Shown in pieces: positions 1 through 64,000 of a stretch of DNA of 64,000 nt. How positions within the stretch are numbered: the stretch's first letter is position 1; each line of letters opens with the position of its first letter. The notes under the pieces are model-generated. The model ran no database searches and was not told the DNA's origin. It saw nothing but the letters and a program-made list of their open reading frames with translations. Source of the stretch: Adhaeribacter radiodurans. Its GTDB lineage: Bacteria; Bacteroidota; Bacteroidia; Cytophagales; Hymenobacteraceae. Where the stretch lies: positions 6,324,001-6,388,000 of the forward strand of contig NZ_CP055153.1 in the NCBI RefSeq assembly GCF_014075995.1, in the 5' to 3' direction. Made by a program: the position numbers and the translations under genes.

Positions 1-1
1 G

Positions 2-952
2 GATGAAACAGAAGTGGCTAACATTCACTGGTTAGAATATTTATCTCATATCAAAAAAGATTCAGCCGAAGAAGTTTATACCAAAGCTTTACCCGATACT
101 ACCGTTTGGGCAAAGGAATTATCTTTCAACGATCCTTACGAACAATATTACCTGCGTTATCCTGGTTTCCGTTTTTATCCGGTTGTGGGCGTAAGCTGGG
201 AACAAGCCAATGATTACTGCTTATGGCGTACTGCTAAAGTTAACGAGAACATGGCCCGGAATGGTGGCAACACTGGAGGTGGCGGTTTTAAATTATTTGG
301 TAAAAAGAAAAAAGGTGCTGCCGCTGAAGCTCCTGCTGAAGGTGGCTCTTTATCTATTGAATCTGGTTTAGTATTACCGAACTACCGCTTGCCCACTGAG
401 GCCGAATGGGAGTATGCAGCGCAAGCTATGATTGGTACCCAACTAGACCAGGACGAAAACCAAACGAACAAACGTATTTACCCTTGGGATGGTCATCAAA
501 TGCGTAACCCGTATGGCAAACACCAGGGCGAATTCTTAGCTAACTTTAAACGCGGCCGGGGTGACTATGCCGGTATTGCCGGTTCGCTAAATGATGGCGC
601 TATGATTACCGAATGGGTATATGCTTATCCAGCTAACGACTTTGGTTTATATAATATGGCCGGTAACGTAAACGAATGGGTACAAGATGTGTACCGTCCA
701 CTTTCGTTTCAGGATGTGGAAGACTTAAACCCGGTACGTCGGGGTGGTGGAATTAGTGACCCTGCAACTAATTACGATGCAGCTGGTTTCCAATCTTTAA
801 TTACCGATGAAGTCCGGGTGTATAAAGGTGGATCCTGGAAAGACGTAGCTTATTGGTTATCACCGGGTACCCGCCGGTTTATGGCTCAGGATTCTGCTAC
901 TTCTACCATTGGTTTCCGTTGCGCCATGATTAACACTGGTTCCAATAAATAA
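2..952 (+). CDS. gldJ: Gliding motility lipoprotein GldJ, 3' part (5' end outside window)
   Basis: The reading frame is open to the window edge (DETEV precedes the first GTG), so this is the C-terminal part of a longer protein. It has the formylglycine-generating-enzyme (FGE/sulfatase-modifying) fold typical of GldJ/GldK: DETEV, the YRLPTEAEWEYAA motif, a YNMAGNVNEWVQD motif, a KGGSW motif and the terminal GFRCA. The HWLEYL start and the spacing up to YPVVGVSW fit GldJ better than GldK. GldJ is a lipoprotein of the type IX secretion/gliding machinery of Bacteroidota. A Gly/Lys/Ala-rich insert (about residues 80-107 of the visible part) interrupts the fold just before the YRLPTEAEWEYAA motif. 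The family is clear; GldJ rather than a paralogue is likely. Confidence 0.85.
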   Translation, partial: DETEVANIHWLEYLSHIKKDSAEEVYTKALPDTTVWAKELSFNDPYEQYYLRYPGFRFYPVVGVSWEQANDYCLWRTAKVNENMARNGGNTGGGGFKLFGKKKKGAAAEAPAEGGSLSIESGLVLPNYRLPTEAEWEYAAQAMIGTQLDQDENQTNKRIYPWDGHQMRNPYGKHQGEFLANFKRGRGDYAGIAGSLNDGAMITEWVYAYPANDFGLYNMAGNVNEWVQDVYRPLSFQDVEDLNPVRRGGGISDPATNYDAAGFQSLITDEVRVYKGGSWKDVAYWLSPGTRRFMAQDSATSTIGFRCAMINTGSNK

Positions 953-971
953 TTAAAATATAATTTTATAG

Positions 972-1002
972 AAAAGGCTCGCCAATCAGCGGGCCTTTTT
1001 TT
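972..1002. terminator. Hairpin terminator after gldJ, probably bidirectional
   Basis: Arms 972-982 and 989-999 pair over 11 bp with one T-G wobble around a 6-nt loop, followed by a T-run to 1002 and preceded by an A-run. It lies 20 bp after the gldJ stop and 12 bp beyond the end of the convergent comF gene, so it can serve both. Confidence 0.8.
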
Positions 1003-1013
1003 GTTGACTTATA

Positions 1014-1718
1014 TTAAGCGGCAGCAATCGCTGCTACACTTACAGCTGCTGCTTTTGCATCTAATAGCACTAAAGCACAAGCCTCCAGGGTAGCACCGGT
1101 TGTCATAACATCGTCTACCAACAAAATGCGTTGGTTTTTCACCATTTCTGGTTGAATTACCGAAAACAATTGCCCTACGTTTTGCCACCGTTCCAGGCGT
1201 GTTTTCTTTGTTTGGGTACTTGTATCGGCTAAACGTTCCAGTACATTTGGTTGCCAATGGGTATCTAAAACTTGCGCTAGTCCTTTAGCAAAAGAATCCG
1301 ATTGGTTATAACCCCGTTTTCGTAATTTCTTCTTATGCAAGGGTACCGGAACAATCAAATCGAATTGTTCCTGATATTGGTATTCTTTTAAATCGGCGCC
1401 GTACCAATTGCCTAATATTTCACCTACCTCTTCGTGGCCATTGTATTTAAGCGCGTGTAGTAGCTGTTGTACCCGGCCAGAGCGGGTAAAAGTTAAATAA
1501 GCCAAAGCATGCTTAACGGGTACTTTGTTGTAAAAACGACTTAATAATTCGCTTTTCGCTCCAGTTAAAAGATGACTATTCGTATAAGGTAAATTCACCC
1601 GGCAATCGGTACAAATAGTTGTTTCGCCGCGGGCCAGTAGTTCATGGCATGCCAGACAGTCTTCCGGAAACAATAATGAAATAAAATCAGCAACTAAATT
1701 GTTAAGAGGGGTGAGCAT
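1014..1718 (-). CDS. ComF family phosphoribosyltransferase-like protein
   Basis: 234 aa, the usual length for ComF/GntX-type proteins. The N-terminal part has paired cysteines (EDCLAC at about 19-24 and CTDC at about 36-39), consistent with the zinc-ribbon segment of this family. The C-terminal part carries the PRPP-binding loop LLVDDVMTTGATLEAC of type I phosphoribosyltransferases. In competent bacteria ComF takes part in handling incoming single-stranded DNA; in other bacteria its role is unclear. The gene stands alone on the minus strand between gldJ and an AhpD-like gene. Start is ATG at 1718. Confidence 0.88.
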   Translation of the reverse strand: MLTPLNNLVADFISLLFPEDCLACHELLARGETTICTDCRVNLPYTNSHLLTGAKSELLSRFYNKVPVKHALAYLTFTRSGRVQQLLHALKYNGHEEVGEILGNWYGADLKEYQYQEQFDLIVPVPLHKKKLRKRGYNQSDSFAKGLAQVLDTHWQPNVLERLADTSTQTKKTRLERWQNVGQLFSVIQPEMVKNQRILLVDDVMTTGATLEACALVLLDAKAAAVSVAAIAAA

Positions 1719-1817
1719 ACCTTAGAGATAAATGCTAAATTTTGTAATTTTATAAACCTGAACTTTAGGATAACAAGGGTTTTAACCAGAACCAAAAATC
1801 AATTTACCAGATAGATA

Positions 1818-2159
1818 ATGAATAAAGTACAAGAATTTAATGATTACCGTTCGCGGATGAACGAAAAAATAATGGCGGCGGATAATAAAGTTATTAAACG
1901 CTTTTTTAACCTCGATACGAACGCCTACCAGGAAGGAGCTTTGGATGTAAAAACCAAAGAAATGCTGGGTTTAGCTTGTTCTATGGTATTGCGCTGCGAC
2001 GATTGCGTGAAATACCACTTGGGCAAATGCCAGGAATGTGGCGTTACCGACGAAGAGATTTACGAAGTATTTGCTATTGCTAACTTAATTGGCGGTTCTA
2101 TTGTTATTCCGCACTTCAGGCGGGCAGTAGAGTACTGGGAAGAATTAAAACTTAGCTAA
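1818..2159 (+). CDS. Carboxymuconolactone decarboxylase / AhpD-like protein
   Basis: 113 aa. The central segment LACSMVLRCDDCVKYHLGKC contains a CxxC pair followed by a histidine four residues on, the redox/proton-relay signature of the AhpD/CMD alkylhydroperoxidase-like family. Such proteins are small, helical and usually oligomeric. The substrate cannot be read from the sequence. It is first in a tight run: the next gene begins directly after its stop codon, and xth follows in the same way, so the three are probably co-transcribed. Confidence 0.85.
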   Translation: MNKVQEFNDYRSRMNEKIMAADNKVIKRFFNLDTNAYQEGALDVKTKEMLGLACSMVLRCDDCVKYHLGKCQECGVTDEEIYEVFAIANLIGGSIVIPHFRRAVEYWEELKLS

Positions 2160-2516
2160 ATGACAACAAGGCGAATTGATTACAATGCCGATTTTGAAAA
2201 CCGATGGCTGGAACTATTGCGGAAATTGCGGGAGAAATTCGGTAAAACGCTTCATTTAAATGGTATTTTGTTTTTAATCGGCATTCAGGAACTAGGGCAG
2301 GGCATCCGCGATTTTACCAAAGAACAAAAACAAGATTTAATGCATATAGCTACCTGTAAGTTGTTTAGCTTATCGGGTTATTACGAATTTACCTACCGCG
2401 ATGAAGACGGCTGGCCGCATTACCGGGCGGTAAAAACTATTCCGGCGGCTAATTTAAAAGAACAGGAACGTATGCTTAAGTGGCATATTTTAGAATACTT
2501 TGACCAAGAAGATTAA
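2160..2516 (+). CDS. Conserved hypothetical protein, 118 aa
   Basis: I cannot assign a function. The protein is soluble, with a mixed charged sequence, no signal peptide and no membrane segment. It has a hydrophobic centre (LNGILFLIGIQELGQG, about 36-51) and an aromatic-rich second half (SGYYEFTYRDEDGWPHY). Its ATG follows the stop codon of the AhpD-like gene without a gap, and its own stop is followed directly by the xth ATG. This end-to-end packing argues for a real, translationally coupled gene. It looks like a lineage-restricted Bacteroidota family. Confidence 0.75.
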   Translation: MTTRRIDYNADFENRWLELLRKLREKFGKTLHLNGILFLIGIQELGQGIRDFTKEQKQDLMHIATCKLFSLSGYYEFTYRDEDGWPHYRAVKTIPAANLKEQERMLKWHILEYFDQED

Positions 2517-3290
2517 ATGAAAATTATTAGTTACAACGTTAATGGTATCCGCTCGGCGGTAAGTAAAGGTTTTATAGATTGGTTACAGGCAGCCGATCCG
2601 GATGTTATTTGTTTGCAGGAAATTAAATGCGACGAAGAAAAGTTTGACCGGCAGCTTTTCGAAAGTTTGGGTTACCACGTGTACATCCATCCGGCGGTAA
2701 AGAAAGGCTATAGCGGCGTAGGAATTTTTTCGAAAAAAGAGCCTACAAGTGTAACTGTGGGTTGCAACAACTCGCTTTATGATTCAGAAGGGCGAGTACT
2801 ACGAGCTGATTTTGGAGATTGTTCGGTAGTAAATGTGTACATGCCTTCCGGTTCCAGTGGCGACACTCGACAAGATTTTAAGATGCAATGGTTAAATTTT
2901 TTTCTACAGTACATTAATCAAGTACGGGCGCAACTACCCAACTTGGTTATCTGCGGCGATTACAATATCTGCCACCAATCGGTAGATATTCATAATCCAA
3001 AGTCAAACGCCAACAGTTCGGGTTTTTTACCGGAAGAACGAGAATGGTTTTCGCATTTTTTAGGTCATGGCTATGTCGATTCATTTCGGTACTTTAATCA
3101 GGAACCACATAACTATACGTGGTGGAGTTACCGGGCCGGAGCTCGTGGCAAAAATTTAGGTTGGCGGATTGATTATGCCATTGTAACAGAATCGCTAACG
3201 GATCGTTTACGCCGGGCAGCAATACTAACCGAAGCCAAACATTCTGACCATTGCCCGGTTCTACTGGAATTAGCCCCAGAAATTGCTTAA
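2517..3290 (+). CDS. xth: Exodeoxyribonuclease III (AP endonuclease family)
   Basis: 257 aa, a normal length for ExoIII/Xth. It shows the endonuclease/exonuclease/phosphatase fold motifs in order: MKIISYNVNGIRS at the N-terminus, LQEIKC with metal-binding Glu35, GDYN with Asp148 and Asn150, WRIDYAIV near 217-223, and catalytic Asp244-His245 in SDHCPV. The enzyme cuts 5' of abasic sites and trims 3' ends in base-excision repair. It is the last gene of the three-gene packed run starting at 1818. No clear hairpin terminator follows. Confidence 0.95.
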   Translation: MKIISYNVNGIRSAVSKGFIDWLQAADPDVICLQEIKCDEEKFDRQLFESLGYHVYIHPAVKKGYSGVGIFSKKEPTSVTVGCNNSLYDSEGRVLRADFGDCSVVNVYMPSGSSGDTRQDFKMQWLNFFLQYINQVRAQLPNLVICGDYNICHQSVDIHNPKSNANSSGFLPEEREWFSHFLGHGYVDSFRYFNQEPHNYTWWSYRAGARGKNLGWRIDYAIVTESLTDRLRRAAILTEAKHSDHCPVLLELAPEIA

Positions 3291-3464
3291 TTGGATTATA
3301 TCGTATTTTCCGGCTTTATCGTTTTAATTTAAGCTAAGTAAGAGTTTTAGTAAATACTCTGTTCATTTAGATATCCGCTTCCACCTTAATTTGCAAAAAT
3401 TATCTATATATTTATTTGAAATACAGCTATTTATATATAATCGTTTAATGCTTTGTTTTAGATT

Positions 3465-6400
3465 ATGAATCAGTATGTAACCATGGATGCAGTCTTGCAG
3501 CATTTGCAGGCTTTCAAGAAGAAGTTTTACCTTAATTTGCTTATAAAAGGAAGCATTTTTTCAGCGGCATTACTTTTAACTTTTTTCCTGATTTATAATC
3601 TGCTCGAATACTTTTTTTACTTCCCGTACTACGTTCGGGCATTTTTGTTTTTTTCTTTTCTGGGGATAGTCGTTTATGCCTTTTTGCGCTGGATTTTTGC
3701 GCCGCTTAGCGCTTTTGCTAATTTTAGAAAATTACTCTCCGACGAACAAGCGGCGCAAAAAGTAGGAAGTTATTACCCCGAAATTAAAGACAAGCTGCTA
3801 AACACTATTCAGCTAAAAGACCTTAGCAAAACCAACGATTTAATTGCTGCCAGTATTGAACAAAAGAGTCATCAACTAGCAGGCTTTAAGTTCGATGAAA
3901 GTGTAAAACTACAGGAAAACCGCCCTTTACTTAAGTATGTATTTATACCGGTAGGATTAATGCTGCTTGTTACTTTAATTTACCCTAATCTGTTTGTAAA
4001 AGGAACGGAGCGTATTATTAACTATAAAAAGTATTACGCGCCGGAAGCACCTTTTGAGTTTATAGTACAAAACAAAAAGCTGGAAGCATTTCGCAACGAG
4101 GATTTTCAATTGGAGGTAAAACTGGAAGGTAAAACAATTCCGAATGAGTTAAAGATTGTGTACAACGGCCGGGAACAAAATTTAATACCTACTAAAAACA
4201 ATACCTATACTTATACCTTTCAGAAATTGCAAAAACCAGTGGCTTTTCAATTAGCTGGTTCTGGATTTTATTCTAACGAATATACCCTTCATGTTTTGGC
4301 ACGGCCTAATCTTAAAGATTTTGATGTAAAAATTGAATATCCTAAATACCTACAGAAAAAAGCAGAAGTAATTAATAATACAGGTAATCTTACTGTACCC
4401 GAAGGAAGCATAGTAACCTGGAATTTCGCCACCCTGGCAACCGAACAATTAAAGCTAGCATTTACTAATCCTAGCTCCGTGTTAGCTGCTACGCCCGAGG
4501 AAGACAACTTTACGGTTAGTAAAAAAATAAGTACTACTCAGGAGTACGAAGTCCGTTTAAAAAACCAATACAGCGATAATAAAGATAAAATGACTTTCCT
4601 GGTTACGGCCATTCCAGATCGGGCTCCGGAAATAACCATTGAAAGCTTCCAGGATTCTGTTGGTTTTGATAATCTGGTTTTAGGAGGTACCGTTTCTGAT
4701 GATTACGGATTGTCTCGGTTAAACATTCATTACCGGGTAATTACGGGCAATAATCCGCAGCCGGGTAATTTCAAAACCATCCCTTTACGGTTAGAACCCC
4801 AACAAATCAGTCAATCGTACTACCACCCGTGGAATATAGCAAATCTGAAGTTAAGTCCTGGTCAGCAGTTAGAATATTTTGTTCAGGTTTGGGATAACGA
4901 TGGTATTAGAGGACCTAAAAGCGCTCGTACCCGGGTTCTATCTCTAAAAATTCCATCTCGCAATGAGTTAAATAACGAGATTGCTTCGAATGCCAAATCT
5001 ATGCAAAATCAAATGAGCAAATCGGTACAGAAGGCGCAAAAGTTAAAGGAACAGATTTCGCAATCCGAAGAAAAACTTAAAACGAAAAAAGAACTTAACT
5101 GGCAGGATAAAAAACAAATTGAAGATTTGCTTGAGAAAAAGAAGCAACTCGAACGCGACATTGCCACCATGCGGGAATCATTTGAGCAGCTTAATCAAAA
5201 GCAGGATAAGGTTGATGAAAAAAGCATGGAGCTAGCAGAAAAAACCAAGCAATTACAGAAGCTTATGGAAGATCTGCTGGACGAGGAAACAAAGAAGTTA
5301 TACGAGGAACTCGAAAAACTCTTGCAACAGCAAATGCCAAACGAACGCGAATTGCAAAAGTTGCTGGATAAAATGGATCAGAAAGAAAATAATCTGGAGA
5401 AAGAATTAGAGCGGGCTTTAGAATTATTTAAGCAATTACAATTCGAACAAAAACTAGAAAGTGCTACAGATAAATTAAAAGAACTATCGGAACAACAAGA
5501 AAAACTAGCCGAAAAAACCGAGCAAAAACAAGCACCTAATCAGGAACTGAAGCAAGATCAAAATGAGCTACAGCAACAATTTGAGGATGTTAAAAAAGAA
5601 CTGGATGAACTGGAAAAACTAAACCAGGAACTGGAAGATAAGAACCAAATGGAGAACACCCAGCAGGAAGAAAACCAGATCGATCAGGAGATGCAGAACA
5701 GCCAGGAATCTTTAGATAAGAAACAAAATAAAAAAGCAGCGCAATCGCAGAAAAATGCGGCCGAGCAGATGCAAAAAATGGCTCAGCAAATGCAACAAGA
5801 AGCCGAGAGTAACAGCATGGAGGAAGCTCGACAAAACCTGGATCATTTGCGTGATATTTTAAATAATCTGATTAAACTTTCCTTCGACCAAGAGGAGCTT
5901 ATGAAATCATTCAGGAGCGTAAGCCAGAGCGATCCACGATTTATAAGTTTAGGTCAGGAACAACTTAAGTTAAAAGATGATGCTAAAATTATAGAAGATA
6001 GCTTATATTCGCTCGCCAAAAAGGTTTTTCAAATTCAGTCTTTTGTTACCCGGGAAGTTGGGGCCATGAACAATAATATTACCGAAAGCTTAAATCAGAT
6101 TAAAGATCGCAATGTGGGTAAAGCTACTATGCACCAGCAACTGACTATGACTTCAGTAAATAATCTGGCTTTAATGTTAAACGATGCTTTAAAACAAATG
6201 CAGCAACAGATGGCCATGGCTGCCCAAATGCAAGGTAAAGGCAAGCCTAAACCCGGTGGCAAACCTAAACCCGGATCCGGCGAAATGGGTAAAATGCAGC
6301 AGATGCTCAATCAGAAAATGGAAGAACTGAAAAAAAGCAATTTATCTGGTAAAGCTCTTTCAGAAGAATTAGCCAAATTAGCGGCCGAACAGCAACGTTT

Positions 6401-6806
6401 ACGCAATGCCTTAAAAGAACTAGAAAAACAAGGCGGTAAAGAAGGCAAGGGCACAAAAGAGGAGGGAAGTGAAGGTAACGGTGGTAAACTAGATAAATTA
6501 AATAAAATGATGGAACAATCCGAAACCGATCTCGTTAATAAACGACTTACGGAGCAAACCATTATGCGCCAACGCGAAATATTAACTCGTTTACTGGAAG
6601 CTGAGAAATCTGCCAGGGAACGAGAATTAGATAATAAACGGGAAGCACAATCTAGTAAGGAGTTGGCCCGAGCGGTACCACCATCGTTTGAAAAGTATAT
6701 TAAAAATAAGGAGAAACAAACAGAATTGCTGAAAACTATCTCTCCTGCTTTTACGCCTTATTACAAAAAAGAGGTAAATGAATATTTTCAGAAAATAGGA
6801 AAATAA
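3465..6806 (+). CDS. DUF4175 family large coiled-coil membrane protein
   Basis: 1113 aa. Two hydrophobic segments lie near the N-terminus (about 30-55 and 57-80) and a third near 155-175 (YVFIPVGLMLLVTLIYP). A domain of beta-rich character follows (about 190-500). From about 500 to 800 the protein is a Gln/Glu/Lys-rich coiled coil, followed by a Met/Gln-rich and Gly/Lys/Pro-rich stretch (about 905-945) and a charged C-terminus. This architecture matches DUF4175 proteins of Bacteroidota, whose function is unknown. The stop codon is 33 bp before the RsbW-like ATPase gene, so the two may be co-transcribed. Confidence 0.8.
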   Translation: MNQYVTMDAVLQHLQAFKKKFYLNLLIKGSIFSAALLLTFFLIYNLLEYFFYFPYYVRAFLFFSFLGIVVYAFLRWIFAPLSAFANFRKLLSDEQAAQKVGSYYPEIKDKLLNTIQLKDLSKTNDLIAASIEQKSHQLAGFKFDESVKLQENRPLLKYVFIPVGLMLLVTLIYPNLFVKGTERIINYKKYYAPEAPFEFIVQNKKLEAFRNEDFQLEVKLEGKTIPNELKIVYNGREQNLIPTKNNTYTYTFQKLQKPVAFQLAGSGFYSNEYTLHVLARPNLKDFDVKIEYPKYLQKKAEVINNTGNLTVPEGSIVTWNFATLATEQLKLAFTNPSSVLAATPEEDNFTVSKKISTTQEYEVRLKNQYSDNKDKMTFLVTAIPDRAPEITIESFQDSVGFDNLVLGGTVSDDYGLSRLNIHYRVITGNNPQPGNFKTIPLRLEPQQISQSYYHPWNIANLKLSPGQQLEYFVQVWDNDGIRGPKSARTRVLSLKIPSRNELNNEIASNAKSMQNQMSKSVQKAQKLKEQISQSEEKLKTKKELNWQDKKQIEDLLEKKKQLERDIATMRESFEQLNQKQDKVDEKSMELAEKTKQLQKLMEDLLDEETKKLYEELEKLLQQQMPNERELQKLLDKMDQKENNLEKELERALELFKQLQFEQKLESATDKLKELSEQQEKLAEKTEQKQAPNQELKQDQNELQQQFEDVKKELDELEKLNQELEDKNQMENTQQEENQIDQEMQNSQESLDKKQNKKAAQSQKNAAEQMQKMAQQMQQEAESNSMEEARQNLDHLRDILNNLIKLSFDQEELMKSFRSVSQSDPRFISLGQEQLKLKDDAKIIEDSLYSLAKKVFQIQSFVTREVGAMNNNITESLNQIKDRNVGKATMHQQLTMTSVNNLALMLNDALKQMQQQMAMAAQMQGKGKPKPGGKPKPGSGEMGKMQQMLNQKMEELKKSNLSGKALSEELAKLAAEQQRLRNALKELEKQGGKEGKGTKEEGSEGNGGKLDKLNKMMEQSETDLVNKRLTEQTIMRQREILTRLLEAEKSARERELDNKREAQSSKELARAVPPSFEKYIKNKEKQTELLKTISPAFTPYYKKEVNEYFQKIGK

Positions 6807-6811
6807 CTTTG
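6804..6811 (+). promoter_or_regulatory. Possible -7 promoter element overlapping the DUF4175 stop codon
   Basis: TAACTTTG fits the Bacteroidota -7 consensus TAnnTTTG and lies 28 bp before the ATG of the RsbW-like gene. I see no convincing TTTG at the -33 distance, so this is a weak call for an internal promoter. Confidence 0.3.
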
Positions 6812-6839
6812 CATAAATTAGCGCTATCAAATAACTATT

Positions 6840-7247
6840 ATGAATCAAATTAAAATTCAGATTCCTTCTCTCATTGAAAACATTCGCGTTGTAGAAAGTT
6901 TTATAGACAACTCGAAAGAAAAATTCCATATTGAAGATGACATTTACGGCAATATAATGGTAGCCGTTACGGAGTCTGTAAATAACGCTATTCGCCATGG
7001 TAATAAGTTTGATAAAGATAAAAACGTATACCTTTCTCTTTTTGTAGAGCCGGATTTGTTGAGGTTTGAAGTACAAGACGAAGGAAACGGTTTTGACGCT
7101 GATGCTTTAACGGATCCTACTGCCCCCGAGAATCTAGAAAACCCAGGTGGCAGAGGAATTTTCTTAATGCGCCATTTATGCGATGAAGTTAAATTTACAA
7201 ACGATGGACGTAATGTTCAATTGACATTTTACATTAATAATGCCTGA
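6840..7247 (+). CDS. RsbW-like ATP-binding protein (anti-sigma/serine kinase type)
   Basis: 135 aa, a stand-alone HATPase_c_2 domain. The N-box is seen in ESVNNAIRHGNK, the G1 box in VQDEGNGFD and the G2 box in GGRGIFLMRHL, as in RsbW/SpoIIAB-type kinases. Such proteins bind a sigma factor or phosphorylate an antagonist, but the partner is not in this neighbourhood. The 3' end overlaps ybeY by 8 bp, so translation is probably coupled. Being one of a DUF4175-ATPase-YbeY-MnmG run gives little hint of its target. Confidence 0.85.
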   Translation: MNQIKIQIPSLIENIRVVESFIDNSKEKFHIEDDIYGNIMVAVTESVNNAIRHGNKFDKDKNVYLSLFVEPDLLRFEVQDEGNGFDADALTDPTAPENLENPGGRGIFLMRHLCDEVKFTNDGRNVQLTFYINNA

Positions 7248-7674
7248 TATACCCATAGAATTTATATCCGAAGAAGTAGAATTTACTTTAAAGGATGTGG
7301 ATAAAGTAAAAAACTGGATTGCTCAAGTTATTGCAGAACATCAACTTATAATAGATAACATAACTTATATCTTTTGTTCAGACGAATACCTGTATAACAT
7401 AAACCAGACTTATCTTAACCACGATACTTATACCGATATAATAACTTTTGATAATTCGGATGAGGAAGACACAATAGAGAGCGACATATTTATAAGCATT
7501 GATCGGGTAAAAGAAAATGCTTCTCAATTAAACATACCATTTCAAGATGAACTACACCGTGTAATCATACACGGTGTTTTGCATTTAATTGGGTACGACG
7601 ATAAAGATGAAAGCAGTAAAGCCATAATGCGTCAAAAAGAAAACGACTACTTATCTTTACGGGATTTTAGTTAG
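7240..7674 (+). CDS. ybeY: Endoribonuclease YbeY (16S rRNA maturation)
   Basis: 144 aa, family length. Conserved segments are NQTYLNHDTYTDIITFD (about 55-71) and the metal motif HGVLHLIGYDD with His111 and His115. The classical motif ends in a third zinc-binding His (HGxLHLxGYDH); here that position is Asp121. From memory, an acidic residue is common there in Bacteroidota YbeY. YbeY acts in 16S rRNA 3' processing and ribosome quality control. The ATG overlaps the end of the upstream ATPase gene. Confidence 0.92.
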   Translation: MPDIPIEFISEEVEFTLKDVDKVKNWIAQVIAEHQLIIDNITYIFCSDEYLYNINQTYLNHDTYTDIITFDNSDEEDTIESDIFISIDRVKENASQLNIPFQDELHRVIIHGVLHLIGYDDKDESSKAIMRQKENDYLSLRDFS

Positions 7675-7700
7675 AACGGAATTTATTAAGGAAGATTGAG

Positions 7701-7716
7701 TGTTTCACGTGAAACA
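7701..7716. promoter_or_regulatory. parS: parS centromere site (ParB binding)
   Basis: TGTTTCACGTGAAACA is a perfect 16-bp palindrome identical to the near-universal bacterial chromosomal parS consensus. It lies in the 61-bp gap between ybeY and mnmG, 20 bp upstream of the mnmG ATG. ParB loads on parS and spreads, which organises and segregates the origin region. parS sites usually lie close to oriC. No parA/parB genes are in this window. Confidence 0.9.
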
Positions 7717-7735
7717 CATTTAAGTAAATACAATA

Positions 7736-9601
7736 ATGTACACCGAAAATTACGATGTAATTGTAGTAGGAGCCGGTCACGCAGGATGCGAAGCTGCTGC
7801 GGCTGCCGCCCGTATGGGTTCGAAAGTTTTGTTAGTAACTATGAACATGAACACTATTGCACAAATGTCATGTAATCCGGCAATGGGTGGAGTAGCAAAA
7901 GGTCAAATAGTTAGAGAAATTGACGCCTTAGGTGGCCAAAGCGGAATTGTTACAGATAAAACTATGATCCAATTCCGGATGCTAAATTTATCGAAAGGAC
8001 CAGCCATGTGGAGCCCCCGTGCACAAAGTGACCGCATGCGCTTCGCTGAAGAATGGCGTTTAAACTTAGAACAAACAGCTAACATCGATTTCTGGCAAGA
8101 AATGGCCTCAGCTATATTAGTAAATAATGGCAGAGTTGCAGGAATACAGACAGCTTTAGGAATTGAATTTAAATCAAATGCTGTAATACTAACAAATGGG
8201 ACCTTCTTAAATGGTATCATCCACATTGGAGAAAAACAATTTGGTGGAGGAAGGGCAGCAGAAAGGGCAGCTACCGGAATAACAGAACAATTAATTAATC
8301 TCGGCTTTGAAGCGGGAAGAATGAAAACAGGTACGCCGCCTAGAGTCGATGGAAGATCGTTGGATTACTCCAGAATGGAAGAACAAAAAGGAGACGAAAA
8401 CCCGTCTAAATTTTCCTATACGGATACTAAGCCATTGCAAGACCAACGTAGTTGTTATATAACTTACACCAGTACTAAAACCCATGAAATCCTAAAAACT
8501 GGCTTTGAAAAATCACCCATGTTTCAGGGAAGGATACAAGGTTTAGGCCCCCGCTATTGCCCTTCGATTGAAGATAAAATAAATCGGTTTGCGGATAAAG
8601 ACCGTCATCAGATTTTCGTAGAGCCGGAAGGATGGAGTACCGTGGAAATTTACGTAAATGGTTTTTCGAGTTCTTTACCCGAAGACGTTCAGTTTAAAGC
8701 TTTACGCTCGATAGCCGGGTTTGAAAATGCTAAAATGTTCCGCCCCGGTTATGCAATAGAATACGACTATTTTCCACCAACTCAATTGAAGCTAACTTTA
8801 GAAACAAAGTTAATAGAGAACTTATATTTTGCCGGCCAGATTAATGGTACTACTGGTTACGAAGAAGCGGCTTGTCAAGGATTAATGGCTGGTATAAATG
8901 CGCACAATAAAATCCATGAAAAAGAACACTTTATCTTAAAGCGTTCAGAAGCATATATAGGTGTATTAATTGATGATTTAGTAAATAAAGGTACTGAAGA
9001 ACCGTACCGAATGTTTACTTCGCGTGCGGAACATCGCATCTTATTACGCCAGGACAATGCCGATATCCGATTAACTAAAAAAGGGTACGATTTAGGGTTA
9101 GCAGACGAACAGCGCTTAGTTAAAGTAAATCGGAAAATTTCTGAAACAAAGGATATTATAGATTACTTAAATAATAAATCAATTGAACCAAGCGAGATTA
9201 ATGCTATTCTACAGGATCTAAATTCAGCGCCAATTTCGGAAAAAGTAAAAGCTGGTAATTTAATTAAACGGCCCAACGTAGATATACGCCACATTGCAGC
9301 AGCTTTGCCAGCAGTAGGTACTTATTTAAACAAATACTTACCCGAAAGCATAGAACAAGCATCAATCGCTGTTAAATATGCTAGTTACATTGATAAGGAA
9401 AATGTAATGGCTAACAGAATAGAAGAGTTGGAAAATTACATAATCAAAGAAAGATTGGATTACAAGAATATGCCCGCTCTATCGAAAGAAGCCCGTGAAA
9501 AACTACTCAAAATAAATCCTGAAACAATAGGTCAGGCTTCACGCATTAGTGGTGTTTCGCCAGCAGACATTTCGGTATTAATGGTGTATTTAGGCAAATA
9601 A
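7736..9601 (+). CDS. mnmG: tRNA uridine-5-carboxymethylaminomethyl synthesis enzyme MnmG (GidA)
   Basis: 621 aa, family length. The N-terminal FAD-binding loop GAGHAG is at 12-17. The MnmG signatures are [11 protein letters not shown] (about 270-280) and [17 protein letters not shown] (about 363-379), and the GCN-box-like C-terminal helical part ends normally. With MnmE it installs the cmnm5 group on U34 of several tRNAs, using FAD and methylene-THF. The methyltransferase gene starts immediately after its stop codon. A parS site precedes the gene, fitting the frequent closeness of gidA to chromosome origins. Confidence 0.97.
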
Positions 9602-10495
9602 ATGAATTACGAACGATTAAATCGTTGCCCCATTTGCAACAAAGACCTTTTAAAAAATTTCTTAATTGTAAAAGATAACTCTGTTTCGAAAGAAAGCTTT
9701 GTTATTGTACAATGCGAAAATTGTGGCTTTAAATTTACTAACCCCCGACCGGATGAAAATAGTATAGGGAAATATTATCAATCAGCAGAATATATTTCTC
9801 ATACGAATAAGGCTACTGGTATTACCAATAAGGCTTATAAGTTAGTTCGAACTTATACGATAAAGCAAAAGGTTGATTTAATAAATCGGTTCGCTCCTAA
9901 ATATACCTTACTTGACTATGGCTGCGGCACCGGAAATTTCCTGGAGGCTAGTAAGAAAGACGGGTGGTCAGTACAAGGTTATGAACCCAGCAGTGTAGCT
10001 CGCACGCAAGCGGAAGGATTATTACAGCAAACATTAGCAGCAGATGTAAGTGCCTTAGAACACATAGAAAACGAAAGTTTTCAAGTTATAACTTTATGGC
10101 ACGTACTCGAACATATCCACACTTTAAACGAAACTTTTAAAAAGCTTACTCAATTAACAAAGATTGGCGGCAACATTATTGTAGCAGTTCCTAATGCTGA
10201 CTCTCATGACGCCCAGGTTTATAAAGAGAACTGGGCTGCCTACGATGTTCCCCGACATTTATACCATTTTAATCAAGCTACAATGAAGCGTTTTTTTAAA
10301 AAGCACAAGCTTGAACTTTTAGAAATAATTCCGATGAAATTTGATGCTTATTATGTAAGTATGCTAAGCGAAAAATATCTTACTGGAAATAATGAATACA
10401 TAAAATCTGTCTTAAATGGTTTTAAATCGAATAATTATGCCAGTAAAAATGCTAACGATTATTCCAGTTTAATATATGTGGGTAAAAAGAACTAA
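9602..10495 (+). CDS. Class I SAM-dependent methyltransferase with N-terminal zinc ribbon
   Basis: 297 aa. The N-terminus has two cysteine pairs, CPIC (9-12) and CENC (about 38-41), forming a probable zinc ribbon. After it come the SAM-binding motif LLDYGCGTGNFLE (about 101-113) and a LWHVLEHI segment typical of Methyltransf_23/UbiE-like enzymes. Proteins of this shape often act on sugars or lipids of the envelope, but the substrate is not identifiable here. The ATG follows directly on the mnmG stop, so translation is coupled. Confidence 0.85.
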   Translation: MNYERLNRCPICNKDLLKNFLIVKDNSVSKESFVIVQCENCGFKFTNPRPDENSIGKYYQSAEYISHTNKATGITNKAYKLVRTYTIKQKVDLINRFAPKYTLLDYGCGTGNFLEASKKDGWSVQGYEPSSVARTQAEGLLQQTLAADVSALEHIENESFQVITLWHVLEHIHTLNETFKKLTQLTKIGGNIIVAVPNADSHDAQVYKENWAAYDVPRHLYHFNQATMKRFFKKHKLELLEIIPMKFDAYYVSMLSEKYLTGNNEYIKSVLNGFKSNNYASKNANDYSSLIYVGKKN

Positions 10496-10661
10496 TAGCA
10501 TTATTTATTCTATAATAAAGCATTTACTATTAATAACTTATAAATTTAATAAGTAGTAACCATTAGTAAATTATCCACATACAAGATATAAAAAGATTCT
10601 ATTAATAATAAACTAATCCAACTACATCATTTCTGTTGCTGATCAAGCAAGAACTCAAAGA
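10496..10661. other. AT-rich intergenic region with a perfect DnaA box
   Basis: This 166-bp gap contains TTATCCACA at 10571-10579, a perfect match to the DnaA-box consensus, in very AT-rich DNA. It lies between the methyltransferase and the Ig-like lipoprotein genes, about 1.7 kb from the larger cluster of DnaA-box-like sites. Confidence 0.6.
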
Positions 10662-12251
10662 ATGCATACATTAAAAAAAATTTTACCATCATTCTTTTTA
10701 TTATTTCTAACAAGTTGTGCCAGCATAAGCCCGCCGGAAGGAGGGGAGAAGGACATTAAAAGTCCGGAGTTAATAAGTAGTACCCCGGCCAATCAAGCAC
10801 TTAACGTAAAAGGTAAAACCATTATCTTAAAATTTAACGAAGAGGTGCGCACAAAAGACTTTAACCGACAACTTATTATTTCTCCAAACGCTGAAAATAC
10901 TATAAACACCCAAGTAGACAGGGAAGAAGTTAAATTAAGTTTTGAAAAGGATTTTGAACAGAATACTACTTACTTTTTAAATTTTAGAGAAGGTATAGAA
11001 GATATTACAGAAGGTAATAAACCTAAGAACTTGAGCTTAACCTTTAGTACCGGAGCTTTCTTAGATTCAGGTAGGGTACAAGGAATTGTAACTGATATAT
11101 TAACTGGCGAGCCGGCTAAAGATATCAATGTAATTTTATATGCAGCTAATGATACCGCCACCATCCGCAATGCCAAGCCATATTATTTAACCAAGACCGG
11201 AGAAGATGGTAGCTATTTATTACAGAATATAAAGTATGCTACGTATTTGCTCTATGCCCATCAGGATAAAAACAACGATAATATTTATAATGACGAAAAA
11301 GAGAAAATTGGGTATTTAGCTAACCCAATAGAAATAACGGCACAAACGCCTGCTCAAGACTTACAAATCATTCGGATAGATACCAAGGCTCCTTATATAA
11401 CATCTAAACAACCTTACTTAGACGAATACCACCTTAATTACAACGAAGGAATTACCTCTGTAAAAATTACTGGTGGTAATCCAAATGATGTTGCTACGCT
11501 TATAAGTGAAAACACTAAAACGGTGAGGCTATTTCCAAGTACTAATCAAATAAAAGGTAAGTATTTTATTACGGCTCTAGACTCAGCTGATAATGCAAAA
11601 ATAGATACCGTTGATTTAGCTTTTACCGGAAAAAAGGCAAAACGCAATTTATCTTTTCAGGTAATTAATCCTAGCACAAAAGTAAAACCCAATGAAACAA
11701 TACAATTTAAATTTGATGCTCCCTTGCAACTAAAAGAAGGGCCGCTGCTTACATTAGTTGAAGACTCGGCTGCTGCTAAACGACCTTTAAACTATCCTCA
11801 GGATATTAAATTGAATGACAGCCGTAATATTATAAGCTTCAACTTAAATACAAAAGCAAAAAATACGGTCGAGATACTAGCTGATACTACAGTAATATTA
11901 CCTATTTCAGGGGATAGATTTAAAAACCAAGCAACAAAACTCACGATCACCGATAAAGATCAAGGTGGTAGTATAGATTTAAAAATTAAAACTTCTTATA
12001 AAAAGTATTTTTTGGAGCTATTAGATAAAGATTATAAAGTTGTTAAAACTTACGATTCACCCAAAAATCTGTTGATAGAAGAACTACAACCAAATACTTA
12101 TCGTATTCGCGTAAAGATTGATGAGGATGAAAATGGCGAATGGCGTGGAGGTAACAAAGATCTAAAAACAATACCAGAAAAGGTATTCAATTATTTGAAA
12201 CCAATTGAGGTACGAGTAAATTGGTCGCAAGATGTACCAATAGAGTTTTAG
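10662..12251 (+). CDS. Ig-like domain lipoprotein (SbsA-type Ig and carboxypeptidase-regulatory-like domains)
   Basis: 529 aa. The signal sequence ends in a lipobox, LLFLTSCAS, followed by PPEGGEKD, the proline/glycine segment characteristic of a Bacteroidota surface-lipoprotein family. An SbsA-type Ig-like (Big_5) domain follows (SSTPANQALNVKGKTIILKFNEEV, about 39-62). A carboxypeptidase-regulatory-like beta domain starts near 145 (GRVQGIVTDILTGEPA). The rest is beta-rich. The likely place is the outer membrane, with a structural or binding role that cannot be read directly. ATG start at 10662; a strong terminator follows. Confidence 0.8.
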   Translation: MHTLKKILPSFFLLFLTSCASISPPEGGEKDIKSPELISSTPANQALNVKGKTIILKFNEEVRTKDFNRQLIISPNAENTINTQVDREEVKLSFEKDFEQNTTYFLNFREGIEDITEGNKPKNLSLTFSTGAFLDSGRVQGIVTDILTGEPAKDINVILYAANDTATIRNAKPYYLTKTGEDGSYLLQNIKYATYLLYAHQDKNNDNIYNDEKEKIGYLANPIEITAQTPAQDLQIIRIDTKAPYITSKQPYLDEYHLNYNEGITSVKITGGNPNDVATLISENTKTVRLFPSTNQIKGKYFITALDSADNAKIDTVDLAFTGKKAKRNLSFQVINPSTKVKPNETIQFKFDAPLQLKEGPLLTLVEDSAAAKRPLNYPQDIKLNDSRNIISFNLNTKAKNTVEILADTTVILPISGDRFKNQATKLTITDKDQGGSIDLKIKTSYKKYFLELLDKDYKVVKTYDSPKNLLIEELQPNTYRIRVKIDEDENGEWRGGNKDLKTIPEKVFNYLKPIEVRVNWSQDVPIEF

Positions 12252-12272
12252 TAATTATTACTAAAAACGGAG

Positions 12273-12300
12273 AAGGCCAGATATACATCTGGCCTTTTTT
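12273..12300 (+). terminator. Rho-independent terminator of the Ig-like lipoprotein gene
   Basis: Arms AAGGCCAGAT (12273-12282) and ATCTGGCCTT (12287-12296) form a perfect 10-bp stem with a 4-nt loop, followed by T residues to 12300. It lies 22 bp after the stop codon. Confidence 0.92.
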
Positions 12301-12762
12301 ATTAACTTATAACTTGTGGAAAAGATATTAGCAACATGTGATTAATCTACTCTTAAAATTCTGGATCAGGCTTGAGCCAAGAATTAAAACTTAGAAAGTG
12401 GAAAATACACTATTAAGTCGGTACTTAAATTTACCTTATTCACTTGTTAAAAAGTACAAACTTTTAGTTAGTAAAAGAAAGTGGAAATGTGGAAACAATA
12501 ATATTATAATTGATAATCAATAAATTATTTTAAAAATATTAGTTAATAACTAGCTATGGCAAGTGGAATAAAGAGCAAAGCTGTGTAAAAAGTAGAATAA
12601 ATATTTTTATCCACTTATTAACAGGTATAACAACGAAGATTTAAATATTTAAGAAAGAATTTTAATTTTAATATTAGTTAATTAAAAATGTGGAAAAAGG
12701 GAAAAGTTTTAAAATATAGCTTCATTTAAAAATTTCTCGTAAGAGAAAACAAAAATTATTAT
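12301..12762. other. AT-rich region with a cluster of DnaA-box-like sites (candidate replication origin)
   Basis: No gene is seen. By hand count G+C is only about one fifth over 12421-12720. DnaA-box-like 9-mers (consensus TTATCCACA or its complement TGTGGATAA) are TGTGGAAAA at 12315 and 12689 (8/9), TTATCCACT at 12607 (8/9), TGTGGAAAC at 12488 (7/9), AGTGGAAAA at 12397 (7/9), TTATTCACT at 12436 (7/9) and AGTGGAAAT at 12480 (6/9). Together with the parS site 4.6 kb upstream, mnmG, and perfect boxes at 10571 and 13828, this suggests an oriC or an origin-linked DnaA-binding region. It is inference. The plus-strand genes to its left point towards it, which is not the usual arrangement. Confidence 0.45.
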
Positions 12763-13257
12763 ATGGCTTTTGATTATACCATAGCTTTTAAAACAACTGA
12801 TTTTCGGAAGAATCCGGAATTGTATCGGGTTGGAAAAGGTGAGCAAGGTGTATTGTTAATAGAGCCGTATAAATCTGAAATCCTTCCTTACTGGCGCTTC
12901 AAAACTCCTGACATAGCACTGCAATCTTCAGAAAAAATTTATTCTCTGTTTTTGGATTACTTAGAAAGGAATGAGTTTGTAGGCGCAGATATGGCTCGAA
13001 AATTTTTACAAATGGGATTTACGCGATCCAGGCGATATGCTAACCATAAATCCGGTCGGAAGTTTAAGCAAAATCCCCAGAATGAAGTGGATAAAGAGTC
13101 AGAGAAAATTGCCCGGCAGAAATATTTGTTACCTATAGAACAGGATAGTGTAAAAGCTGCTTCTGCAGAAATATTTAAAGAAAAGTGGATGCTGGCCAAA
13201 AACAATGAGAAATATCTAACTCTTATGGCTGAACATAAACAGAAATATGGTTTATAA
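12763..13257 (+). CDS. DUF4385 family protein
   Basis: 164 aa, near full length for DUF4385. Recognisable family segments are FDYTIAFKTTDFRKNPELYR, GKGEQGVLLIEPYKSEILP and FVGADMARKFLQMGFTRSRR. The protein is soluble and basic towards the C-terminus, with no signal peptide. The function of the family is unknown. The gene follows the AT-rich DnaA-box-like region, with its ATG at 12763, and the small acidic protein gene begins 65 bp after its stop. Confidence 0.88.
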   Translation: MAFDYTIAFKTTDFRKNPELYRVGKGEQGVLLIEPYKSEILPYWRFKTPDIALQSSEKIYSLFLDYLERNEFVGADMARKFLQMGFTRSRRYANHKSGRKFKQNPQNEVDKESEKIARQKYLLPIEQDSVKAASAEIFKEKWMLAKNNEKYLTLMAEHKQKYGL

Positions 13258-13321
13258 GATTAAGTATTAATAAAAATTTCACATAATATATTTGCTAAAT
13301 AAACCTACTAATAACGGAATT

Positions 13322-13789
13322 ATGAAAGAAAATGAAATAGAATTGGGTAATGGAATAAGTAACATTTACTTTGGCTTTACCATGGACCAGGTGAAAGATA
13401 TAATGGGTGAGCCGGAAGAAATTGAAGAATCAGACGAAGATGATGAGTTTGAACATAAAGCTTTTAACTACTGGGAGAAAGGATATTCTTTTTTCTTCGA
13501 CCGCGAAGATGATTATCGATTAAGTTGCATTCAGACCGAAAATGAAGATGTACGGCTATTTAACACAAACGTATTTCAAAAATCTACTAAAGAAATAGAA
13601 GAATTGCTGCAGCAAAAAGGTTTAACTAATTACGAAACCGAAAAACTTGAAACTGGTGAAGTTAGATGGTCTTTTGAACAAGAAATGCTGGACTTGTACT
13701 TTGAAAACGATAGATTAATCGCCATTAATTTTGGAGTGTTTATAAATGATGATTTAGAGGTACAGTGGCCATCAGAAAATCAGGTATAA
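13322..13789 (+). CDS. Small acidic hypothetical protein, 155 aa
   Basis: The frame can be extended to a TTG at 13292, but ATG 13322 (MKENEIELGNG) is preferred because a GGA lies shortly before it. The protein is strongly acidic (an EEIEESDEDDEFE run near residues 33-45). The segment YFGFTMDQVKDIMGEPEEI resembles the short repeat-start found in SmpA/OmlA-like and some immunity-type proteins, where a G-x-T-x-x-x-V-x-x-x-x-G-x-P pattern is common. I cannot assign a function. It ends just before a long hairpin terminator. Confidence 0.7.
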   Translation: MKENEIELGNGISNIYFGFTMDQVKDIMGEPEEIEESDEDDEFEHKAFNYWEKGYSFFFDREDDYRLSCIQTENEDVRLFNTNVFQKSTKEIEELLQQKGLTNYETEKLETGEVRWSFEQEMLDLYFENDRLIAINFGVFINDDLEVQWPSENQV

Positions 13790-13809
13790 TAATCAATATA
13801 AAAAAGCAT

Positions 13810-13857
13810 TAAGCATAAAAAAAGCCGTTATCCACATAACGGCTTTTTTTATGCTTA
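13810..13857. terminator. Bidirectional terminator with a perfect 22-bp stem enclosing a DnaA box
   Basis: Arms 13810-13831 and 13836-13857 are perfect inverted repeats around a CCAC loop, with seven A residues in one arm and seven T in the other. This works as a terminator for both the acidic-protein gene (+) and the phosphate transporter gene (-). TTATCCACA, a perfect DnaA-box 9-mer, spans the loop at 13828-13836. Confidence 0.93.
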
Positions 13858-13869
13858 TATGAATTAACA

Positions 13870-15276
13870 TTAAATAGCCCAGCGGAATATTAGAAAAAGT
13901 GTTCCAGCCAAAAACATAGATACGGGTAAGGTTAATACCCAAGCCAAAGCAATATTGCGGATGGTGCCCGGATTAAGGTTCCGAATACCTTTATTAGCCA
14001 CCATACTACCTGCAATACCTGATGAAAGAATATGGGTAGTACTTACCGGTAGTTTAAAAATGAATGTGGAAAAGCCAATAACACTCGCAGCCATTAATTC
14101 AGCCGAAGCTCCCTGGGCATAGGTTAAATGTTCTTTGCCGATCTTTTCGCCAATTGTTTTAACAATTCGTTTCCAGCCAATCATGGTTCCGCAACCTAAC
14201 GACATGGCAATCATTAAAATTACCCAATCTGGCGCATAATCAGTAAAGGACCTAAGGGTACTGATATTTTCTTTTAAAATATTGCGGTCGGTTTGGCTAA
14301 GGGCAATTCCAGGGCTGGTCAATATCTTTTCTGAACCTTTCGCCAATAATAAAATATCCCGGCGAATTAAAAAACGGCTTTTCTTAGGTAAATCATTGAT
14401 TGTTTTAACTGATGCAAAAAGACGATGCAAATCAATAGCCTCATCTTTCATTTCAGCTACTACCTCCGTATCTACTTTCGATAGAACTGCGGTATCTATT
14501 CGGTTAATCGTTTGTTCTACCTGCGCCAGCGAAGCTTGCATCACTAACGGGTTTTTGCTGTTATCAAGGGCAAAGAAAGAAGGAACAATTCCAATTAATA
14601 TTAACATTACTAAACCTACGCCTTTTTGCCCATCGTTGGACCCGTGGAAAAAAGATACCAGAGTACAAGTTAAAATCAAAATTAATCGGATCCAAAGGGG
14701 TGGTGGTTTCCGCTTATGCGGCTGCCGGAAAATAGCTTTGTTTTTAACGAACCGTTTTAAAATAAACATTAAAAAGACTGTTAAAGTAAAGCCTAAAAAT
14801 GGGGATACAATCAGGGACGCACCTGTTTTTACGGCTTCATCCCAGTTTACTGCAGCACCGGAGGAATTATCGGGTAACAAGGAAAAAGCTACGCCTACGC
14901 CCAAAATAGAACCAATTAAGGTATGTGAGCTAGATGATGGTAAACCATAATACCAGGTTCCTAAATTCCAGAGGATAGCGCTTAAAAGTAAAGCTCCAAT
15001 CATTGCAATACCATGATAAACATTCTGGTCAATGAGCGCTTCTACGGGTAGCAAGTAAACAATTCCCATAGCTACGCCAATGCCGCCGGCAAATACCCCA
15101 ATAAAGTTCCAGAAAGCGGACCAGACTACAGCTACCCAGGGCCGGAGCGTATTGGTATAAATAACAGTTGCAACGGCGTTGGCAGTATCATGAAAACCAT
15201 TAACGAATTCAAAAGCGCAAGCCGCTAGCAAACAAAGAAAAAGGAGGAGCAGAAGGTGAGTTTCTAATCCGAACAT
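13870..15276 (-). CDS. PiT family inorganic phosphate transporter
   Basis: 468 aa, about ten or more membrane segments. The two PHO4-type repeats are visible: GFHDTANAVATVIYT near the N-terminus with the following SSSSHTLIGSILG, and HGSNDGQKGVG (about 210-220) with the later STTHILSSGIAGS. The hydrophilic stretch between about 245 and 325 is the usual cytoplasmic loop. PiT proteins import phosphate with a cation at the inner membrane. No PhoU-like (DUF47) gene is adjacent. The gene is convergent with the acidic-protein gene and divergent from glyS. Confidence 0.93.
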   Translation of the reverse strand: MFGLETHLLLLLFLCLLAACAFEFVNGFHDTANAVATVIYTNTLRPWVAVVWSAFWNFIGVFAGGIGVAMGIVYLLPVEALIDQNVYHGIAMIGALLLSAILWNLGTWYYGLPSSSSHTLIGSILGVGVAFSLLPDNSSGAAVNWDEAVKTGASLIVSPFLGFTLTVFLMFILKRFVKNKAIFRQPHKRKPPPLWIRLILILTCTLVSFFHGSNDGQKGVGLVMLILIGIVPSFFALDNSKNPLVMQASLAQVEQTINRIDTAVLSKVDTEVVAEMKDEAIDLHRLFASVKTINDLPKKSRFLIRRDILLLAKGSEKILTSPGIALSQTDRNILKENISTLRSFTDYAPDWVILMIAMSLGCGTMIGWKRIVKTIGEKIGKEHLTYAQGASAELMAASVIGFSTFIFKLPVSTTHILSSGIAGSMVANKGIRNLNPGTIRNIALAWVLTLPVSMFLAGTLFLIFRWAI

Positions 15277-15476
15277 ACAGGTTGGTTGAGGTTGGATAAA
15301 ATTGTCCGCAAAATTAAAGTAATTTGCCGCGGCTATTGTTAAGGAATTGTTAAATCAAGCTAAGTAAGTACGAACTTTACAAATATTCCATCACAAATTT
15401 TAAAATATTTAAACTAAAACGACGCATATAAATAAGATTCATTCAATTCCTATAATTTTTCTTTGGTTTATCTACA

Positions 15477-15505
15477 TTTGGCTCCGTTCTAAATTTCTAT
15501 ATTTG
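15477..15505 (+). promoter_or_regulatory. Bacteroidota-type promoter of the glycyl-tRNA synthetase gene
   Basis: TTTG at 15477-15480, a 17-bp spacer and TATATTTG at 15498-15505 match the Bacteroidota sigma-A pattern TTTG / TAnnTTTG. The ATG of glyS is at 15511, only 5 bp after the -7 element, so transcripts from this promoter would have almost no leader. Confidence 0.6.
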
Positions 15506-15510
15506 CGGTT

Positions 15511-17013
15511 ATGGCAACACAATCAGAAAAATCTTCTTTAGAAAGCACACAATTAAAAGATATTATTTCGCACGCCAAAGAATACGGCTTTGTTTTTCCG
15601 AGCAGCGAGATTTACGATGGGCTACAAGCCGTTTACGATTACGGACAAAATGGGGTAGAATTAAAAAACAATATTAAAAATGTTTGGTGGAAGTGCATGA
15701 CCCAACTCAATCAAAATGTAGTGGGCATTGATGCTGCCATTTTTATGCACCCGGATACCTGGAAAGCCTCGGGCCACGTAGATTCTTTCAACGATCCTAT
15801 GATCGATAACAAAGATTCGAAGAAGCGTTACCGGGCCGATGTGTTGATAGAAGACCGGGCAGCGCAGTACGAAAAAGAAGGACAGCCGGAAAAAGCAAAA
15901 GAACTGGTACAACAGATGGCTCGCCTGCTTGAAGCCGAAGATTTGAGCGGCGTACAACAACTAATTATAGCGGAGAAAATCACGTGCCCCGTTTCCGGAA
16001 CTGCCAACTGGACCGAAGTACGCCAATTTAATTTAATGTTTTCGACGCAAACCGGATCGGTAGCCGATGAATCTACTACTATTTACCTGCGGCCCGAAAC
16101 AGCGCAAGGTATTTTTGTAAATTTCTTAAATGTGCAAAAAACCGGCCGCATGAAAATTCCGTTCGGGATTGCGCAAATTGGTAAAGCTTTCCGGAATGAG
16201 ATTGTAGCCCGCCAGTTCACTTTTAGAATGCGGGAATTTGAGCAAATGGAAATGCAATTCTTTATTCGGCCTGGTACCGAGATGGAATGGTACGAGTATT
16301 GGAAAGCAGTACGAATTAAATGGCACCAAGCATTAGGCACACCCGCCGAAAAGTTACGTTTCCACGACCACGAAAAGTTAGCGCACTACGCGAATGCTGC
16401 AGTAGATGTGGAGTATGAATTCCCGTTTGGTTTTAAAGAAGTAGAAGGCATTCATTCCCGCACTGATTTTGATTTATCGCAACACCAAGCCTTGTCTAAG
16501 AAAAAGCAACAGTATTTTGATAATGATCTGAATGCGGAAGGCAAGCCTTACGGAAATTACGTGCCTTATGTGATTGAAACTTCGGCTGGTGCCGATCGCT
16601 TATTCTTAATGACTTTGTGCAATGCCTATACCGAAGAAGAAGTAACGGAAGGCGATAGCGTTAAAACCAGAACTTTTTTAAAATTACATCCTGTTTTAGC
16701 TCCGGTAAAAGCTGCTATTTTCCCGTTGGTTCGCAAAGACGGTTTACCTGAAAAAGCGCTGCAAATATTCGATGACTTGAAGTTTGATTTTAATATAATC
16801 TACGAAGAGCGGGATGCTATTGGTAAACGCTACACCCGACAGGATTTAATAGGTACGCCATTTTGCATTGCCGTGGATTATGAAACTTTAGAAAATGATA
16901 CAGTTACCGTTAGGGACCGGAATTCGCGGGAACAAAAACGGATGCCAATCAGTGAATTAAAAAATTACATTGGTGAGGCAGTAAGTTTAAAACGTATTTT
17001 TGAAAAACTGTAA
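15511..17013 (+). CDS. glyS: Glycyl-tRNA synthetase (single-chain, class II)
   Basis: 500 aa, the single-chain alpha2 type found in Bacteroidota, archaea and eukaryotes rather than the split GlyQ/GlyS type. Class II motifs are seen: YLRPETAQGIFVNF (about 192-205), motif 2 AFRNEIVARQFTFRMREFEQ (about 227-246) and the glycine-rich motif 3 region ETSAGADRLFLM (about 355-366). The C-terminal anticodon-binding domain runs from about 395 to the end. The enzyme charges tRNA-Gly. The gene is monocistronic: its own promoter lies in front and a strong hairpin behind. Confidence 0.96.
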   Translation: MATQSEKSSLESTQLKDIISHAKEYGFVFPSSEIYDGLQAVYDYGQNGVELKNNIKNVWWKCMTQLNQNVVGIDAAIFMHPDTWKASGHVDSFNDPMIDNKDSKKRYRADVLIEDRAAQYEKEGQPEKAKELVQQMARLLEAEDLSGVQQLIIAEKITCPVSGTANWTEVRQFNLMFSTQTGSVADESTTIYLRPETAQGIFVNFLNVQKTGRMKIPFGIAQIGKAFRNEIVARQFTFRMREFEQMEMQFFIRPGTEMEWYEYWKAVRIKWHQALGTPAEKLRFHDHEKLAHYANAAVDVEYEFPFGFKEVEGIHSRTDFDLSQHQALSKKKQQYFDNDLNAEGKPYGNYVPYVIETSAGADRLFLMTLCNAYTEEEVTEGDSVKTRTFLKLHPVLAPVKAAIFPLVRKDGLPEKALQIFDDLKFDFNIIYEERDAIGKRYTRQDLIGTPFCIAVDYETLENDTVTVRDRNSREQKRMPISELKNYIGEAVSLKRIFEKL

Positions 17014-17047
17014 AACAGCACCGAACTAAATTTTATTTTATTCATAT

Positions 17048-17088
17048 AAAACAAAAAACCAAGCCTTTACGGTTTGGTTTTTTGTTTT
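17048..17088. terminator. Terminator after glyS, probably bidirectional
   Basis: Arms 17048-17065 and 17071-17088 pair over 18 bp (one G-T wobble) around a TTTAC loop, with A-rich and T-rich outer parts. It lies 34 bp after the glyS stop and 49 bp beyond the end of the convergent lipoprotein gene. Confidence 0.88.
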
Positions 17089-17136
17089 GAAGAGAAACAC
17101 AATCAACAATAAAGATTCTTTAAACGGACTTTAATA

Positions 17137-17787
17137 TCAACCAATTTCCACAATTCCTAAGATTAAAGCCAAGGCGGCAGCAACTACTGCAATACCCAGC
17201 ACCACACCCAATACGGGCCCGATAATTGGCAAAGAAAGTAAAGCTATTAACAATAAAGCAGCTCCCACAATAATAAGAACTTTAGCTTCGGTGGATAAGT
17301 TTGTTTGCGGCTTGTCAAAAGAAACTACTACTTTGTCGCCGTCTTTTTCAGTTCTTACCGAATTTTTAAGGCCTTCTACCTCGTTGCGCAGTTCATCTAC
17401 TTTCTTCTCGTTGGTTTTAATAGTAACCCGTTCCCGCTTTTTAGTAGTATCTAGCACGGCTTCTAAGCGTTTTTTTAATTTTTTTAATTCTTTAGGGGTA
17501 AACTTCGGTATAACTACTTTTTGCGTAATTTCTTTTTCCTTGTTTGTTTCCGCAGCAATAGTTACTTCATTTTTCAACTGGGCACTTAAATCGGTGTTTG
17601 GTATATCAGGGGTACCATGTGCCGTTATCGTATTATTCTTCGGTTGATTGGTTTTATAAGGATCGTTGAAAGAACCGGTACCTTTTGCGAAAAAGTAAGG
17701 TTGAGAAGTAGAGCAACTGCTAAAAGCTAGAGCTATTACCAAAAAACATAGATTTATTAGTAAGCCAGAAAAAGATTTTGATTTCAT
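17137..17787 (-). CDS. Small membrane-associated lipoprotein, 216 aa
   Basis: The longest frame starts at 17850, but ATG 17787 (MKSKSFSGLLINLCFLVIALAFSSCST) gives a clean lipoprotein signal with lipobox AFSSC, so that start is used. The middle part (about 75-150) is charged and Lys-rich with heptad-like spacing. The C-terminus has two hydrophobic segments (VLIIVGAALLLIALLSLPII and VLGVVLGIAVVAAALALIL). A lipoprotein with a C-terminal hydrophobic hairpin is a common unnamed Bacteroidota type. Function unknown. Confidence 0.72.
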   Translation of the reverse strand: MKSKSFSGLLINLCFLVIALAFSSCSTSQPYFFAKGTGSFNDPYKTNQPKNNTITAHGTPDIPNTDLSAQLKNEVTIAAETNKEKEITQKVVIPKFTPKELKKLKKRLEAVLDTTKKRERVTIKTNEKKVDELRNEVEGLKNSVRTEKDGDKVVVSFDKPQTNLSTEAKVLIIVGAALLLIALLSLPIIGPVLGVVLGIAVVAAALALILGIVEIG

Positions 17788-18451
17788 AGTTGTAAGTAAA
17801 TTAATAAGTGGGTGCAAAAGTAACAGTTTCTGGATGCCCAAGAGAAGCAAAATGCATAAGTGAAACGGAAGAGTAGCTTAATTTTATTTGTCTGACTACA
17901 AAAAAATTAAAAAAGTCTCCTAAAAGTGAGCTGGGTAATAGCTACTTATTGTTGAAAAAATATGTTAACTCAGGTGATATTCCAGATAATAATATCTTCA
18001 GCAGTAATTCCTTACATGTTTCTTTATTATTTATAAGCAAGAATTATCAACTGATTAAAGTTCTTCCAATTAGATCAGGTTTATTGGGGAATGTTCGAGT
18101 TAATTGCAGGTTATATTTTTTAGATTATGTAGGTAAAGCTTATTTATACAGATTAAGTTGGTTTTACTACACTTATTATCAGTATAATTTGCACATCTTC
18201 GGTTTTGTTGTTTGGCTTTCTTATTTTTGTCAGCGTAAAGCTAAAAACGAAAAATGTCCGGATTACATCCTGTTTTTATTCTGGCCTTTATAGCTTTACA
18301 AAACTAATTTGATTCTACTGCCTTTAATCAGCCATAGAGAAAATGAAGAATTACCCACGAGTAGAGCAGAATGATTTTTTAATCAAAGTAAAAAAAATCG
18401 ATCTAACATTTTAGAACCAAAACAGAAGTAGATTTAAAGTTTAATATAGCA
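17788..18451. other. Long intergenic region before ileS, no confident gene
   Basis: This 664-bp stretch is AT-rich. It holds one open frame of 114 codons from a TTG at 17949, but its composition (many Tyr, Phe, Leu) and lack of any recognisable motif make it a poor gene candidate. I see no tRNA, T-box or clear promoter. Confidence 0.5.
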
Positions 18452-21400
18452 GTGAAGTATAGCGAGTACAAGAACCTGGATTACGCCAAATTAGCCGAAG
18501 AAGTGCTAACCCGGTGGAATCAAAACAAGATATTTGAAAAATCGGTAGAGACGCGGGCAGGTAAAACGCCCTTTGTTTTCTATGAAGGACCACCTTCTGC
18601 CAATGGTGCCCCCGGTATTCACCACGTCATGGCCCGGGCTGTAAAAGATATTTTTTGCCGATACAAAACTTTAAAAGGATTTCAGGTTAACCGTAAAGGT
18701 GGCTGGGATACGCATGGTTTGCCTATCGAGCTTCAGGTAGAAAAAGAATTGGGCATTACTAAAGAAGATATTGGTAAGAAAATTTCCATCGAGGATTATA
18801 ATACCCGTTGCCGCGAAACTGTGATGCGCTACAAGAGCCAATGGGACGATCTTACCCAGAAAATGGGTTATTGGGTCGATCTGGATAATCCGTATATCAC
18901 CTTTGAAAACGATTACATTGAATCTATCTGGGCGCTTCTGAAAAAGCTGTACCAAAAAGGCTTTTTGTATAAAGGCTATACCATTCAACCGTATTCGCCA
19001 TCTGATGGTACTGGGCTAAGTTCGCACGAACTTAATCAGCCAGGCTGCTATAAAGAAGTAAAAGATACCTCCATTGTAGCCCAGTTTAAAGTAATAAAAG
19101 ATTCTAAATCGGAATTTCTTTTCACGGAACCTAAAGGTGATGTCTATATACTGGCCTGGACTACTACCCCCTGGACCTTACCCTCCAACACCGCTTTAGC
19201 TATTGGTGATAAAATAACTTATGTGCAGGTAAATACTTTTAATGCCTATACGCATAAACCGGTAAGTGTGGTTCTTGCCAAAGAACTGCTAGGAAAGTAC
19301 TTCTCCGAAAAAAATAAAAATTTAAAAATTTCGGATTACAAGCCCGGCGATAAAGCTATTCCTTTTGAGATTGTGCAGGAATTTACGGGTAAGCAATTAG
19401 TGGGCATTCGGTATGAACAATTAATGCCTTACCTGCAACCATTCTACGATACCGATAAAGCTTTTCAGGTAGTTGCCGCCGACTTTGTTACCACTTCCGA
19501 CGGTACCGGCGTGGTGCATACCTCACCCACTTTTGGTGCCGATGACTTTAGGATTGCTAAACAGCAAGGTATTCCGGCATTAACTATAAAAGATGAACTA
19601 GGTAATGAGTTGCCTACCGTGGATAGACGCGGAAAATTCATCGACGAAATTGGGGTAAAGTTGCTGGAAGGTGTTGAAAAGTACAAGATCAAAACCCACA
19701 AAGTACTTGGTATTGATGACTTTTACGTAAAAAATTACACCAACGAAGATGAAAGCCATCCGGATTTTAAAACCACGGATGTTATTATCTCCATCATCCT
19801 GAAAGAAGAAAATAAAGCCTTTAAGGTTGAAAAATACGAGCACACCTATCCACATTCCTGGCGAACAGATAAACCGGTTTTATATTATCCACTGGATGCC
19901 TGGTTTATTAAAACTACGGCGGTAAAAGATCGGTTAGTAGAGTTAAACAAAACCATCAACTGGAAACCAGAATCTACCGGATCAGGTCGTTTTGGTAATT
20001 GGCTCGAAAACCTGGTTGATTGGAATTTGTCGCGCTCGCGTTATTGGGGTACACCTTTACCCATCTGGCGTACCGAAGAAGGCGATGAAGAAATCTGCAT
20101 TGGCTCCGTGGCAGAGTTACAAGCCGAGGTGGATAAAGCAGTTGTAGCTGGAGTAATGGAACAAACTGTGATTTCAGAAATGGATCTGCACCGGCCGTAT
20201 GTGGATAACATAGTGCTGGCTAGTAAATCAGGTAAGCCCATGCGCCGCGAGCCCGACTTAATTGATGTTTGGTTTGATTCCGGGGCTATGCCGTATGCCC
20301 AATGGCATTACCCTTTCGAGAACCAAGAAACCTTTAAGCAAAACTTCCCGGCTGATTTTATTGCAGAAGGCGTAGACCAAACCCGTGGTTGGTTCTTTAC
20401 CCTACACGCCATAGCGGTAATGCTGGAAGACAGCGTAGCATTTAAAAATGTAATGGCCAATGGTTTGGTACTCGATAAAAACGGCAATAAAATGAGCAAG
20501 CGCTTAGGCAATGCCGTTGATCCGTTCGCCACCATTAACACCTACGGTCCGGATGCGACTCGTTGGTACATGATTTCGAATGCGCCACCTTGGGATAATT
20601 TAAAATTTAATACCGATGGCATTGTGGAAGTACAACGCCGTTTCTTTGGGACACTCCAGAATACATATTCTTTCTTTGCCTTATATGCCAACCTGGATAA
20701 CTTTTCTTACGCCGAAGCGGATGTACCTTTAGAAAACCGTACCGAAAGCGACCGGTGGATAATCTCGAAGTTAAATTCTTTAGTGGCCATAGTGGATGCG
20801 GCATACGCCGATTACGACCCTACTAAAGCTACCCGCGCCATCCAGGATTTTGTGAGCGATGATTTAAGTAACTGGTACGTGCGCCTAAACCGCAAGCGTT
20901 TCTGGAAAGGGGAATACAACGAAGATAAAATTGCCGCTTACCAAACGCTTTATACTTGCCTCGAAAAAGTAGCTTTATTGGCCGCCCCAGTAGCGCCTTT
21001 CTACATGGATCAGTTGTTCTTAGATTTAAACAAGGTTTCTGGTAAAAATCCGGTGGAGTCGGTGCATTTAGCCGATTATCCACAGGTATCTGAATCAGCG
21101 ATTGATGCTGGCTTAGAAGAACGCATGCAGTTGGCGCAAACCGTATCGTCGCTGGTGCACTCACTCCGGAAAAAAGAAACTATTAAAGTTCGGCAGCCAT
21201 TATCGCGTATTTTAATTCCGGTACTTAACGAAAAAACCAGGCAGCAAATACAAGCTGTAGCTGATTTGATTCTCTCGGAAGTTAACGTGAAAGTCATTGA
21301 ATACATTGATGATACTTCCGGTATTTTGGTAAAGAAAATTAAGCCGAATTTTAAAAAATTAGGTCAGGTTTTTGGTCCCCGGTTAAAAGAAGTAGCCGCG

Positions 21401-21853
21401 GCTATCCAGAAAATGAACCAGGAAGACATTAGTAAACTGGAAAAAGAAAATGGTTTTGAAATTAAATTGGGCAACGATCCTGTAACTATAACACCCGAAG
21501 ATGTGGAAATTTCTTCGGAAGACATTCCTGGTTGGCTCGTAGCTTCTGAAGGTAAATTAACAGTGGCTTTAGATATTACCTTAACAGAAGAGTTAAAGCA
21601 AGAAGGTATTGCCCGCGATTTAGTAAACCGGATACAAAATTTACGGAAAGATAGCGGCCTGGATGTACAGGATCGGATCCGGATTTCGTTACAAAATAAT
21701 AATGCCGAAGTGAATGCAGCCGTGCAAGCGTTTGAGAAGTATATCAGCGAAGAAACCCAGGCTACCGATGTGCAATTACTCGAAATAATTGCAGGCGGAA
21801 CCGCCTTAGAAATTGACGAATATACCCTTACGGCTAAGTTAGAAGTAGTTTAA
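18452..21853 (+). CDS. ileS: Isoleucyl-tRNA synthetase
   Basis: 1133 aa, the long IleRS type. The start is a GTG at 18452; no in-frame ATG occurs upstream, and the protein begins in the family way (KYSEYKNLDYAKLAEEVL). The HIGH-type motif reads NGAPGIHHVMAR (about 51-62) rather than the usual HxGH. KMSKR is the second ATP-binding motif (about 681-685). The editing domain (CP1) runs about 200-430. Tryptophan-rich GWDTHGLP and DQTRGWFF segments are typical. It charges tRNA-Ile and hydrolyses Val-tRNA-Ile. lspA follows 119 bp later, a common pairing. Confidence 0.96.
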   Translation: MKYSEYKNLDYAKLAEEVLTRWNQNKIFEKSVETRAGKTPFVFYEGPPSANGAPGIHHVMARAVKDIFCRYKTLKGFQVNRKGGWDTHGLPIELQVEKELGITKEDIGKKISIEDYNTRCRETVMRYKSQWDDLTQKMGYWVDLDNPYITFENDYIESIWALLKKLYQKGFLYKGYTIQPYSPSDGTGLSSHELNQPGCYKEVKDTSIVAQFKVIKDSKSEFLFTEPKGDVYILAWTTTPWTLPSNTALAIGDKITYVQVNTFNAYTHKPVSVVLAKELLGKYFSEKNKNLKISDYKPGDKAIPFEIVQEFTGKQLVGIRYEQLMPYLQPFYDTDKAFQVVAADFVTTSDGTGVVHTSPTFGADDFRIAKQQGIPALTIKDELGNELPTVDRRGKFIDEIGVKLLEGVEKYKIKTHKVLGIDDFYVKNYTNEDESHPDFKTTDVIISIILKEENKAFKVEKYEHTYPHSWRTDKPVLYYPLDAWFIKTTAVKDRLVELNKTINWKPESTGSGRFGNWLENLVDWNLSRSRYWGTPLPIWRTEEGDEEICIGSVAELQAEVDKAVVAGVMEQTVISEMDLHRPYVDNIVLASKSGKPMRREPDLIDVWFDSGAMPYAQWHYPFENQETFKQNFPADFIAEGVDQTRGWFFTLHAIAVMLEDSVAFKNVMANGLVLDKNGNKMSKRLGNAVDPFATINTYGPDATRWYMISNAPPWDNLKFNTDGIVEVQRRFFGTLQNTYSFFALYANLDNFSYAEADVPLENRTESDRWIISKLNSLVAIVDAAYADYDPTKATRAIQDFVSDDLSNWYVRLNRKRFWKGEYNEDKIAAYQTLYTCLEKVALLAAPVAPFYMDQLFLDLNKVSGKNPVESVHLADYPQVSESAIDAGLEERMQLAQTVSSLVHSLRKKETIKVRQPLSRILIPVLNEKTRQQIQAVADLILSEVNVKVIEYIDDTSGILVKKIKPNFKKLGQVFGPRLKEVAAAIQKMNQEDISKLEKENGFEIKLGNDPVTITPEDVEISSEDIPGWLVASEGKLTVALDITLTEELKQEGIARDLVNRIQNLRKDSGLDVQDRIRISLQNNNAEVNAAVQAFEKYISEETQATDVQLLEIIAGGTALEIDEYTLTAKLEVV

Positions 21854-21972
21854 AAACTAGGTAATTTTTTGATAATTAGCTGTGATGGGAATTATGTATG
21901 GGTAAAATTGTTTAAGTTTAGTAATTATATCTGTTTATATAGTTCCCAGTCGCTTTTAGTAAAATTTAGTAA

Positions 21973-22644
21973 ATGAAATATTATAAATATTACCTGCTTA
22001 GTTTATTGGTTATTCTCATCGACCAGGTGGTAAAGTTCGTGGTCCACTTTAATATGGAAATGGGATTACCCGGTGAAATTCACTTAATTGGCGATTGGGC
22101 GAAACTTCACTATACTTTAAATCCAGGAATGGCTTTTGGAGTAGAGTTGGGTTCAAGCTACGGTAAATTAATTTTAAGTTTATTCCGGATGGTAGCCATG
22201 GTGTTTATTGGCTATGGCTTATACTATCTATGGAAACATCGGGCGCATCCGGGTTTTATCTGGTGCGTGGCCTTAATTTTAGGTGGTGCCATTGGTAATC
22301 TGATTGACAGTATTTTTTACGGGATTTGGTTTGATAATGCTCCGTTTGGCTCTCCTTCCCCTTGGTTTCATGGTCAGGTAGTGGATATGTTTTACTTGGA
22401 TATATGGGAAGGAATTATTCCGTATTGGGTTCCAGGATTAGGTGGAACGGCTATGTCGTTGTGGCCAATTTTTAACGTAGCGGATTCGGCTATTTTTATT
22501 GGGGTACTTATAATTTTATTTAATCAGAAACGCTTTTTTTCTAGCTTGCCCGATAGAACATCTGTATCTATTAATTCAGAAAACCTGGAAGAAAGCCCCT
22601 CTGATAATCAACCAGAAACAACTAGTGCTAAATTAGAAGCTTAA
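21973..22644 (+). CDS. lspA: Lipoprotein signal peptidase (signal peptidase II)
   Basis: 223 aa with four membrane segments. The two catalytic aspartates of this inner-membrane aspartic protease are seen: Asp138 in GQVVDMFY and Asp171 in FNVADSAIF. NPGMAFG (50-56) is the conserved substrate-binding segment. It cleaves prolipoproteins after diacylglyceryl transfer; this window alone encodes several lipoproteins for it. The C-terminal tail of about 40 polar residues is longer than in E. coli LspA, as in many Bacteroidota. Confidence 0.95.
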   Translation: MKYYKYYLLSLLVILIDQVVKFVVHFNMEMGLPGEIHLIGDWAKLHYTLNPGMAFGVELGSSYGKLILSLFRMVAMVFIGYGLYYLWKHRAHPGFIWCVALILGGAIGNLIDSIFYGIWFDNAPFGSPSPWFHGQVVDMFYLDIWEGIIPYWVPGLGGTAMSLWPIFNVADSAIFIGVLIILFNQKRFFSSLPDRTSVSINSENLEESPSDNQPETTSAKLEA

Positions 22645-22661
22645 CAGATTCAAATATTTAT

Positions 22662-22704
22662 AAAGCAAAGAAGCCATACTTCATAGTATGGCTTCTTTGC
22701 TTTT
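22662..22704 (+). terminator. Rho-independent terminator of the ileS-lspA unit
   Basis: A perfect 19-bp stem, arms 22662-22680 and 22685-22703 around a TCAT loop, ends in a T-run. It lies 17 bp after the lspA stop. The A-rich 5' arm could also stop transcription from the other side. Confidence 0.92.
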
Positions 22705-22961
22705 ACAGTAATTTATGTTCTACTTAATAGTTGTAGGATGGCACCTCAATAACCTAATCAAAAGAATTTCAATCGTTATCTTAAACGAATTTACTATTTT
22801 ACCTTTCAGATTTAGTATTATCTGTATAATGATTGATACCAGTTTAAAATGTTAGTTTGGAAATACTATTTAAACTATTCATAATAGTAAGAGTAATATA
22901 GATTAAGTTTTAATTAAATCCGGAACCTAGCTTTTTGCAACAACAGAATTTACGCGCTTCA
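22705..22961. other. Intergenic region before the ABC ATPase gene
   Basis: 257 bp of AT-rich DNA between the lspA terminator and the ABC transporter gene; with the terminator the gene-free stretch is 317 bp. I see no additional gene or clear promoter pair. Confidence 0.5.
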
Positions 22962-24776
22962 ATGCCAGAAACTCCCTTATTACAAATCAACCATCTACAA
23001 ACCAATTTTAACTCACATCGGGGTAGTGTTAAAGCAGTGGATGATGTTTCGTTTCAGTTATTTCCAGGTGAAACAATTGCCATTGTTGGGGAATCTGGGT
23101 CTGGCAAATCTGTTACTGCCTTATCTATTCTACGACTTATCAACACTCCAACAGGTAAAATAAGTGCCGGAGAAATTATATACCAGTCGCGGCAGTTTGG
23201 AACAGTAAATTTATTGGAACTACCTGAAAAGCAAATACAGAAAATCAGGGGTAACGAAATATCAATGATTTTTCAAGAACCCATGACTTCTTTAAACCCG
23301 GTTTATACCTGCGGTTTTCAGGTACGAGAAGTGCTGGAGCTACATAAAGGTTTATCTAAGAAACAGGCAACTGAAAGAACCTTAGAGCTTTTTGAATTAG
23401 TTAAACTTCCTCGCTCAAATAAAATCTTAAATGCTTATCCACACGAAATATCCGGTGGGCAAAAGCAACGCGTTATGATTGCAATGGCTATGGCTTGTAA
23501 TCCAGCTGTACTTATTGCCGATGAACCAACTACCGCCTTAGATGTAACGGTACAGAATCAGGTGTTAAAATTACTAAACGATTTACGGGTTCAACACCAG
23601 ACTTCTATTTTGTTTATAACGCATGATTTAGGAGTTGTAGCGGAGATTGCTGATCGCGTTTTAGTAATGTATAAAGGTAGAATAGTAGAACAAGGGCCAA
23701 TACTGCAAGTTTTTAGCAATCCGCAGCATGCTTATACAAAGGGCTTACTGGCTTGCCGGCCGGCTTTATCATTCGGTAAAAAATGGTTGCCTACGGTAGC
23801 CGATTTCATGCAAGTAGAACCGAGTGGAACTATTATTGAAAAGCCAATTAGTCTTGTGGATAATTCTACTAAAATTGTAAATCAGGAATTAATAGAAGCA
23901 TCTAAAAACGAAAAATTAATAAATACTCCCTTGCTAATAGCTGAAAATGTAGAAGTATATTTTCCAGTTCGGAAACCTTTGTTTTCCCGTTCGCAAGAGG
24001 TTATCAAAGCAGTAGATGGAGTTAGTTTTGAAATTTACCCGGGAGAAACAGTAGCTCTGGTGGGGGAGTCAGGTTGCGGAAAAACTACCTTAGGGAGAGC
24101 AATTTTAAAAATGATTAAACCTACTAATGGCAAAATAATTTTCAATAAAGTAAATATTGCCAGCTTAACCGGTAAGGAGTTGCGCCAGGAACGTAAAAAA
24201 CTACAAATGATATTTCAGGATCCTTATGCTTCTTTAAATCCGATGCATACAATTGGAGAAGCCATTTTGGAACCTATGCGCGTACATAATGTTTATAATA
24301 CAGAAGCAGAAAGAAAAGAACGCGTATTAGAACTGCTTCATACTGTGAACTTAAGCGCGGAGCACTTCTCCCGTTATCCACACGAATTTTCCGGTGGGCA
24401 GCGTCAGCGTATTTCCATTGCCCGGGCCCTCGCTTTACAACCGCAATGCATTATCTGCGACGAATCTGTTTCTGCTTTAGATGTTTCGGTACAGGCTCAG
24501 GTACTTAACTTATTAAACAAGTTAAAGGAAGATTTTGGGATTACTTACCTGTTTATCACGCACGACTTAGCTGTGGCTCGTTTTATGGCAGATAGGATAT
24601 TTGTGATGAGCCAGGGGAAGATAGTAGAAAGTGGACCTGCTGAACAAATTTATAGTAATCCCCAGCACGAGTATACCCGCACGCTTATTCAGGCAATTCC
24701 AACAGGCGATATAAAAGATATTGTAGCGGCGCAACAAAAACGTGCTCTCCAGAAAGCTGGTAAAGCTCAGCTTTAA
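22962..24776 (+). CDS. Peptide ABC transporter ATP-binding protein with two fused ATPase domains (DppD-DppF type)
   Basis: 604 aa from ATG 22962; a TTG at 22935 would add nine residues. Two complete ABC domains are in tandem. Domain 1 has Walker A GESGSGKS (about 43-50), signature SGGQKQR and Walker [12 protein letters not shown]. Domain 2 has Walker A GESGCGKT (about 367-374), signature SGGQRQR and Walker [12 protein letters not shown]. Each is followed by the oligopeptide-type C-terminal segment with NPQHAYTK or NPQHEYTR. This is the YejF/GsiA layout powering di/oligopeptide import. The permease and binding-protein genes are not adjacent. Confidence 0.93.
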
Positions 24777-24937
24777 AACAAACCTGAGGTTCCAGTAGTA
24801 TAACTTTGGACTTTAAGGTACAAATTATTTAAAATTGTTAAAACAAGCTGAATTTTAGTAAACTACTTAACTGCTTATTAGTAAGTAAGTGTACAAGTAT
24901 TATTAATTTGGCTTTGATTCTTATTTGAAACAAATTC

Positions 24938-27280
24938 ATGCGAAATAAAGAAAAATCAACTTCTAGTCGTGGTAATAACCGGACTGAAAAAGCTGAGAAT
25001 GGCCGTGTACGGCGACAAGATTTGGCAGTAACTAAGTCCAGATTATTTAAAATATTTTCCGGTAATCCGGATAAAGCCTTTGGCTATAAACAATTATCCC
25101 GGCGTCTGGGCGTAAGCGACAAAGAAGGCCGGGATTTAATTAACGAATATTTAAAACAACTTCGTAAAGAAGGCAAATTAACCTTACTGGAAGGTAGCAA
25201 CTATATTTTAAACGCCACTTCTAGTTATATAACTGGGGTTGTAGATTTAGCAAATCCTAAATATGCGTACATAGTTTCTGACGAAACCGAAGAAGATGTG
25301 CGGGTATTTAGTGAAAAGTTAAAATTTGCCATGGGGGGCGACCGCGTAAAAGTTAGAATTTATTCTTCGGGTAATGGTGACCGCCCGGAAGGGGAAGTGG
25401 TTGAAGTTATAGAACGCGCCAAAGAAGAAATTGTGGGAAGAGTGGAGCTTTCTAAAGGTTTTGCTTTTATAGTTCCCGATTTTAAAAAGCTGTATTTTGA
25501 TGTTTTTGTAGGTGAAAATGACCTAAAAGATGCTAATAACGGCGATAAAGTATTAGTAAAAATTACTGAGTGGCCTACATCCAGCAATAAAAGCCCAATT
25601 GGTAAAATAGTGCGGGTGTTTGGTCAGGCTGGCGAAAATGAAGCGGAAATTAACTCCATTATGGCGGAGTTTGGTTTGCCGTTTGAGTTTCCCGAAAATG
25701 TGGAAAAAGAAGCTGAAGCTATTCCGGTTACTATTCCAGAAGAAGAAATTGCCAACCGACGTGATTTCCGGAATGTTACTACGTTTACCATTGACCCGCT
25801 CGATGCAAAGGATTTTGACGATGCTTTATCTATTCAGCAATTAGAAAACGGACATTGGGAAATTGGGGTGCATATTGCCGATGTTACGCATTACATTGAG
25901 TTAAAATCGCAATTAGAACAGGAGGCATATCACCGGGCCACTTCGGTTTACTTAGTAGACCGCACCATACCCATGCTGCCTGAAAAACTATCGAACGGCT
26001 TGTGTTCGTTACGGCCGCACGAAGAAAAACTAACTTTTTCCGCGGTGTTTGAGCTCGATGAAACGGGCAAACTTTACGATCAATGGATTGGTAAAACCAT
26101 TATTTATTCTGACCGACGCTTTACCTACGAAGAAGCCCAGGAGCGCATTGAAACCGGCGAAGGCGATTTCGCCCCGGAAATACTTACTTTAAACAAAATT
26201 GCGCACGAATTAAAAGATAAACGATTTAAAAATGGCGCTATTAGTTTTGAAACGGCCGAAGTTAAGTTTAAGCTGGATGAGCAAGGCAAGCCGGTTTCTG
26301 TATTTATTAAAGAACGGAAAGATGCACATAAGCTTATTGAAGAATTTATGCTTTTGGCTAACCGTAAGGTAGCGGAGTTTGTGTTTAATATGAAGAAAAC
26401 TAAAGTACGGAATACAATGGTTTACCGTACCCACGATGCTCCTGATCCGGATAAACTTACTAACTTTTCGATGTTTGCCAAGCGGTTTGGGTATAATCTT
26501 ACGGTGGATAACATTGATAAAGTTTCGGAAGAGTTAAATAAACTGGCAGTGCAAACCGAAGGTAAACCAGAACAAAACGTACTACAGAACTTGGCTATTC
26601 GTACTATGGCTAAGGCTAAATATACTACGGAACCATTAGGCCACTTTGGTTTAGGGTTTAGTCATTATTCTCATTTTACCTCGCCTATTCGGCGGTACCC
26701 GGACATGATGGCGCACCGACTGATATTCCATTATTTAAATAGTGGAAAGTCAGAAAATAAAGAAGATTACGAAGAAAAGTGTAAGTATTCTTCTGAAATG
26801 GAGAAGCGGGCTGCCGATGCGGAACGTGCTTCGGTTAAGTACAAGCAGGTAGAGTTTATGCAGGATACCGTTGGGCAGCAATTTAAAGGTATTGTTTCCG
26901 GGGTAACAGAATGGGGCTTATACGTGGAAGTTCAGGAAACCAGATGTGAGGGAATGGTACGTTTAAGTGATATGGAAGATGACTTCTACGAATTAGATGC
27001 TCAGAATTACAGAATTATCGGGCGGCGCAGCAAACGTATAATTTCTTTTGGCGATGAAGTAATGGTAGAAGTAAAAGGTGTAAATTTGAACGATCGCACC
27101 ATCGACCTGCTTTTAGCAAAGGAACAACGGAGCGAAGAAAAAATAAAAAGTCGTAGTAAAAAGACAGATACTTCTAAAGAAGCTTCTAATAAAAAAGAGG
27201 CCGCTAGTAATTTAGAAACTTCTAGTAATTTTGAAACGAAAGGTCGTACTATTAAGGATTACTACGGCTTCGACGATTAA
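24938..27280 (+). CDS. rnr: Ribonuclease R
   Basis: 780 aa. Order: Arg/Lys-rich N-terminus, a winged-helix-like segment (about 30-75), cold-shock-type domains, then the RNB catalytic domain with TIDPLDAKDFDDALSI (about 284-299), whose aspartates bind magnesium, and HFTSPIRRYPDMMAHRL (about 578-594). An S1 RNA-binding domain starts near 648 (FKGIVSGVTEWGLYVEV). The Lys/Ser-rich tail ends in TIKDYYGFDD. RNase R degrades structured RNA 3' to 5'. The polyprenyl synthase gene begins 12 bp after the stop. Confidence 0.96.
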   Translation: MRNKEKSTSSRGNNRTEKAENGRVRRQDLAVTKSRLFKIFSGNPDKAFGYKQLSRRLGVSDKEGRDLINEYLKQLRKEGKLTLLEGSNYILNATSSYITGVVDLANPKYAYIVSDETEEDVRVFSEKLKFAMGGDRVKVRIYSSGNGDRPEGEVVEVIERAKEEIVGRVELSKGFAFIVPDFKKLYFDVFVGENDLKDANNGDKVLVKITEWPTSSNKSPIGKIVRVFGQAGENEAEINSIMAEFGLPFEFPENVEKEAEAIPVTIPEEEIANRRDFRNVTTFTIDPLDAKDFDDALSIQQLENGHWEIGVHIADVTHYIELKSQLEQEAYHRATSVYLVDRTIPMLPEKLSNGLCSLRPHEEKLTFSAVFELDETGKLYDQWIGKTIIYSDRRFTYEEAQERIETGEGDFAPEILTLNKIAHELKDKRFKNGAISFETAEVKFKLDEQGKPVSVFIKERKDAHKLIEEFMLLANRKVAEFVFNMKKTKVRNTMVYRTHDAPDPDKLTNFSMFAKRFGYNLTVDNIDKVSEELNKLAVQTEGKPEQNVLQNLAIRTMAKAKYTTEPLGHFGLGFSHYSHFTSPIRRYPDMMAHRLIFHYLNSGKSENKEDYEEKCKYSSEMEKRAADAERASVKYKQVEFMQDTVGQQFKGIVSGVTEWGLYVEVQETRCEGMVRLSDMEDDFYELDAQNYRIIGRRSKRIISFGDEVMVEVKGVNLNDRTIDLLLAKEQRSEEKIKSRSKKTDTSKEASNKKEAASNLETSSNFETKGRTIKDYYGFDD

Positions 27281-27292
27281 AAAGTAATTACC

Positions 27293-28294
27293 TTGAGTCA
27301 GCCATTACAGCAACAGTTGCCGGTGGATATCGCCGATTTTTCAAAGAGAATTAATCAGACGATATCCACTCTTTCTTTTGGGGATAACCCGCCTGAATTA
27401 TACGAACCAATCCGGTATATTATGCAACTGGGCGGAAAACGAATCCGTCCGCTGCTTACTTTGTTGGCTGCGCATTTATTTGCCGATGAGTTAGATCACG
27501 TACTTTTGCCTGCGGTGGGCACCGAAGTTTTCCACAATTTTTCGCTCCTGCACGACGACATTATGGATAAGGCTCCGCTCCGGCGGGGAAAACCAACCGT
27601 ACACGAAAAATGGAACCAAAACATTGCTATTTTAAGTGGCGATGTAATGCTGGTACGGGCTTACGAGTTTTTTCTGGGGGTGGAAACAAGTAAATTACGA
27701 AAGGTACTTACTTTATTTAGCCATACGGCAGCTCAGGTTTGCGAAGGGCAGCAGTTTGACATGAATTATGAAAGCAGCCAACAAGTACGCATTTCCGATT
27801 ACCTGCATATGATTACCTTAAAAACGGCTGTTCTTCTGGGGTTTAGTTTAGAGTTGGGTGCTATTTTAAACAATGCTTCGGAAAATGATGCTTTGCTGTT
27901 GAAAAACTTCGGAATTAACATTGGTATTGCTTTTCAGCTGCGCGATGATTTGCTGGATGTTTATGGCGATAGCGAAAAATTTGGCAAACAAGTAGGAGGC
28001 GATATACTAGCGGATAAGAAAACATTTTTGTTGTTAACCGCTTTGGAACAAGCTACTCCGGCGCAAAAAGAGGTACTTTTAAAATTTAAAAGCCAGACAG
28101 TGTACTTACCTGAACAGAAAATTGCTGAAGTAACGGCTATCTACGACCAACTTCAGGTAAAAGCACAAACTCAGGAAAAAATAAATTTTTACTTTGAAGA
28201 AGCCATACAAAGTCTGCATGCGGTACATGCACCTAACGAACGGAAAGAATTATTAGAAAACCTGGCGTTAGATTTAATGGCCCGCGAAAGCTGA
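27293..28294 (+). CDS. Polyprenyl synthetase (trans-prenyl diphosphate synthase)
   Basis: 333 aa. The start is a TTG at 27293, 12 bp after the rnr stop; no suitable ATG is found before the conserved region, so translational coupling is likely. Both aspartate-rich motifs are present: LLHDDIMDKAPLRRGKPT (first, about 89-106) and FQLRDDLLDVYGD (second). GGKRIRP is the diphosphate-binding segment. Such enzymes extend IPP onto an allylic diphosphate to make the quinone side chain; the exact chain length cannot be read from sequence alone. Confidence 0.93.
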   Translation: MSQPLQQQLPVDIADFSKRINQTISTLSFGDNPPELYEPIRYIMQLGGKRIRPLLTLLAAHLFADELDHVLLPAVGTEVFHNFSLLHDDIMDKAPLRRGKPTVHEKWNQNIAILSGDVMLVRAYEFFLGVETSKLRKVLTLFSHTAAQVCEGQQFDMNYESSQQVRISDYLHMITLKTAVLLGFSLELGAILNNASENDALLLKNFGINIGIAFQLRDDLLDVYGDSEKFGKQVGGDILADKKTFLLLTALEQATPAQKEVLLKFKSQTVYLPEQKIAEVTAIYDQLQVKAQTQEKINFYFEEAIQSLHAVHAPNERKELLENLALDLMARES

Positions 28295-28346
28295 AGCATC
28301 TACCATTTATCATTTACTATTTAAGACTTACTAATCTAATAAAAAC

Positions 28347-28970
28347 ATGAGTATTACTCTGATTCTTATTATTCTTACTTCCGGAATTTCTATTTACGCC
28401 TGGTCGCACCAGGATTTATTAGATAAATGGGTATTTCATCCGTTTAGTGTTAATAAAAAAAATCATTGGTACCGGTTTATTACTTCGGGTTTTCTGCACG
28501 CCGACTGGATGCACCTGTTCTTTAATATGCTATCGTTGTATTTCTTTGGTGGAGTAGTAGAGCGGGTATTTATGTCTAATTTCGGTTATGAGATGGGGAT
28601 TGCTATTTATTTGCTTATTTACCTGGGCGGAATGATAGTTGCCGATGTACCAACTTACATTAAGCATAAAAAGGATTATAATTATCGCGCACTAGGAGCT
28701 TCCGGAGCCGTATCGGCTATTATTTTTTCCAGCATTTTATTTAATCCGATTAATCTTATCTGCCTCTTCGCTTTTATCTGTATGCCAGGCTTTATTTTTG
28801 GCGTGATTTACCTTATTTATTCGTACTACGAAGCCCAAAGGATGGGTGGAGCTATTAACCACAGTGCCCATTTTTACGGAGCTGTTTTCGGTTTTGTAGT
28901 TAGTTTTTTATTAGTGCAAGGAGCTGGTCAAAACTTTATTGATCAGATTAGTGGCTGGCGAATTTTTTAG
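28347..28970 (+). CDS. Rhomboid family intramembrane serine protease
   Basis: 207 aa, six or so membrane segments. The conserved HADWMHLFFNM (His51, His56, Asn60) precedes the catalytic serine Ser119 in GASGAVSA. The catalytic histidine is His175 in NHSAHFYGA. Both members of the Ser-His dyad are therefore present and the protein should be active. Rhomboids cut membrane proteins within or near the bilayer; the substrate is unknown. The gene follows polyprenyl synthase by 52 bp in the same direction. Confidence 0.93.
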   Translation: MSITLILIILTSGISIYAWSHQDLLDKWVFHPFSVNKKNHWYRFITSGFLHADWMHLFFNMLSLYFFGGVVERVFMSNFGYEMGIAIYLLIYLGGMIVADVPTYIKHKKDYNYRALGASGAVSAIIFSSILFNPINLICLFAFICMPGFIFGVIYLIYSYYEAQRMGGAINHSAHFYGAVFGFVVSFLLVQGAGQNFIDQISGWRIF

Positions 28971-29152
28971 GCTTACCATTTATGTGAAAAGCCAGTAAAA
29001 TTAAATTTTTTCATTCTTATCCTAGTTTTTGGAATTAATTTTAAAAATTTTTTATAAAAGGGGTAGATTTTATCCTTTTTTACCTCCTAATTCTTTCAAC
29101 TCCACGTATAGCATACTATAAGAGTTCGTGCATTTCCTTTAAGGATACCGTC

Positions 29153-29665
29153 ATGAAACATTGGGTTTGCTCGTTGGCTATTTACTTGCTTCTGCTTTAC
29201 AGCGGAGGAAGCTATATTTTGGCCCAACCCTTGTTAAATAGTAAATCTTTACTCGTAAGTAACCAAACCAGCATTACCATAGCTGATGTTATAGCACTAT
29301 CCAGCGAGCGCCCTATTTTACTAGAATTAACTTTTCAATCGGGTGTTTTAACTCCTTTATCCGAGAACAACCTTTATACTTTTTTTGCCCCTACCGAAGA
29401 GGCTCTACAAGAGTTGCAGTACGAAAATGCGCAAAAGCTTAGAGCCATTTTGTTGCACCATATTGTGCCTGGCAGGTATAAGTTAGCAGATCTAAAAGAT
29501 GGTATAAAGTTACTCACCTTAGCTGGGGATAGTCTTACTATTTTTAGGAAAAAAAGAGAAGTTTTAGTGGATAGCATACCAGTTGTTAGTCGTGATAATG
29601 AAATAGCCAAGAACGGAATTATTTATACTATCAGTGATATTCTGCACCCTAATAACTTAGAATAA
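29153..29665 (+). CDS. Secreted fasciclin (FAS1) domain protein
   Basis: 170 aa: a signal peptide (cut around AQP at 25-26) followed by a single FAS1 domain. The two FAS1 signatures are visible: H1 YTFFAPTEEAL (about 74-84) and H2 NGIIYTISDIL (about 154-164). FAS1 domains mediate adhesion or protein-protein contacts. The gene stands alone, convergent with the DUF4249 lipoprotein gene, and its stop codon lies inside a long bidirectional hairpin. Confidence 0.9.
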   Translation: MKHWVCSLAIYLLLLYSGGSYILAQPLLNSKSLLVSNQTSITIADVIALSSERPILLELTFQSGVLTPLSENNLYTFFAPTEEALQELQYENAQKLRAILLHHIVPGRYKLADLKDGIKLLTLAGDSLTIFRKKREVLVDSIPVVSRDNEIAKNGIIYTISDILHPNNLE

Positions 29666-29746
29666 ATAGTAAACACATAATACATAAAAAGTGCCAGCTA
29701 ACCACTTAGTTGGCGCTTTTTATGTATTACCTGTTTACTATTTATT
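29661..29746. terminator. Very long bidirectional hairpin overlapping both convergent stop codons
   Basis: Inner arms 29679-29701 and 29706-29728 pair over 23 bp (two G-T wobbles) around a CCAC loop. After a 3-nt internal loop on each side, outer arms 29661-29675 and 29732-29746 pair perfectly over 15 bp. The stop codons of the fasciclin gene (29663-29665) and the DUF4249 gene (29742-29744) are within the outer arms. Confidence 0.92.
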
Positions 29747-30530
29747 CTACAGTAGAATTTATTACGGTAGCTGCTGAGGCGCCAAAATAACCAATAGCTC
29801 CGTTGCTAATGTTGCTGGGTGCATTAGCAGGTGGCGCATCAAACGGACCGCCGGTGTAATATTGCATGGTACCTAATACCCGCAGAAAATCGTAACCGGG
29901 CCTATCCAGCGAAAGCATTTCTACCCGGAGTTTGTCGCCTTTTTGTAGGGCAATATCAATTTCCGGGTCGCCGTAGTTGCCATCGTATACTTCGTCGTCA
30001 ATTGCTACTATATCGTCTTCCTGCTCTTCGTTTACCCAAATGTTAAAACGGTAATAATCGCCTTTGCCTTTCGGTTCCTGAAAATAAATAGTAGCGTAAT
30101 AACCTTCGTCGGTTTCGGCGTTCTTTTCTTTAAATTTATAAGTAACCGAATCTAGGGTGGTAACTGGTTTCAAGTACGATTGACTGGTATATTCCTGGCC
30201 ATTTACTTTTACCTTCAGGAAATAGATATTACCGATAGTGCCAATTAAATCTTTCGTTTGGTAAATGCCATTTTCTTTTGCTTGCAGTACTTCAGAATTA
30301 CCTTTATCATCGGAGATAGTTACTTCGGCATTGCTAATACCAGGAGTTTGACCGTTTTGCAGATAACCTAAGGTTTTAGATACCCGCACGGTATAAGGCC
30401 CAAGCTGGTTGGTAACTAAGCCTTCAATTACTATTTTCTCGGTGTCTTCGTCGAGTTCGTAATCAATTACCTGCTCGCAACCGGTAAGGGCAAGCATGAA
30501 TAAACTAAGGAATAGAGTTATATTTTTCAT
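29742..30530 (-). CDS. DUF4249 domain lipoprotein
   Basis: 262 aa. The N-terminus MKNITLFLSLFMLALTGCEQVIDYELDED has a lipobox (LTGC) and the start typical of DUF4249 proteins. The rest is beta-rich. DUF4249 proteins in Bacteroidota are usually encoded directly after a TonB-dependent receptor, as here (21 bp after the receptor gene), and probably form the surface lipoprotein partner of that receptor. The ligand is unknown. Confidence 0.9.
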   Translation of the reverse strand: MKNITLFLSLFMLALTGCEQVIDYELDEDTEKIVIEGLVTNQLGPYTVRVSKTLGYLQNGQTPGISNAEVTISDDKGNSEVLQAKENGIYQTKDLIGTIGNIYFLKVKVNGQEYTSQSYLKPVTTLDSVTYKFKEKNAETDEGYYATIYFQEPKGKGDYYRFNIWVNEEQEDDIVAIDDEVYDGNYGDPEIDIALQKGDKLRVEMLSLDRPGYDFLRVLGTMQYYTGGPFDAPPANAPSNISNGAIGYFGASAATVINSTVE

Positions 30531-30551
30531 AGTAAAATTCTTTTGGAATAA

Positions 30552-32897
30552 TTAAAAGTTGAAATTGTAAGTAACCGCCGGAATAATGCCGAACATGTAA
30601 GTTTTCACGGCTTCGGTGCGACCCGGATTGTCTTCGTTTTCGCGGAACGAGATAGAAAAAGCGTTTTTACGGGAATAAGCATTATACAGCGAGAAAGTCC
30701 AGGAACTGGAATAGCGCTTATAATCAGTTTGCGGTTTCTCCAGGGTGGCGGATAAATCCAAGCGGTGGTAGGCTGGCAATCGGTACCCGTTTCGGGAAGA
30801 ATATACTGGGAAAACCTTACCATTGTATTCAAACCTACCTACCGGCATGGTAATGGCTCCGCCGGTATAGTATACCCAGTTGGCGCCTACGTTCCATTTA
30901 GGACTTAGCTGGTAAGTAGTTACTAAATTTACTGAATGGCGTTTGTCGTAGCGTACCGGGTACTTATTCCCATTATTTATACCGGGTACGGTACGGTCGG
31001 TTTTAGCTAAGGTATAGCTTAGCCAGCCGGTTAAAGCACCTTTTTGTTTGCGCACAAAAAACTCAGCTCCGTACGATTTGCCTTGGCCGCGCAGCAACAC
31101 GGTATCAATTCGGTTGTTCAAAAAAATCTCAGCATTATCTTTATAATCAATCTGGTTGTACATTTTTTTATAATATACTTCTACCGAGGTCTCAAACATG
31201 TTATCGTGTAGGTTGCGGAAATAACCGGCAGCTACCTGGTCGGCGTACTGGGGCTTGGTGTATTGGTTACTGGGCACCCACACATCAAACGGCAACGACG
31301 ACGTAGAATTAGAAAGTAAATGCAAGTACTGGCGGGTACGGTTGTAAGAAGCCTTAATGGAGCTTAGCTCATTTAACTCAAATTTGGCTGAAAAACGAGG
31401 CTCTAAGCCGCCGTAAGACTTAATCTTGTCCAAGGAGCCATATACGGTGCTATCTTCCTTGGTGCGGCCATCTGAGCCGTATTTGTAAACAGTACCTGGG
31501 CCTATGTTGGCAAAGCCTGATAACCGTAAACCATATTCCACGGATAAACGCGGCGATAATGTTTGCTGGTTGCTCAAGTAAAGGGCACCGTCTAAAGCAC
31601 TCGTAGAGTTTAGTTTAATTTCGTTAAAATACGAGTCGGGGCCCGGTACAACTTTACCCGGTAAAAACTTATGATAGGTGCTGGTAAAACCAAATTTAAC
31701 CTGATTGCGCGGGTTAATGTAAAAAGTGTAATCGTTTTTCAGGCTATAATCTTTAATGTGCGAGGTCCAGGTAAATTCCGATGATTTATCTGTGGAACCC
31801 AGAGAATAGTCAAAGTCGCTGAAAATTAGAGTAGTGTTGGAAAACAGCCTATCGTTAAATAAATGGTTCCAGCGCACAGTACCAGTTGCATTGCCCCAGT
31901 TAAACGAAGCCGTTAAGTTTTTAGCTACATCGCGGCCAAAATAGCCCGATACAAACAGCCGGTTATTTTCATTTAGCTTGTAATTGGCTTTCAGGTTAAG
32001 ATCGTAGAAGTATAGTTTGTTGTTTTTTAAAGCTTCGTCGGAGCTTAATTTAAAGAATAAATCAGCGTAAGTCCGGCGTCCGGATACAATAAACGAACCC
32101 TTATCTTTTAAAATAGGAGCTTCTACCGTTAAGCGACTCGAAAGCGTACCAATTCCGCCTGAAATACCTAATTTTTTGGAATTTCCTTCTTTCATCCGGA
32201 TATCGAGCAATGAAGATAAACGGCCGCCGTATTCGGCCGGAATACCGCCTTTGTATAACTGCACATCTTTAATAGCATCGGCGTTAAAAACCGAGAAAAA
32301 GCCCAGTAGATGCGAGGCATTGTACACCGGCGCTTCGTCCAGTTGAATCAGGTTTTGGTCTACACCTCCGCCGCGCACGTAAAATCCCGAAGTTCCTTCG
32401 CCGGCGGTTTGCACTCCGGGCATTAATTGAATCGCTTTAATTACGTCTACTTCACCCATGAGTGCCGGCATTTTTTTTAGTTCGGTTACCTGCATTTTTA
32501 GGGTACTCATTTCCATGGTTTTCACGTTCTCATCTTCTTTGCGGGCTGTAATTTCTACTTCGCGCAGGGCAGTATTATTCTCGGCTAATTCTATATCTAG
32601 TTTTTTACTGGCCGTAAGGGTAACGGATTGGCTGAAAGGCGCAAAACCGAGGTAAGAAAACAAAAGAGTGTAGTTGCCTTTAGGTAAGGTAAGCGAATAA
32701 AAGCCGTATTCGTTGGTAGTTGCTCCTACGCCCGTTAGCTCTTTTACCCCAATGCTGGCGCCAATCAGGCCTTCGCCGGAAGATTTGTTTTTAAGGTAGC
32801 CGCTAAGCGTAATTTTTTCTTGCGCCAAAATGGGCAAGGAAGCTCCTAAACTCACCACTAACGCAGCGAAAAGGAGCCGGAAAATAAAGGTTTTCAT
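30552..32897 (-). CDS. TonB-dependent outer-membrane receptor with N-terminal carboxypeptidase-like domain
   Basis: 781 aa from ATG 32897; the open frame reaches 32966 but only the internal start gives a signal peptide (MKTFIFRLLFAALVVSLGASLPILAQ). A carboxypeptidase-D-regulatory-like domain follows (LSGYLKNKSSGEGLIGASI, about 31-49). Then come the plug (PALMGEVDVIKAIQLMPGVQ, GFYVRGGGVDQNLIQLDEAPVYN) and a beta barrel ending in aromatic FNF. It imports an unknown ligand with TonB energy. The DUF4249 lipoprotein gene is directly downstream and the two probably form one unit. Confidence 0.93.
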   Translation of the reverse strand: MKTFIFRLLFAALVVSLGASLPILAQEKITLSGYLKNKSSGEGLIGASIGVKELTGVGATTNEYGFYSLTLPKGNYTLLFSYLGFAPFSQSVTLTASKKLDIELAENNTALREVEITARKEDENVKTMEMSTLKMQVTELKKMPALMGEVDVIKAIQLMPGVQTAGEGTSGFYVRGGGVDQNLIQLDEAPVYNASHLLGFFSVFNADAIKDVQLYKGGIPAEYGGRLSSLLDIRMKEGNSKKLGISGGIGTLSSRLTVEAPILKDKGSFIVSGRRTYADLFFKLSSDEALKNNKLYFYDLNLKANYKLNENNRLFVSGYFGRDVAKNLTASFNWGNATGTVRWNHLFNDRLFSNTTLIFSDFDYSLGSTDKSSEFTWTSHIKDYSLKNDYTFYINPRNQVKFGFTSTYHKFLPGKVVPGPDSYFNEIKLNSTSALDGALYLSNQQTLSPRLSVEYGLRLSGFANIGPGTVYKYGSDGRTKEDSTVYGSLDKIKSYGGLEPRFSAKFELNELSSIKASYNRTRQYLHLLSNSTSSLPFDVWVPSNQYTKPQYADQVAAGYFRNLHDNMFETSVEVYYKKMYNQIDYKDNAEIFLNNRIDTVLLRGQGKSYGAEFFVRKQKGALTGWLSYTLAKTDRTVPGINNGNKYPVRYDKRHSVNLVTTYQLSPKWNVGANWVYYTGGAITMPVGRFEYNGKVFPVYSSRNGYRLPAYHRLDLSATLEKPQTDYKRYSSSWTFSLYNAYSRKNAFSISFRENEDNPGRTEAVKTYMFGIIPAVTYNFNF

Positions 32898-33317
32898 AGT
32901 TGTAAAAAATAGTGGATGGATTAATTGAGTTTTGAAACTTGGTAATGCTTTGGAATTTGAGCGCAAAGCAAAACATAAATAGAGCCTACTGCAATTAGTT
33001 TCAACAATTTTGCTACTAAAGCACCCAAAAAAGAGGGACGAATTGCGGCTTTATCTTTTGGTATTTGTTATAATTGAGCACCTTTTTTATTTTTAAAAAG
33101 ATTATTAGGATAACTACAGTAACTCAACCACTTACTTAGTACAAGGAAATGCAAGAGCTTACCCTACACTGTTTTTGCGTTTAGTAAATGTTTATTATCA
33201 GCATTTATTAATTTTATTTAGCCCAACTAAAATAATTTGTAGCATTATCCTCAAAGAGGAGGCCAATCTGTAAATAGTTGGTTATGAAGATGAAAACTTT
33301 CACAGTTCCTTTTATTG

Positions 33318-33333
33318 TGTTCGTTAACGAACA
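33318..33333. promoter_or_regulatory. 16-bp palindrome, candidate operator
   Basis: TGTTCGTTAACGAACA is a perfect palindrome, followed 4 bp later by another half-site copy TGTTCG (33337-33342). It lies about 420 bp upstream of the TonB receptor start and about 90 bp from the hairpin that follows the 3D-domain gene. Dyads of this size are typical of dimeric repressors. No regulator gene is next to it. Confidence 0.4.
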
Positions 33334-33421
33334 TAGTGTTCGGGATTGATATAGAAAGAAGAAGCTGCTTTGATGTATGATTTGCCCGAGGAATAGAGGG
33401 TAGTTGGGTATGAACAAAATA

Positions 33422-33463
33422 AAAAGAGCAACCTGTTAGCGTATTCAGCCAGGTTGCTCTTTT
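33422..33463 (-). terminator. Hairpin terminator downstream of the 3D-domain gene
   Basis: AAAAGAGCAACCTG (33422-33435) pairs perfectly with 33450-33463 over 14 bp, around a 14-nt loop. The A-run end becomes the T-run when read on the minus strand, so it suits the gene ending at 33548. The T-rich other side may stop plus-strand transcripts as well. Confidence 0.75.
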
Positions 33464-33547
33464 ATATTTTAATGGGAGGAGAATCCCGATTAAAGTTTAG
33501 TTAGGTGTATCTGAGATATTACTATTATGATGAGATAATAAAGTAGT

Positions 33548-34096
33548 TTATAGCTTCGTAATCTTTACATCATTCCAGCGGCCCATTATATTATCATTTG
33601 GGCCTACTAATATATCAATTCGGTTACGTAAACGTTTTTTCATGGTATCTCTTACTACATATACCCCATCCAGGCGATTGGAAATCCCGCTTACGTGTAC
33701 TTTATCGCCGTAATCTATATGGCCACCCCAGCGGGTAAGTAAATTACGGGATACAGCAATCCATTTGTGTTTTTTAGGATGCTTTTCGTTAATCTCGGAA
33801 CCATCTGCAGTAATGAAAGGGGTAGAATCAGTTTGAGCTACTTCCGGGTAATAAACCGATGCGGTAACTTTTGTAGTTGTTTTTTCTTCAGCGAAAGTTT
33901 CAGGTTTACTTTTTTCTACTTTTTTTAAGGTAGGCTTACGCGTTAATTTAAGTGAGTTAGCTTTACTTAGAAGGCTCTCAAATAGGTGATTGGTAGTGTG
34001 TTGTGGATTTTCTTCCTTTGAATAGGACGCTAAGTGCGGAAATGAGACTAGGGTAATAAATAAGAAGAAAATACCATCGATTTTGTATCTTAACAT
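33548..34096 (-). CDS. Secreted DPBB/3D-like domain protein
   Basis: 182 aa. Hydrophobic N-terminus (about 9-25, a probable signal peptide), a Lys/Thr/Glu-rich linker, then a C-terminal domain starting near 75 (VTASVYYPEVAQTDSTPF). The pattern IAVSRNLLTRWGGHIDYGDKVHVSG followed by GVYVVRDTMKKRLRNRIDILV resembles the double-psi beta-barrel of 3D/RlpA-type proteins. The classical catalytic 3D aspartate triplet is only partly recognisable (RDT, RIDI). A role at the cell wall is possible, but activity is uncertain. Confidence 0.65.
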   Translation of the reverse strand: MLRYKIDGIFFLFITLVSFPHLASYSKEENPQHTTNHLFESLLSKANSLKLTRKPTLKKVEKSKPETFAEEKTTTKVTASVYYPEVAQTDSTPFITADGSEINEKHPKKHKWIAVSRNLLTRWGGHIDYGDKVHVSGISNRLDGVYVVRDTMKKRLRNRIDILVGPNDNIMGRWNDVKITKL

Positions 34097-34444
34097 GTTT
34101 GGACATTTAGTTTGACACTAATTTCATTGGTAGTGTCTCTTAAACGGTCTTTTTTTAAAATTAGTTTATTCCATTTTTTTGTTAAATTTTCTAATTTTAA
34201 TTATATCAAGTTGCCAAAAGGAAGAATAATTATCTCGTCGGAAGGATGATTTTAGCTAAATCAGGTTTATTCAGCTAAATATGTAAGAAGTAAAATGTTT
34301 CACGTGGAGCTTTTTAGCTAAATTGTATTTTCAACTTTGTAGTACTATTTTAAGTAAAAAAATTTGATTTTTTTTCAAAACAGCTACAAGGTTTAGCAGT
34401 AAGTTTTCGGTAATGGATAGAAAACTTACTGCTAAACCTTAAAT
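34097..34444. other. Intergenic region with a degenerate parS-like sequence and a long hairpin
   Basis: 348 bp. It contains TGTTTCACGTGGAGCT at 34296-34311, 13 of 16 identical to parS, and a perfect 21-bp hairpin at 34388-34440. No gene is seen. Confidence 0.5.
34388..34440 (-). terminator. Perfect 21-bp hairpin downstream of the 75-aa gene
   Basis: Arms 34388-34408 and 34420-34440 are exact inverted repeats around an 11-nt loop. On the minus strand it follows the stop of the gene ending at 34445 by only a few bases. There is no immediate T-run after the stem, although A-rich DNA further on would give one, so the function as a terminator is likely but not certain. Confidence 0.6.
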
Positions 34445-34672
34445 CTAAAAGTTATTTTCGGTGTTCGCATCACCATCGTTGGTATCCCGATCTTCAATAT
34501 CCCGTTCATCGGCTTGCCGGTGTTCCTGGTCCCAATTCTCATCTGATTTACTGGCTCCGGTGCCTACCATCGTCCGTTTTACTTTATCATCATCCGAGCC
34601 GGTTAGCTCTCCCGAACGGGTTTGGGTTTGTTCATCGGTAAGTTTATGTTCCTGCGGTTTTTTCTTTTCCAT
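34445..34672 (-). CDS. Small, very hydrophilic hypothetical protein, 75 aa
   Basis: The protein is almost entirely polar and charged (Asp, Glu, Lys, Arg, Gln, Asn, Thr), with no hydrophobic core, and reads like an intrinsically disordered stress-type protein. It has an ATG start and a hairpin just behind its stop, and is next to a YciE/DUF892 gene, a class often linked to stress. I do not recognise a named family. It could still be a chance frame, but its clean boundaries favour a real gene. Confidence 0.55.
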   Translation of the reverse strand: MEKKKPQEHKLTDEQTQTRSGELTGSDDDKVKRTMVGTGASKSDENWDQEHRQADERDIEDRDTNDGDANTENNF

Positions 34673-34810
34673 AATCTTAAAAAATTATATAAATAAGTAA
34701 TTCTATACCGGTTTTACTGCCTTTAAATAGCAAAGGTTGTTTTAGTAACCACGTGTTGTTTCAAAAATAAACTAGTAAATATTTAGTAAGTCCGTTTCAA
34801 ACCCGGTATA

Positions 34811-34848
34811 AAAGAAAAGAACCTGTTTGCGGACAGGTTCTTTTCTTT
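34811..34848 (-). terminator. Rho-independent terminator after the YciE-like gene
   Basis: A perfect 16-bp stem, arms 34811-34826 and 34833-34848 with a 6-nt loop, 16 bp beyond the stop of the gene ending at 34865. The A-rich outer arm supplies the T-run on the minus strand. Confidence 0.9.
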
Positions 34849-34864
34849 GGTAAAGAGGTTTATT

Positions 34865-35356
34865 TTACTCGGCCTTCTGGTTAATGTAGCCTTTAGCCAG
34901 TTTATTCAGTTTTGTATCGGCCGTTTGTTCTTCTTTTAATGTTTCACTTAATAATTGAGCGGCTTCGGCATGGCCTAAACGCTCGGCGTAATGTGCGGCT
35001 GTACCGTAGCCCGAAATTTCGTAATGCTCAATCCGTTGGGTACTGGCAATTAGGCCGGCATCCTTTACTTCAGGTTCCGCATCTTCAGCAATTAATTCCT
35101 GGCCTTCTTCAATTAAACCTTCCATAGCTTTGCATTTCATGCGGCCAGCAGATATGCCTAATAGTTCGCAAACTTTCTCGATGCGATCTTTCTGCACTTT
35201 GGTTTCTTCTAAATGCTGTTCAAATTGTTGTTTTAGTTTCGGGTCGGTGGCTGATTCAGCCATTTTAGGTAATGCCTGAATTAGTTGTTTTTCGGCACTG
35301 TATAAATCCTTTATCTCGTGGTGAAACAGTTCTTCCAGATTTTTTAGCTTAGTCAT
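34865..35356 (-). CDS. YciE/YciF-type ferritin-like protein (DUF892)
   Basis: 163 aa from ATG 35356 (MTKLKNLEELFHHEIKDLYSAEKQL); the open frame continues upstream to 35473 but the family begins here. DUF892 proteins are four-helix ferritin-like bundles. Conserved features include HEIKDLYSAEKQL, HLEET, RIEHYEISGYGTAAHYA and a GxSAGRMKCKAMEGL-like segment (here LGISAGRMKCKAMEGL). Members are commonly induced under osmotic or general stress. The protein is cytoplasmic, without a signal peptide. The upstream region holds no second gene. Confidence 0.9.
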   Translation of the reverse strand: MTKLKNLEELFHHEIKDLYSAEKQLIQALPKMAESATDPKLKQQFEQHLEETKVQKDRIEKVCELLGISAGRMKCKAMEGLIEEGQELIAEDAEPEVKDAGLIASTQRIEHYEISGYGTAAHYAERLGHAEAAQLLSETLKEEQTADTKLNKLAKGYINQKAE

Positions 35357-35713
35357 AGTTTTATTGTTAGTTAGTTTAACATCGGTTTGTTTTGGTTCTG
35401 CTATACGGGTTACTGCCAAAAGTGTTAATCTGTATTCTGGTATTTTAAGCTTAGAGTAATTAGTAAAACGCACTTAACTTTCTAGTTTTTATTATTTTAA
35501 ATATTTAGTTTTTTTACAAAAAAGTATTTTTTATGTTCTCTGATGTTTTAACAGCCGCACGTGCATTCCTGAATAAGTAAGTAACCTGTTGCTGGTATTA
35601 TGTAGATGTTGGTAAAATTTTTAACTTGTTGGGCGCAGATTAAATTTTCAATAAATCATTATTCAGTTTAGAAAGAATTACCTCCAACTATTTCCGGCTA
35701 CTACTCTCCTGAT
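35357..35713. other. Divergent intergenic region between the YciE-like gene and the symporter gene
   Basis: 357 bp, AT-rich. It must contain the promoters of both divergent genes, but I see no clear TTTG/TAnnTTTG pair. Nothing else is recognised. Confidence 0.5.
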
Positions 35714-37138
35714 ATGTTGCTTTTATCAATTAGCATATACTTACTTTTAAACGTACTCATTGGCATTTGGGCAGCTCGCCGGGTAAAAAACACCAGCGAT
35801 TTTCTACTTGCCGGACGACAGTTGCCCTTTTATATTTCTACGGCAGTAGTTTTTGCTACCTGGTTTGGCTCCGAAACAGTTTTAGGGGCTTCGTCGGAGT
35901 TTGCTGAACATGGTTTGCTAGGCGTAATAGAAGATCCGTTTGGTGCGGCGCTTTGCCTGATATTAGTGGGGTTGTTTTTTGCTAAAAAACTTTACCGACT
36001 TAACTTACTTACCTTCGGCGATTTTTACAGGCTCTATTTTAACCGCACCACCGAGTTGGTAGCCTCGTTTTTTCTGGTAATTTCTTATTTTGGGTGGGTA
36101 GCGGCCCAAATGGTAGCCTTAGGCATTATGCTCAATTTAATTTCCGGCCTGTCTGTTACAGTTGGTATTTTGGTGGGCTCTCTGGCGGTAATTATTTATA
36201 CCTATATGGGAGGTATGTGGTCGGTATCCATCACCGATTTTCTGCAAACCATCATGATTATAGGAGGATTAATTTTTGTTACCATAGTTATCGTGCAGAA
36301 AGTACCGCTACCAGAAGTTCTCCAAACCGTACCGGCTCATTTCTTTGATTTCGCACCTACACAATCTTTCTCTGTAACTACCTGGTTAAATTACTTTGCC
36401 CTTTGGATAACTATAGGTTTGGGTTCTATTCCGCAGCAAGATGTGTTTCAACGGGTAATGTCGGCCAAATCGGAAAAAACGGCAGTGTATTCTTCTTTAG
36501 CGGCGGGAGCCTTGTATTTAACCATTGCTTTTTTGCCATTATTGCTGGCCTTGTACGCTAAAGTTTTATATCCTGATTTAATGCGCGGTGACACCCAACT
36601 TTTATTGCCGGGTTTAATTTTACATTCCAGTTCTTTTTGGGTAAAAATGTTGTTCTTCGGGGCTTTAATTTCAGCTATTATTAGCACCGCCAGTGGGGCT
36701 ATACTAGCGCCAGCGGCCATATTAAGCGAGAATATTTTTAGGCCTTATTTTACTTCCATTACCGATAAACAATTATTGTTGTTATCACGGGTTTGTGTAC
36801 TAGTGGTTTCGGTAGTTGGGTTAATAATGGCTTTACTTAAAAGTAATATTTACGAATTAGTTAGTTCCTCATCGGCCTTAAGTTTAGTATCCTTGTTTGT
36901 GCCTTTAGTAGCTGGTTTATATAGTAAAAAACTTTCATCGGAAGCTGCTATTTGTTCCATGGTGGCAGGTATGGTTGTGTGGTTATTGGCTATATGGTTA
37001 GATACTGCTATTAATCCACTTTTATTTGGTTTAGGAGCGAGCATTTTGGGTTGGGAGCTTGGTTTATTCTGGCCAACAAATTCAAGAAATAAGCCGGTAA
37101 TAGCTTCTACTGAAGAGTTTAGTATGCCTAACCGTTAA
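35714..37138 (+). CDS. Sodium:solute symporter family transporter
   Basis: 474 aa, about 13 membrane segments. The SSS family start is visible (NVLIGIWAARRVKNTSDFLLAGRQLP, about 14-39), followed by ATWFGSETVLGASSEF and an YTYMGGMWSVSITDFLQ segment typical of the sodium-binding core. Substrate specificity (for example proline, pantothenate or carboxylates) cannot be told from the sequence. The gene stands alone; YebC follows 172 bp later. Confidence 0.92.
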   Translation: MLLLSISIYLLLNVLIGIWAARRVKNTSDFLLAGRQLPFYISTAVVFATWFGSETVLGASSEFAEHGLLGVIEDPFGAALCLILVGLFFAKKLYRLNLLTFGDFYRLYFNRTTELVASFFLVISYFGWVAAQMVALGIMLNLISGLSVTVGILVGSLAVIIYTYMGGMWSVSITDFLQTIMIIGGLIFVTIVIVQKVPLPEVLQTVPAHFFDFAPTQSFSVTTWLNYFALWITIGLGSIPQQDVFQRVMSAKSEKTAVYSSLAAGALYLTIAFLPLLLALYAKVLYPDLMRGDTQLLLPGLILHSSSFWVKMLFFGALISAIISTASGAILAPAAILSENIFRPYFTSITDKQLLLLSRVCVLVVSVVGLIMALLKSNIYELVSSSSALSLVSLFVPLVAGLYSKKLSSEAAICSMVAGMVVWLLAIWLDTAINPLLFGLGASILGWELGLFWPTNSRNKPVIASTEEFSMPNR

Positions 37139-37310
37139 AAGCAGAACCTGAACATATTTTAGTAAATTTTATAGGGGTGTATGGAAGTTATGAGACGATT
37201 CTTGTAAATTCTAACTTATAACTTACTTGCTCCAATACCCGAAAGAAGTGTAACTTGCTTCTTTTTAGGAAAGAGTTATTAAAACAAAATATAATCAGAT
37301 TTAAGATACT

Positions 37311-38018
37311 ATGGGAAGAGCATTTGAATTTAGAAAAGCCCGTAAGTTTAAGCGTTGGGATAAAATGTCGAAAGCATTTTCGCGCTTAGGCAAAGAAATA
37401 GCCATGGCGGTAAAAGAAAACGGACCTAATCCGGATTCGAATGCCCGCTTGCGTACGGCCATCCAGAACGCGAAAGGCGTGAACATGCCCAAAGATAGGG
37501 TAGAAGCGGCTATTAAACGTGCCTCCAGCAAAGAAGAAAAAGATTACGAAGAAGTAGTGTACGAAGGTTATGGTCCGTACGGTATTGCCATTTTAGTAGA
37601 AACCGCAACCGAAAACATTAACCGCACGGTAGCGAATATGCGCGTTTATTTTTCGCGTTCGGGAGGAGCTTTAGGTAAAACCGGTTCTTTAGATTTTATT
37701 TTTACCCGCAAAGGCATTTTCCGTCTTCCCGCCGAAGGTCTGGACTTAGAAGAACTGGAGCTGGATTTAATTGATTACGGAGCCGAAGATATTTATGAGC
37801 ACGAAGGGGAGATTATTATAGAAACGGCTTTCACTGATTTTGGCGCTATGCAAAAAGCGCTCGAAGAAAAAGGCTTACCCGTAACTACCGCCGAACTGCA
37901 GCGCATACCCAATACGCGTACCGAACTAAACGAAGAACAAGCCGAAGAAATAGAAACCTTAATCGAGAAAATTGAGGAAGACGACGACGTACAGGCCGTT
38001 TACCATAACATGGCTTAA
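37311..38018 (+). CDS. YebC/PmpR family protein
   Basis: 235 aa, family length. It starts MGRAFEFRKARKFKRWDKMSKAF, has NARLRTAIQNAKGVNMPKDRVEAAIKR (about 45-70), and GYGPYGIAILVETATENINRTVANMR, all diagnostic. YebC proteins have been described as DNA-binding transcriptional regulators, and more recently as translation factors helping ribosomes at difficult stretches. Which applies here cannot be decided. The Hymenobacteraceae-type GRAFEFRKARK start replaces the more common GHSKWANIKH form. Confidence 0.94.
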   Translation: MGRAFEFRKARKFKRWDKMSKAFSRLGKEIAMAVKENGPNPDSNARLRTAIQNAKGVNMPKDRVEAAIKRASSKEEKDYEEVVYEGYGPYGIAILVETATENINRTVANMRVYFSRSGGALGKTGSLDFIFTRKGIFRLPAEGLDLEELELDLIDYGAEDIYEHEGEIIIETAFTDFGAMQKALEEKGLPVTTAELQRIPNTRTELNEEQAEEIETLIEKIEEDDDVQAVYHNMA

Positions 38019-38032
38019 GCTAAATTTTTATC

Positions 38033-38069
38033 AAGCAGCCTGTTTCTTCAGAGAGCAGGCTGCTTTTTT
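38033..38069 (+). terminator. Terminator after yebC
   Basis: AAGCAGCCTG (38033-38042) pairs with 38056-38065 over 10 bp with a 13-nt inner loop that may pair further, followed by a T-run. It lies 14 bp after the stop, ahead of the convergent gene ending at 38086. Confidence 0.85.
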
Positions 38070-38085
38070 ATACCAGTTTAATGTT

Positions 38086-38799
38086 TTACTTAGTTTTCTG
38101 TTTCCGGCGGTCAATAATGTAATAAGCCACTAAAGCCACCACACCCACTATTGAAACTACTATCAGCCCAATTTTCAGGCGATTAATATTCTGGCCTAGG
38201 TAAGCAATTAGTATGGTAAGCGGAATAATGCCACCAGCCGTGGCCAGCATAAATTTGCTATAAGGCATTTTAACAATACCCGCCACAATGCTAATGGCAT
38301 CGTTCGAGATTACCGGTGAAATACGAGCCAGTACTACCGCCCAAATACCGTAACGGTCTACTTGTTCAGCTACTTTTGCCTGGGTTTTTGCTCCTAGAAA
38401 CTTACCGATAGTAGCCGGCCCTAGGCCTAGCCCCAGTAAATACCCTACCGTTGAAGCTACAAATATGCCTGCTATAGAAATGACCGAACCCCAAATTGGT
38501 CCGTAAGCCAGCACGGCTACAACCATAAGGGCTACTACATTTATAACCACCAAAAACATTTGCGCTACCATAAACAGCACAATAAACATTGGCCCCCAGA
38601 ATCCAAACTGACTTACCCACCTGGAAATGCGCTTTTGATCGTTGCTGGTTAATACCTGCCAGGCTTCCTGTATTGCTTCCTGAAAAGCCGGCCATAAAAA
38701 ATAGCAAGCGAGCAGTAAACCAATAAAGCTTCCGGAAATAATCCAGGGAGTTTTACTAGCGGAGGAAGATTCCGTTAAAGTAGTTTCGGGCTGGTTCAC
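38086..38799 (-). CDS. TVP38/TMEM64 family membrane protein
   Basis: 237 aa with five or six membrane segments. GTG start at 38799 (an overlapping ATG is out of frame). The conserved core of the TVP38/DedA-like SNARE-associated family is seen in AGIFVASTVGYLLGLGLG, VVLARISPVISNDAISIVAGIVKMPYSKFMLATAGG (about 160-195). The role is not fixed; DedA-type proteins are linked to lipid carrier recycling and membrane homeostasis. The C-terminus ends in a basic tail (RRKQKTK). Confidence 0.88.
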   Translation of the reverse strand: MNQPETTLTESSSASKTPWIISGSFIGLLLACYFLWPAFQEAIQEAWQVLTSNDQKRISRWVSQFGFWGPMFIVLFMVAQMFLVVINVVALMVVAVLAYGPIWGSVISIAGIFVASTVGYLLGLGLGPATIGKFLGAKTQAKVAEQVDRYGIWAVVLARISPVISNDAISIVAGIVKMPYSKFMLATAGGIIPLTILIAYLGQNINRLKIGLIVVSIVGVVALVAYYIIDRRKQKTK

Positions 38800-38836
38800 A
38801 TCAATTATAGGTTACATGAAAAACAGCTATACGTAA

Positions 38837-38868
38837 AAAGCCCTTGCGGGCGTTAACCAGCAAGGGCT
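38837..38868 (-). terminator. Terminator after the M48-like protease gene
   Basis: AGCCCTTGC (38839-38847) and GCAAGGGCT (38860-38868) form a 9-bp stem. On the minus strand it is followed by five T residues. It lies about 50 bp beyond the stop at 38919. Confidence 0.82.
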
Positions 38869-38918
38869 CATAAACAAAAAACAAGAAAACAGGAAAATTA
38901 ACTCTTTACTCTCAAACC

Positions 38919-39851
38919 TTAACTCACGTAGCCAATGCGCTGTCCGCGACGATTTACAATTAAACCTTCGTTAGTTAAATATAACGACTGAAAATAATCG
39001 CTCTCGAAAACAAAGGGCACTTCCGAATTATTGGTTCGTACTAGTTTACCAACAACTTTCAAGCCACTATTAGTTACCCGTACTAAATCATAACCAGAAG
39101 TTACGTAAAATTGCTCCCGGGGAGCTGCTTCAAATGTAACTTTACCTAAAACAGAACGGTTATCTAATTTGGCAGTAGTAGCTTGTCTCCGAATGTTTGG
39201 CTGGCTTACTTCTTCCTGTTCGGGTTCTTCTGCCTGGGCAACTACCGCCGGCGCTGCTTTACTACCCGGTTTAGTACTAGCCAGAATTTGATCATTAGCA
39301 TTTTGCCAGCCCGTGCTAATAGCAGTTAACCGCATAGAACGGCCAGGGTGCGTAGCTGAGTAAGACTCATCGGTTAAGGCAGCAATAGCAGCCTGCGCCT
39401 GCGGTAAAGTAGCGCCCATTTTACGCAACACAAAGCCCGAAAACTCATCGGCTTCTAATTCATCTGCGGGGTTACTGCCTCCCCTAATTAAAGTATGTCC
39501 GTTTAAATGATGACCAATTTCATGAGCCAAAATACTTACAGCCGCCCAATCTGTTTTAACTGCGTTGTTTACCGAAGCCACAAACTCCGGGTTGTATAAA
39601 ATGTACCGTTGGCCATTATAAATAACGGCCGCTGCATTAGGTACTTCCTCCGACTCTCTTACTTCAAACCGAGGTTTTAGGCCTACCACATCAATAATTT
39701 CTTTAATTATATCTCGGGCTCCGTCAGAATCGGCAGTTACAGAAGTTACAGTTAATTTGCTTTGATTTATTGCTAGTACCGGATTAGATAACTGTAAAAA
39801 TGGCACAGCTAGCATTAAACCCAGAATATATTTATGCCAGAATTTTTTCAT
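38919..39851 (-). CDS. Exported M48-like zinc metalloprotease
   Basis: 310 aa. A signal peptide (about 1-28) precedes a catalytic domain with HEIGHHLNGH (His110, Glu111, His114) and the downstream DELEADEFSGF segment (about 130-140), which supplies the third zinc ligand in M48/Ste24-like enzymes. The second half (about 180-310) is a linker plus a beta-rich C-terminal domain of no clear family (the tail contains GLIVNRRGQRIGYVS). Likely periplasmic. The product may help in envelope quality control; this is inference. Confidence 0.85.
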   Translation of the reverse strand: MKKFWHKYILGLMLAVPFLQLSNPVLAINQSKLTVTSVTADSDGARDIIKEIIDVVGLKPRFEVRESEEVPNAAAVIYNGQRYILYNPEFVASVNNAVKTDWAAVSILAHEIGHHLNGHTLIRGGSNPADELEADEFSGFVLRKMGATLPQAQAAIAALTDESYSATHPGRSMRLTAISTGWQNANDQILASTKPGSKAAPAVVAQAEEPEQEEVSQPNIRRQATTAKLDNRSVLGKVTFEAAPREQFYVTSGYDLVRVTNSGLKVVGKLVRTNNSEVPFVFESDYFQSLYLTNEGLIVNRRGQRIGYVS

Positions 39852-40196
39852 GTTGGATAGTTAAAAATAACAATTTTGTACTAAGTTAAAATGCCTGAAA
39901 TCAAATGCTTAGATTAACTTGATTTAGGCCATCTCTGTAATTTAGCTTTCGTCTTATAAGTGCAATATCTTTGCCAATCTGATTACTCCTGACAGAATGT
40001 TAGCAAGTGCAATTATTTAACTATCAGATATTTACTTTATTAAATATTCCTGTTTGCTGGGTTCTATAAGCTAGATTTACTGTTGTATTGGTAGTTTGTA
40101 GCAGTGGTGAGAGTTAGTATAGACTTTCCGGTTATGGCCTACGTATATACCAAAATACTCCTACTTATTGCGTACATTAACAACAACGAACCACCT
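39852..40196. other. Divergent intergenic region between the protease and a lipoprotein gene
   Basis: 345 bp when the lipoprotein start is set at 40197. AT-rich. I see no RNA gene or clear promoter pair. Confidence 0.5.
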
Positions 40197-40919
40197 ATGA
40201 AAATATTGAATAAACTAGCGCCTTTCATTTTAGTAATTTTTAGTTTTACAGGAGGCTTATCTGCCTGCGAAACAAAGCGAACCGTCGAAAATTCTTCAGT
40301 TACTTCATCCACTGAAAATACTACTACAGATAACGATACTATTCAGGTAATTCAGCATAATACCAATGCTGTTCAGGAGCTAAAGAAATTTAGGGATTGG
40401 GTAAACCAAAAAGCCAGCAAGGTAGATTCGTCTACCAATGAAAATTTGCCCGAGATGCAGGCCGAATTTAAAAGACGAACCGCCCGATTGGAAAAAGGCT
40501 TGGATAGCTTATCGGCTGAGGCAAAAGCCGAATACAAGGCTGCCCGGGCTAAGTATAAAATATGGGAAGAACAGAATAAAAAACGTACCAGCCAACCATT
40601 GAAAGCCGCCGAAATTAAAAAACGCCAGGCGCAGTTACTAGGGGAGTACAAAAATCTAAATACCATTACGGCTGCTAACGTGCGCGAAGCTTACTTAATT
40701 TTTATGGGTGCCGTACGAGCCAGAAAACACAACTGGAATCAGAACGATTGGGATTATGTTGATTACGTTTACCGGCAATTAAATAACCGGAAAGGTGAAT
40801 TTGAAACAACTATTTCCAGTGCAGATAAGCTCAAAATAAAAAGTTTACAAGCCGAGTACCTGGCGCTCGAAGCAAGTCAGGATGCGAAAGATCTTTTAAA
40901 AACGGTTAGAAGTAAATAA
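40197..40919 (+). CDS. Hypothetical lipoprotein, 240 aa
   Basis: The open frame begins at a GTG at 40104, but ATG 40197 gives a normal lipoprotein signal (MKILNKLAPFILVIFSFTGGLSACETK, lipobox LSAC), so it is used. After a Thr/Ser/Asn-rich linker, the protein is alpha-helical and charged (for example ARLEKGLDSLSAEAKAEYKAARAKYKIWEEQ). A second helical region contains YVDYVYRQLNNRKGEFE. No catalytic motif is visible. Function unknown; probably attached to the outer membrane. A perfect terminator follows. Confidence 0.75.
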   Translation: MKILNKLAPFILVIFSFTGGLSACETKRTVENSSVTSSTENTTTDNDTIQVIQHNTNAVQELKKFRDWVNQKASKVDSSTNENLPEMQAEFKRRTARLEKGLDSLSAEAKAEYKAARAKYKIWEEQNKKRTSQPLKAAEIKKRQAQLLGEYKNLNTITAANVREAYLIFMGAVRARKHNWNQNDWDYVDYVYRQLNNRKGEFETTISSADKLKIKSLQAEYLALEASQDAKDLLKTVRSK

Positions 40920-40943
40920 TAAATAACAAGACAATTGCTATCT

Positions 40944-40980
40944 AAAAAGCTGTTCCTTTTGCAAAAGGAACAGCTTTTTT
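40944..40980. terminator. Terminator after the hypothetical lipoprotein gene
   Basis: AAAAAGCTGTTCCTTT (40944-40959) and its exact complement (40964-40979) form a 16-bp stem with a TGCA loop, ending in T residues. It lies 25 bp after the stop. Confidence 0.92.
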
Positions 40981-41173
40981 GTTTTAATGTATTATAATCT
41001 GAATAAGAAAATACCACAAAAAGCAATTACCGTTTCTGAATAATTTAACTTAAACTTGATTTTGAAAGTTAAGAAATAGCTTTGGTTTAAAAATAAGATA
41101 GCTATTTCTAGCGCAAATCCGTATTATCAGCACTTTAAGCCAATTTGCTGCATTCAGCAGTTATTAAGTACAA

Positions 41174-41863
41174 ATGAAAAAAGATTTAGCAGTATTATTT
41201 GACATGGACGGAGTTATTTGTGATACCAACTCTTTCCATTTAAAAGCCTGGGAAAAGTTTGCGGAAAAACATCAGCTTAACCTAGAGGACAAGGATTTAG
41301 GGTATTACATTTACGGACGCACCAACCGTGATGCATTACAATTATTTATAAAAGATAAAGCTTTTGCCAACGGCAATACTTTCAGCGCCGATCAGCTTAC
41401 CGATTTAAGCGAAGAAAAAGAAGCTTTGTTCCGCGATATTTACCGCGACCACGTAGAATTAACCCCCGGATTATCAGACTTTTTAGAAGAACTGAAAAAA
41501 GCATCGGTTCCCATGGCGTTAGCTTCTAATGCCCCCATCAGCAATATTGATTTTATTTTGGATGCTACTGGTACCCGGTCTTATTTTAGTGCCGTAGTTG
41601 ATGCCACCCAGGTAACTAAAGGCAAACCTGATCCGCAGATTTACTTGCGGGCAGCCGAAATTTTAAAGATTGCTCCCGATAAATGCGTTGTTATGGAAGA
41701 TTCAACTGTTGGAGTAGAGGCTGGGCAAAAAGCCGGGATGAAAGTAGTAGGGATCACTACCACGCATAGCCGCGAAGAGTTAGATCATACTGATCTAGTG
41801 ATCGACAATTTCGACGAGTTAACCATTGATCAATTGGAAACTCTGTTACAGAGCAACCTATAA
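41174..41863 (+). CDS. HAD family hydrolase (beta-phosphoglucomutase-like)
   Basis: 229 aa. HAD motif I is LFDMDGVICDT with Asp10 and Asp12, motif II is ALASNAP, motif III includes KGKPDPQIYLRAAE, and motif IV is VVMEDSTVGVEAG. The helical cap between motifs I and II places it in the phosphoglycolate-phosphatase/beta-phosphoglucomutase subgroup. The natural substrate (a sugar phosphate or similar) is unknown. A Nudix hydrolase gene follows 30 bp later in the same direction, so the two may act on related phosphorylated metabolites; this is inference. Confidence 0.92.
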   Translation: MKKDLAVLFDMDGVICDTNSFHLKAWEKFAEKHQLNLEDKDLGYYIYGRTNRDALQLFIKDKAFANGNTFSADQLTDLSEEKEALFRDIYRDHVELTPGLSDFLEELKKASVPMALASNAPISNIDFILDATGTRSYFSAVVDATQVTKGKPDPQIYLRAAEILKIAPDKCVVMEDSTVGVEAGQKAGMKVVGITTTHSREELDHTDLVIDNFDELTIDQLETLLQSNL

Positions 41864-41893
41864 AAATCTTCGTTAATACTAGTCCTATAACTT

Positions 41894-42526
41894 ATGTCTC
41901 TAACCGAAGCTTCTGAGAAGTGGCTTGCCTTCGCTAAGCGTGTGCAAGCCATTGCCCAGGCGGGTTTAACGTACGCGGTAAACGACTATGACACCGAACG
42001 CTACGAAGAATTACGCGCTATTAGCGTAGAAATAATGCAGGAATTATCCGGCGAAGATCCGGATAAAATCCGGGCATTGTTTACTAACGAAAACGGCTAT
42101 CAAACCCCCAAAGTAGATGTGCGGGCCGTGGTTTTTAGGGAGAATAAAATACTGTTGGTGCACGAGAAAATAGATAATTGTTGGTCTTTACCCGGCGGTT
42201 GGGCCGATGTAGGATATTCCGCCTCTGAAGTAGCCGTAAAAGAGACCCGCGAAGAAGCAGGTTTAGAAGTAAAGCCTATCCGGTTACTGGCCATACTCGA
42301 TAAAAAACACCATCCGCATCCGCCTTCGCCGTATCACACGTACAAAATTTTTATTCTTTGCAAAGCCATTGGTGGATCGTTGCAACAAGGCATGGAAACT
42401 TTAGATGTCGGTTTTTTCGACCGGAATAACTTACCGCCCCTTTCCCTGGAGCGAAACACCGACTCGCAGGTACAGATACTGTTTGAGTATTTAGAAAATC
42501 CGGAAAAAGAAGTTTATTTCGATTAA
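41894..42526 (+). CDS. Nudix hydrolase with N-terminal helical domain
   Basis: 210 aa. The Nudix box is GGWADVGYSASEVAVKETREEAGL (101-124), written here only as its key residues: Gly101-Gly102, Asp105, Lys116, Glu117, Glu120, Glu121, Gly123. The first acidic residue is Asp, as in the GGWADVG subfamily. The N-terminal part (about 1-60) is the helical domain found in nucleoside-diphosphate-linked hydrolases (NUDIX_N type). Likely substrates are ADP-ribose or sugar nucleotides. Probable operon with the HAD gene. Confidence 0.9.
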   Translation: MSLTEASEKWLAFAKRVQAIAQAGLTYAVNDYDTERYEELRAISVEIMQELSGEDPDKIRALFTNENGYQTPKVDVRAVVFRENKILLVHEKIDNCWSLPGGWADVGYSASEVAVKETREEAGLEVKPIRLLAILDKKHHPHPPSPYHTYKIFILCKAIGGSLQQGMETLDVGFFDRNNLPPLSLERNTDSQVQILFEYLENPEKEVYFD

Positions 42527-42987
42527 ACCCTTCTGCTCTATAGGCACCTTCCCTAAAAACAGGGAAGTAGACGTGGCTTGATGCACTATAGAAAAGACCA
42601 AATAGTTAGAAAACGTCAGAGCAGTAGCTACCGGCAATAAACACCAGTTTGGCTGTTGAGGGCGTTTTAGCGTTCCGGTGCGCAGCCAAATTCCAACGGG
42701 AGGAGGAAAGGAGAAATTAGGAATAACAGCATCTTCTCCCATGTTTTTAGGGGAGGTGCCGTAGGCGGAGGGGTCTAAACGAGGCCCACCGGCCATGAGG
42801 CAAACGGAGTACTTCTCAAATAAGGTAGCGCTGCTATATTAAGACTGGTATAGTCTCAGCGGGTGAACCAAAATTATAGTGCTTATTCAAATCGGTTAGA
42901 TAATTATTACAATCTAAACCACAAGGCTAACCCTACCATTCCTTTCACGTTTATACGAATCTGGTTTTCAATTCTAGGCCATAAATT
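42527..42987. other. Non-coding region with a REPIN/MITE-like inverted repeat element
   Basis: 461 bp without a convincing gene. A minus-strand frame of 101 codons at 42491-42796 is Pro/Gly-rich and looks like a translated intergenic repeat. Its centre (42543-42762) is more GC-rich than flanking intergenic DNA and is bounded by related inverted sequences (see the repeat entry). Confidence 0.6.
42541..42780. repeat. Inverted-repeat element, REPIN/MITE-like
   Basis: The left end (from 42543) reads GGCACCTTCCCTAAAAACA, and the complement of the right end (from 42762 leftwards) reads GGCACCTCCCCTAAAAACA; 18 of 19 bases agree. Each copy is followed by its own small hairpin: CTTCCCT/AGGGAAG at 42548-42567 on the left, and a CTCCC/GGGAG pairing at the right end. 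Two palindromic units in inverted orientation around about 180 bp is the layout of REPINs or short non-autonomous transposable elements. Exact boundaries are unclear. Confidence 0.55.
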
Positions 42988-43956
42988 ATGAAAACAGGTC
43001 TGGTTTTACTGGCAATTTTAGCCAGTATTGGGCTGGTAAGTGCCTATATAATTTTGAATCCTGTAAAAAAGGTAGGTATGAAGAGCGCTCTCAAGATTCT
43101 TGTAGAAAAAGAAAGATTATACGCTGATGTACAATACCTAACCCAAATTACTCCTCCCCGCCAAGCATTTAACCTAACAGGGATAGAACAAGCCGCCACC
43201 TATATTTATGAAGAGTTTCAAAAGCTAAGCAATCGCGTATCGTACCAACCCTTTAAGGTAGATGGGCAAACGTATAAAAACATTATCTGTTCATTAGGGC
43301 CAACCGAAGGCGAACGCATTATTATTGGAGCGCATTACGATGTTTGTGGCAACCAACCAGGCGCCGACGATAACGCCAGCGGAGTAGCAGGCCTTCTGGA
43401 AATAGCCCGTTTATTGCACGCCCAGGAAGCAAAGTTAAAGTACCGCTTTGATCTGGTTTCTTTTTGCCTCGAAGAGCCGCCGTATTTTAAAACAGCATCT
43501 ATGGGCAGTGCTGTACACGCTAAGTCCCTAAGAAAAGAAGGTGTAATAGTAAAAGCCATGGTGTGCCTGGAAATGATTGGTTATTACTCCGAAGAAAAAG
43601 GTTCGCAACGTTACCCACTACCCGGCATGCATGCCATTTACCCCGATAAAGCAAATTTTATTTCGGTTATAGGAGATTTAAATCAGGAAAAGTTGGTGGC
43701 TCACCTTAAAAAATACATGTTGGCCGGCAGTACCATTGATGTACAATCGTTAAATGCTCCAGCTTCTATTCCCGGCGTAGATCTATCCGATCATTTAAAT
43801 TACTGGGCCAACAACTATCCTGCGGTAATGATTACAAATACTTCTTTCTACCGCAACCCCCACTACCACCAGGAATCGGATACCATTGATACTTTAGATT
43901 TTGATAAAATGGCCGAAGTAGTGAAAGGTGTTTACTGGGCTGTGATGCATTTGTAG
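42988..43956 (+). CDS. M28 family metallopeptidase (membrane-anchored or secreted)
   Basis: 322 aa. An N-terminal hydrophobic segment (about 3-24) is a signal anchor or signal peptide. The co-catalytic zinc motifs of M28 are seen: GAHYDV (His and Asp), GADDNASG, CLEEPP and MVCLEMIGYYS, with a late histidine in NPHYHQESDT. The protein is an aminopeptidase-type enzyme, probably acting in the periplasm on peptides. It is convergent with a second, longer M28 gene 20 bp away, which shares only the family fold. Confidence 0.9.
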   Translation: MKTGLVLLAILASIGLVSAYIILNPVKKVGMKSALKILVEKERLYADVQYLTQITPPRQAFNLTGIEQAATYIYEEFQKLSNRVSYQPFKVDGQTYKNIICSLGPTEGERIIIGAHYDVCGNQPGADDNASGVAGLLEIARLLHAQEAKLKYRFDLVSFCLEEPPYFKTASMGSAVHAKSLRKEGVIVKAMVCLEMIGYYSEEKGSQRYPLPGMHAIYPDKANFISVIGDLNQEKLVAHLKKYMLAGSTIDVQSLNAPASIPGVDLSDHLNYWANNYPAVMITNTSFYRNPHYHQESDTIDTLDFDKMAEVVKGVYWAVMHL

Positions 43957-43976
43957 AGTTGACTCTATTTCATTCT

Positions 43977-45356
43977 TTATCTCACGGGTTTCGGCATTAC
44001 GGGTAAACTTTCGTGCCCTTCGGCGTCTACGGCTTGTACCGCAAAAAAGTAATTATCTTTGGAGTAGGGGAGAAGGACTTTGGTATCGCTTACATAAATT
44101 TTCTTTTGCCACATGGGCATGGAGGTTTCCCGCATTAAAATATAATAGCCATCTGGTTTCTCGCCTGTTTTAGGTGTTTCCCAACGCAGTTCGGTTTGGT
44201 TAGTAAGATTACTGGTTACAATTCCTACATTTTCGGGCGAAGTTGGAGCTAAAGCCAGACTAGCTAAAGTAGCTAAATTAAGTGCCGTATTTTTACGCAG
44301 GTAATCGTAGTCGATGTGCTCCGGAAAGTCGCCGTAAGCAATGTTGTTTTCGGTGCGAACATTTTGATGCTGGTGCTGGTAATTTTCGTTCATTTCGCAA
44401 ATGCGCACGGCCGTAAAGCCCGCCTGGCTAAACGGGGTATGATCGCCACCCCGCAAAAAGCGATCGGTACGATAATTCAAAACAACTTCTAATTGCGGAA
44501 CAAAGCGCTCACTCATTTCTTTCATGTAGCGGGCTAACTGACGGCTCCGGCTATCGTTTTCTCCACCAATACTTTTACGTAAAGCGGTCATTTCTTCGGT
44601 TTCCAGGGCGGGTACGCCTTCACTAAAAATCCGGACATGGGTATTATCGCGCAGGTTGGTTTCATCAGAAAATGCATTACCAATCATGTCGTTGTTTAAC
44701 ATGGCCACCAGGTTCCAGTTTTCTTTTTTAGCTCGTTCGGCTAAATGTTTAGCGCCATATAAACCTTGTTCTTCGCCTTGCACGGCCACAAAAATAATGG
44801 TAGCCGGAAAAGGACGTGAGGCCATTACACGGGCTAATTCTACCACCGCCGCTACTCCCGATCCATCGTCGTTGGCACCTGGCGCTTTTCCTTTTACATC
44901 CATCACATCGGTGTTGCGGCTATCTATATGGCCCGAAACAATAAACACGCGGTTATCACTTGGGTCAGTGCCTTTTAAAGTTGCCATTACATTTGCCATT
45001 TCTACATCTGCCGGAATTCGGCGACCATCGGCTTTAACAATGTATTTATCTTGCGTTACCGTTAAACGGCCACCGGAAGCAGCGGCGGCTTTTTGGAATT
45101 CACTTTCTACCCAATTCCGCGCTGCGCCAATACCTCGCTTTTTATCAGTAGTAGAACTCAACGAATGCCGCGTTTCGAAGCTTACTAGTTTCCGGACGGT
45201 ATTTTCCAGATTCTGTGCTGATACTTCTTTGATCATTTGCGCAATAGTGGCATCGGGCCGCGAGATTGTTTGCGCGTAAATAAAGTTTGAAGTAGCAATA
45301 GTTAAAAAAATAATGGCGGAATAGCGCCTCAAAGAAGAAAAGCAAGTATAATTCAT
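43977..45356 (-). CDS. Secreted M28 family peptidase with C-terminal fibronectin-like region
   Basis: 459 aa from ATG 45356; a TTG two codons upstream is less likely. A signal peptide precedes the catalytic part with SGHIDSRN, GANDDGSGVAA, QGEEQGLYG, NNDMIGN and GDHTPFSQAGF, the ordered zinc and catalytic motifs of M28. The last 90 residues (TNQTELRWETPKTGEKPDGYYI onwards) look like a fibronectin type III-type beta domain. Likely a periplasmic or extracellular aminopeptidase. Neighbour of the other M28 gene, end to end. Confidence 0.9.
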   Translation of the reverse strand: MNYTCFSSLRRYSAIIFLTIATSNFIYAQTISRPDATIAQMIKEVSAQNLENTVRKLVSFETRHSLSSTTDKKRGIGAARNWVESEFQKAAAASGGRLTVTQDKYIVKADGRRIPADVEMANVMATLKGTDPSDNRVFIVSGHIDSRNTDVMDVKGKAPGANDDGSGVAAVVELARVMASRPFPATIIFVAVQGEEQGLYGAKHLAERAKKENWNLVAMLNNDMIGNAFSDETNLRDNTHVRIFSEGVPALETEEMTALRKSIGGENDSRSRQLARYMKEMSERFVPQLEVVLNYRTDRFLRGGDHTPFSQAGFTAVRICEMNENYQHQHQNVRTENNIAYGDFPEHIDYDYLRKNTALNLATLASLALAPTSPENVGIVTSNLTNQTELRWETPKTGEKPDGYYILMRETSMPMWQKKIYVSDTKVLLPYSKDNYFFAVQAVDAEGHESLPVMPKPVR

Positions 45357-45472
45357 GAGCAAAAAATAAAGTACTGGATTAAGTGAGTACGGCCATAAAA
45401 GTAATAAGCTGAATTATTCGGCCGAAATTACTTTAACAGAATAATTTGAAGTAATTAATTTTAGTAAGTAGT

Positions 45473-46840
45473 CTACTTTTTATACGATAAAATCCAGTTG
45501 GCATGTTTAAAAGGCTCCCAAGGAACGGCGGCTAAATCTGTTTTACTATCTACAAAAGGTTGATAAGGCCGACCGTTAAGACTGGCTTGAGCGAAGGCGA
45601 AGACCTGCACCTGTTGGTAACCTTGTTTTTGGTAATGCTGTTTCAGGAATTGGGCAAATTGCCAGATTAAGTCGGGACGGACAGGTAAAACGCTGGCTTG
45701 TTTAGAAGTTAGAAATTGCGTTGGGTAAACGGTTTGGCTCTGGCCAGTAATGGGGTTACGTACTTCAAAGTAAATAGTACCGGTTTTAGCGCGTAGCATC
45801 ATTTGCCAGGCCATCCGGTGTCCTTCTTCGGTCCAATGCACGTCGCCGGGAATAAACCAATGCCGGATAGGTAATAGTAGTTGAATTATAAAATAAACTC
45901 CTAATAAGTAAAAGACCGGCGGGGTAGGTGAGGTAGCCAGTAACGCATTCAGTTGAGTATCTGTAACTGATAAGGCTGGTTTTCTTCGGAAAAATATACG
46001 CCGGATTGTTTCGGGATTAAAAAAGAAGACCGATAAGGCAATACCTATGTACGGAAAAATACCTACCTGAAATACCGTGGAATTAAACAAGTGAAAAAAA
46101 AGCGAAACAATAAAAGCCCACTTCCGGGATTTACGCCACAACAAAAAAGGAGTAATTAGTAAATCGAACAAGATACCACCATAAGCAATAAATACCTGCA
46201 GCTCGTGTTTTTGTAACAATGGCCCAATTAAGGGGTAATGGGCTTTTACACTAAACCAAAGTTTAATGGGCATAGCTTGTAACCAATCGGGGTATATTTT
46301 AGCAATAGCGGCAAAGGTGTACACAATACCAATTTGAGCCGCAAAAATTGCCAAACACCACCTTGGGCAGCTTAAAGAGCGAATAGCCGGGTTTCGGCGG
46401 GCATCCCAGGAAGCATAGGCATTTGCCGGTACCAGCAACATCAAAAAACAAAGCAGGATTAATAAATAGTAATGATTGTTATAACTAACCTTTTGCATGA
46501 GGTAGGTAGCCCACCACATGAACGTATATGCTGCCAGGCTGGCCCGGTAATACACCCCAAAAAGAATCAGCAGCCCGAGTACCGCCATTAAGCCATAGTA
46601 ATAATACATGCCGTTTCCAGGCAATGGTTTCAGCCATTCGAAACCAATAAAAGGCAGGTGTACCGTGGGATCAATGAAGTTTCGTTTTACCCAACCTGTA
46701 GCAATAGCACCACTTGCTTCTAAGGCGAGTAGCAAACCAAAAAACAAACGAAAAAAAATTAACGGACTATTATCAACTGGCTGACGCAGCCAGGTAAGCA
46801 GATGAAACTTAACGGGTGAAACAATAGCGGTTTGCGCCAT
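45473..46840 (-). CDS. HTTM domain membrane protein (vitamin K-dependent gamma-carboxylase-like)
   Basis: 455 aa. Eight or so hydrophobic segments lie in the first 300 residues, with the HTTM start PVDNSPLIFFRLFFGLLLALEA (about 17-38) and NHYYLLILLCFLMLLVPANA (about 121-140). The C-terminal third (about 330-455) is soluble. This is the architecture of bacterial homologues of vertebrate vitamin K-dependent gamma-glutamyl carboxylase. Whether a carboxylase activity exists in bacteria is not settled, and no substrate is visible nearby. Confidence 0.85.
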   Translation of the reverse strand: MAQTAIVSPVKFHLLTWLRQPVDNSPLIFFRLFFGLLLALEASGAIATGWVKRNFIDPTVHLPFIGFEWLKPLPGNGMYYYYGLMAVLGLLILFGVYYRASLAAYTFMWWATYLMQKVSYNNHYYLLILLCFLMLLVPANAYASWDARRNPAIRSLSCPRWCLAIFAAQIGIVYTFAAIAKIYPDWLQAMPIKLWFSVKAHYPLIGPLLQKHELQVFIAYGGILFDLLITPFLLWRKSRKWAFIVSLFFHLFNSTVFQVGIFPYIGIALSVFFFNPETIRRIFFRRKPALSVTDTQLNALLATSPTPPVFYLLGVYFIIQLLLPIRHWFIPGDVHWTEEGHRMAWQMMLRAKTGTIYFEVRNPITGQSQTVYPTQFLTSKQASVLPVRPDLIWQFAQFLKQHYQKQGYQQVQVFAFAQASLNGRPYQPFVDSKTDLAAVPWEPFKHANWILSYKK

Positions 46841-47044
46841 AATTTTTAATACATCAACTTCTACAAAAATGATTAAATTTTACATAAGGAGAAAGGTGCA
46901 GATTTAGTTATATAGAAATAAAATATTATCTTCCGCACCTATTCTTTGTTTTCGGGTAATTCTTCTTTAACTCGAAACTCCAGAAGAAAAGCAGCTTCAA
47001 CCCGAACTATTTTTAATATAATATTTACGTAACCCGTGCCTATT

Positions 47045-49903
47045 ATGCCTTTTTGTACTTTGCTTCTTCGGCCAAAGCGCAGTGTATTGCTATTATTTAC
47101 TTTTTTCTTGATTAGGTACGCTGCTCAGGCTCAATTAAACACCAATCCACCTAATGTTTCCTGGAAACAAATTAACACCGAAAAGTTTCAGGTAATTTTT
47201 CCTTCCGAATTTGAGAAGGAAGCTCAACGTGTAGCCAACACCTTACAGTATTTGCACGCACCCCTATCGCATACCCTGGGCCGCGAACCCCGGCGGCTGC
47301 CCCTTATTCTGCAAAACCGCAACGCTATTGCCAATGGCTTTGTTACGCTGGCTCCGCGCCACTCCGAATTTTATACCATGCCTACTCAGGATTACACCTT
47401 GCTGGGTACTAACCGCTGGCTCGATTTATTATCGGTACACGAGTTCCGGCACGTAGTACAATACGACAAAGCCTGGCAGGGAACCTCAAAACTGGCTTAT
47501 TATTTATTCGGCGATTATGGCTTATCGGTGGCAAATAATTTGGCTTTGCCTAATTGGTTTTGGGAAGGCGATGCGGTTGGTACCGAAACTGCTTTTACTA
47601 ATAGTGGCCGTGGCCGCACACCCGATTTTGATTTACTGTACCGGACAAATTTATTAAATGGGCGAAATTACTCGTATAATAAACAGCATTTAGGTTCTTT
47701 TAAAGACCCGGTGCCTAACCATTACGTTTTAGGGTATCATCTTACTACTTATGGCCGCCGGCATTACGGGCCTGAGTTCTGGGGGAAAGTAGTAGACCAG
47801 GCGGCGAGCCGGTTTTTTATTCCGTTTATTTTTTCAACGGCCATGCGCTACGAAACAGGTTACCGTTTGCCTGCCAATTACCGCCGGATGCAGCACGAGC
47901 TCGATTCGCTGTGGACCCAGCAAACTGCCCAAATTAAACCAACGGAAGCTACAGTAATTACTAAACGTAAAAGTTCTACCTACACCAATTACGAATTTCC
48001 GCAAGAACTCTCGGATGGTAGCATAGTAGCGCTAAAATCTGGCTTAGGTGATTATCCGCACTTTGTAAAAATTGCGGCCGATGGTCAGGAAAAGAAGTTA
48101 TTTACTCCTGGTCCGATAAACGGAAATGCGATGCTATCAATGGCTCAAGATAAAATTGTTTGGTCGGAGTATGAGTTTGATCCGCGTTGGCAAGTCCGAA
48201 CGTATTCGGTTATTAAGTATTATGATGTAGCTGCGGGTAAACAACACGTATTACAACGCAAAACCCGGTTAGCCGCACCCGCATTTTCGCCGGATGCCAG
48301 CAAAATAGCCGCTATAGAAACTTCGTTACAAAACGATTATACCTTAGTAATTCTGGATGCCAATACCGGACAAGAGTTAAAAAGATTACCAGCTCCGGAA
48401 AATGATTTTATTTCGATGCCCCGTTGGGCACCAGATGGAAAGAATATCGTGCTGCTCCGTACTGCGCAAGGCCGTCGTTCCATCAGCTTGTTAAATTCCG
48501 AAACAGGTACTTTTACCGAATTACTGGCACCTACCACCGAAAACATTGGCCACCCGGTACTAGCCGGAAATTACGTTTACTTTAATGCACCGTACCTAGG
48601 CATCGAAAATGTTTTTGCCCTAGATGTTACTACCCGAAAACAATTTCAGGTAACGGCTCGTCCGTTTGCCGGCATTAATGCCGTTGTTAGCCGCGATAAC
48701 AAGCAAATTTTATTTAATGATTTTACTAAAAATGGCTACGAAGTAGCCCGGATGGAGAATAATCCTAGTGCGTGGGTTCCCTTGGAAAATGTACCGGACA
48801 TACGCATAAAATATTACCAGCCTTTAGTTGAGCAAGAAGGTAACGCTAATATCTTAACCGAAGTACCCACTAAAGTTTATCCTGTTCAGCCGTATTCTAA
48901 ATTTAAGCATATTATAAAACCCCATAGCTGGATACCGGGGCGCGATGTTATTAATAATACCTTTACCGCAACTGTTATTTCGCAGGATTTATTGAGCACT
49001 ACCCTTACCAGTTTAGGGTATACTTACAATGTAAACGAAGAAAGCAGCCGGGCTTTTGCCGATATCAGCTATCAGGGTTTTTACCCAATTATTAATCTAA
49101 CGGGAGCTGTAGGGCAACGCGCCGAAATAGAAAACGATACCATCTCGTATGGTTGGAAAGAAAATAGCCTGACTGCTGGTTTGCAGTTACCTTTGAATTT
49201 AACGCACTCCAGGTATAATGAATCTTTAGTAATAGGAACCTCTGCCAGCCTTACAAATATCTCGGGTTACGAACGTCCGCGGCAAGCTTTAACAGATCAA
49301 ACCAACGGAGCTTTGCGCAGTGTACAATATAACTTGGCCTATAACCGGGTGTTTACCACCAGCAAGCGCGATTTAGCTGGACGCTTCGAGCAACGATTAG
49401 CCGTAAATTATTTTCATACGCCCCTAAAAGGCGATTACCAGGGTAGTTTATTAGCTGCTTCGGTTCGCCTGGCTTTCCCCGGGTTATTTAAACATCATTC
49501 GTTCCAGATCGGCGGTAATTATCAGCAGCAAGGAGTAGAAAATTACCGCTTTGCCAGCACCTTGGTTTTCCCGCGAGGGTACAGTTACCGTTCGCACCAG
49601 AATTTTTCGAGTGGTTTTGTGCAGTATAAATTACCTTTATGGTACCCCGATTTAGCTTTAGGGCCCATATTGTATTTCCAGCGGTTAAAAGGCAATGTGT
49701 TTTTTGATTATGGCCGGGGATGGAGTAATAGAAACGTTTACCAGTCAGATAAGCGGTACCAATCAGTAGGCGCTGAATTAAGTACCGATTTTAATTTTAT
49801 GCGCTTGAATAGTGTTTTATTAACTTTGGGGGTGCGCTTCTCGTATTTGCCGCAAGAAAAAGATTATGCGGTAGAGTTGCTGGTATTGGATCTGGGTTTT
49901 TAA
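47045..49903 (+). CDS. Outer-membrane protein with HExxH domain, beta-propeller repeats and C-terminal barrel
   Basis: 952 aa from ATG 47045; a GTG at 47036 adds three residues. A signal peptide ends near AQAQ. The N-terminal region has HEFRHVVQYDKAW (zinc motif HExxH, His132-His136) with a possible third ligand in FWEGDAVGTET (about 176), as in peptidase MA-like gluzincins. From about 320 to 590 there are TolB/WD40-like propeller repeats (SPDASKIAAIE, WAPDGKNIVLLR). The last 300 residues read as a beta barrel ending in LLVLDLGF. The whole architecture resembles large surface proteins of Bacteroidota of unknown role. Confidence 0.75.
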   Translation: MPFCTLLLRPKRSVLLLFTFFLIRYAAQAQLNTNPPNVSWKQINTEKFQVIFPSEFEKEAQRVANTLQYLHAPLSHTLGREPRRLPLILQNRNAIANGFVTLAPRHSEFYTMPTQDYTLLGTNRWLDLLSVHEFRHVVQYDKAWQGTSKLAYYLFGDYGLSVANNLALPNWFWEGDAVGTETAFTNSGRGRTPDFDLLYRTNLLNGRNYSYNKQHLGSFKDPVPNHYVLGYHLTTYGRRHYGPEFWGKVVDQAASRFFIPFIFSTAMRYETGYRLPANYRRMQHELDSLWTQQTAQIKPTEATVITKRKSSTYTNYEFPQELSDGSIVALKSGLGDYPHFVKIAADGQEKKLFTPGPINGNAMLSMAQDKIVWSEYEFDPRWQVRTYSVIKYYDVAAGKQHVLQRKTRLAAPAFSPDASKIAAIETSLQNDYTLVILDANTGQELKRLPAPENDFISMPRWAPDGKNIVLLRTAQGRRSISLLNSETGTFTELLAPTTENIGHPVLAGNYVYFNAPYLGIENVFALDVTTRKQFQVTARPFAGINAVVSRDNKQILFNDFTKNGYEVARMENNPSAWVPLENVPDIRIKYYQPLVEQEGNANILTEVPTKVYPVQPYSKFKHIIKPHSWIPGRDVINNTFTATVISQDLLSTTLTSLGYTYNVNEESSRAFADISYQGFYPIINLTGAVGQRAEIENDTISYGWKENSLTAGLQLPLNLTHSRYNESLVIGTSASLTNISGYERPRQALTDQTNGALRSVQYNLAYNRVFTTSKRDLAGRFEQRLAVNYFHTPLKGDYQGSLLAASVRLAFPGLFKHHSFQIGGNYQQQGVENYRFASTLVFPRGYSYRSHQNFSSGFVQYKLPLWYPDLALGPILYFQRLKGNVFFDYGRGWSNRNVYQSDKRYQSVGAELSTDFNFMRLNSVLLTLGVRFSYLPQEKDYAVELLVLDLGF

Positions 49904-49964
49904 TTTTATTAATTCATTTCAGGTTCAGTTTCTTTAACCTGCTTGCAGATGAATAATAGTTTCT

Positions 49965-50014
49965 AAAAAAGAACGGCAACCTTTACTCTTAGTAAAAGGC
50001 TGGCCATTCTTTTT
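49965..50014. terminator. Imperfect bidirectional terminator between convergent genes
   Basis: AAAAAGAAcGGC on the left and GCCaTTCTTTTT on the right pair with one mismatch. Inside them CCTTTACT and AGTAAAAGG pair. It lies between the barrel protein gene and the aminotransferase gene, so it can serve both. Confidence 0.65.
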
Positions 50015-50046
50015 ATAGCAGGTTCTTCAAGTAAAGCTTCTATTCA

Positions 50047-51270
50047 TTAACGAATTTTAGCTACTTCTTCATAATCTTTCAGGAAGGCAGCCATTTTACC
50101 CAGCGTGGCATTTAGTTCTTCTACGGTAGGTAAGTACACTACCCGGAAATGGTCGGGGTAAGGCCAGTTGAAACCGGTGCCATGTACAATTAAAATGTGC
50201 TGATCTTCGAGTAAATCCAGGGCAAATTGCATATCGTCCTGAATGTTAAACTTTTGTACATCAATTTTCGGGAACAGGTAAAAAGCGCCTTTGGGTTTCA
50301 CGCAAGTAATTCCCGGAATAGAAGTTAACTTTTCATAGCAAGCATCGCGTTGTTTGCACAAACGACCTGTAGGCATTACCAATTCGTTAATACTTTGGTA
50401 ACCTCCCAAAGCGGTTTGAATAGCAAATTGCGAAGGCACATTGCTGCACAAACGCATGCTAGCCAGGGCAGTTAAACCTTCAATATAGGATTTAGCCCGA
50501 TGTTTGGCGCCACTTACAATCATCCAGCCGGCCCGAAAGCCCGCCGCCCGGTAATTTTTAGATAAACCGCTAAAAGTTAAAAATAAAACATCCTCCGAAA
50601 AGGCCGCTACGGAATGATGCACAGCCCCATCGTATAAAATACGATCGTAAATCTCATCCGAAAAAATAATCAGGTTATGGCGCTCGGCAATAGCTACCAG
50701 ACGGCGTAAAACATCTTCGGAGTACACCGCTCCCGTTGGATTATTCGGGTTAATAATTACTAAACCTTTGGTGCGGGGCGTAATTTTACTTTCCAGATCT
50801 TCTAAATCCGGGTACCAGTCGGCCGCTTCATCGCACATATAATGCACGGCTTTGCCGCCCGCCAGGTTTACCGAAGCCGTCCAGAGCGGATAGTCGGGAG
50901 CCGGAATTAAGATTTCGTCGCCGTTGTTGAGCAAACCCTGCATGCTGAGCAAAATAAGCTCACTAACTCCGTTACCAATATAAATATCATCAATTTTTAC
51001 TTCGGCAATACCCCGGCGCTGGCAATCGTGCATTACCGCTTTCCGGGCGGCAAATAAACCTTTTGATTCGGTATAGCCCTGCGCTCGACGTAAATTAATA
51101 ATTACATCGTGAATAATTTCGTCGGGCGCATCAAAGCCGAACGGTGCAGGATTACCAATGTTTAAGCGCGTTATTTTATAGCCTTGCAGCTCTAATTCCA
51201 TCGCTTTTTCGAATACGGGGCCACGAATTTCATAAAAAACGTTAAGCAGCCGGTTACTCTTCTCAATCAT
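50047..51270 (-). CDS. alaA: Pyridoxal-phosphate aminotransferase, AlaA-like (class I)
   Basis: 407 aa. The start MIEKSNRLLNVFYEIRGPVFEKAMELE is characteristic of AlaA-type alanine aminotransferases. NPNNPTG (about 174-180), SDEIYDRILYDG (204-215) and the PLP-binding lysine Lys238 in SGLSKNYRAAGFRAGW are all present. The enzyme transfers an amino group between alanine/pyruvate and glutamate/2-oxoglutarate. The gene is alone on the minus strand, divergent from the GH3 gene. Naming AlaA rather than another class I aminotransferase rests on the N-terminus and PLP region. Confidence 0.85.
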   Translation of the reverse strand: MIEKSNRLLNVFYEIRGPVFEKAMELELQGYKITRLNIGNPAPFGFDAPDEIIHDVIINLRRAQGYTESKGLFAARKAVMHDCQRRGIAEVKIDDIYIGNGVSELILLSMQGLLNNGDEILIPAPDYPLWTASVNLAGGKAVHYMCDEAADWYPDLEDLESKITPRTKGLVIINPNNPTGAVYSEDVLRRLVAIAERHNLIIFSDEIYDRILYDGAVHHSVAAFSEDVLFLTFSGLSKNYRAAGFRAGWMIVSGAKHRAKSYIEGLTALASMRLCSNVPSQFAIQTALGGYQSINELVMPTGRLCKQRDACYEKLTSIPGITCVKPKGAFYLFPKIDVQKFNIQDDMQFALDLLEDQHILIVHGTGFNWPYPDHFRVVYLPTVEELNATLGKMAAFLKDYEEVAKIR

Positions 51271-51841
51271 ATAGTGCCAAAATTTGGGCTTAAAGTTAAG
51301 AGAAAAATTAGCCCGGAAAGGATTTTAAAAGAAACGAAATTGTAATTGCTTCATTTTAATGCTTTTAAACAGTATACTAATAAGCAATAGAGCAATAATC
51401 GTTAAGTTTCATTGTCTGGCTGCAACAACTCTGAACGGTATTAGAATCAATTAAACCAAGAGCAAACTTTTTACAATCGACAAAACGCCAGAAAATAAAA
51501 TATGACAGTAATATACTATTCAATTTATCTAAGTAACTGAATAAAAATAAATTAAAGAGTTCTACTATTTAGTAGGAGTCTTTTTGGCTGCATAGTAAGG
51601 TAGCTTCCTCCGGAAGGACAATAATAGAAAATACGGATTTACTTTATTATGAATTCGTCTCTGTACTTAGTAATATATGCTTAAGAAAATACTTGAATTT
51701 GATGGAGAAGGGTTGCTTATAACGTTAGCAATAAATTTATTAATGCGATGAATTTGTAACACTTATGGCTTAAAAAGGGTAAACCTGCATTAAAAACCTG
51801 TATTTCCGCCGAATGGAACCTGCTTATTAAGCTTAAATTTG
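51271..51841. other. Divergent intergenic region with an orphan terminator-like hairpin
   Basis: 571 bp when the GH3 start is set at 51842. No gene is seen. A strong hairpin followed by T residues lies at 51554-51585 but no coding gene ends there (listed separately). AT-rich. Confidence 0.5.
51554..51585 (+). terminator. Orphan hairpin terminator inside a gene-free region
   Basis: Arms 51554-51567 and 51570-51583 pair at 13 of 14 positions (one T-G wobble, one mismatch at 51559/51578), followed by T residues to 51585. The nearest plus-strand coding end is far upstream at 49903. It may end an unannotated small transcript. Confidence 0.5.
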
Positions 51842-53656
51842 ATGTATTTTTCTAAAAATTACAGTTCCGTTTACCAACATTTTTACTTATTGCTTTTTGG
51901 GTCTTTCTTTCTGGCCATCTCGCTTTTGAGCTCTTGTCAGGAAAAAGAAAAACCGGCCCGTAAAGTAGTTTTTAAAGCCGAAGAAGTAGAGCCCGAAGAT
52001 ACTATTACCTACCCCAATGCTTTAATTACTTCGTTGCACCGCAAAAATCGCTGGGTAGATTCGGTATTTCGGCGGCTTACCCCCGATGAGCGCATTGCAC
52101 AATTAATGATTGTAGAGGCATTTTCGAATAAGGGCAAAGAACACGAAGAAGATGTATTACACCTGATCCGGAAGTATAAAGTAGGCGGTTTGATTTTCTT
52201 TCAGGGCGGACCGGTACGGCAGGCTAAACTCACCAATAAATTTCAGGCGGCGAGTAAAGTACCCTTATTAATTAGCATGGATGCCGAATCGGGAATTGGA
52301 ATGCGTATGGATAGCGCTATTCAATATCCATTGCCAATGCTATTGGGTGCCATTAACAACGATAGCTTAATTTACCGCATGGGTGCTGAAATTGCCTTGG
52401 AGTTTAAGCGTTTGGGCATGCACTTAAACTTTGCCCCAGTGGTAGATATTAATAATAACCCGGCCAACCCCATAATTGGTTACCGCGCTTTCGGCGAAAA
52501 TAAAATAGATGTAGCTTCTAAAAGTCTGGCTTATATGCTGGGCATGCAAAGCGAAGGAATCATTGCTACGGCTAAACACTTTCCGGGACATGGCGACACT
52601 AACATTGATTCGCACCACGATTTACCCGTAATACCTTATGGCCGGGAGCGTTTGGACTCGCTGGAACTATATCCTTTTCGGGAATTAATAAAAGCAGGAG
52701 TAGGCGGAATTATGGTGGCGCACATGCACTTGCCCAAACTCGATTCTACTACTAACCTACCTTCTACGCTTTCGCAGCCTATTGTTACTAACTTACTAAA
52801 GCAAGAGCTAAAATTTGGCGGTTTGGTAGTAACGGATGCTATGGTAATGAAAGGCTTAACCAAGTACTTTAAGTCCGGTGAAGCCGAAGTGCGGGCTTTA
52901 CAAGCTGGTAACGATGTGTTGGAACGGCTAGTGAGTGTACCCAAAGCCATTGCTGCCATTAAACTGGCTATCCGGCAAAAACGTTTAAGCCAGCGCGACA
53001 TTGACCGACGCTGCAAAAAAGTATTGGCGGCCAAATACTGGGTAGGCTTAAATAAATATAAACCTATTGTACTGGATAGTTTATACGCCAATTTAACGGC
53101 TTCGCGGTCCTACGAAACCAACCGGCGCCTGGCCGAAGGCTCCCAAACCCTGTTGCATAACAAGCGCCATATTATTCCTTTAAAACGCAAAAAAAATGTA
53201 AAATATGCAGTTTTAGCAGTGGGGGCTTCGCGGCCAACCTTCTTTCAGAAAAAATTAGGAGAATACGTGCCCATTGAAAGTTTTGTGTTGCCACGCCGGA
53301 GCGATAAAAAGGCTAGATTGCTGTTGCGCCGCCGGCTTAAGAAATATAAACAAGTGGTAATCGGGTTATATGGCCCTAGTATTCGGCCTAGTAATACGCT
53401 TCTGCTGGGTAAAGACGAAATAGCGCTGGTTAACGAACTGCTCGATCAGAAGAAATGCCTGGTAGTATTATTCGACAATGCTTACACCCTTACCGAACTA
53501 AAAGAAATTAGAAAAGCGAATGGCTTAGTAGTAAGTTATCAACAATTATTGCCAGTACAGGAAGCTGCCGCTCAACTACTTGCCGGTAGAATAAGTGCTA
53601 ATGGTAAACTGCCCGTAACCGTAAATGAATACTTTAAATACGGCGATGGTTTGTAG
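51842..53656 (+). CDS. Glycoside hydrolase family 3 lipoprotein (NagZ-like beta-N-acetylhexosaminidase)
   Basis: 604 aa from ATG 51842; a TTG directly before it is less likely. A lipoprotein signal ends at SLLSSC. The GH3 N-terminal domain shows KHFPGHGDTNIDSHHDLP (about 245-262), the NagZ-type catalytic His loop, and VTDAMVMKGL (about 330-339) with the probable nucleophile aspartate. A GH3 C-terminal-like domain follows (about 430-604). NagZ-type enzymes remove GlcNAc from peptidoglycan fragments. Many Bacteroidota relatives are fused to a beta-lactamase-like domain, which is absent here. Confidence 0.9.
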   Translation: MYFSKNYSSVYQHFYLLLFGSFFLAISLLSSCQEKEKPARKVVFKAEEVEPEDTITYPNALITSLHRKNRWVDSVFRRLTPDERIAQLMIVEAFSNKGKEHEEDVLHLIRKYKVGGLIFFQGGPVRQAKLTNKFQAASKVPLLISMDAESGIGMRMDSAIQYPLPMLLGAINNDSLIYRMGAEIALEFKRLGMHLNFAPVVDINNNPANPIIGYRAFGENKIDVASKSLAYMLGMQSEGIIATAKHFPGHGDTNIDSHHDLPVIPYGRERLDSLELYPFRELIKAGVGGIMVAHMHLPKLDSTTNLPSTLSQPIVTNLLKQELKFGGLVVTDAMVMKGLTKYFKSGEAEVRALQAGNDVLERLVSVPKAIAAIKLAIRQKRLSQRDIDRRCKKVLAAKYWVGLNKYKPIVLDSLYANLTASRSYETNRRLAEGSQTLLHNKRHIIPLKRKKNVKYAVLAVGASRPTFFQKKLGEYVPIESFVLPRRSDKKARLLLRRRLKKYKQVVIGLYGPSIRPSNTLLLGKDEIALVNELLDQKKCLVVLFDNAYTLTELKEIRKANGLVVSYQQLLPVQEAAAQLLAGRISANGKLPVTVNEYFKYGDGL

Positions 53657-53681
53657 AAAAAGTAAGTTGATCAATCATTTT

Positions 53682-53719
53682 AGAACGCAGGAACGCGCCG
53701 CGGCACATTCCTGCGTTCT
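53682..53719. other. Hairpin after the GH3 gene with a GC-rich loop
   Basis: AGAACGCAGGAA (53682-53693) and TTCCTGCGTTCT (53708-53719) form a perfect 12-bp stem; the 14-nt loop is almost all G and C. No T-run follows, so it is not a standard terminator, although it may still slow transcription or protect the mRNA end. Confidence 0.55.
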
Positions 53720-53817
53720 GAATCGAATGCAATATCCTGAAAACTAAAGAAGAAGATATAAACAGATTTCCTTAATTATTTACAGGGAGAGGGTAACCCA
53801 ACTCATACAAAAGAAGG

Positions 53818-54249
53818 TTAATTTCTGTTATCAATAGCGGCATCAGCTTCTCTGGCTTCTTCTTTTATTTTAGCTTTGGCATTGCGTGCACCTTCTTTTA
53901 TTTCGGCACCTGCTTCTTTAGCTTCTTGCTTAATTTCCTGACCAGCATCATTTAATTTATCGCCGGTCTTCTGGCCTGCTTCTTTTAAATCGCTACCCGC
54001 TTCGTTAGCAGCAGCTTTGGTTTGATTAGCAGCATTTTCGGCCTGGTCTTCTATATTATCACCGGTTTCTTTGGTGTCCCCTTCCACCGAAGCATTATTA
54101 GCATCTTCGGCATCGGTGGCACTTGGGTTTTCCTGTTCTATTACTTCTTCGGTGTTCTCGGCAGCGCTATCGGGCCGTTTAGAGTCGCAGGAAATAAATA
54201 AAAAGGCCATAGAACAAGCAATAAGAGTATTTTTACCTAGATTTTTCAT
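53818..54249 (-). CDS. LEA-like, Ala/Glu/Lys-rich lipoprotein
   Basis: 143 aa. A lipoprotein signal (MKNLGKNTLIACSMAFLFISCDS, lipobox FISC) is followed by an acidic stretch, then repeated segments of 11-mer type such as AGQKTGDKLNDAGQEIKQEAKEAGAEIKEGARNAK, reported here by position (about 88-120) and by the pattern AGxxIKExA. This resembles group 3 late-embryogenesis-abundant (LEA) and other helical repeat proteins linked to desiccation or osmotic stress. No known family is proved; a role in stress tolerance is inference. Confidence 0.65.
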   Translation of the reverse strand: MKNLGKNTLIACSMAFLFISCDSKRPDSAAENTEEVIEQENPSATDAEDANNASVEGDTKETGDNIEDQAENAANQTKAAANEAGSDLKEAGQKTGDKLNDAGQEIKQEAKEAGAEIKEGARNAKAKIKEEAREADAAIDNRN

Positions 54250-54429
54250 TTACAAAGAGCTTTAATTCAACATTATTTAGATGAGTATACGAATTTACCA
54301 CAACGAGTTGCCTAAGTTTTAGGGTTTGTTAGCCTAAACGGAATGATGAACTGGTCAAATGGGCTGAATAATTACTAAAAAGAGTACAAATGCATATAGC
54401 ACTAACTCTATTTACCGTAAGTCGTTTTT

Positions 54430-55038
54430 ATGAGAGTAAAGTTTACTGGAATGGCTGAAGCAAAACTGCTGCATATTTTCTTAATCCGGCACCAACGACC
54501 AGTTGTGTCGAAGCAGGGTTGGTTTAACCGAGAACAGGCAAGTCAGTTTTTAATGGAATACGATGCTTGTGCTATTGAAGAACTCGTAACGAAACCCGCT
54601 GGCTTACCAACCGAACAAATTACCAAGGTATATTGCAGCAGCTTGCCTCGGGCTAAGCAAACGGCCCAAGCTATTTTTGGTCCGGAGATAACTTTAATCG
54701 AAGATCCGATTTTTAATGAATTTCAGCGGCAAGCGTTTTCAATACCATATTTAAAATTTCCGATTAAATTCTGGCTAATTGGGGCGCGGGCACTCTGGTT
54801 ACTTGGTATAAACACCAATGGTCTTGAAAATTTCCGGCAAGCCAGAATTCGGGCACATAAAGCAGCGCAGCAATTAGTTAAACAGGCCGAAAGGGATGGT
54901 AAAGTAGTATTAGTAGCGCATGGGTTCTTAAATATTTTTATCCGTAGAGCTTTGCGTAAGATGGGATGGCACATAGTCCGTTACGACGGAGGCGGATTTC
55001 TGGGAGTCTCTGAATTAGTAAAGAAAGCCGAAAAATAG
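54430..55038 (+). CDS. Histidine phosphatase (phosphoglycerate mutase-like) family protein
   Basis: 202 aa from ATG 54430; ATG 54451 (MAEAKLLHIF) with a GGA upstream is an alternative. The phosphoacceptor motif reads LIRHQRPVV rather than LxRHGxT, so the catalytic His is present but the usual Gly after it is Gln. SSLPRAKQTAQAI (arginine) and VVLVAHGFLNIF (second histidine) follow in the right order. The family includes mutases and phosphatases; the substrate is not known. Confidence 0.8.
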   Translation: MRVKFTGMAEAKLLHIFLIRHQRPVVSKQGWFNREQASQFLMEYDACAIEELVTKPAGLPTEQITKVYCSSLPRAKQTAQAIFGPEITLIEDPIFNEFQRQAFSIPYLKFPIKFWLIGARALWLLGINTNGLENFRQARIRAHKAAQQLVKQAERDGKVVLVAHGFLNIFIRRALRKMGWHIVRYDGGGFLGVSELVKKAEK

Positions 55039-55147
55039 GTTGTCTATTTTACGTTCTAGGCTGTTGGTTAGCATCCGATAGTATTTAGCAAGTACAACAA
55101 GATAAAAGCCGAAGGAAATAATTTTAAGTCTTACTACCTACGTCTAT

Positions 55148-55408
55148 TTAACTCCGCGAAACTTTGCCTTTTAAATCCCAGTGGCTCGATGCAATCTGAT
55201 CGGAGTTAGGTAAGCGTTTTATGGTGCGGACGTAACGTTCGCCGGTAATAGCGCCATCGGGGCGGCGCTTGCCAATAAACAGAGTTATGGGTTCGCCTAA
55301 TTCGTTGGTAATAAAGGTTAAATCCAGGCCCTGGTACGTATCATCCAGGCGGCTGCTCGGGGCGAATCGCTTGTTTAGTTTTTCGGCCAGTTTTTTATTT
55401 AACGGCAT
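55148..55408 (-). CDS. Small hypothetical protein, 86 aa
   Basis: A basic, soluble protein (MPLNKKLAEKLNKRF... ending WDLKGKVSRS) with no signal peptide. The central part (DLTFITNELGEPITLFIGKRR) looks beta-rich. I do not recognise a family. It shares strand with the 63-aa gene just upstream (stop and start are 44 bp apart), so the two could be co-transcribed. It may be conserved in this lineage, but this cannot be checked here. Confidence 0.6.
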   Translation of the reverse strand: MPLNKKLAEKLNKRFAPSSRLDDTYQGLDLTFITNELGEPITLFIGKRRPDGAITGERYVRTIKRLPNSDQIASSHWDLKGKVSRS

Positions 55409-55452
55409 GTAAAAAGTAATTTTATTTAGGTGCGCAAGATTCCAGGCAAGAT

Positions 55453-55644
55453 TCAGGGTTGGGTATAATCCTGAAAAATAAGCAAAGCCTCTTCGTCCGA
55501 AGCTTCTACCACTTCATCAATTACAGACTGAATTTCTTCTTCGGTCCAATTAGCTTTTTCAGCAGCTTTTACAAATACGCCCAAAGTTTCGAACTTGCTG
55601 GCTTCTACGGGTAAAACAGCTTTTACTTTTTTGCGGATGCGCAT
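55453..55644 (-). CDS. Small hypothetical protein, 63 aa
   Basis: A short protein with a basic N-terminus (MRIRKKVKA) and an acidic, helical C-terminal half ([28 protein letters not shown]). Similar lengths and composition are seen in small unnamed Bacteroidota proteins. No function can be assigned. ATG at 55644. Confidence 0.55.
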
Positions 55645-56338
55645 ACTTTCAGATACCTAAAAAATAAAAAAATGCCTAAATAATAAGTTTACGCAAGCTT
55701 TATGTAACAGTTTGTAAGAAACGCTCCGCAGAAATAAATTTAAGGAAACGGAACTCTGCCCTACTACAAACAGATAAAGTTCTTCATTAAAACTTGTCAA
55801 TCTTCACAACAAATTAATTAAATTTTCTTTTTAATAAATGTATTCATTTTCCGGGATGCAAAATAGCAACAGTTAAACAGATAGATGTAGAAATTTCATT
55901 TTTCGGTTATAGTATATTTTGAATTAGAGTGCTTTAGAAGCTTTTTTTATATATTTTTATTCTATATTGATATGATAGGATTAAATATCAGGCAAACAGA
56001 AAATAAAGGAAAATTTATTCAATAAGGATTTTATTTTGAAAAAATTTCATAAAATCACGAACAATTTTGTGTTTTATTTTTTATTATATTCACAAGAGTA
56101 ACTCGCTTACAATAAACAAGTTTGCTTCTCAAATAAAATATTTAACTTTGCCGGAGAAAAATAATAATATTTACTAATATTATTATATATGAATACTAAA
56201 ATACCTATTGGGCCGTTATACATAGTAAGCTAAAAAGCAGTTATTAATTTTAATTTGATTTAAATATAATAAAAGGCAGATAGCACTTTAGTAACTTATT
56301 AATTAGTTACAAAAACGTTTAAGTACTTAGCAAACAGG
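55645..56338. other. Long AT-rich region upstream of the hybrid kinase gene
   Basis: 694 bp, very AT-rich. No gene is seen. A promoter-like pair is at 56121-56150, and a 10-bp AT-only hairpin is at 56161-56186 (arms ATAATAATAT and its complement). The kinase transcript from that promoter would carry a leader of about 185 nt. Confidence 0.5.
56121..56150 (+). promoter_or_regulatory. Bacteroidota-type promoter upstream of the hybrid kinase gene
   Basis: TTTG at 56121-56124, an 18-bp spacer and TAACTTTG at 56143-56150 fit the TTTG/TAnnTTTG pattern. The kinase ATG is at 56339. Spacing and both boxes match well, but the distance to the gene is long. Confidence 0.55.
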
Positions 56339-58918
56339 ATGGCCAAGTTCACTGATAAATTTTTTCTGCAATCTATCCGCCGGAAAGTAATTGCGGCCTT
56401 TTTGATAGGAGCCATTGCTATTGGACTAGCCTGGATCGTAACTAAGGTCGGCTTTGAGGAAATGCTTTCCACGGTAAATAGATTATCTACTCCCAACGAA
56501 AAGTTAAAAGTAGTAAATACACTTTTCCGCTCAATCACCCAACTCGACCAATTGCAACGGGTTCAGGCTATTAAAAATCCAGATAAACCTTATGCCGAAT
56601 TTAAAAAGGGCTCAGAATACTTAGTAAAAACCTTAGATACTTTACGGGTCCTGAGCGCAAATAACCCTTTGCAAGTGCAGCGGCTAGATTCCATGACAAC
56701 TATTCTGCGGTCACGCGATAAGCTTTTCTTAAGTTACCTGAAGCTACGGAAAGATTTAGTTCATAACGAGGCCCTTTCTAAACGAATTCATGCGGTTTCT
56801 AATTACATTGCTAAAAACAATAAACCCAAAATAGATACCAGCATTGTTATTACCAACCAACGCTATGTAACTACTACTACCCTGCCCAACGCCGATACGC
56901 TGCAGATTGTAGTTAAGAAAAAGCCTAAAAAATCTTTTCTCAGTCGCTTGTTTAGAGGCCGCAAAGAAGAACCAGCATTACCAGCCCTGAAACAAGTAGA
57001 AGAAGAACTAAAAATACAGGTAGATACCCTGGCCGTAGCCAAACAAGATAGTTCCATCTGGAAGATTCAGAAAATGATGCGGCGCATGGAGCGGGAGCAA
57101 CACCAACGCACCACCAAGCTGCTGAATCGCGAGTTGGCTTTAATCCACACCAACAATCAATTGCATACCCAGTTGCTAGCTATCCTGCACGTAATAGAAG
57201 CCGAAGAAATTCACCTAGATAGGCAAAACAGCCAGCAAGCCACCGAAGTAGTACGGGCCAGCATTAGCCGGATGAATGGAATTATGGTTATTTTCTTTTC
57301 GGTAGCAGCTTTTCTGGCTTATTTAATTTTAATCGATATCTCACGCAGTCATAAATACCGGAAGCAGTTAATAGCCGCCAAAGAAGAAGCCGAGCACCTG
57401 GGCCAGGTAAAGCAACGTTTTCTGGCCAACATGAGCCACGAAATCCGGACACCGTTACAAGCTATTATTGGTTTTGCCGAACAAGTATACCAACAGCCAC
57501 AACCTAAACGGGAGGCGCTCGAAGCTATTTACCGGTCGGCCGAGCATTTATTGCAAATTGTAAACGAAGTGCTCGACTACAGCCGTATTACTTCGGGTAA
57601 GTTTACGTTTGAACAACAGCCATTTAATGTACAGCAACTTGTTTCGGGGGTAATAGAAACCATGCGTTTACCGGCCGAACAAAAAGAATTAGCGCTGGTT
57701 CTGGAAAGTACTATTCCTAATACCTTGTTTGTTTCGGGTGATGCATTCCGGTTGCGGCAAGTACTTTATAACTTATTAGGCAACGCTATTAAATTTACGC
57801 ATCAGGGGCAGGTTACATTGCAAGTGAATTGTACGCGAACCCACGAAGCCTTTGAAATTACTTTTGCCGTTATGGATACAGGTATTGGTATTCCGGCTTC
57901 AGAATTAGAACGTATTTTTTACTTATTTGAGCAGGTAGATGCTTCGGTGGTGCGCACGCACGGCGGTACTGGTTTGGGGTTAAGTATTGCTAAAACCTTG
58001 GTAGAAGGCCAGAACGGAATAATTGAGGTGAGCAGTGAACCGGGGCTAGGTTCTTGTTTTGTGGTAAGATTGCCTTTCTTGCCGGCTCTCGCGCCAGTTC
58101 CGGAACCAGCCACTTTAACTGCCAGTAACCAAGCCATTAAAACAATTACTTCGGGTAAGCCCAATGGTAAAGTACTGGTAGTAGATGATGATGCCTTTAT
58201 TTTGCGCTTATGCGAGACTATCCTGAACAAATACGGTATCATAAATACTTGTACTTCCGATGCCCAGGCCGTTCTGCGCGAAGCCTGGGATCCAAACATT
58301 AAATTGGTCTTATTAGATATCCGGATGCCGGAAATAAACGGTTTGGAGTTATGCCGCGCTCTGCGCAAAAAGCTGGGAAAAGAGATTAAAGTAGTGGCAC
58401 TTACCGCTCAAGCTTTGCCGGAAGAACGCGAAATAATTCTAGCCGAAGGCTTTGATGGAATTCTAATGAAACCTTTCCGCGAGCACGAATTACTCACCTG
58501 GCTACACTCCCAAAATATAACCGGAGCTATTAATCCTAATCTGCCAACTACTTCCTTATCAGAACCCGATTTATCTATGTTGATTAAAATAACAGGTAGC
58601 GATGAAGAACAACTACGGCTTATTCTGAATCAGTTTATCTTAGATACCCAGCTAGATTTAGAAAAATTAAATGATTATTCAATAGAATGTTTGCCGAAGC
58701 AGACCCGAGAAATAGTGCATCGCTTAGCTGGCCGTATTGGACAAGTAGGCACGAAAGAACTGGCATCTCGGCTCCGTAAAATAGAAACGGCCTTAAACCA
58801 ACAGCAACCTCTCGAAACCATGTTACCAGAACTAGAAAATTTGCAAAAAGAAATAAAAGAACTGGTAAAGAAAGTTCACCTGAAAGTGAAAAGTTTAGAA
58901 GAAATATTGGTTAAGTAA
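56339..58918 (+). CDS. Hybrid sensor histidine kinase with receiver and Hpt domains
   Basis: 859 aa. Membrane segments at about 16-37 and 311-333 enclose a periplasmic sensor region of no known family. The cytoplasmic part has HisKA with the phosphoacceptor His in NMSHEIRTPLQAIIGF (about 363-378), HATPase_c boxes NLLGNAIKFTH, DTGIGIP and GGTGLGLSI, then a receiver (VVDDDAF, LLDIRMPEIN with the phosphoacceptor Asp, LMKPF) and a C-terminal Hpt domain (REIVHRLAGRIGQVG with the His). This is a complete phosphorelay arm: His-Asp-His. The likely acceptor is the NtrC-type regulator that lies convergent downstream. Confidence 0.93.
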   Translation: MAKFTDKFFLQSIRRKVIAAFLIGAIAIGLAWIVTKVGFEEMLSTVNRLSTPNEKLKVVNTLFRSITQLDQLQRVQAIKNPDKPYAEFKKGSEYLVKTLDTLRVLSANNPLQVQRLDSMTTILRSRDKLFLSYLKLRKDLVHNEALSKRIHAVSNYIAKNNKPKIDTSIVITNQRYVTTTTLPNADTLQIVVKKKPKKSFLSRLFRGRKEEPALPALKQVEEELKIQVDTLAVAKQDSSIWKIQKMMRRMEREQHQRTTKLLNRELALIHTNNQLHTQLLAILHVIEAEEIHLDRQNSQQATEVVRASISRMNGIMVIFFSVAAFLAYLILIDISRSHKYRKQLIAAKEEAEHLGQVKQRFLANMSHEIRTPLQAIIGFAEQVYQQPQPKREALEAIYRSAEHLLQIVNEVLDYSRITSGKFTFEQQPFNVQQLVSGVIETMRLPAEQKELALVLESTIPNTLFVSGDAFRLRQVLYNLLGNAIKFTHQGQVTLQVNCTRTHEAFEITFAVMDTGIGIPASELERIFYLFEQVDASVVRTHGGTGLGLSIAKTLVEGQNGIIEVSSEPGLGSCFVVRLPFLPALAPVPEPATLTASNQAIKTITSGKPNGKVLVVDDDAFILRLCETILNKYGIINTCTSDAQAVLREAWDPNIKLVLLDIRMPEINGLELCRALRKKLGKEIKVVALTAQALPEEREIILAEGFDGILMKPFREHELLTWLHSQNITGAINPNLPTTSLSEPDLSMLIKITGSDEEQLRLILNQFILDTQLDLEKLNDYSIECLPKQTREIVHRLAGRIGQVGTKELASRLRKIETALNQQQPLETMLPELENLQKEIKELVKKVHLKVKSLEEILVK

Positions 58919-58925
58919 CGGCTTC

Positions 58926-58979
58926 AAAAAACAAGCGGCCCTGCGTTTAGTTAGTTAAATGCAGGGCCGCTTGTTTTTT
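58926..58979. terminator. Terminator after the hybrid kinase gene, probably bidirectional
   Basis: Arms 58926-58949 and 58956-58979 pair over 24 bp (one G-T wobble) with a GTTAGT loop, A-run before and T-run after. It lies 7 bp beyond the kinase stop, well before the convergent regulator gene. Confidence 0.93.
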
Positions 58980-59128
58980 AAATTTACTTTTTTGTCTTGT
59001 GGTTGGTGGCTGGCATTAACAAAGTAGAATAACTTTAGTACTTGCATTCAATAGTAAATCTTCAAAAATTGCAGGGAAGTTGTAGTGGGAGTACCTTCTT
59101 AAATTAGAACTAATTCCTGCAATTTTTT

Positions 59129-60460
59129 CTAAGCTTCTAAATTATACTTAGCTAGTTTCAAATAAAGGGTTTTCCGGTCGATGTTTAAAAGACGGGCCGC
59201 TTTCGACTTATTAAATTTTACTTCCTGTAAGGTTTTATAAATGAGTTCCCGTTCGTTCGCTTCTTGTAGTGCTTTTAAGTCCGGTCCTTCTGTTTTGGGC
59301 GCTTCGTTAATGGTTTGCACCATCTCCTCGGGCAACGTTTCTACACCGGCTACTTCTCCCGATGATAGCAGTACAGCTCGCTTTACCACATTTTTTAATT
59401 CGCGCAGGTTGCCCGGCCAATGGTACTCCCGTAAAATGGCCATTACTTCCGGAGAAAAAGCTTTTACATTGCGGGTAAGTTCCTGGTTAGCCAGTGCCAC
59501 AAAATGAGCAACAAATTCTTCCAGATCGTTTTCGCGGTTGCGTAAAGCGGGTACTTTAATAATAAATTCGTTCAAACGATGGTACAAATCTTCCCGAAAA
59601 TCTCCGTTTTTCACGCTGTTTACCAGATCATCGTTGGTAGCCGTAATTACCCGTACATCAATGGCAATTTGTTTATTACTGCCCAGGGGCTGAATAGTAC
59701 GTTCCTGTAAGGCTCGCAATAACTTCACCTGAATATCGTACGAGAGGTTTCCTACTTCATCCAGAAAAATAGTGCCTCCCTGTGCCATCTCAAAAACGCC
59801 TTGCTTATCGTTGGTGGCGCCGGTAAAAGCCCCTTTTACGTGCCCGAAAAGTTCGCTATTCGCTATTTCGCCGGAAATGGCACCGCAGTCGACGGCTACA
59901 AAGGGAGCTTCTTCGCGCTTGCTTAAACGGTGAATGGTACGAGCCACGTATTCTTTACCAGTTCCACTTTCGCCCTGCACAATCACCGACATATCCGTAG
60001 GTGCTACTAACTGAATAAAATCGTGCAGTTGGCGCGAAGCATAACTGTGGCCCGAGATAAAAAGAGGCGTATCGGTGGGGTGATCTTTATCTTTTTCTTT
60101 GTCGGAGGGTAATACTTCTTTTATTACCATCAATAATTCGTCGGGGTTAACCGGTTTGGTAATATAATCAACAGCACCCAGACGCATCGCCCTAACTGCC
60201 GTACCTACATCCTGAAAACTGGTCATCATAATACCCGGAACGGGAGTAGACATGCTTCGGATATTTTCTAGTATTTCAAAGCCGGTGCCGTCTGGTAACC
60301 GGTAATCCATTAAAACTAATTGGTAGGTCTGGCCGCTTAGTAGCTTTATGCCATCTTTTACCCGGTGAGCAACGTTTACTTCAAATCCCTGCTTTTTTAA
60401 AAAACCTTCCAGTATTAGCGCAAAGGTTAAATCGTCTTCTATCACTAATATTTTTTCCAT
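59129..60460 (-). CDS. Sigma-54-dependent NtrC-type response regulator
   Basis: 443 aa. N-terminal receiver with acidic pocket IEDD (8-10), phosphoacceptor Asp52 in LMDYRLPDG and Lys102 in DYITKPVN. The AAA+ domain has Walker A GESGTGKE (163-170), the sigma-54 contact loop GAFTGA (210-215) and Walker B IFLDE (231-235). The C-terminal Fis-type HTH ends the protein (NKSKAARLLNIDRKTLYLKL). It activates sigma-54 promoters when phosphorylated. It is convergent with the hybrid kinase, the probable phosphodonor. Confidence 0.95.
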   Translation of the reverse strand: MEKILVIEDDLTFALILEGFLKKQGFEVNVAHRVKDGIKLLSGQTYQLVLMDYRLPDGTGFEILENIRSMSTPVPGIMMTSFQDVGTAVRAMRLGAVDYITKPVNPDELLMVIKEVLPSDKEKDKDHPTDTPLFISGHSYASRQLHDFIQLVAPTDMSVIVQGESGTGKEYVARTIHRLSKREEAPFVAVDCGAISGEIANSELFGHVKGAFTGATNDKQGVFEMAQGGTIFLDEVGNLSYDIQVKLLRALQERTIQPLGSNKQIAIDVRVITATNDDLVNSVKNGDFREDLYHRLNEFIIKVPALRNRENDLEEFVAHFVALANQELTRNVKAFSPEVMAILREYHWPGNLRELKNVVKRAVLLSSGEVAGVETLPEEMVQTINEAPKTEGPDLKALQEANERELIYKTLQEVKFNKSKAARLLNIDRKTLYLKLAKYNLEA

Positions 60461-60494
60461 ACCTTATCGTACATACGTGGATGATGTAAAAATA

Positions 60495-60524
60495 AAAAAA
60501 AGCCGGGTAATTCCCGGCTTTTCT
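60495..60524 (-). terminator. Terminator after the low-complexity protein gene
   Basis: AAGCCGGG (60500-60507) and CCCGGCTT (60513-60520) form an 8-bp GC-rich stem with a TAATT loop. Read on the minus strand it is followed by a long T-run. It lies about 40 bp beyond the gene end at 60564 and just before the regulator start. Confidence 0.88.
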
Positions 60525-60563
60525 TTCTGGTTGTAATAAGGTAGGCTTGTTTTAAAGCAGAGA

Positions 60564-61088
60564 TTATTTTACTGGCTTACCATCTTTACCAATTTTAACG
60601 GTTCCAACTTGGTTAGCTTGTTTTAATTCAATAGAATAATACTCTTTTCCAGTGGTGGCATCTTTCACTAATTGAGCAGAAGATGGAGTCCAAGTTTTTA
60701 ATTTTTCGCTGGCAAGAGTAGCTTTTACAGGGGCAGGCAGTTCTTCTAAGGCTACTGTAGTTCCGGCAGCAGCGGCATCAGCAGTAGCAGCCGTTCCGGT
60801 TGCGGAAGTACCTGTAGCAGTGGTGCCAGGGGCAGCAGTACTTGCAGCCGCAGCCGCTCCAGTGCTGGTAGCGTCTGTTTGAGTAGCAGTACCAGTGCTA
60901 GTAGATGTTTCAGCCTGCGTTCCGCTTGCAGCTCCTGCTTGCGTTCCAGATTGAGTAGTACCTTGTGTAGCACCTTGGGTAGTGGTTTGATCTTGAGTAG
61001 TAGACTGACCACCAGTAGTAGTTTGTGCTTGAGCAGATACAGCGCCTAATAGAAACAGGGAAAAAGCGGATACAACAATTTTCTTCAT
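60564..61088 (-). CDS. Secreted Thr/Gln/Ala/Gly-rich low-complexity protein
   Basis: 174 aa. A signal peptide (MKKIVVSAFSLFLLGAVSAQA) precedes about 85 residues made almost only of Thr, Gln, Gly, Ala and Ser. The last 60 residues (LEELPAPVKATLASEKLKTWTP, KEYYSIELKQANQVGTVKIGKDGKPVK) form a small folded domain of PepSY-like or secreted-beta type. The low-complexity part is probably a flexible linker or a glycosylation target. Function unknown; probably periplasmic or cell-surface. Confidence 0.7.
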   Translation of the reverse strand: MKKIVVSAFSLFLLGAVSAQAQTTTGGQSTTQDQTTTQGATQGTTQSGTQAGAASGTQAETSTSTGTATQTDATSTGAAAAASTAAPGTTATGTSATGTAATADAAAAGTTVALEELPAPVKATLASEKLKTWTPSSAQLVKDATTGKEYYSIELKQANQVGTVKIGKDGKPVK

Positions 61089-61433
61089 AATACTAATTTT
61101 ATCTATTTAACATCAATTGGTTACTTATATTATATTCGAAAGCTATGCCAAAAACCAGAAATAATTGTAATTAACTAGTATACAAGTAGTTTTAAGCAAA
61201 TGAGAAAAACCTCTAAATTTGAAAGTGTGGAAAAATTCTACATTCTGAGAAGCTTAATTGGGGAATAAAGTCGCTTTTTGCCACATATTTATTATTATAG
61301 CGCCGCATCCTCGAAGTAATGGTATTGTATTTTGGTAAATATAGAAGGGCAGATTAAGTTTAAGTTAAATAAAGCGATGTGGTTTTTGCTTTTTATCTAT
61401 ACTAATTACCTTGGGAATAAATAAGATAAAAAA
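61089..61433. other. Divergent intergenic region
   Basis: 345 bp between the low-complexity protein and the acidic protein genes. AT-rich. No gene, RNA or clear promoter pair seen. Confidence 0.5.
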
Positions 61434-61715
61434 ATGAAACCAAGTATTATAATGAATTCTGCCGCGGATCCCGAATTGGGGTTGATCCAAAGCTTAAAGT
61501 TGCAAAGCTTAAAACAGCATACTTTTTCCCAAAATTCTTCGCTGCTTGCCTCCGGCTTATTTTATCAACTGAACAAAGAAGATGAGTTAGAGAAAATCAT
61601 GTACCAGGACGATTTTAATGATTTAGAGGAAGATGATGAATTTTATCCGGAAGAAGAAAGTAATCGAGATAACTATGATGAGGATTTTGAGTTTGATTAC
61701 CACCGTTACAAATAA
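61434..61715 (+). CDS. Small acidic hypothetical protein, 93 aa
   Basis: ATG at 61434 (an ATG six codons later is an alternative). The first half is neutral with LGLIQSLKLQSLKQHTF; the second half is extremely acidic (DDFNDLEEDDEFYPEEESNRDNYDEDFEFDYHRY region, about 60-92). No family is recognised. A hairpin terminator follows directly after the stop, which supports a real transcript. Confidence 0.6.
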   Translation: MKPSIIMNSAADPELGLIQSLKLQSLKQHTFSQNSSLLASGLFYQLNKEDELEKIMYQDDFNDLEEDDEFYPEEESNRDNYDEDFEFDYHRYK

Positions 61716-61729
61716 CGAGCTTAAAATAG

Positions 61730-61783
61730 AAAAGGCTTACCAGATTAAGAACCAGATGATTCTTAATTTAGTAAGCCTTTTTA
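61730..61783 (+). terminator. Terminator after the 93-aa gene
   Basis: AAAAGGCTTAC (61730-61740) pairs with 61771-61781, and an inner stem ATTAAGAA/TTCTTAAT (61744-61751, 61760-61767) adds to it. A T-run follows. It lies 15 bp after the stop codon. Confidence 0.82.
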
Positions 61784-61944
61784 CTTATGAACAGTACTTA
61801 ACCTGGACTATCGCTTCGTCAGGTATTTGCTGGATAAGCAGTCCGGGAAATAGTAAATATTTAAAAAATCGGTTTATCAACTTCTACAGCGCGCAAAACT
61901 GAATTTTTAAATTTTTTGCTTTCCGTAAGGTGAATAGCAAGGGT

Positions 61945-64000
61945 TTACTTAAATTTCCCTTTCAGCATGGCTAGTTTCGCCTGAAAATCATTTTGGGGTT
62001 CTTCTTCCCGTTTGTTGCGATCACCTTTTTTACCGTTTCCGGCACCACCGCCGGCTGGTTTAGCGGCCATGGGTTCAGTTTTTAACGACAGAGAAATCCG
62101 TTTGCGGGCCGCATCTACTTCCAGCACGGTAACTTCCACCCGCTGACCTACCTTTACTACTTCGTGCGGATTGCTTATAAAACGATCCGATAAATGACTC
62201 ACGTGCACTAAACCATCCTGGTGTACTCCAATATCCACGAAAGCGCCAAAAGCCGTTACGTTAGTAATAATGCCGGGTAATTTCATGCCGGTCCGTAAAT
62301 CGTTTATTTCGTTTACGCCTTCGGTAAACGAGAACGCCTCGAAACTTTCGCGGGGGTCGCGGCCGGGTTTAGCTAACTCGCTCATAATATCCTGGAGCGT
62401 AGGCAAACCAACGGTATCGGTTACGTAATTTTTTAAATTTATTTGTTTGCGGAGTTCCGGCTTTTTCATCAGGTCGGTAACTGTAGCGCCTAAGTCTTTC
62501 GCCATGCGTTCCACCAGTTCGTAACGTTCCGGGTGAACCGCGCTAGCATCTAATGGGTTTTTCGCGTGTAAAATGCGTAAGAAACCGGCCGCTTGTTCAA
62601 ACGCTTTATCGCCTAAACGCGGTACTTTTCTCAGTTCGGCGCGGGTGCGGAACGGACCATTCTGGTTGCGGTATTCCACAATGTTCTGGGCCAGGCTGGG
62701 TCCTAAACCGGATACGTAGGTTAATAATTGCTTGCTGGCGGTGTTTACTTCTACACCCACAGCGTTTACCGAACTCATGACCACATCGTCCAGGGAGTGT
62801 TTTAAGGCAAACTGGTCTACGTCGTGCTGGTACTGACCCACGCCAATACTTTTCGGGTCGAGTTTTACCAGTTCTGCAAGTGGGTCCATGAGCCGGCGAC
62901 CAATGGAAACGGCACCGCGTACGGTAACATCATGATCCGGAAACTCTTCGCGGGCTACATCCGAAGCGGAGTAAATAGAGGCGCCGCTTTCGTTTACCAT
63001 TACTACCGCAATAGTATTAGGTAAGCCCAAGCCACGCACAAAAGTTTCGGTTTCGCGGCTGGCGGTACCGTTACCAATGGCAATGGCTTCTACTTCGTAT
63101 TTCGAGGCTAAATATTTAACAGTACTCGCGGCTTCCTGGGCCTGGCGGGCGCCGGTGTGCGGATACACGTTTTCGTTGTGCAGTAATTTGCCTTGCTTAT
63201 CCAGTACTACCAGTTTACAGCCGGTCCGAAAGCCGGGATCCAGAGTCAAAACGGTTTTTTGACCCAGTGGCGCGGAAAGCAATAATTGGCGCAAATTATC
63301 AGCAAATACCCGAATGGCTTCCTCGTCGGCGCGCTTCTTCGACAGCATCCGGATTTCGGTTTCCATTGACAGTTTCAGCATGCGTTTGTAGGCGTCTTTG
63401 GTTGCTATTTTTACCTGCTGCGCTGCTTCGTTATTGCCCTTCACGAACATGTTTTCGAGCAACTCTATCGCTTCTTCTTCCTCGGGCTGGGCATTGAGCA
63501 TCAAAATCATTTCGTTTTCGCCGCGGCGCATGGCCAGTACGCGGTGCGAAGGAGCTTTATCGATGGGTTCTTCCCATTCAAAATAATCTTTGTATTTCTG
63601 GCCTTCTTCTTCCTTGCCCAGCATCACGCGGCTCTTAAACACGCCTTTCTTCTCGAACAAATTCCGCATGCGGGCACGGGCATCCGGGTTTTCATTAATC
63701 CATTCGGCAATAATATCGCGGGCGCCGGCTAAGGCTTCTTCGGCATCTTTTACTTCCTTTTCTGCGCTGATATACTGAGTTGCTTCGGCGGTTACATCAA
63801 ATTTTTCTTGCTCAAATAAACGCTGCGCCAATGGCTCCAGACCTTTCTCGCGGGCGATAGTAGCTTTGGTGCGGCGCTTGGGTTTGTAAGGCAAATAAAT
63901 ATCTTCGAGCACGGCCATGGTTTCGGCGGCATTAATCTGGGCCTCGAGTTCGGGCGTTAGTTTTTGCTGCTCTCGGATTGATTTAAGAATAGCTTCGCGG
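61945..64000 (-). CDS. tex: RNA-binding protein Tex, C-terminal part (5' end outside window)
   Basis: The frame is open to the window edge (upstream residues read REAILKSIREQQKLTPELEAQINAAETMAV), so the protein is cut on its N-terminal side; about 684 residues are visible of roughly 750. Seen in order: LEDIYLPYKPKRRTKATIAREKGLEPLA, the YqgF-like core (VLTLDPGFRTGCKLVVLD), helix-hairpin-helix (SGLGPSLAQNIVEYRNQNG, VPRLGDKAFEQAAGFLRI) and the S1 domain (LPGIITNVTAFGAFVDIG). Tex binds nucleic acid and influences transcription. The Gly/Lys/Glu-rich segment near the C-terminus (about 40 residues before the end) is a lineage-typical tail. Confidence 0.95.
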   Translation of the reverse strand, partial: REAILKSIREQQKLTPELEAQINAAETMAVLEDIYLPYKPKRRTKATIAREKGLEPLAQRLFEQEKFDVTAEATQYISAEKEVKDAEEALAGARDIIAEWINENPDARARMRNLFEKKGVFKSRVMLGKEEEGQKYKDYFEWEEPIDKAPSHRVLAMRRGENEMILMLNAQPEEEEAIELLENMFVKGNNEAAQQVKIATKDAYKRMLKLSMETEIRMLSKKRADEEAIRVFADNLRQLLLSAPLGQKTVLTLDPGFRTGCKLVVLDKQGKLLHNENVYPHTGARQAQEAASTVKYLASKYEVEAIAIGNGTASRETETFVRGLGLPNTIAVVMVNESGASIYSASDVAREEFPDHDVTVRGAVSIGRRLMDPLAELVKLDPKSIGVGQYQHDVDQFALKHSLDDVVMSSVNAVGVEVNTASKQLLTYVSGLGPSLAQNIVEYRNQNGPFRTRAELRKVPRLGDKAFEQAAGFLRILHAKNPLDASAVHPERYELVERMAKDLGATVTDLMKKPELRKQINLKNYVTDTVGLPTLQDIMSELAKPGRDPRESFEAFSFTEGVNEINDLRTGMKLPGIITNVTAFGAFVDIGVHQDGLVHVSHLSDRFISNPHEVVKVGQRVEVTVLEVDAARKRISLSLKTEPMAAKPAGGGAGNGKKGDRNKREEEPQNDFQAKLAMLKGKFK

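Follow-up and report, generated by a model that had tools for sequence, protein, structure and literature searches.

A predicted replication origin and a surrounding zone of DnaA boxes near mnmG in Adhaeribacter radiodurans

Where replication of the Adhaeribacter radiodurans chromosome begins is a question posed by an intergenic gap of 511 bp with 23.9% G+C (12252..12762), situated between the gene of a Big_5 (Ig-like) protein and a DUF4385 gene. Positions refer to the window, i.e. the whole 64-kb stretch of DNA analysed (C2:6324001-6388000), which belongs to a contig of 6,799,362 bp in a genome of 2 contigs; this contig was assumed to be one circular chromosome. The preliminary description had proposed the gap as a candidate origin and the present analysis supports that interpretation: judged from its sequence, the gap is very probably the chromosomal origin, oriC, on account of its box density, its helix instability, the only perfect parS of the genome nearby, a regional turn of the GC skew and a cluster of DnaA boxes that 30 of 38 genomes share at this gene junction.

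Boxes and helix stability in the gap

When compared with the DnaA box TTATCCACA, the gap contains three sites with at most one mismatch (12315, 12607 and 12689, each agreeing at 8 of 9 positions) and eight further sites agreeing at 7 of 9, which makes 11 boxes with at most two mismatches, and no perfect box is present inside it. None of 500 dinucleotide shuffles of the gap reached three boxes with at most one mismatch (mean 0.15) and none reached 11 with at most two (mean 1.9), so that the cluster of imperfect boxes described earlier lies well above chance. A ranking by the latter count covering 1.66 Mb of the organism's own chromosome (24%) placed the gap first of 32,504 overlapping 500-bp segments, the runner-up having 8 boxes, and first among the 695 of these that are AT-rich, where the second had 7; the earlier concern that other AT-rich gaps might be just as rich in boxes is thereby removed.

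Calculations with nearest-neighbour energies located both the least stable 60 bp (12493..12552, a candidate DNA unwinding element) and the least stable 200 bp (12497-12696) of the 64-kb window in the gap, next to the boxes, while at the 100-bp scale the gap ranks second, narrowly behind a stretch at 10511. A hairpin that resembles a terminator, with a T run after it (12273..12296, plus strand, fold -10.7 kcal/mol, z -6.26), stands between the genes on the left, ending with Big_5, and the boxes of the gap.

An alignment of the gap with those of three congeners gave a mean column identity of 72% and revealed seven invariant box cores; this box-by-box comparison covers the four sequences, three further congeners, G001, G002 and G004, having been aligned apart. 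From left to right the first box is TTTTCCACA (12315..12323, minus strand), which is invariant in all four, followed by the box-like sites TTTTCCACT (12397..12405, minus), with an invariant GTGG core, TTATTCACT (12436..12444, plus), of which TTATTCAC is invariant, and GTTTCCACA (12488..12496, minus), where ATGTGGA is invariant and the preceding AGTGGAAA keeps GTGG in three of the four sequences. On the other side of the putative unwinding element follow TTTTACACA (12582..12590, minus), with GTGTAAA invariant, and the pair TTATCCACT and TTATTAACA (12607..12623, plus), overlapping by one base, the former invariant and the latter partly conserved, with AT-rich sequence directly after it. The last box is a second copy of TTTTCCACA (12689..12697, minus), of which AAATGTGGAAA is invariant. 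Scans of the 64-kb window with Rfam, at the gathering threshold, and for tRNA genes gave no match.

Place on the chromosome and in related genomes

The gap lies 4.5 kb from a parS site, TGTTTCACGTGAAACA (7701..7716), the only perfect match to the parS consensus in the genome, and this site and mnmG (gidA; 7736..9601, plus strand, TIGR00136, 849 bits) are indeed close by, as had been noted before. Sites with one or two mismatches to parS number 19 in the genome, seven of them at 6.12-6.60 Mb.

The GC skew was negative in 25 of the 27 stretches between 2.575 and 6.144 Mb and positive in 34 of the 37 outside this range (64 stretches of 16-20 kb, the boundary being chosen on the data and 20 later stretches excluded). 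Both the raw and the orientation-corrected minimum, searched over 6.06-6.63 Mb, fall at 6.209 Mb. A turn fits best at 6.211 Mb, 125 kb to the left of the gap. Masking of the repeat-rich gene array at 6.216-6.302 Mb gave a 2-log-likelihood interval of 6.180-6.328 Mb, and the gap, at 6.3363 Mb, falls 8 kb beyond it. The skew minimum thus agrees only roughly with the position of the gap: a turn from negative to positive is present in the region but misses the gap by 8 to 125 kb.

A run of large plus-strand genes, one of them with many repeats, occupies C2 ~6214481-6304000 (L040, L044, L045 and L046), and the skew there is strongly positive, 0.105 to 0.171 in three stretches; origin calling by skew is distorted by these genes. 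A second origin candidate was considered at the skew minimum itself, 6.21 Mb, where five of seven box-like matches checked fall within a gene that encodes a repeat protein of 1496 aa, and one falls just after that gene. By eye, these words derive from the GDK repeats of the protein, and because of this and of the distorted skew the candidate was rejected.

The other skew turn, at the resolution of the samples, is located at 2.528-2.577 Mb and encloses the sole perfect match to the dif core (C2:2551266-2551284, 2.551 Mb). The core used for this search was that of E. coli; allowing two mismatches, 151 matches were obtained against 131 for the reversed control. The dnaA gene (C2:3183577-3184062, 3.184 Mb) is 0.63 Mb from the dif-like site; its distance to the gap is 3.15 Mb, which amounts to 46% of the chromosome. 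In 13 relatives with dnaA and mnmG on a shared large contig, taken as circular, the two genes are ~0.76 to 2.8 Mb apart. The preliminary description was right that no dnaA gene is near, and it had counted this against an origin; as an objection it loses its force, since oriC is commonly far from dnaA in Bacteroidetes, as reported in PMC4755523.

The search of related genomes comprised 39, including the one studied here, and both mnmG and the Big_5 gene (PF13205; 10662..12251, plus strand, in the window) are present in all of them; G025 and G029 have the two genes on separate contigs, and in G037 a distance of ~140 kb separates them. With the exception of G007, which is fragmented, the Big_5 region was compared in all relatives (37) and in the own genome, genomes that the labels of the search tool assign to genera and families (genera g1 to g6 within the family, the own genome in g1). 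A junction was called significant when at most 1 of 200 shuffles reached its number of boxes with at most two mismatches in the 900 bp after Big_5. This comparison with relatives, suggested in the preliminary description, revealed significant clusters in 30 of 38 genomes, namely in 22 of the 24 that belong to the family and in 8 of the 14 from the order's other families; those without one are G005 (7/200), G018 (28), G025, G027, G029 (16), G031, G033 (12) and G037. In G016, G020, G024, G028, G032 and G034 the same 900 bp hold 12 to 19 boxes with at most one mismatch. When boxes were pooled, the peak was in the first kb after Big_5 in every grouping, 8.8-fold in g1, g2, g3 and g6, 33-fold in g4 and g5 and 15.5-fold in the other families. 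The predicted origin is consequently found at a conserved place, and in most genomes examined the 3' end of the Big_5 gene marks it.

The gene to the right, DUF4385 (12763..13257, plus strand, PF14328), is the neighbour of the predicted oriC in g1, g4 and g5. It was considered as a conserved marker and rejected, as it is not beside Big_5 in g2, g3 and g6. These rearrangements also bear on whether the gap, which does precede a gene, is a DnaA-regulated promoter instead of an origin. At nine of nine loci where DUF4385 is away from Big_5, no box with at most one mismatch is found in the gap upstream of DUF4385, and the Big_5 junction in most of these genomes still shows a significant cluster. (One further locus, L084, was left out of this count because a spurious ORF shortens its gap; at the Big_5 junction of the genome concerned, G011, seven boxes with at most one mismatch are present.) As parS, the instability and the regional skew turn also fit an origin, the promoter explanation is highly improbable. 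In a separate scan of named genomes DUF4385 was found at 59 loci, according to their titles 38 in cyanobacteria, 14 in Firmicutes, 6 in Bacteroidota and 1 in a record titled as a Rickettsia typhi MAG, which may be mislabelled.

A parS site is located 31-37 bp before mnmG in 13 of the 16 genomes of g1, g2, g3 and g6 (the exceptions being G001, G002 and G009) and none was found within the examined stretch in any of the eight genomes of g4 and g5, while 7 of the 14 genomes of other families have at least one within the stretch. A tree of 35 MnmG sequences joins g4 and g5 in one supported group.

DnaA boxes in the surrounding genes

Boxes are not confined to the gap. A zone at 6113..28863 contains 32 boxes with at most one mismatch, 26 of them inside genes, a spread over ~30 kb of mostly coding DNA that the preliminary description had missed. 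Eight are perfect (7296, 10571, 13828, 20200, 21076, 23435, 23855 and 24374), i.e. six more in the window than the two, at 10571 and 13828, that had been pointed out; TTATCCACA occurs 39 times in the genome, and eight of these occurrences are within 17.1 kb here. The perfect box at 13828 is part of a strong hairpin (13815-13852, z -9.1) that resembles a bidirectional terminator and in which it makes up the loop and the inner stem; it may for that reason not be an oriC element. In the zone (6-29 kb of the window) the box density is 7.5 times that of distant stretches, a value reached by none of 399 permuted 9-mers, the closest being an overlapping shifted copy of the box (7.2) and the next 3.1. 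An unsupervised k-mer count gave the box core GTGGATAA as the most enriched 8-mer (15 against 0.5); when pooled 8-mers were compared with their own reversal other words came up, with no DnaA box among the 12 listed.

The zone was followed to about +31 kb in 20 relatives, the left flanks to about -9 kb only. In g1 (seven genomes with the own) and in g2, g3 and g6 (eight genomes) the excess extends from about -6 to +22/+24 kb and is mostly coding and patchy, several 2-kb bins being near background, e.g. +2 to +4 kb; g1 has an additional bump at +28 kb. In the six genomes of g4 and g5, 85 of 116 boxes are 0 to 4 kb after Big_5, 12 are at -8 to -2 kb, a slight excess of 3.0- to 4.7-fold, and beyond +4 kb a total of 19 is near background. 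Once the 900 bp are set aside, every one of the 24 genomes of the family still has more boxes in its flanks than dinucleotide shuffles give, by a factor of 1.7 to 9.2 (1.7 to 6.4 in g4 and g5, a range that counts boxes just past 900 bp); in the other families the factor is 1.7 or lower for 13 genomes out of 14 (G031 and G036 with shorter flanks). The exception, G032 (L136), combines a dense origin cluster with a zone-like excess of 4.6-fold and is perhaps an independent case. An excess around oriC and beyond oriC itself, as expected of a titration zone, is thus found.

The richness of the coding clusters suggests another possibility, that initiation has moved into, or is shared with, those in ileS (18452..21853, plus strand, TIGR00392; seven boxes, two perfect) and in the gene of an oligopeptide-type ABC transporter ATPase (22935..24776, plus strand; four boxes, three perfect), the intergenic origin being weaker. 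With at most one mismatch allowed, the densest 1-kb run of boxes is in ileS, with five against four for the 1-kb segment starting in the gap, one of which sits in DUF4385; moreover, the own gap lacks a perfect box, and in g1 the bin of the origin (6.3) is matched or exceeded by three (6.4, 7.6 and 7.4) of the five bins of 2 kb that lie between +6 and +16 kb. The gap nevertheless comes first once boxes with two mismatches are counted, it has the least stable 60 and 200 bp and its boxes are kept at 72% mean column identity, which makes an origin within these genes improbable.

A second pooled peak, 6.5-fold, was observed over parS and the start of mnmG, with boxes at most 60 bp from the mnmG start in 4 of 16 genomes (G004, G012, G017 and G021). 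These boxes would fit a role of the boxes around oriC in segregation, with DnaA near parS helping to move the origins, by analogy with Caulobacter, where DnaA is reported to act at parS boxes (PMC6399470). Such a role appears unlikely, if less so than the two alternatives above, as the zone extends to +24 kb on the side opposite parS and in G003 no box lies closer than 1.5 kb to mnmG.

To separate box content from protein sequence, synonymous codons were shuffled inside each gene so that the protein and the codon counts were preserved. The 16 genes of the own zone contain 25 boxes against 9.1 after shuffling and 6 perfect boxes against 0.85 (0 of 1000 shuffles reaching either number), while the remaining 25 genes of the window have 5 against 6.5. 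For ileS alone the numbers are 7 and 2.6, with 2 of 300 shuffles reaching 7. Over the 15 genomes with a zone, which are related and hence not independent, 262 coding boxes were counted against 104 (the largest of 200 shuffles giving 128) and 58 perfect ones against 7.6 (largest 17); in every one of them at most 4 of 200 shuffles reached its count of all boxes, and G012 has no perfect coding box. In the six genomes of g4 and g5 there are 19 coding boxes against 14.4 (largest shuffle 23), G024 by itself being marginal (6/200). The ratio of observed to shuffled boxes, 2.47, compares with a mean of 0.96 and a maximum of 1.52 for 40 permuted motifs. The excess accordingly goes beyond base composition and protein sequence, and the coding boxes are apparently kept through the choice of synonymous codons.

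These results weigh against the coding boxes being by-products of conserved protein motifs or of base composition; as a full explanation the protein motifs are ruled out by the synonymous shuffles, and the reading as a whole is improbable, the ratio in distant own genes being as low as 0.65. What speaks for it is that the ABC transporter gene is marginal by itself (4 boxes against 1.8, 26 of 300 shuffles reaching 4) and that, among 76 box positions in eight zone genes, 7 are common to at least 10 genomes, the other 69 being common to fewer. In the ABC transporter gene one box position is occupied in 14 of the 15 genomes and another in all 15, and some conserved coding boxes may coincide with conserved protein motifs. 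The distant own ORFs (868 kb) hold 143 boxes against 220 after shuffling, with permuted motifs at 0.92 (sd 0.16), a deficit that is a hint of avoidance away from oriC.

Pooled over the 15 genomes, 146 boxes are on the plus and 168 on the minus strand to the right of oriC, and 43 and 29 to the left, so these counts do not show the lagging-strand preference reported for E. coli; this has no bearing on titration itself.

Proposed function and relation to known systems

In the mechanism that the anatomy of the locus suggests, DnaA would bind the conserved boxes on either side of the AT-rich centre (12493-12696) and open it, after which the helicase would be loaded and two forks would leave; the new origins would be segregated by ParB/ParA, acting through the parS at a distance of 4.5 kb. 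The additional boxes across ~30 kb, mostly in coding DNA, would bind free DnaA. At the speed of a fork the copying of the zone would fall within a minute or so of initiation. Replicated this soon, its boxes would leave less DnaA per origin, hindering immediate re-initiation and delaying the next round. We rate the chance that the surrounding boxes are such a local DnaA-titration zone as about even. The DnaA AAA+ profile, which Hda also matches, has a single match in the own genome, so no Hda-like regulator is seen by that profile; its apparent lack would make titration more useful without proving it.

Non-origin boxes that could control free DnaA are known from datA, DARS and the DnaA-box clusters of B. 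subtilis. Here the boxes are scattered mostly through genes, at positions of which 69 of 76 are common to fewer than 10 genomes, in contrast to datA and DARS, which are described as non-coding regions (PMC4585315). The closest parallel is E. coli and Salmonella, where boxes are reported to be in excess not only in oriC but also in the region around it, from centisome 98 to 5 (~7% of the chromosome) and above permuted motifs, and where, in E. coli, single-protein tracking adds evidence for titration (PMC12371093). The excess described here differs in that it covers ~30 kb (0.4%) at 7.5-fold, that the codon tests support it and that two of the family's genera have a compact cluster largely in its place. 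The best reading of the locus is a predicted origin with a putative local titration zone, which would be a novel form of the enrichment known from E. coli.

Within Bacteroidota, oriC has been located at mnmG with Ori-Finder in a Flavobacteriaceae genome (PMC12843772), and a DnaA-box locus at the skew turn with dnaA far off has been reported (PMC4755523), both of which resemble the present case. Unlike in these reports, the anchor found here, over 38 genomes, is the 3' end of the Big_5 gene, two genes after mnmG, and the surrounding zone of boxes is not mentioned in the available parts of the two papers. A literature search of titles and abstracts found no such zone in Bacteroidota, which is weak evidence of absence.

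Tentatively, and with somewhat less assurance than for titration itself, we suggest that the control of initiation is split within one family, an intergenic origin of weak boxes with a ~30-kb titration landscape written in the synonymous codons of housekeeping genes standing against a sister lineage largely without it and with strong boxes in a compact origin, the two architectures being evolutionary alternatives. The genera of the family would then allow titration and compact-origin control to be compared as in a natural experiment. If the origin prediction is true, the Big_5 junction would be a simple marker of oriC for members of this order, in which the position of dnaA says little about it. 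The zone may help to set how often copying starts and, if so, codon choice near the origin would encode, beyond the protein, how much DnaA is supplied locally.
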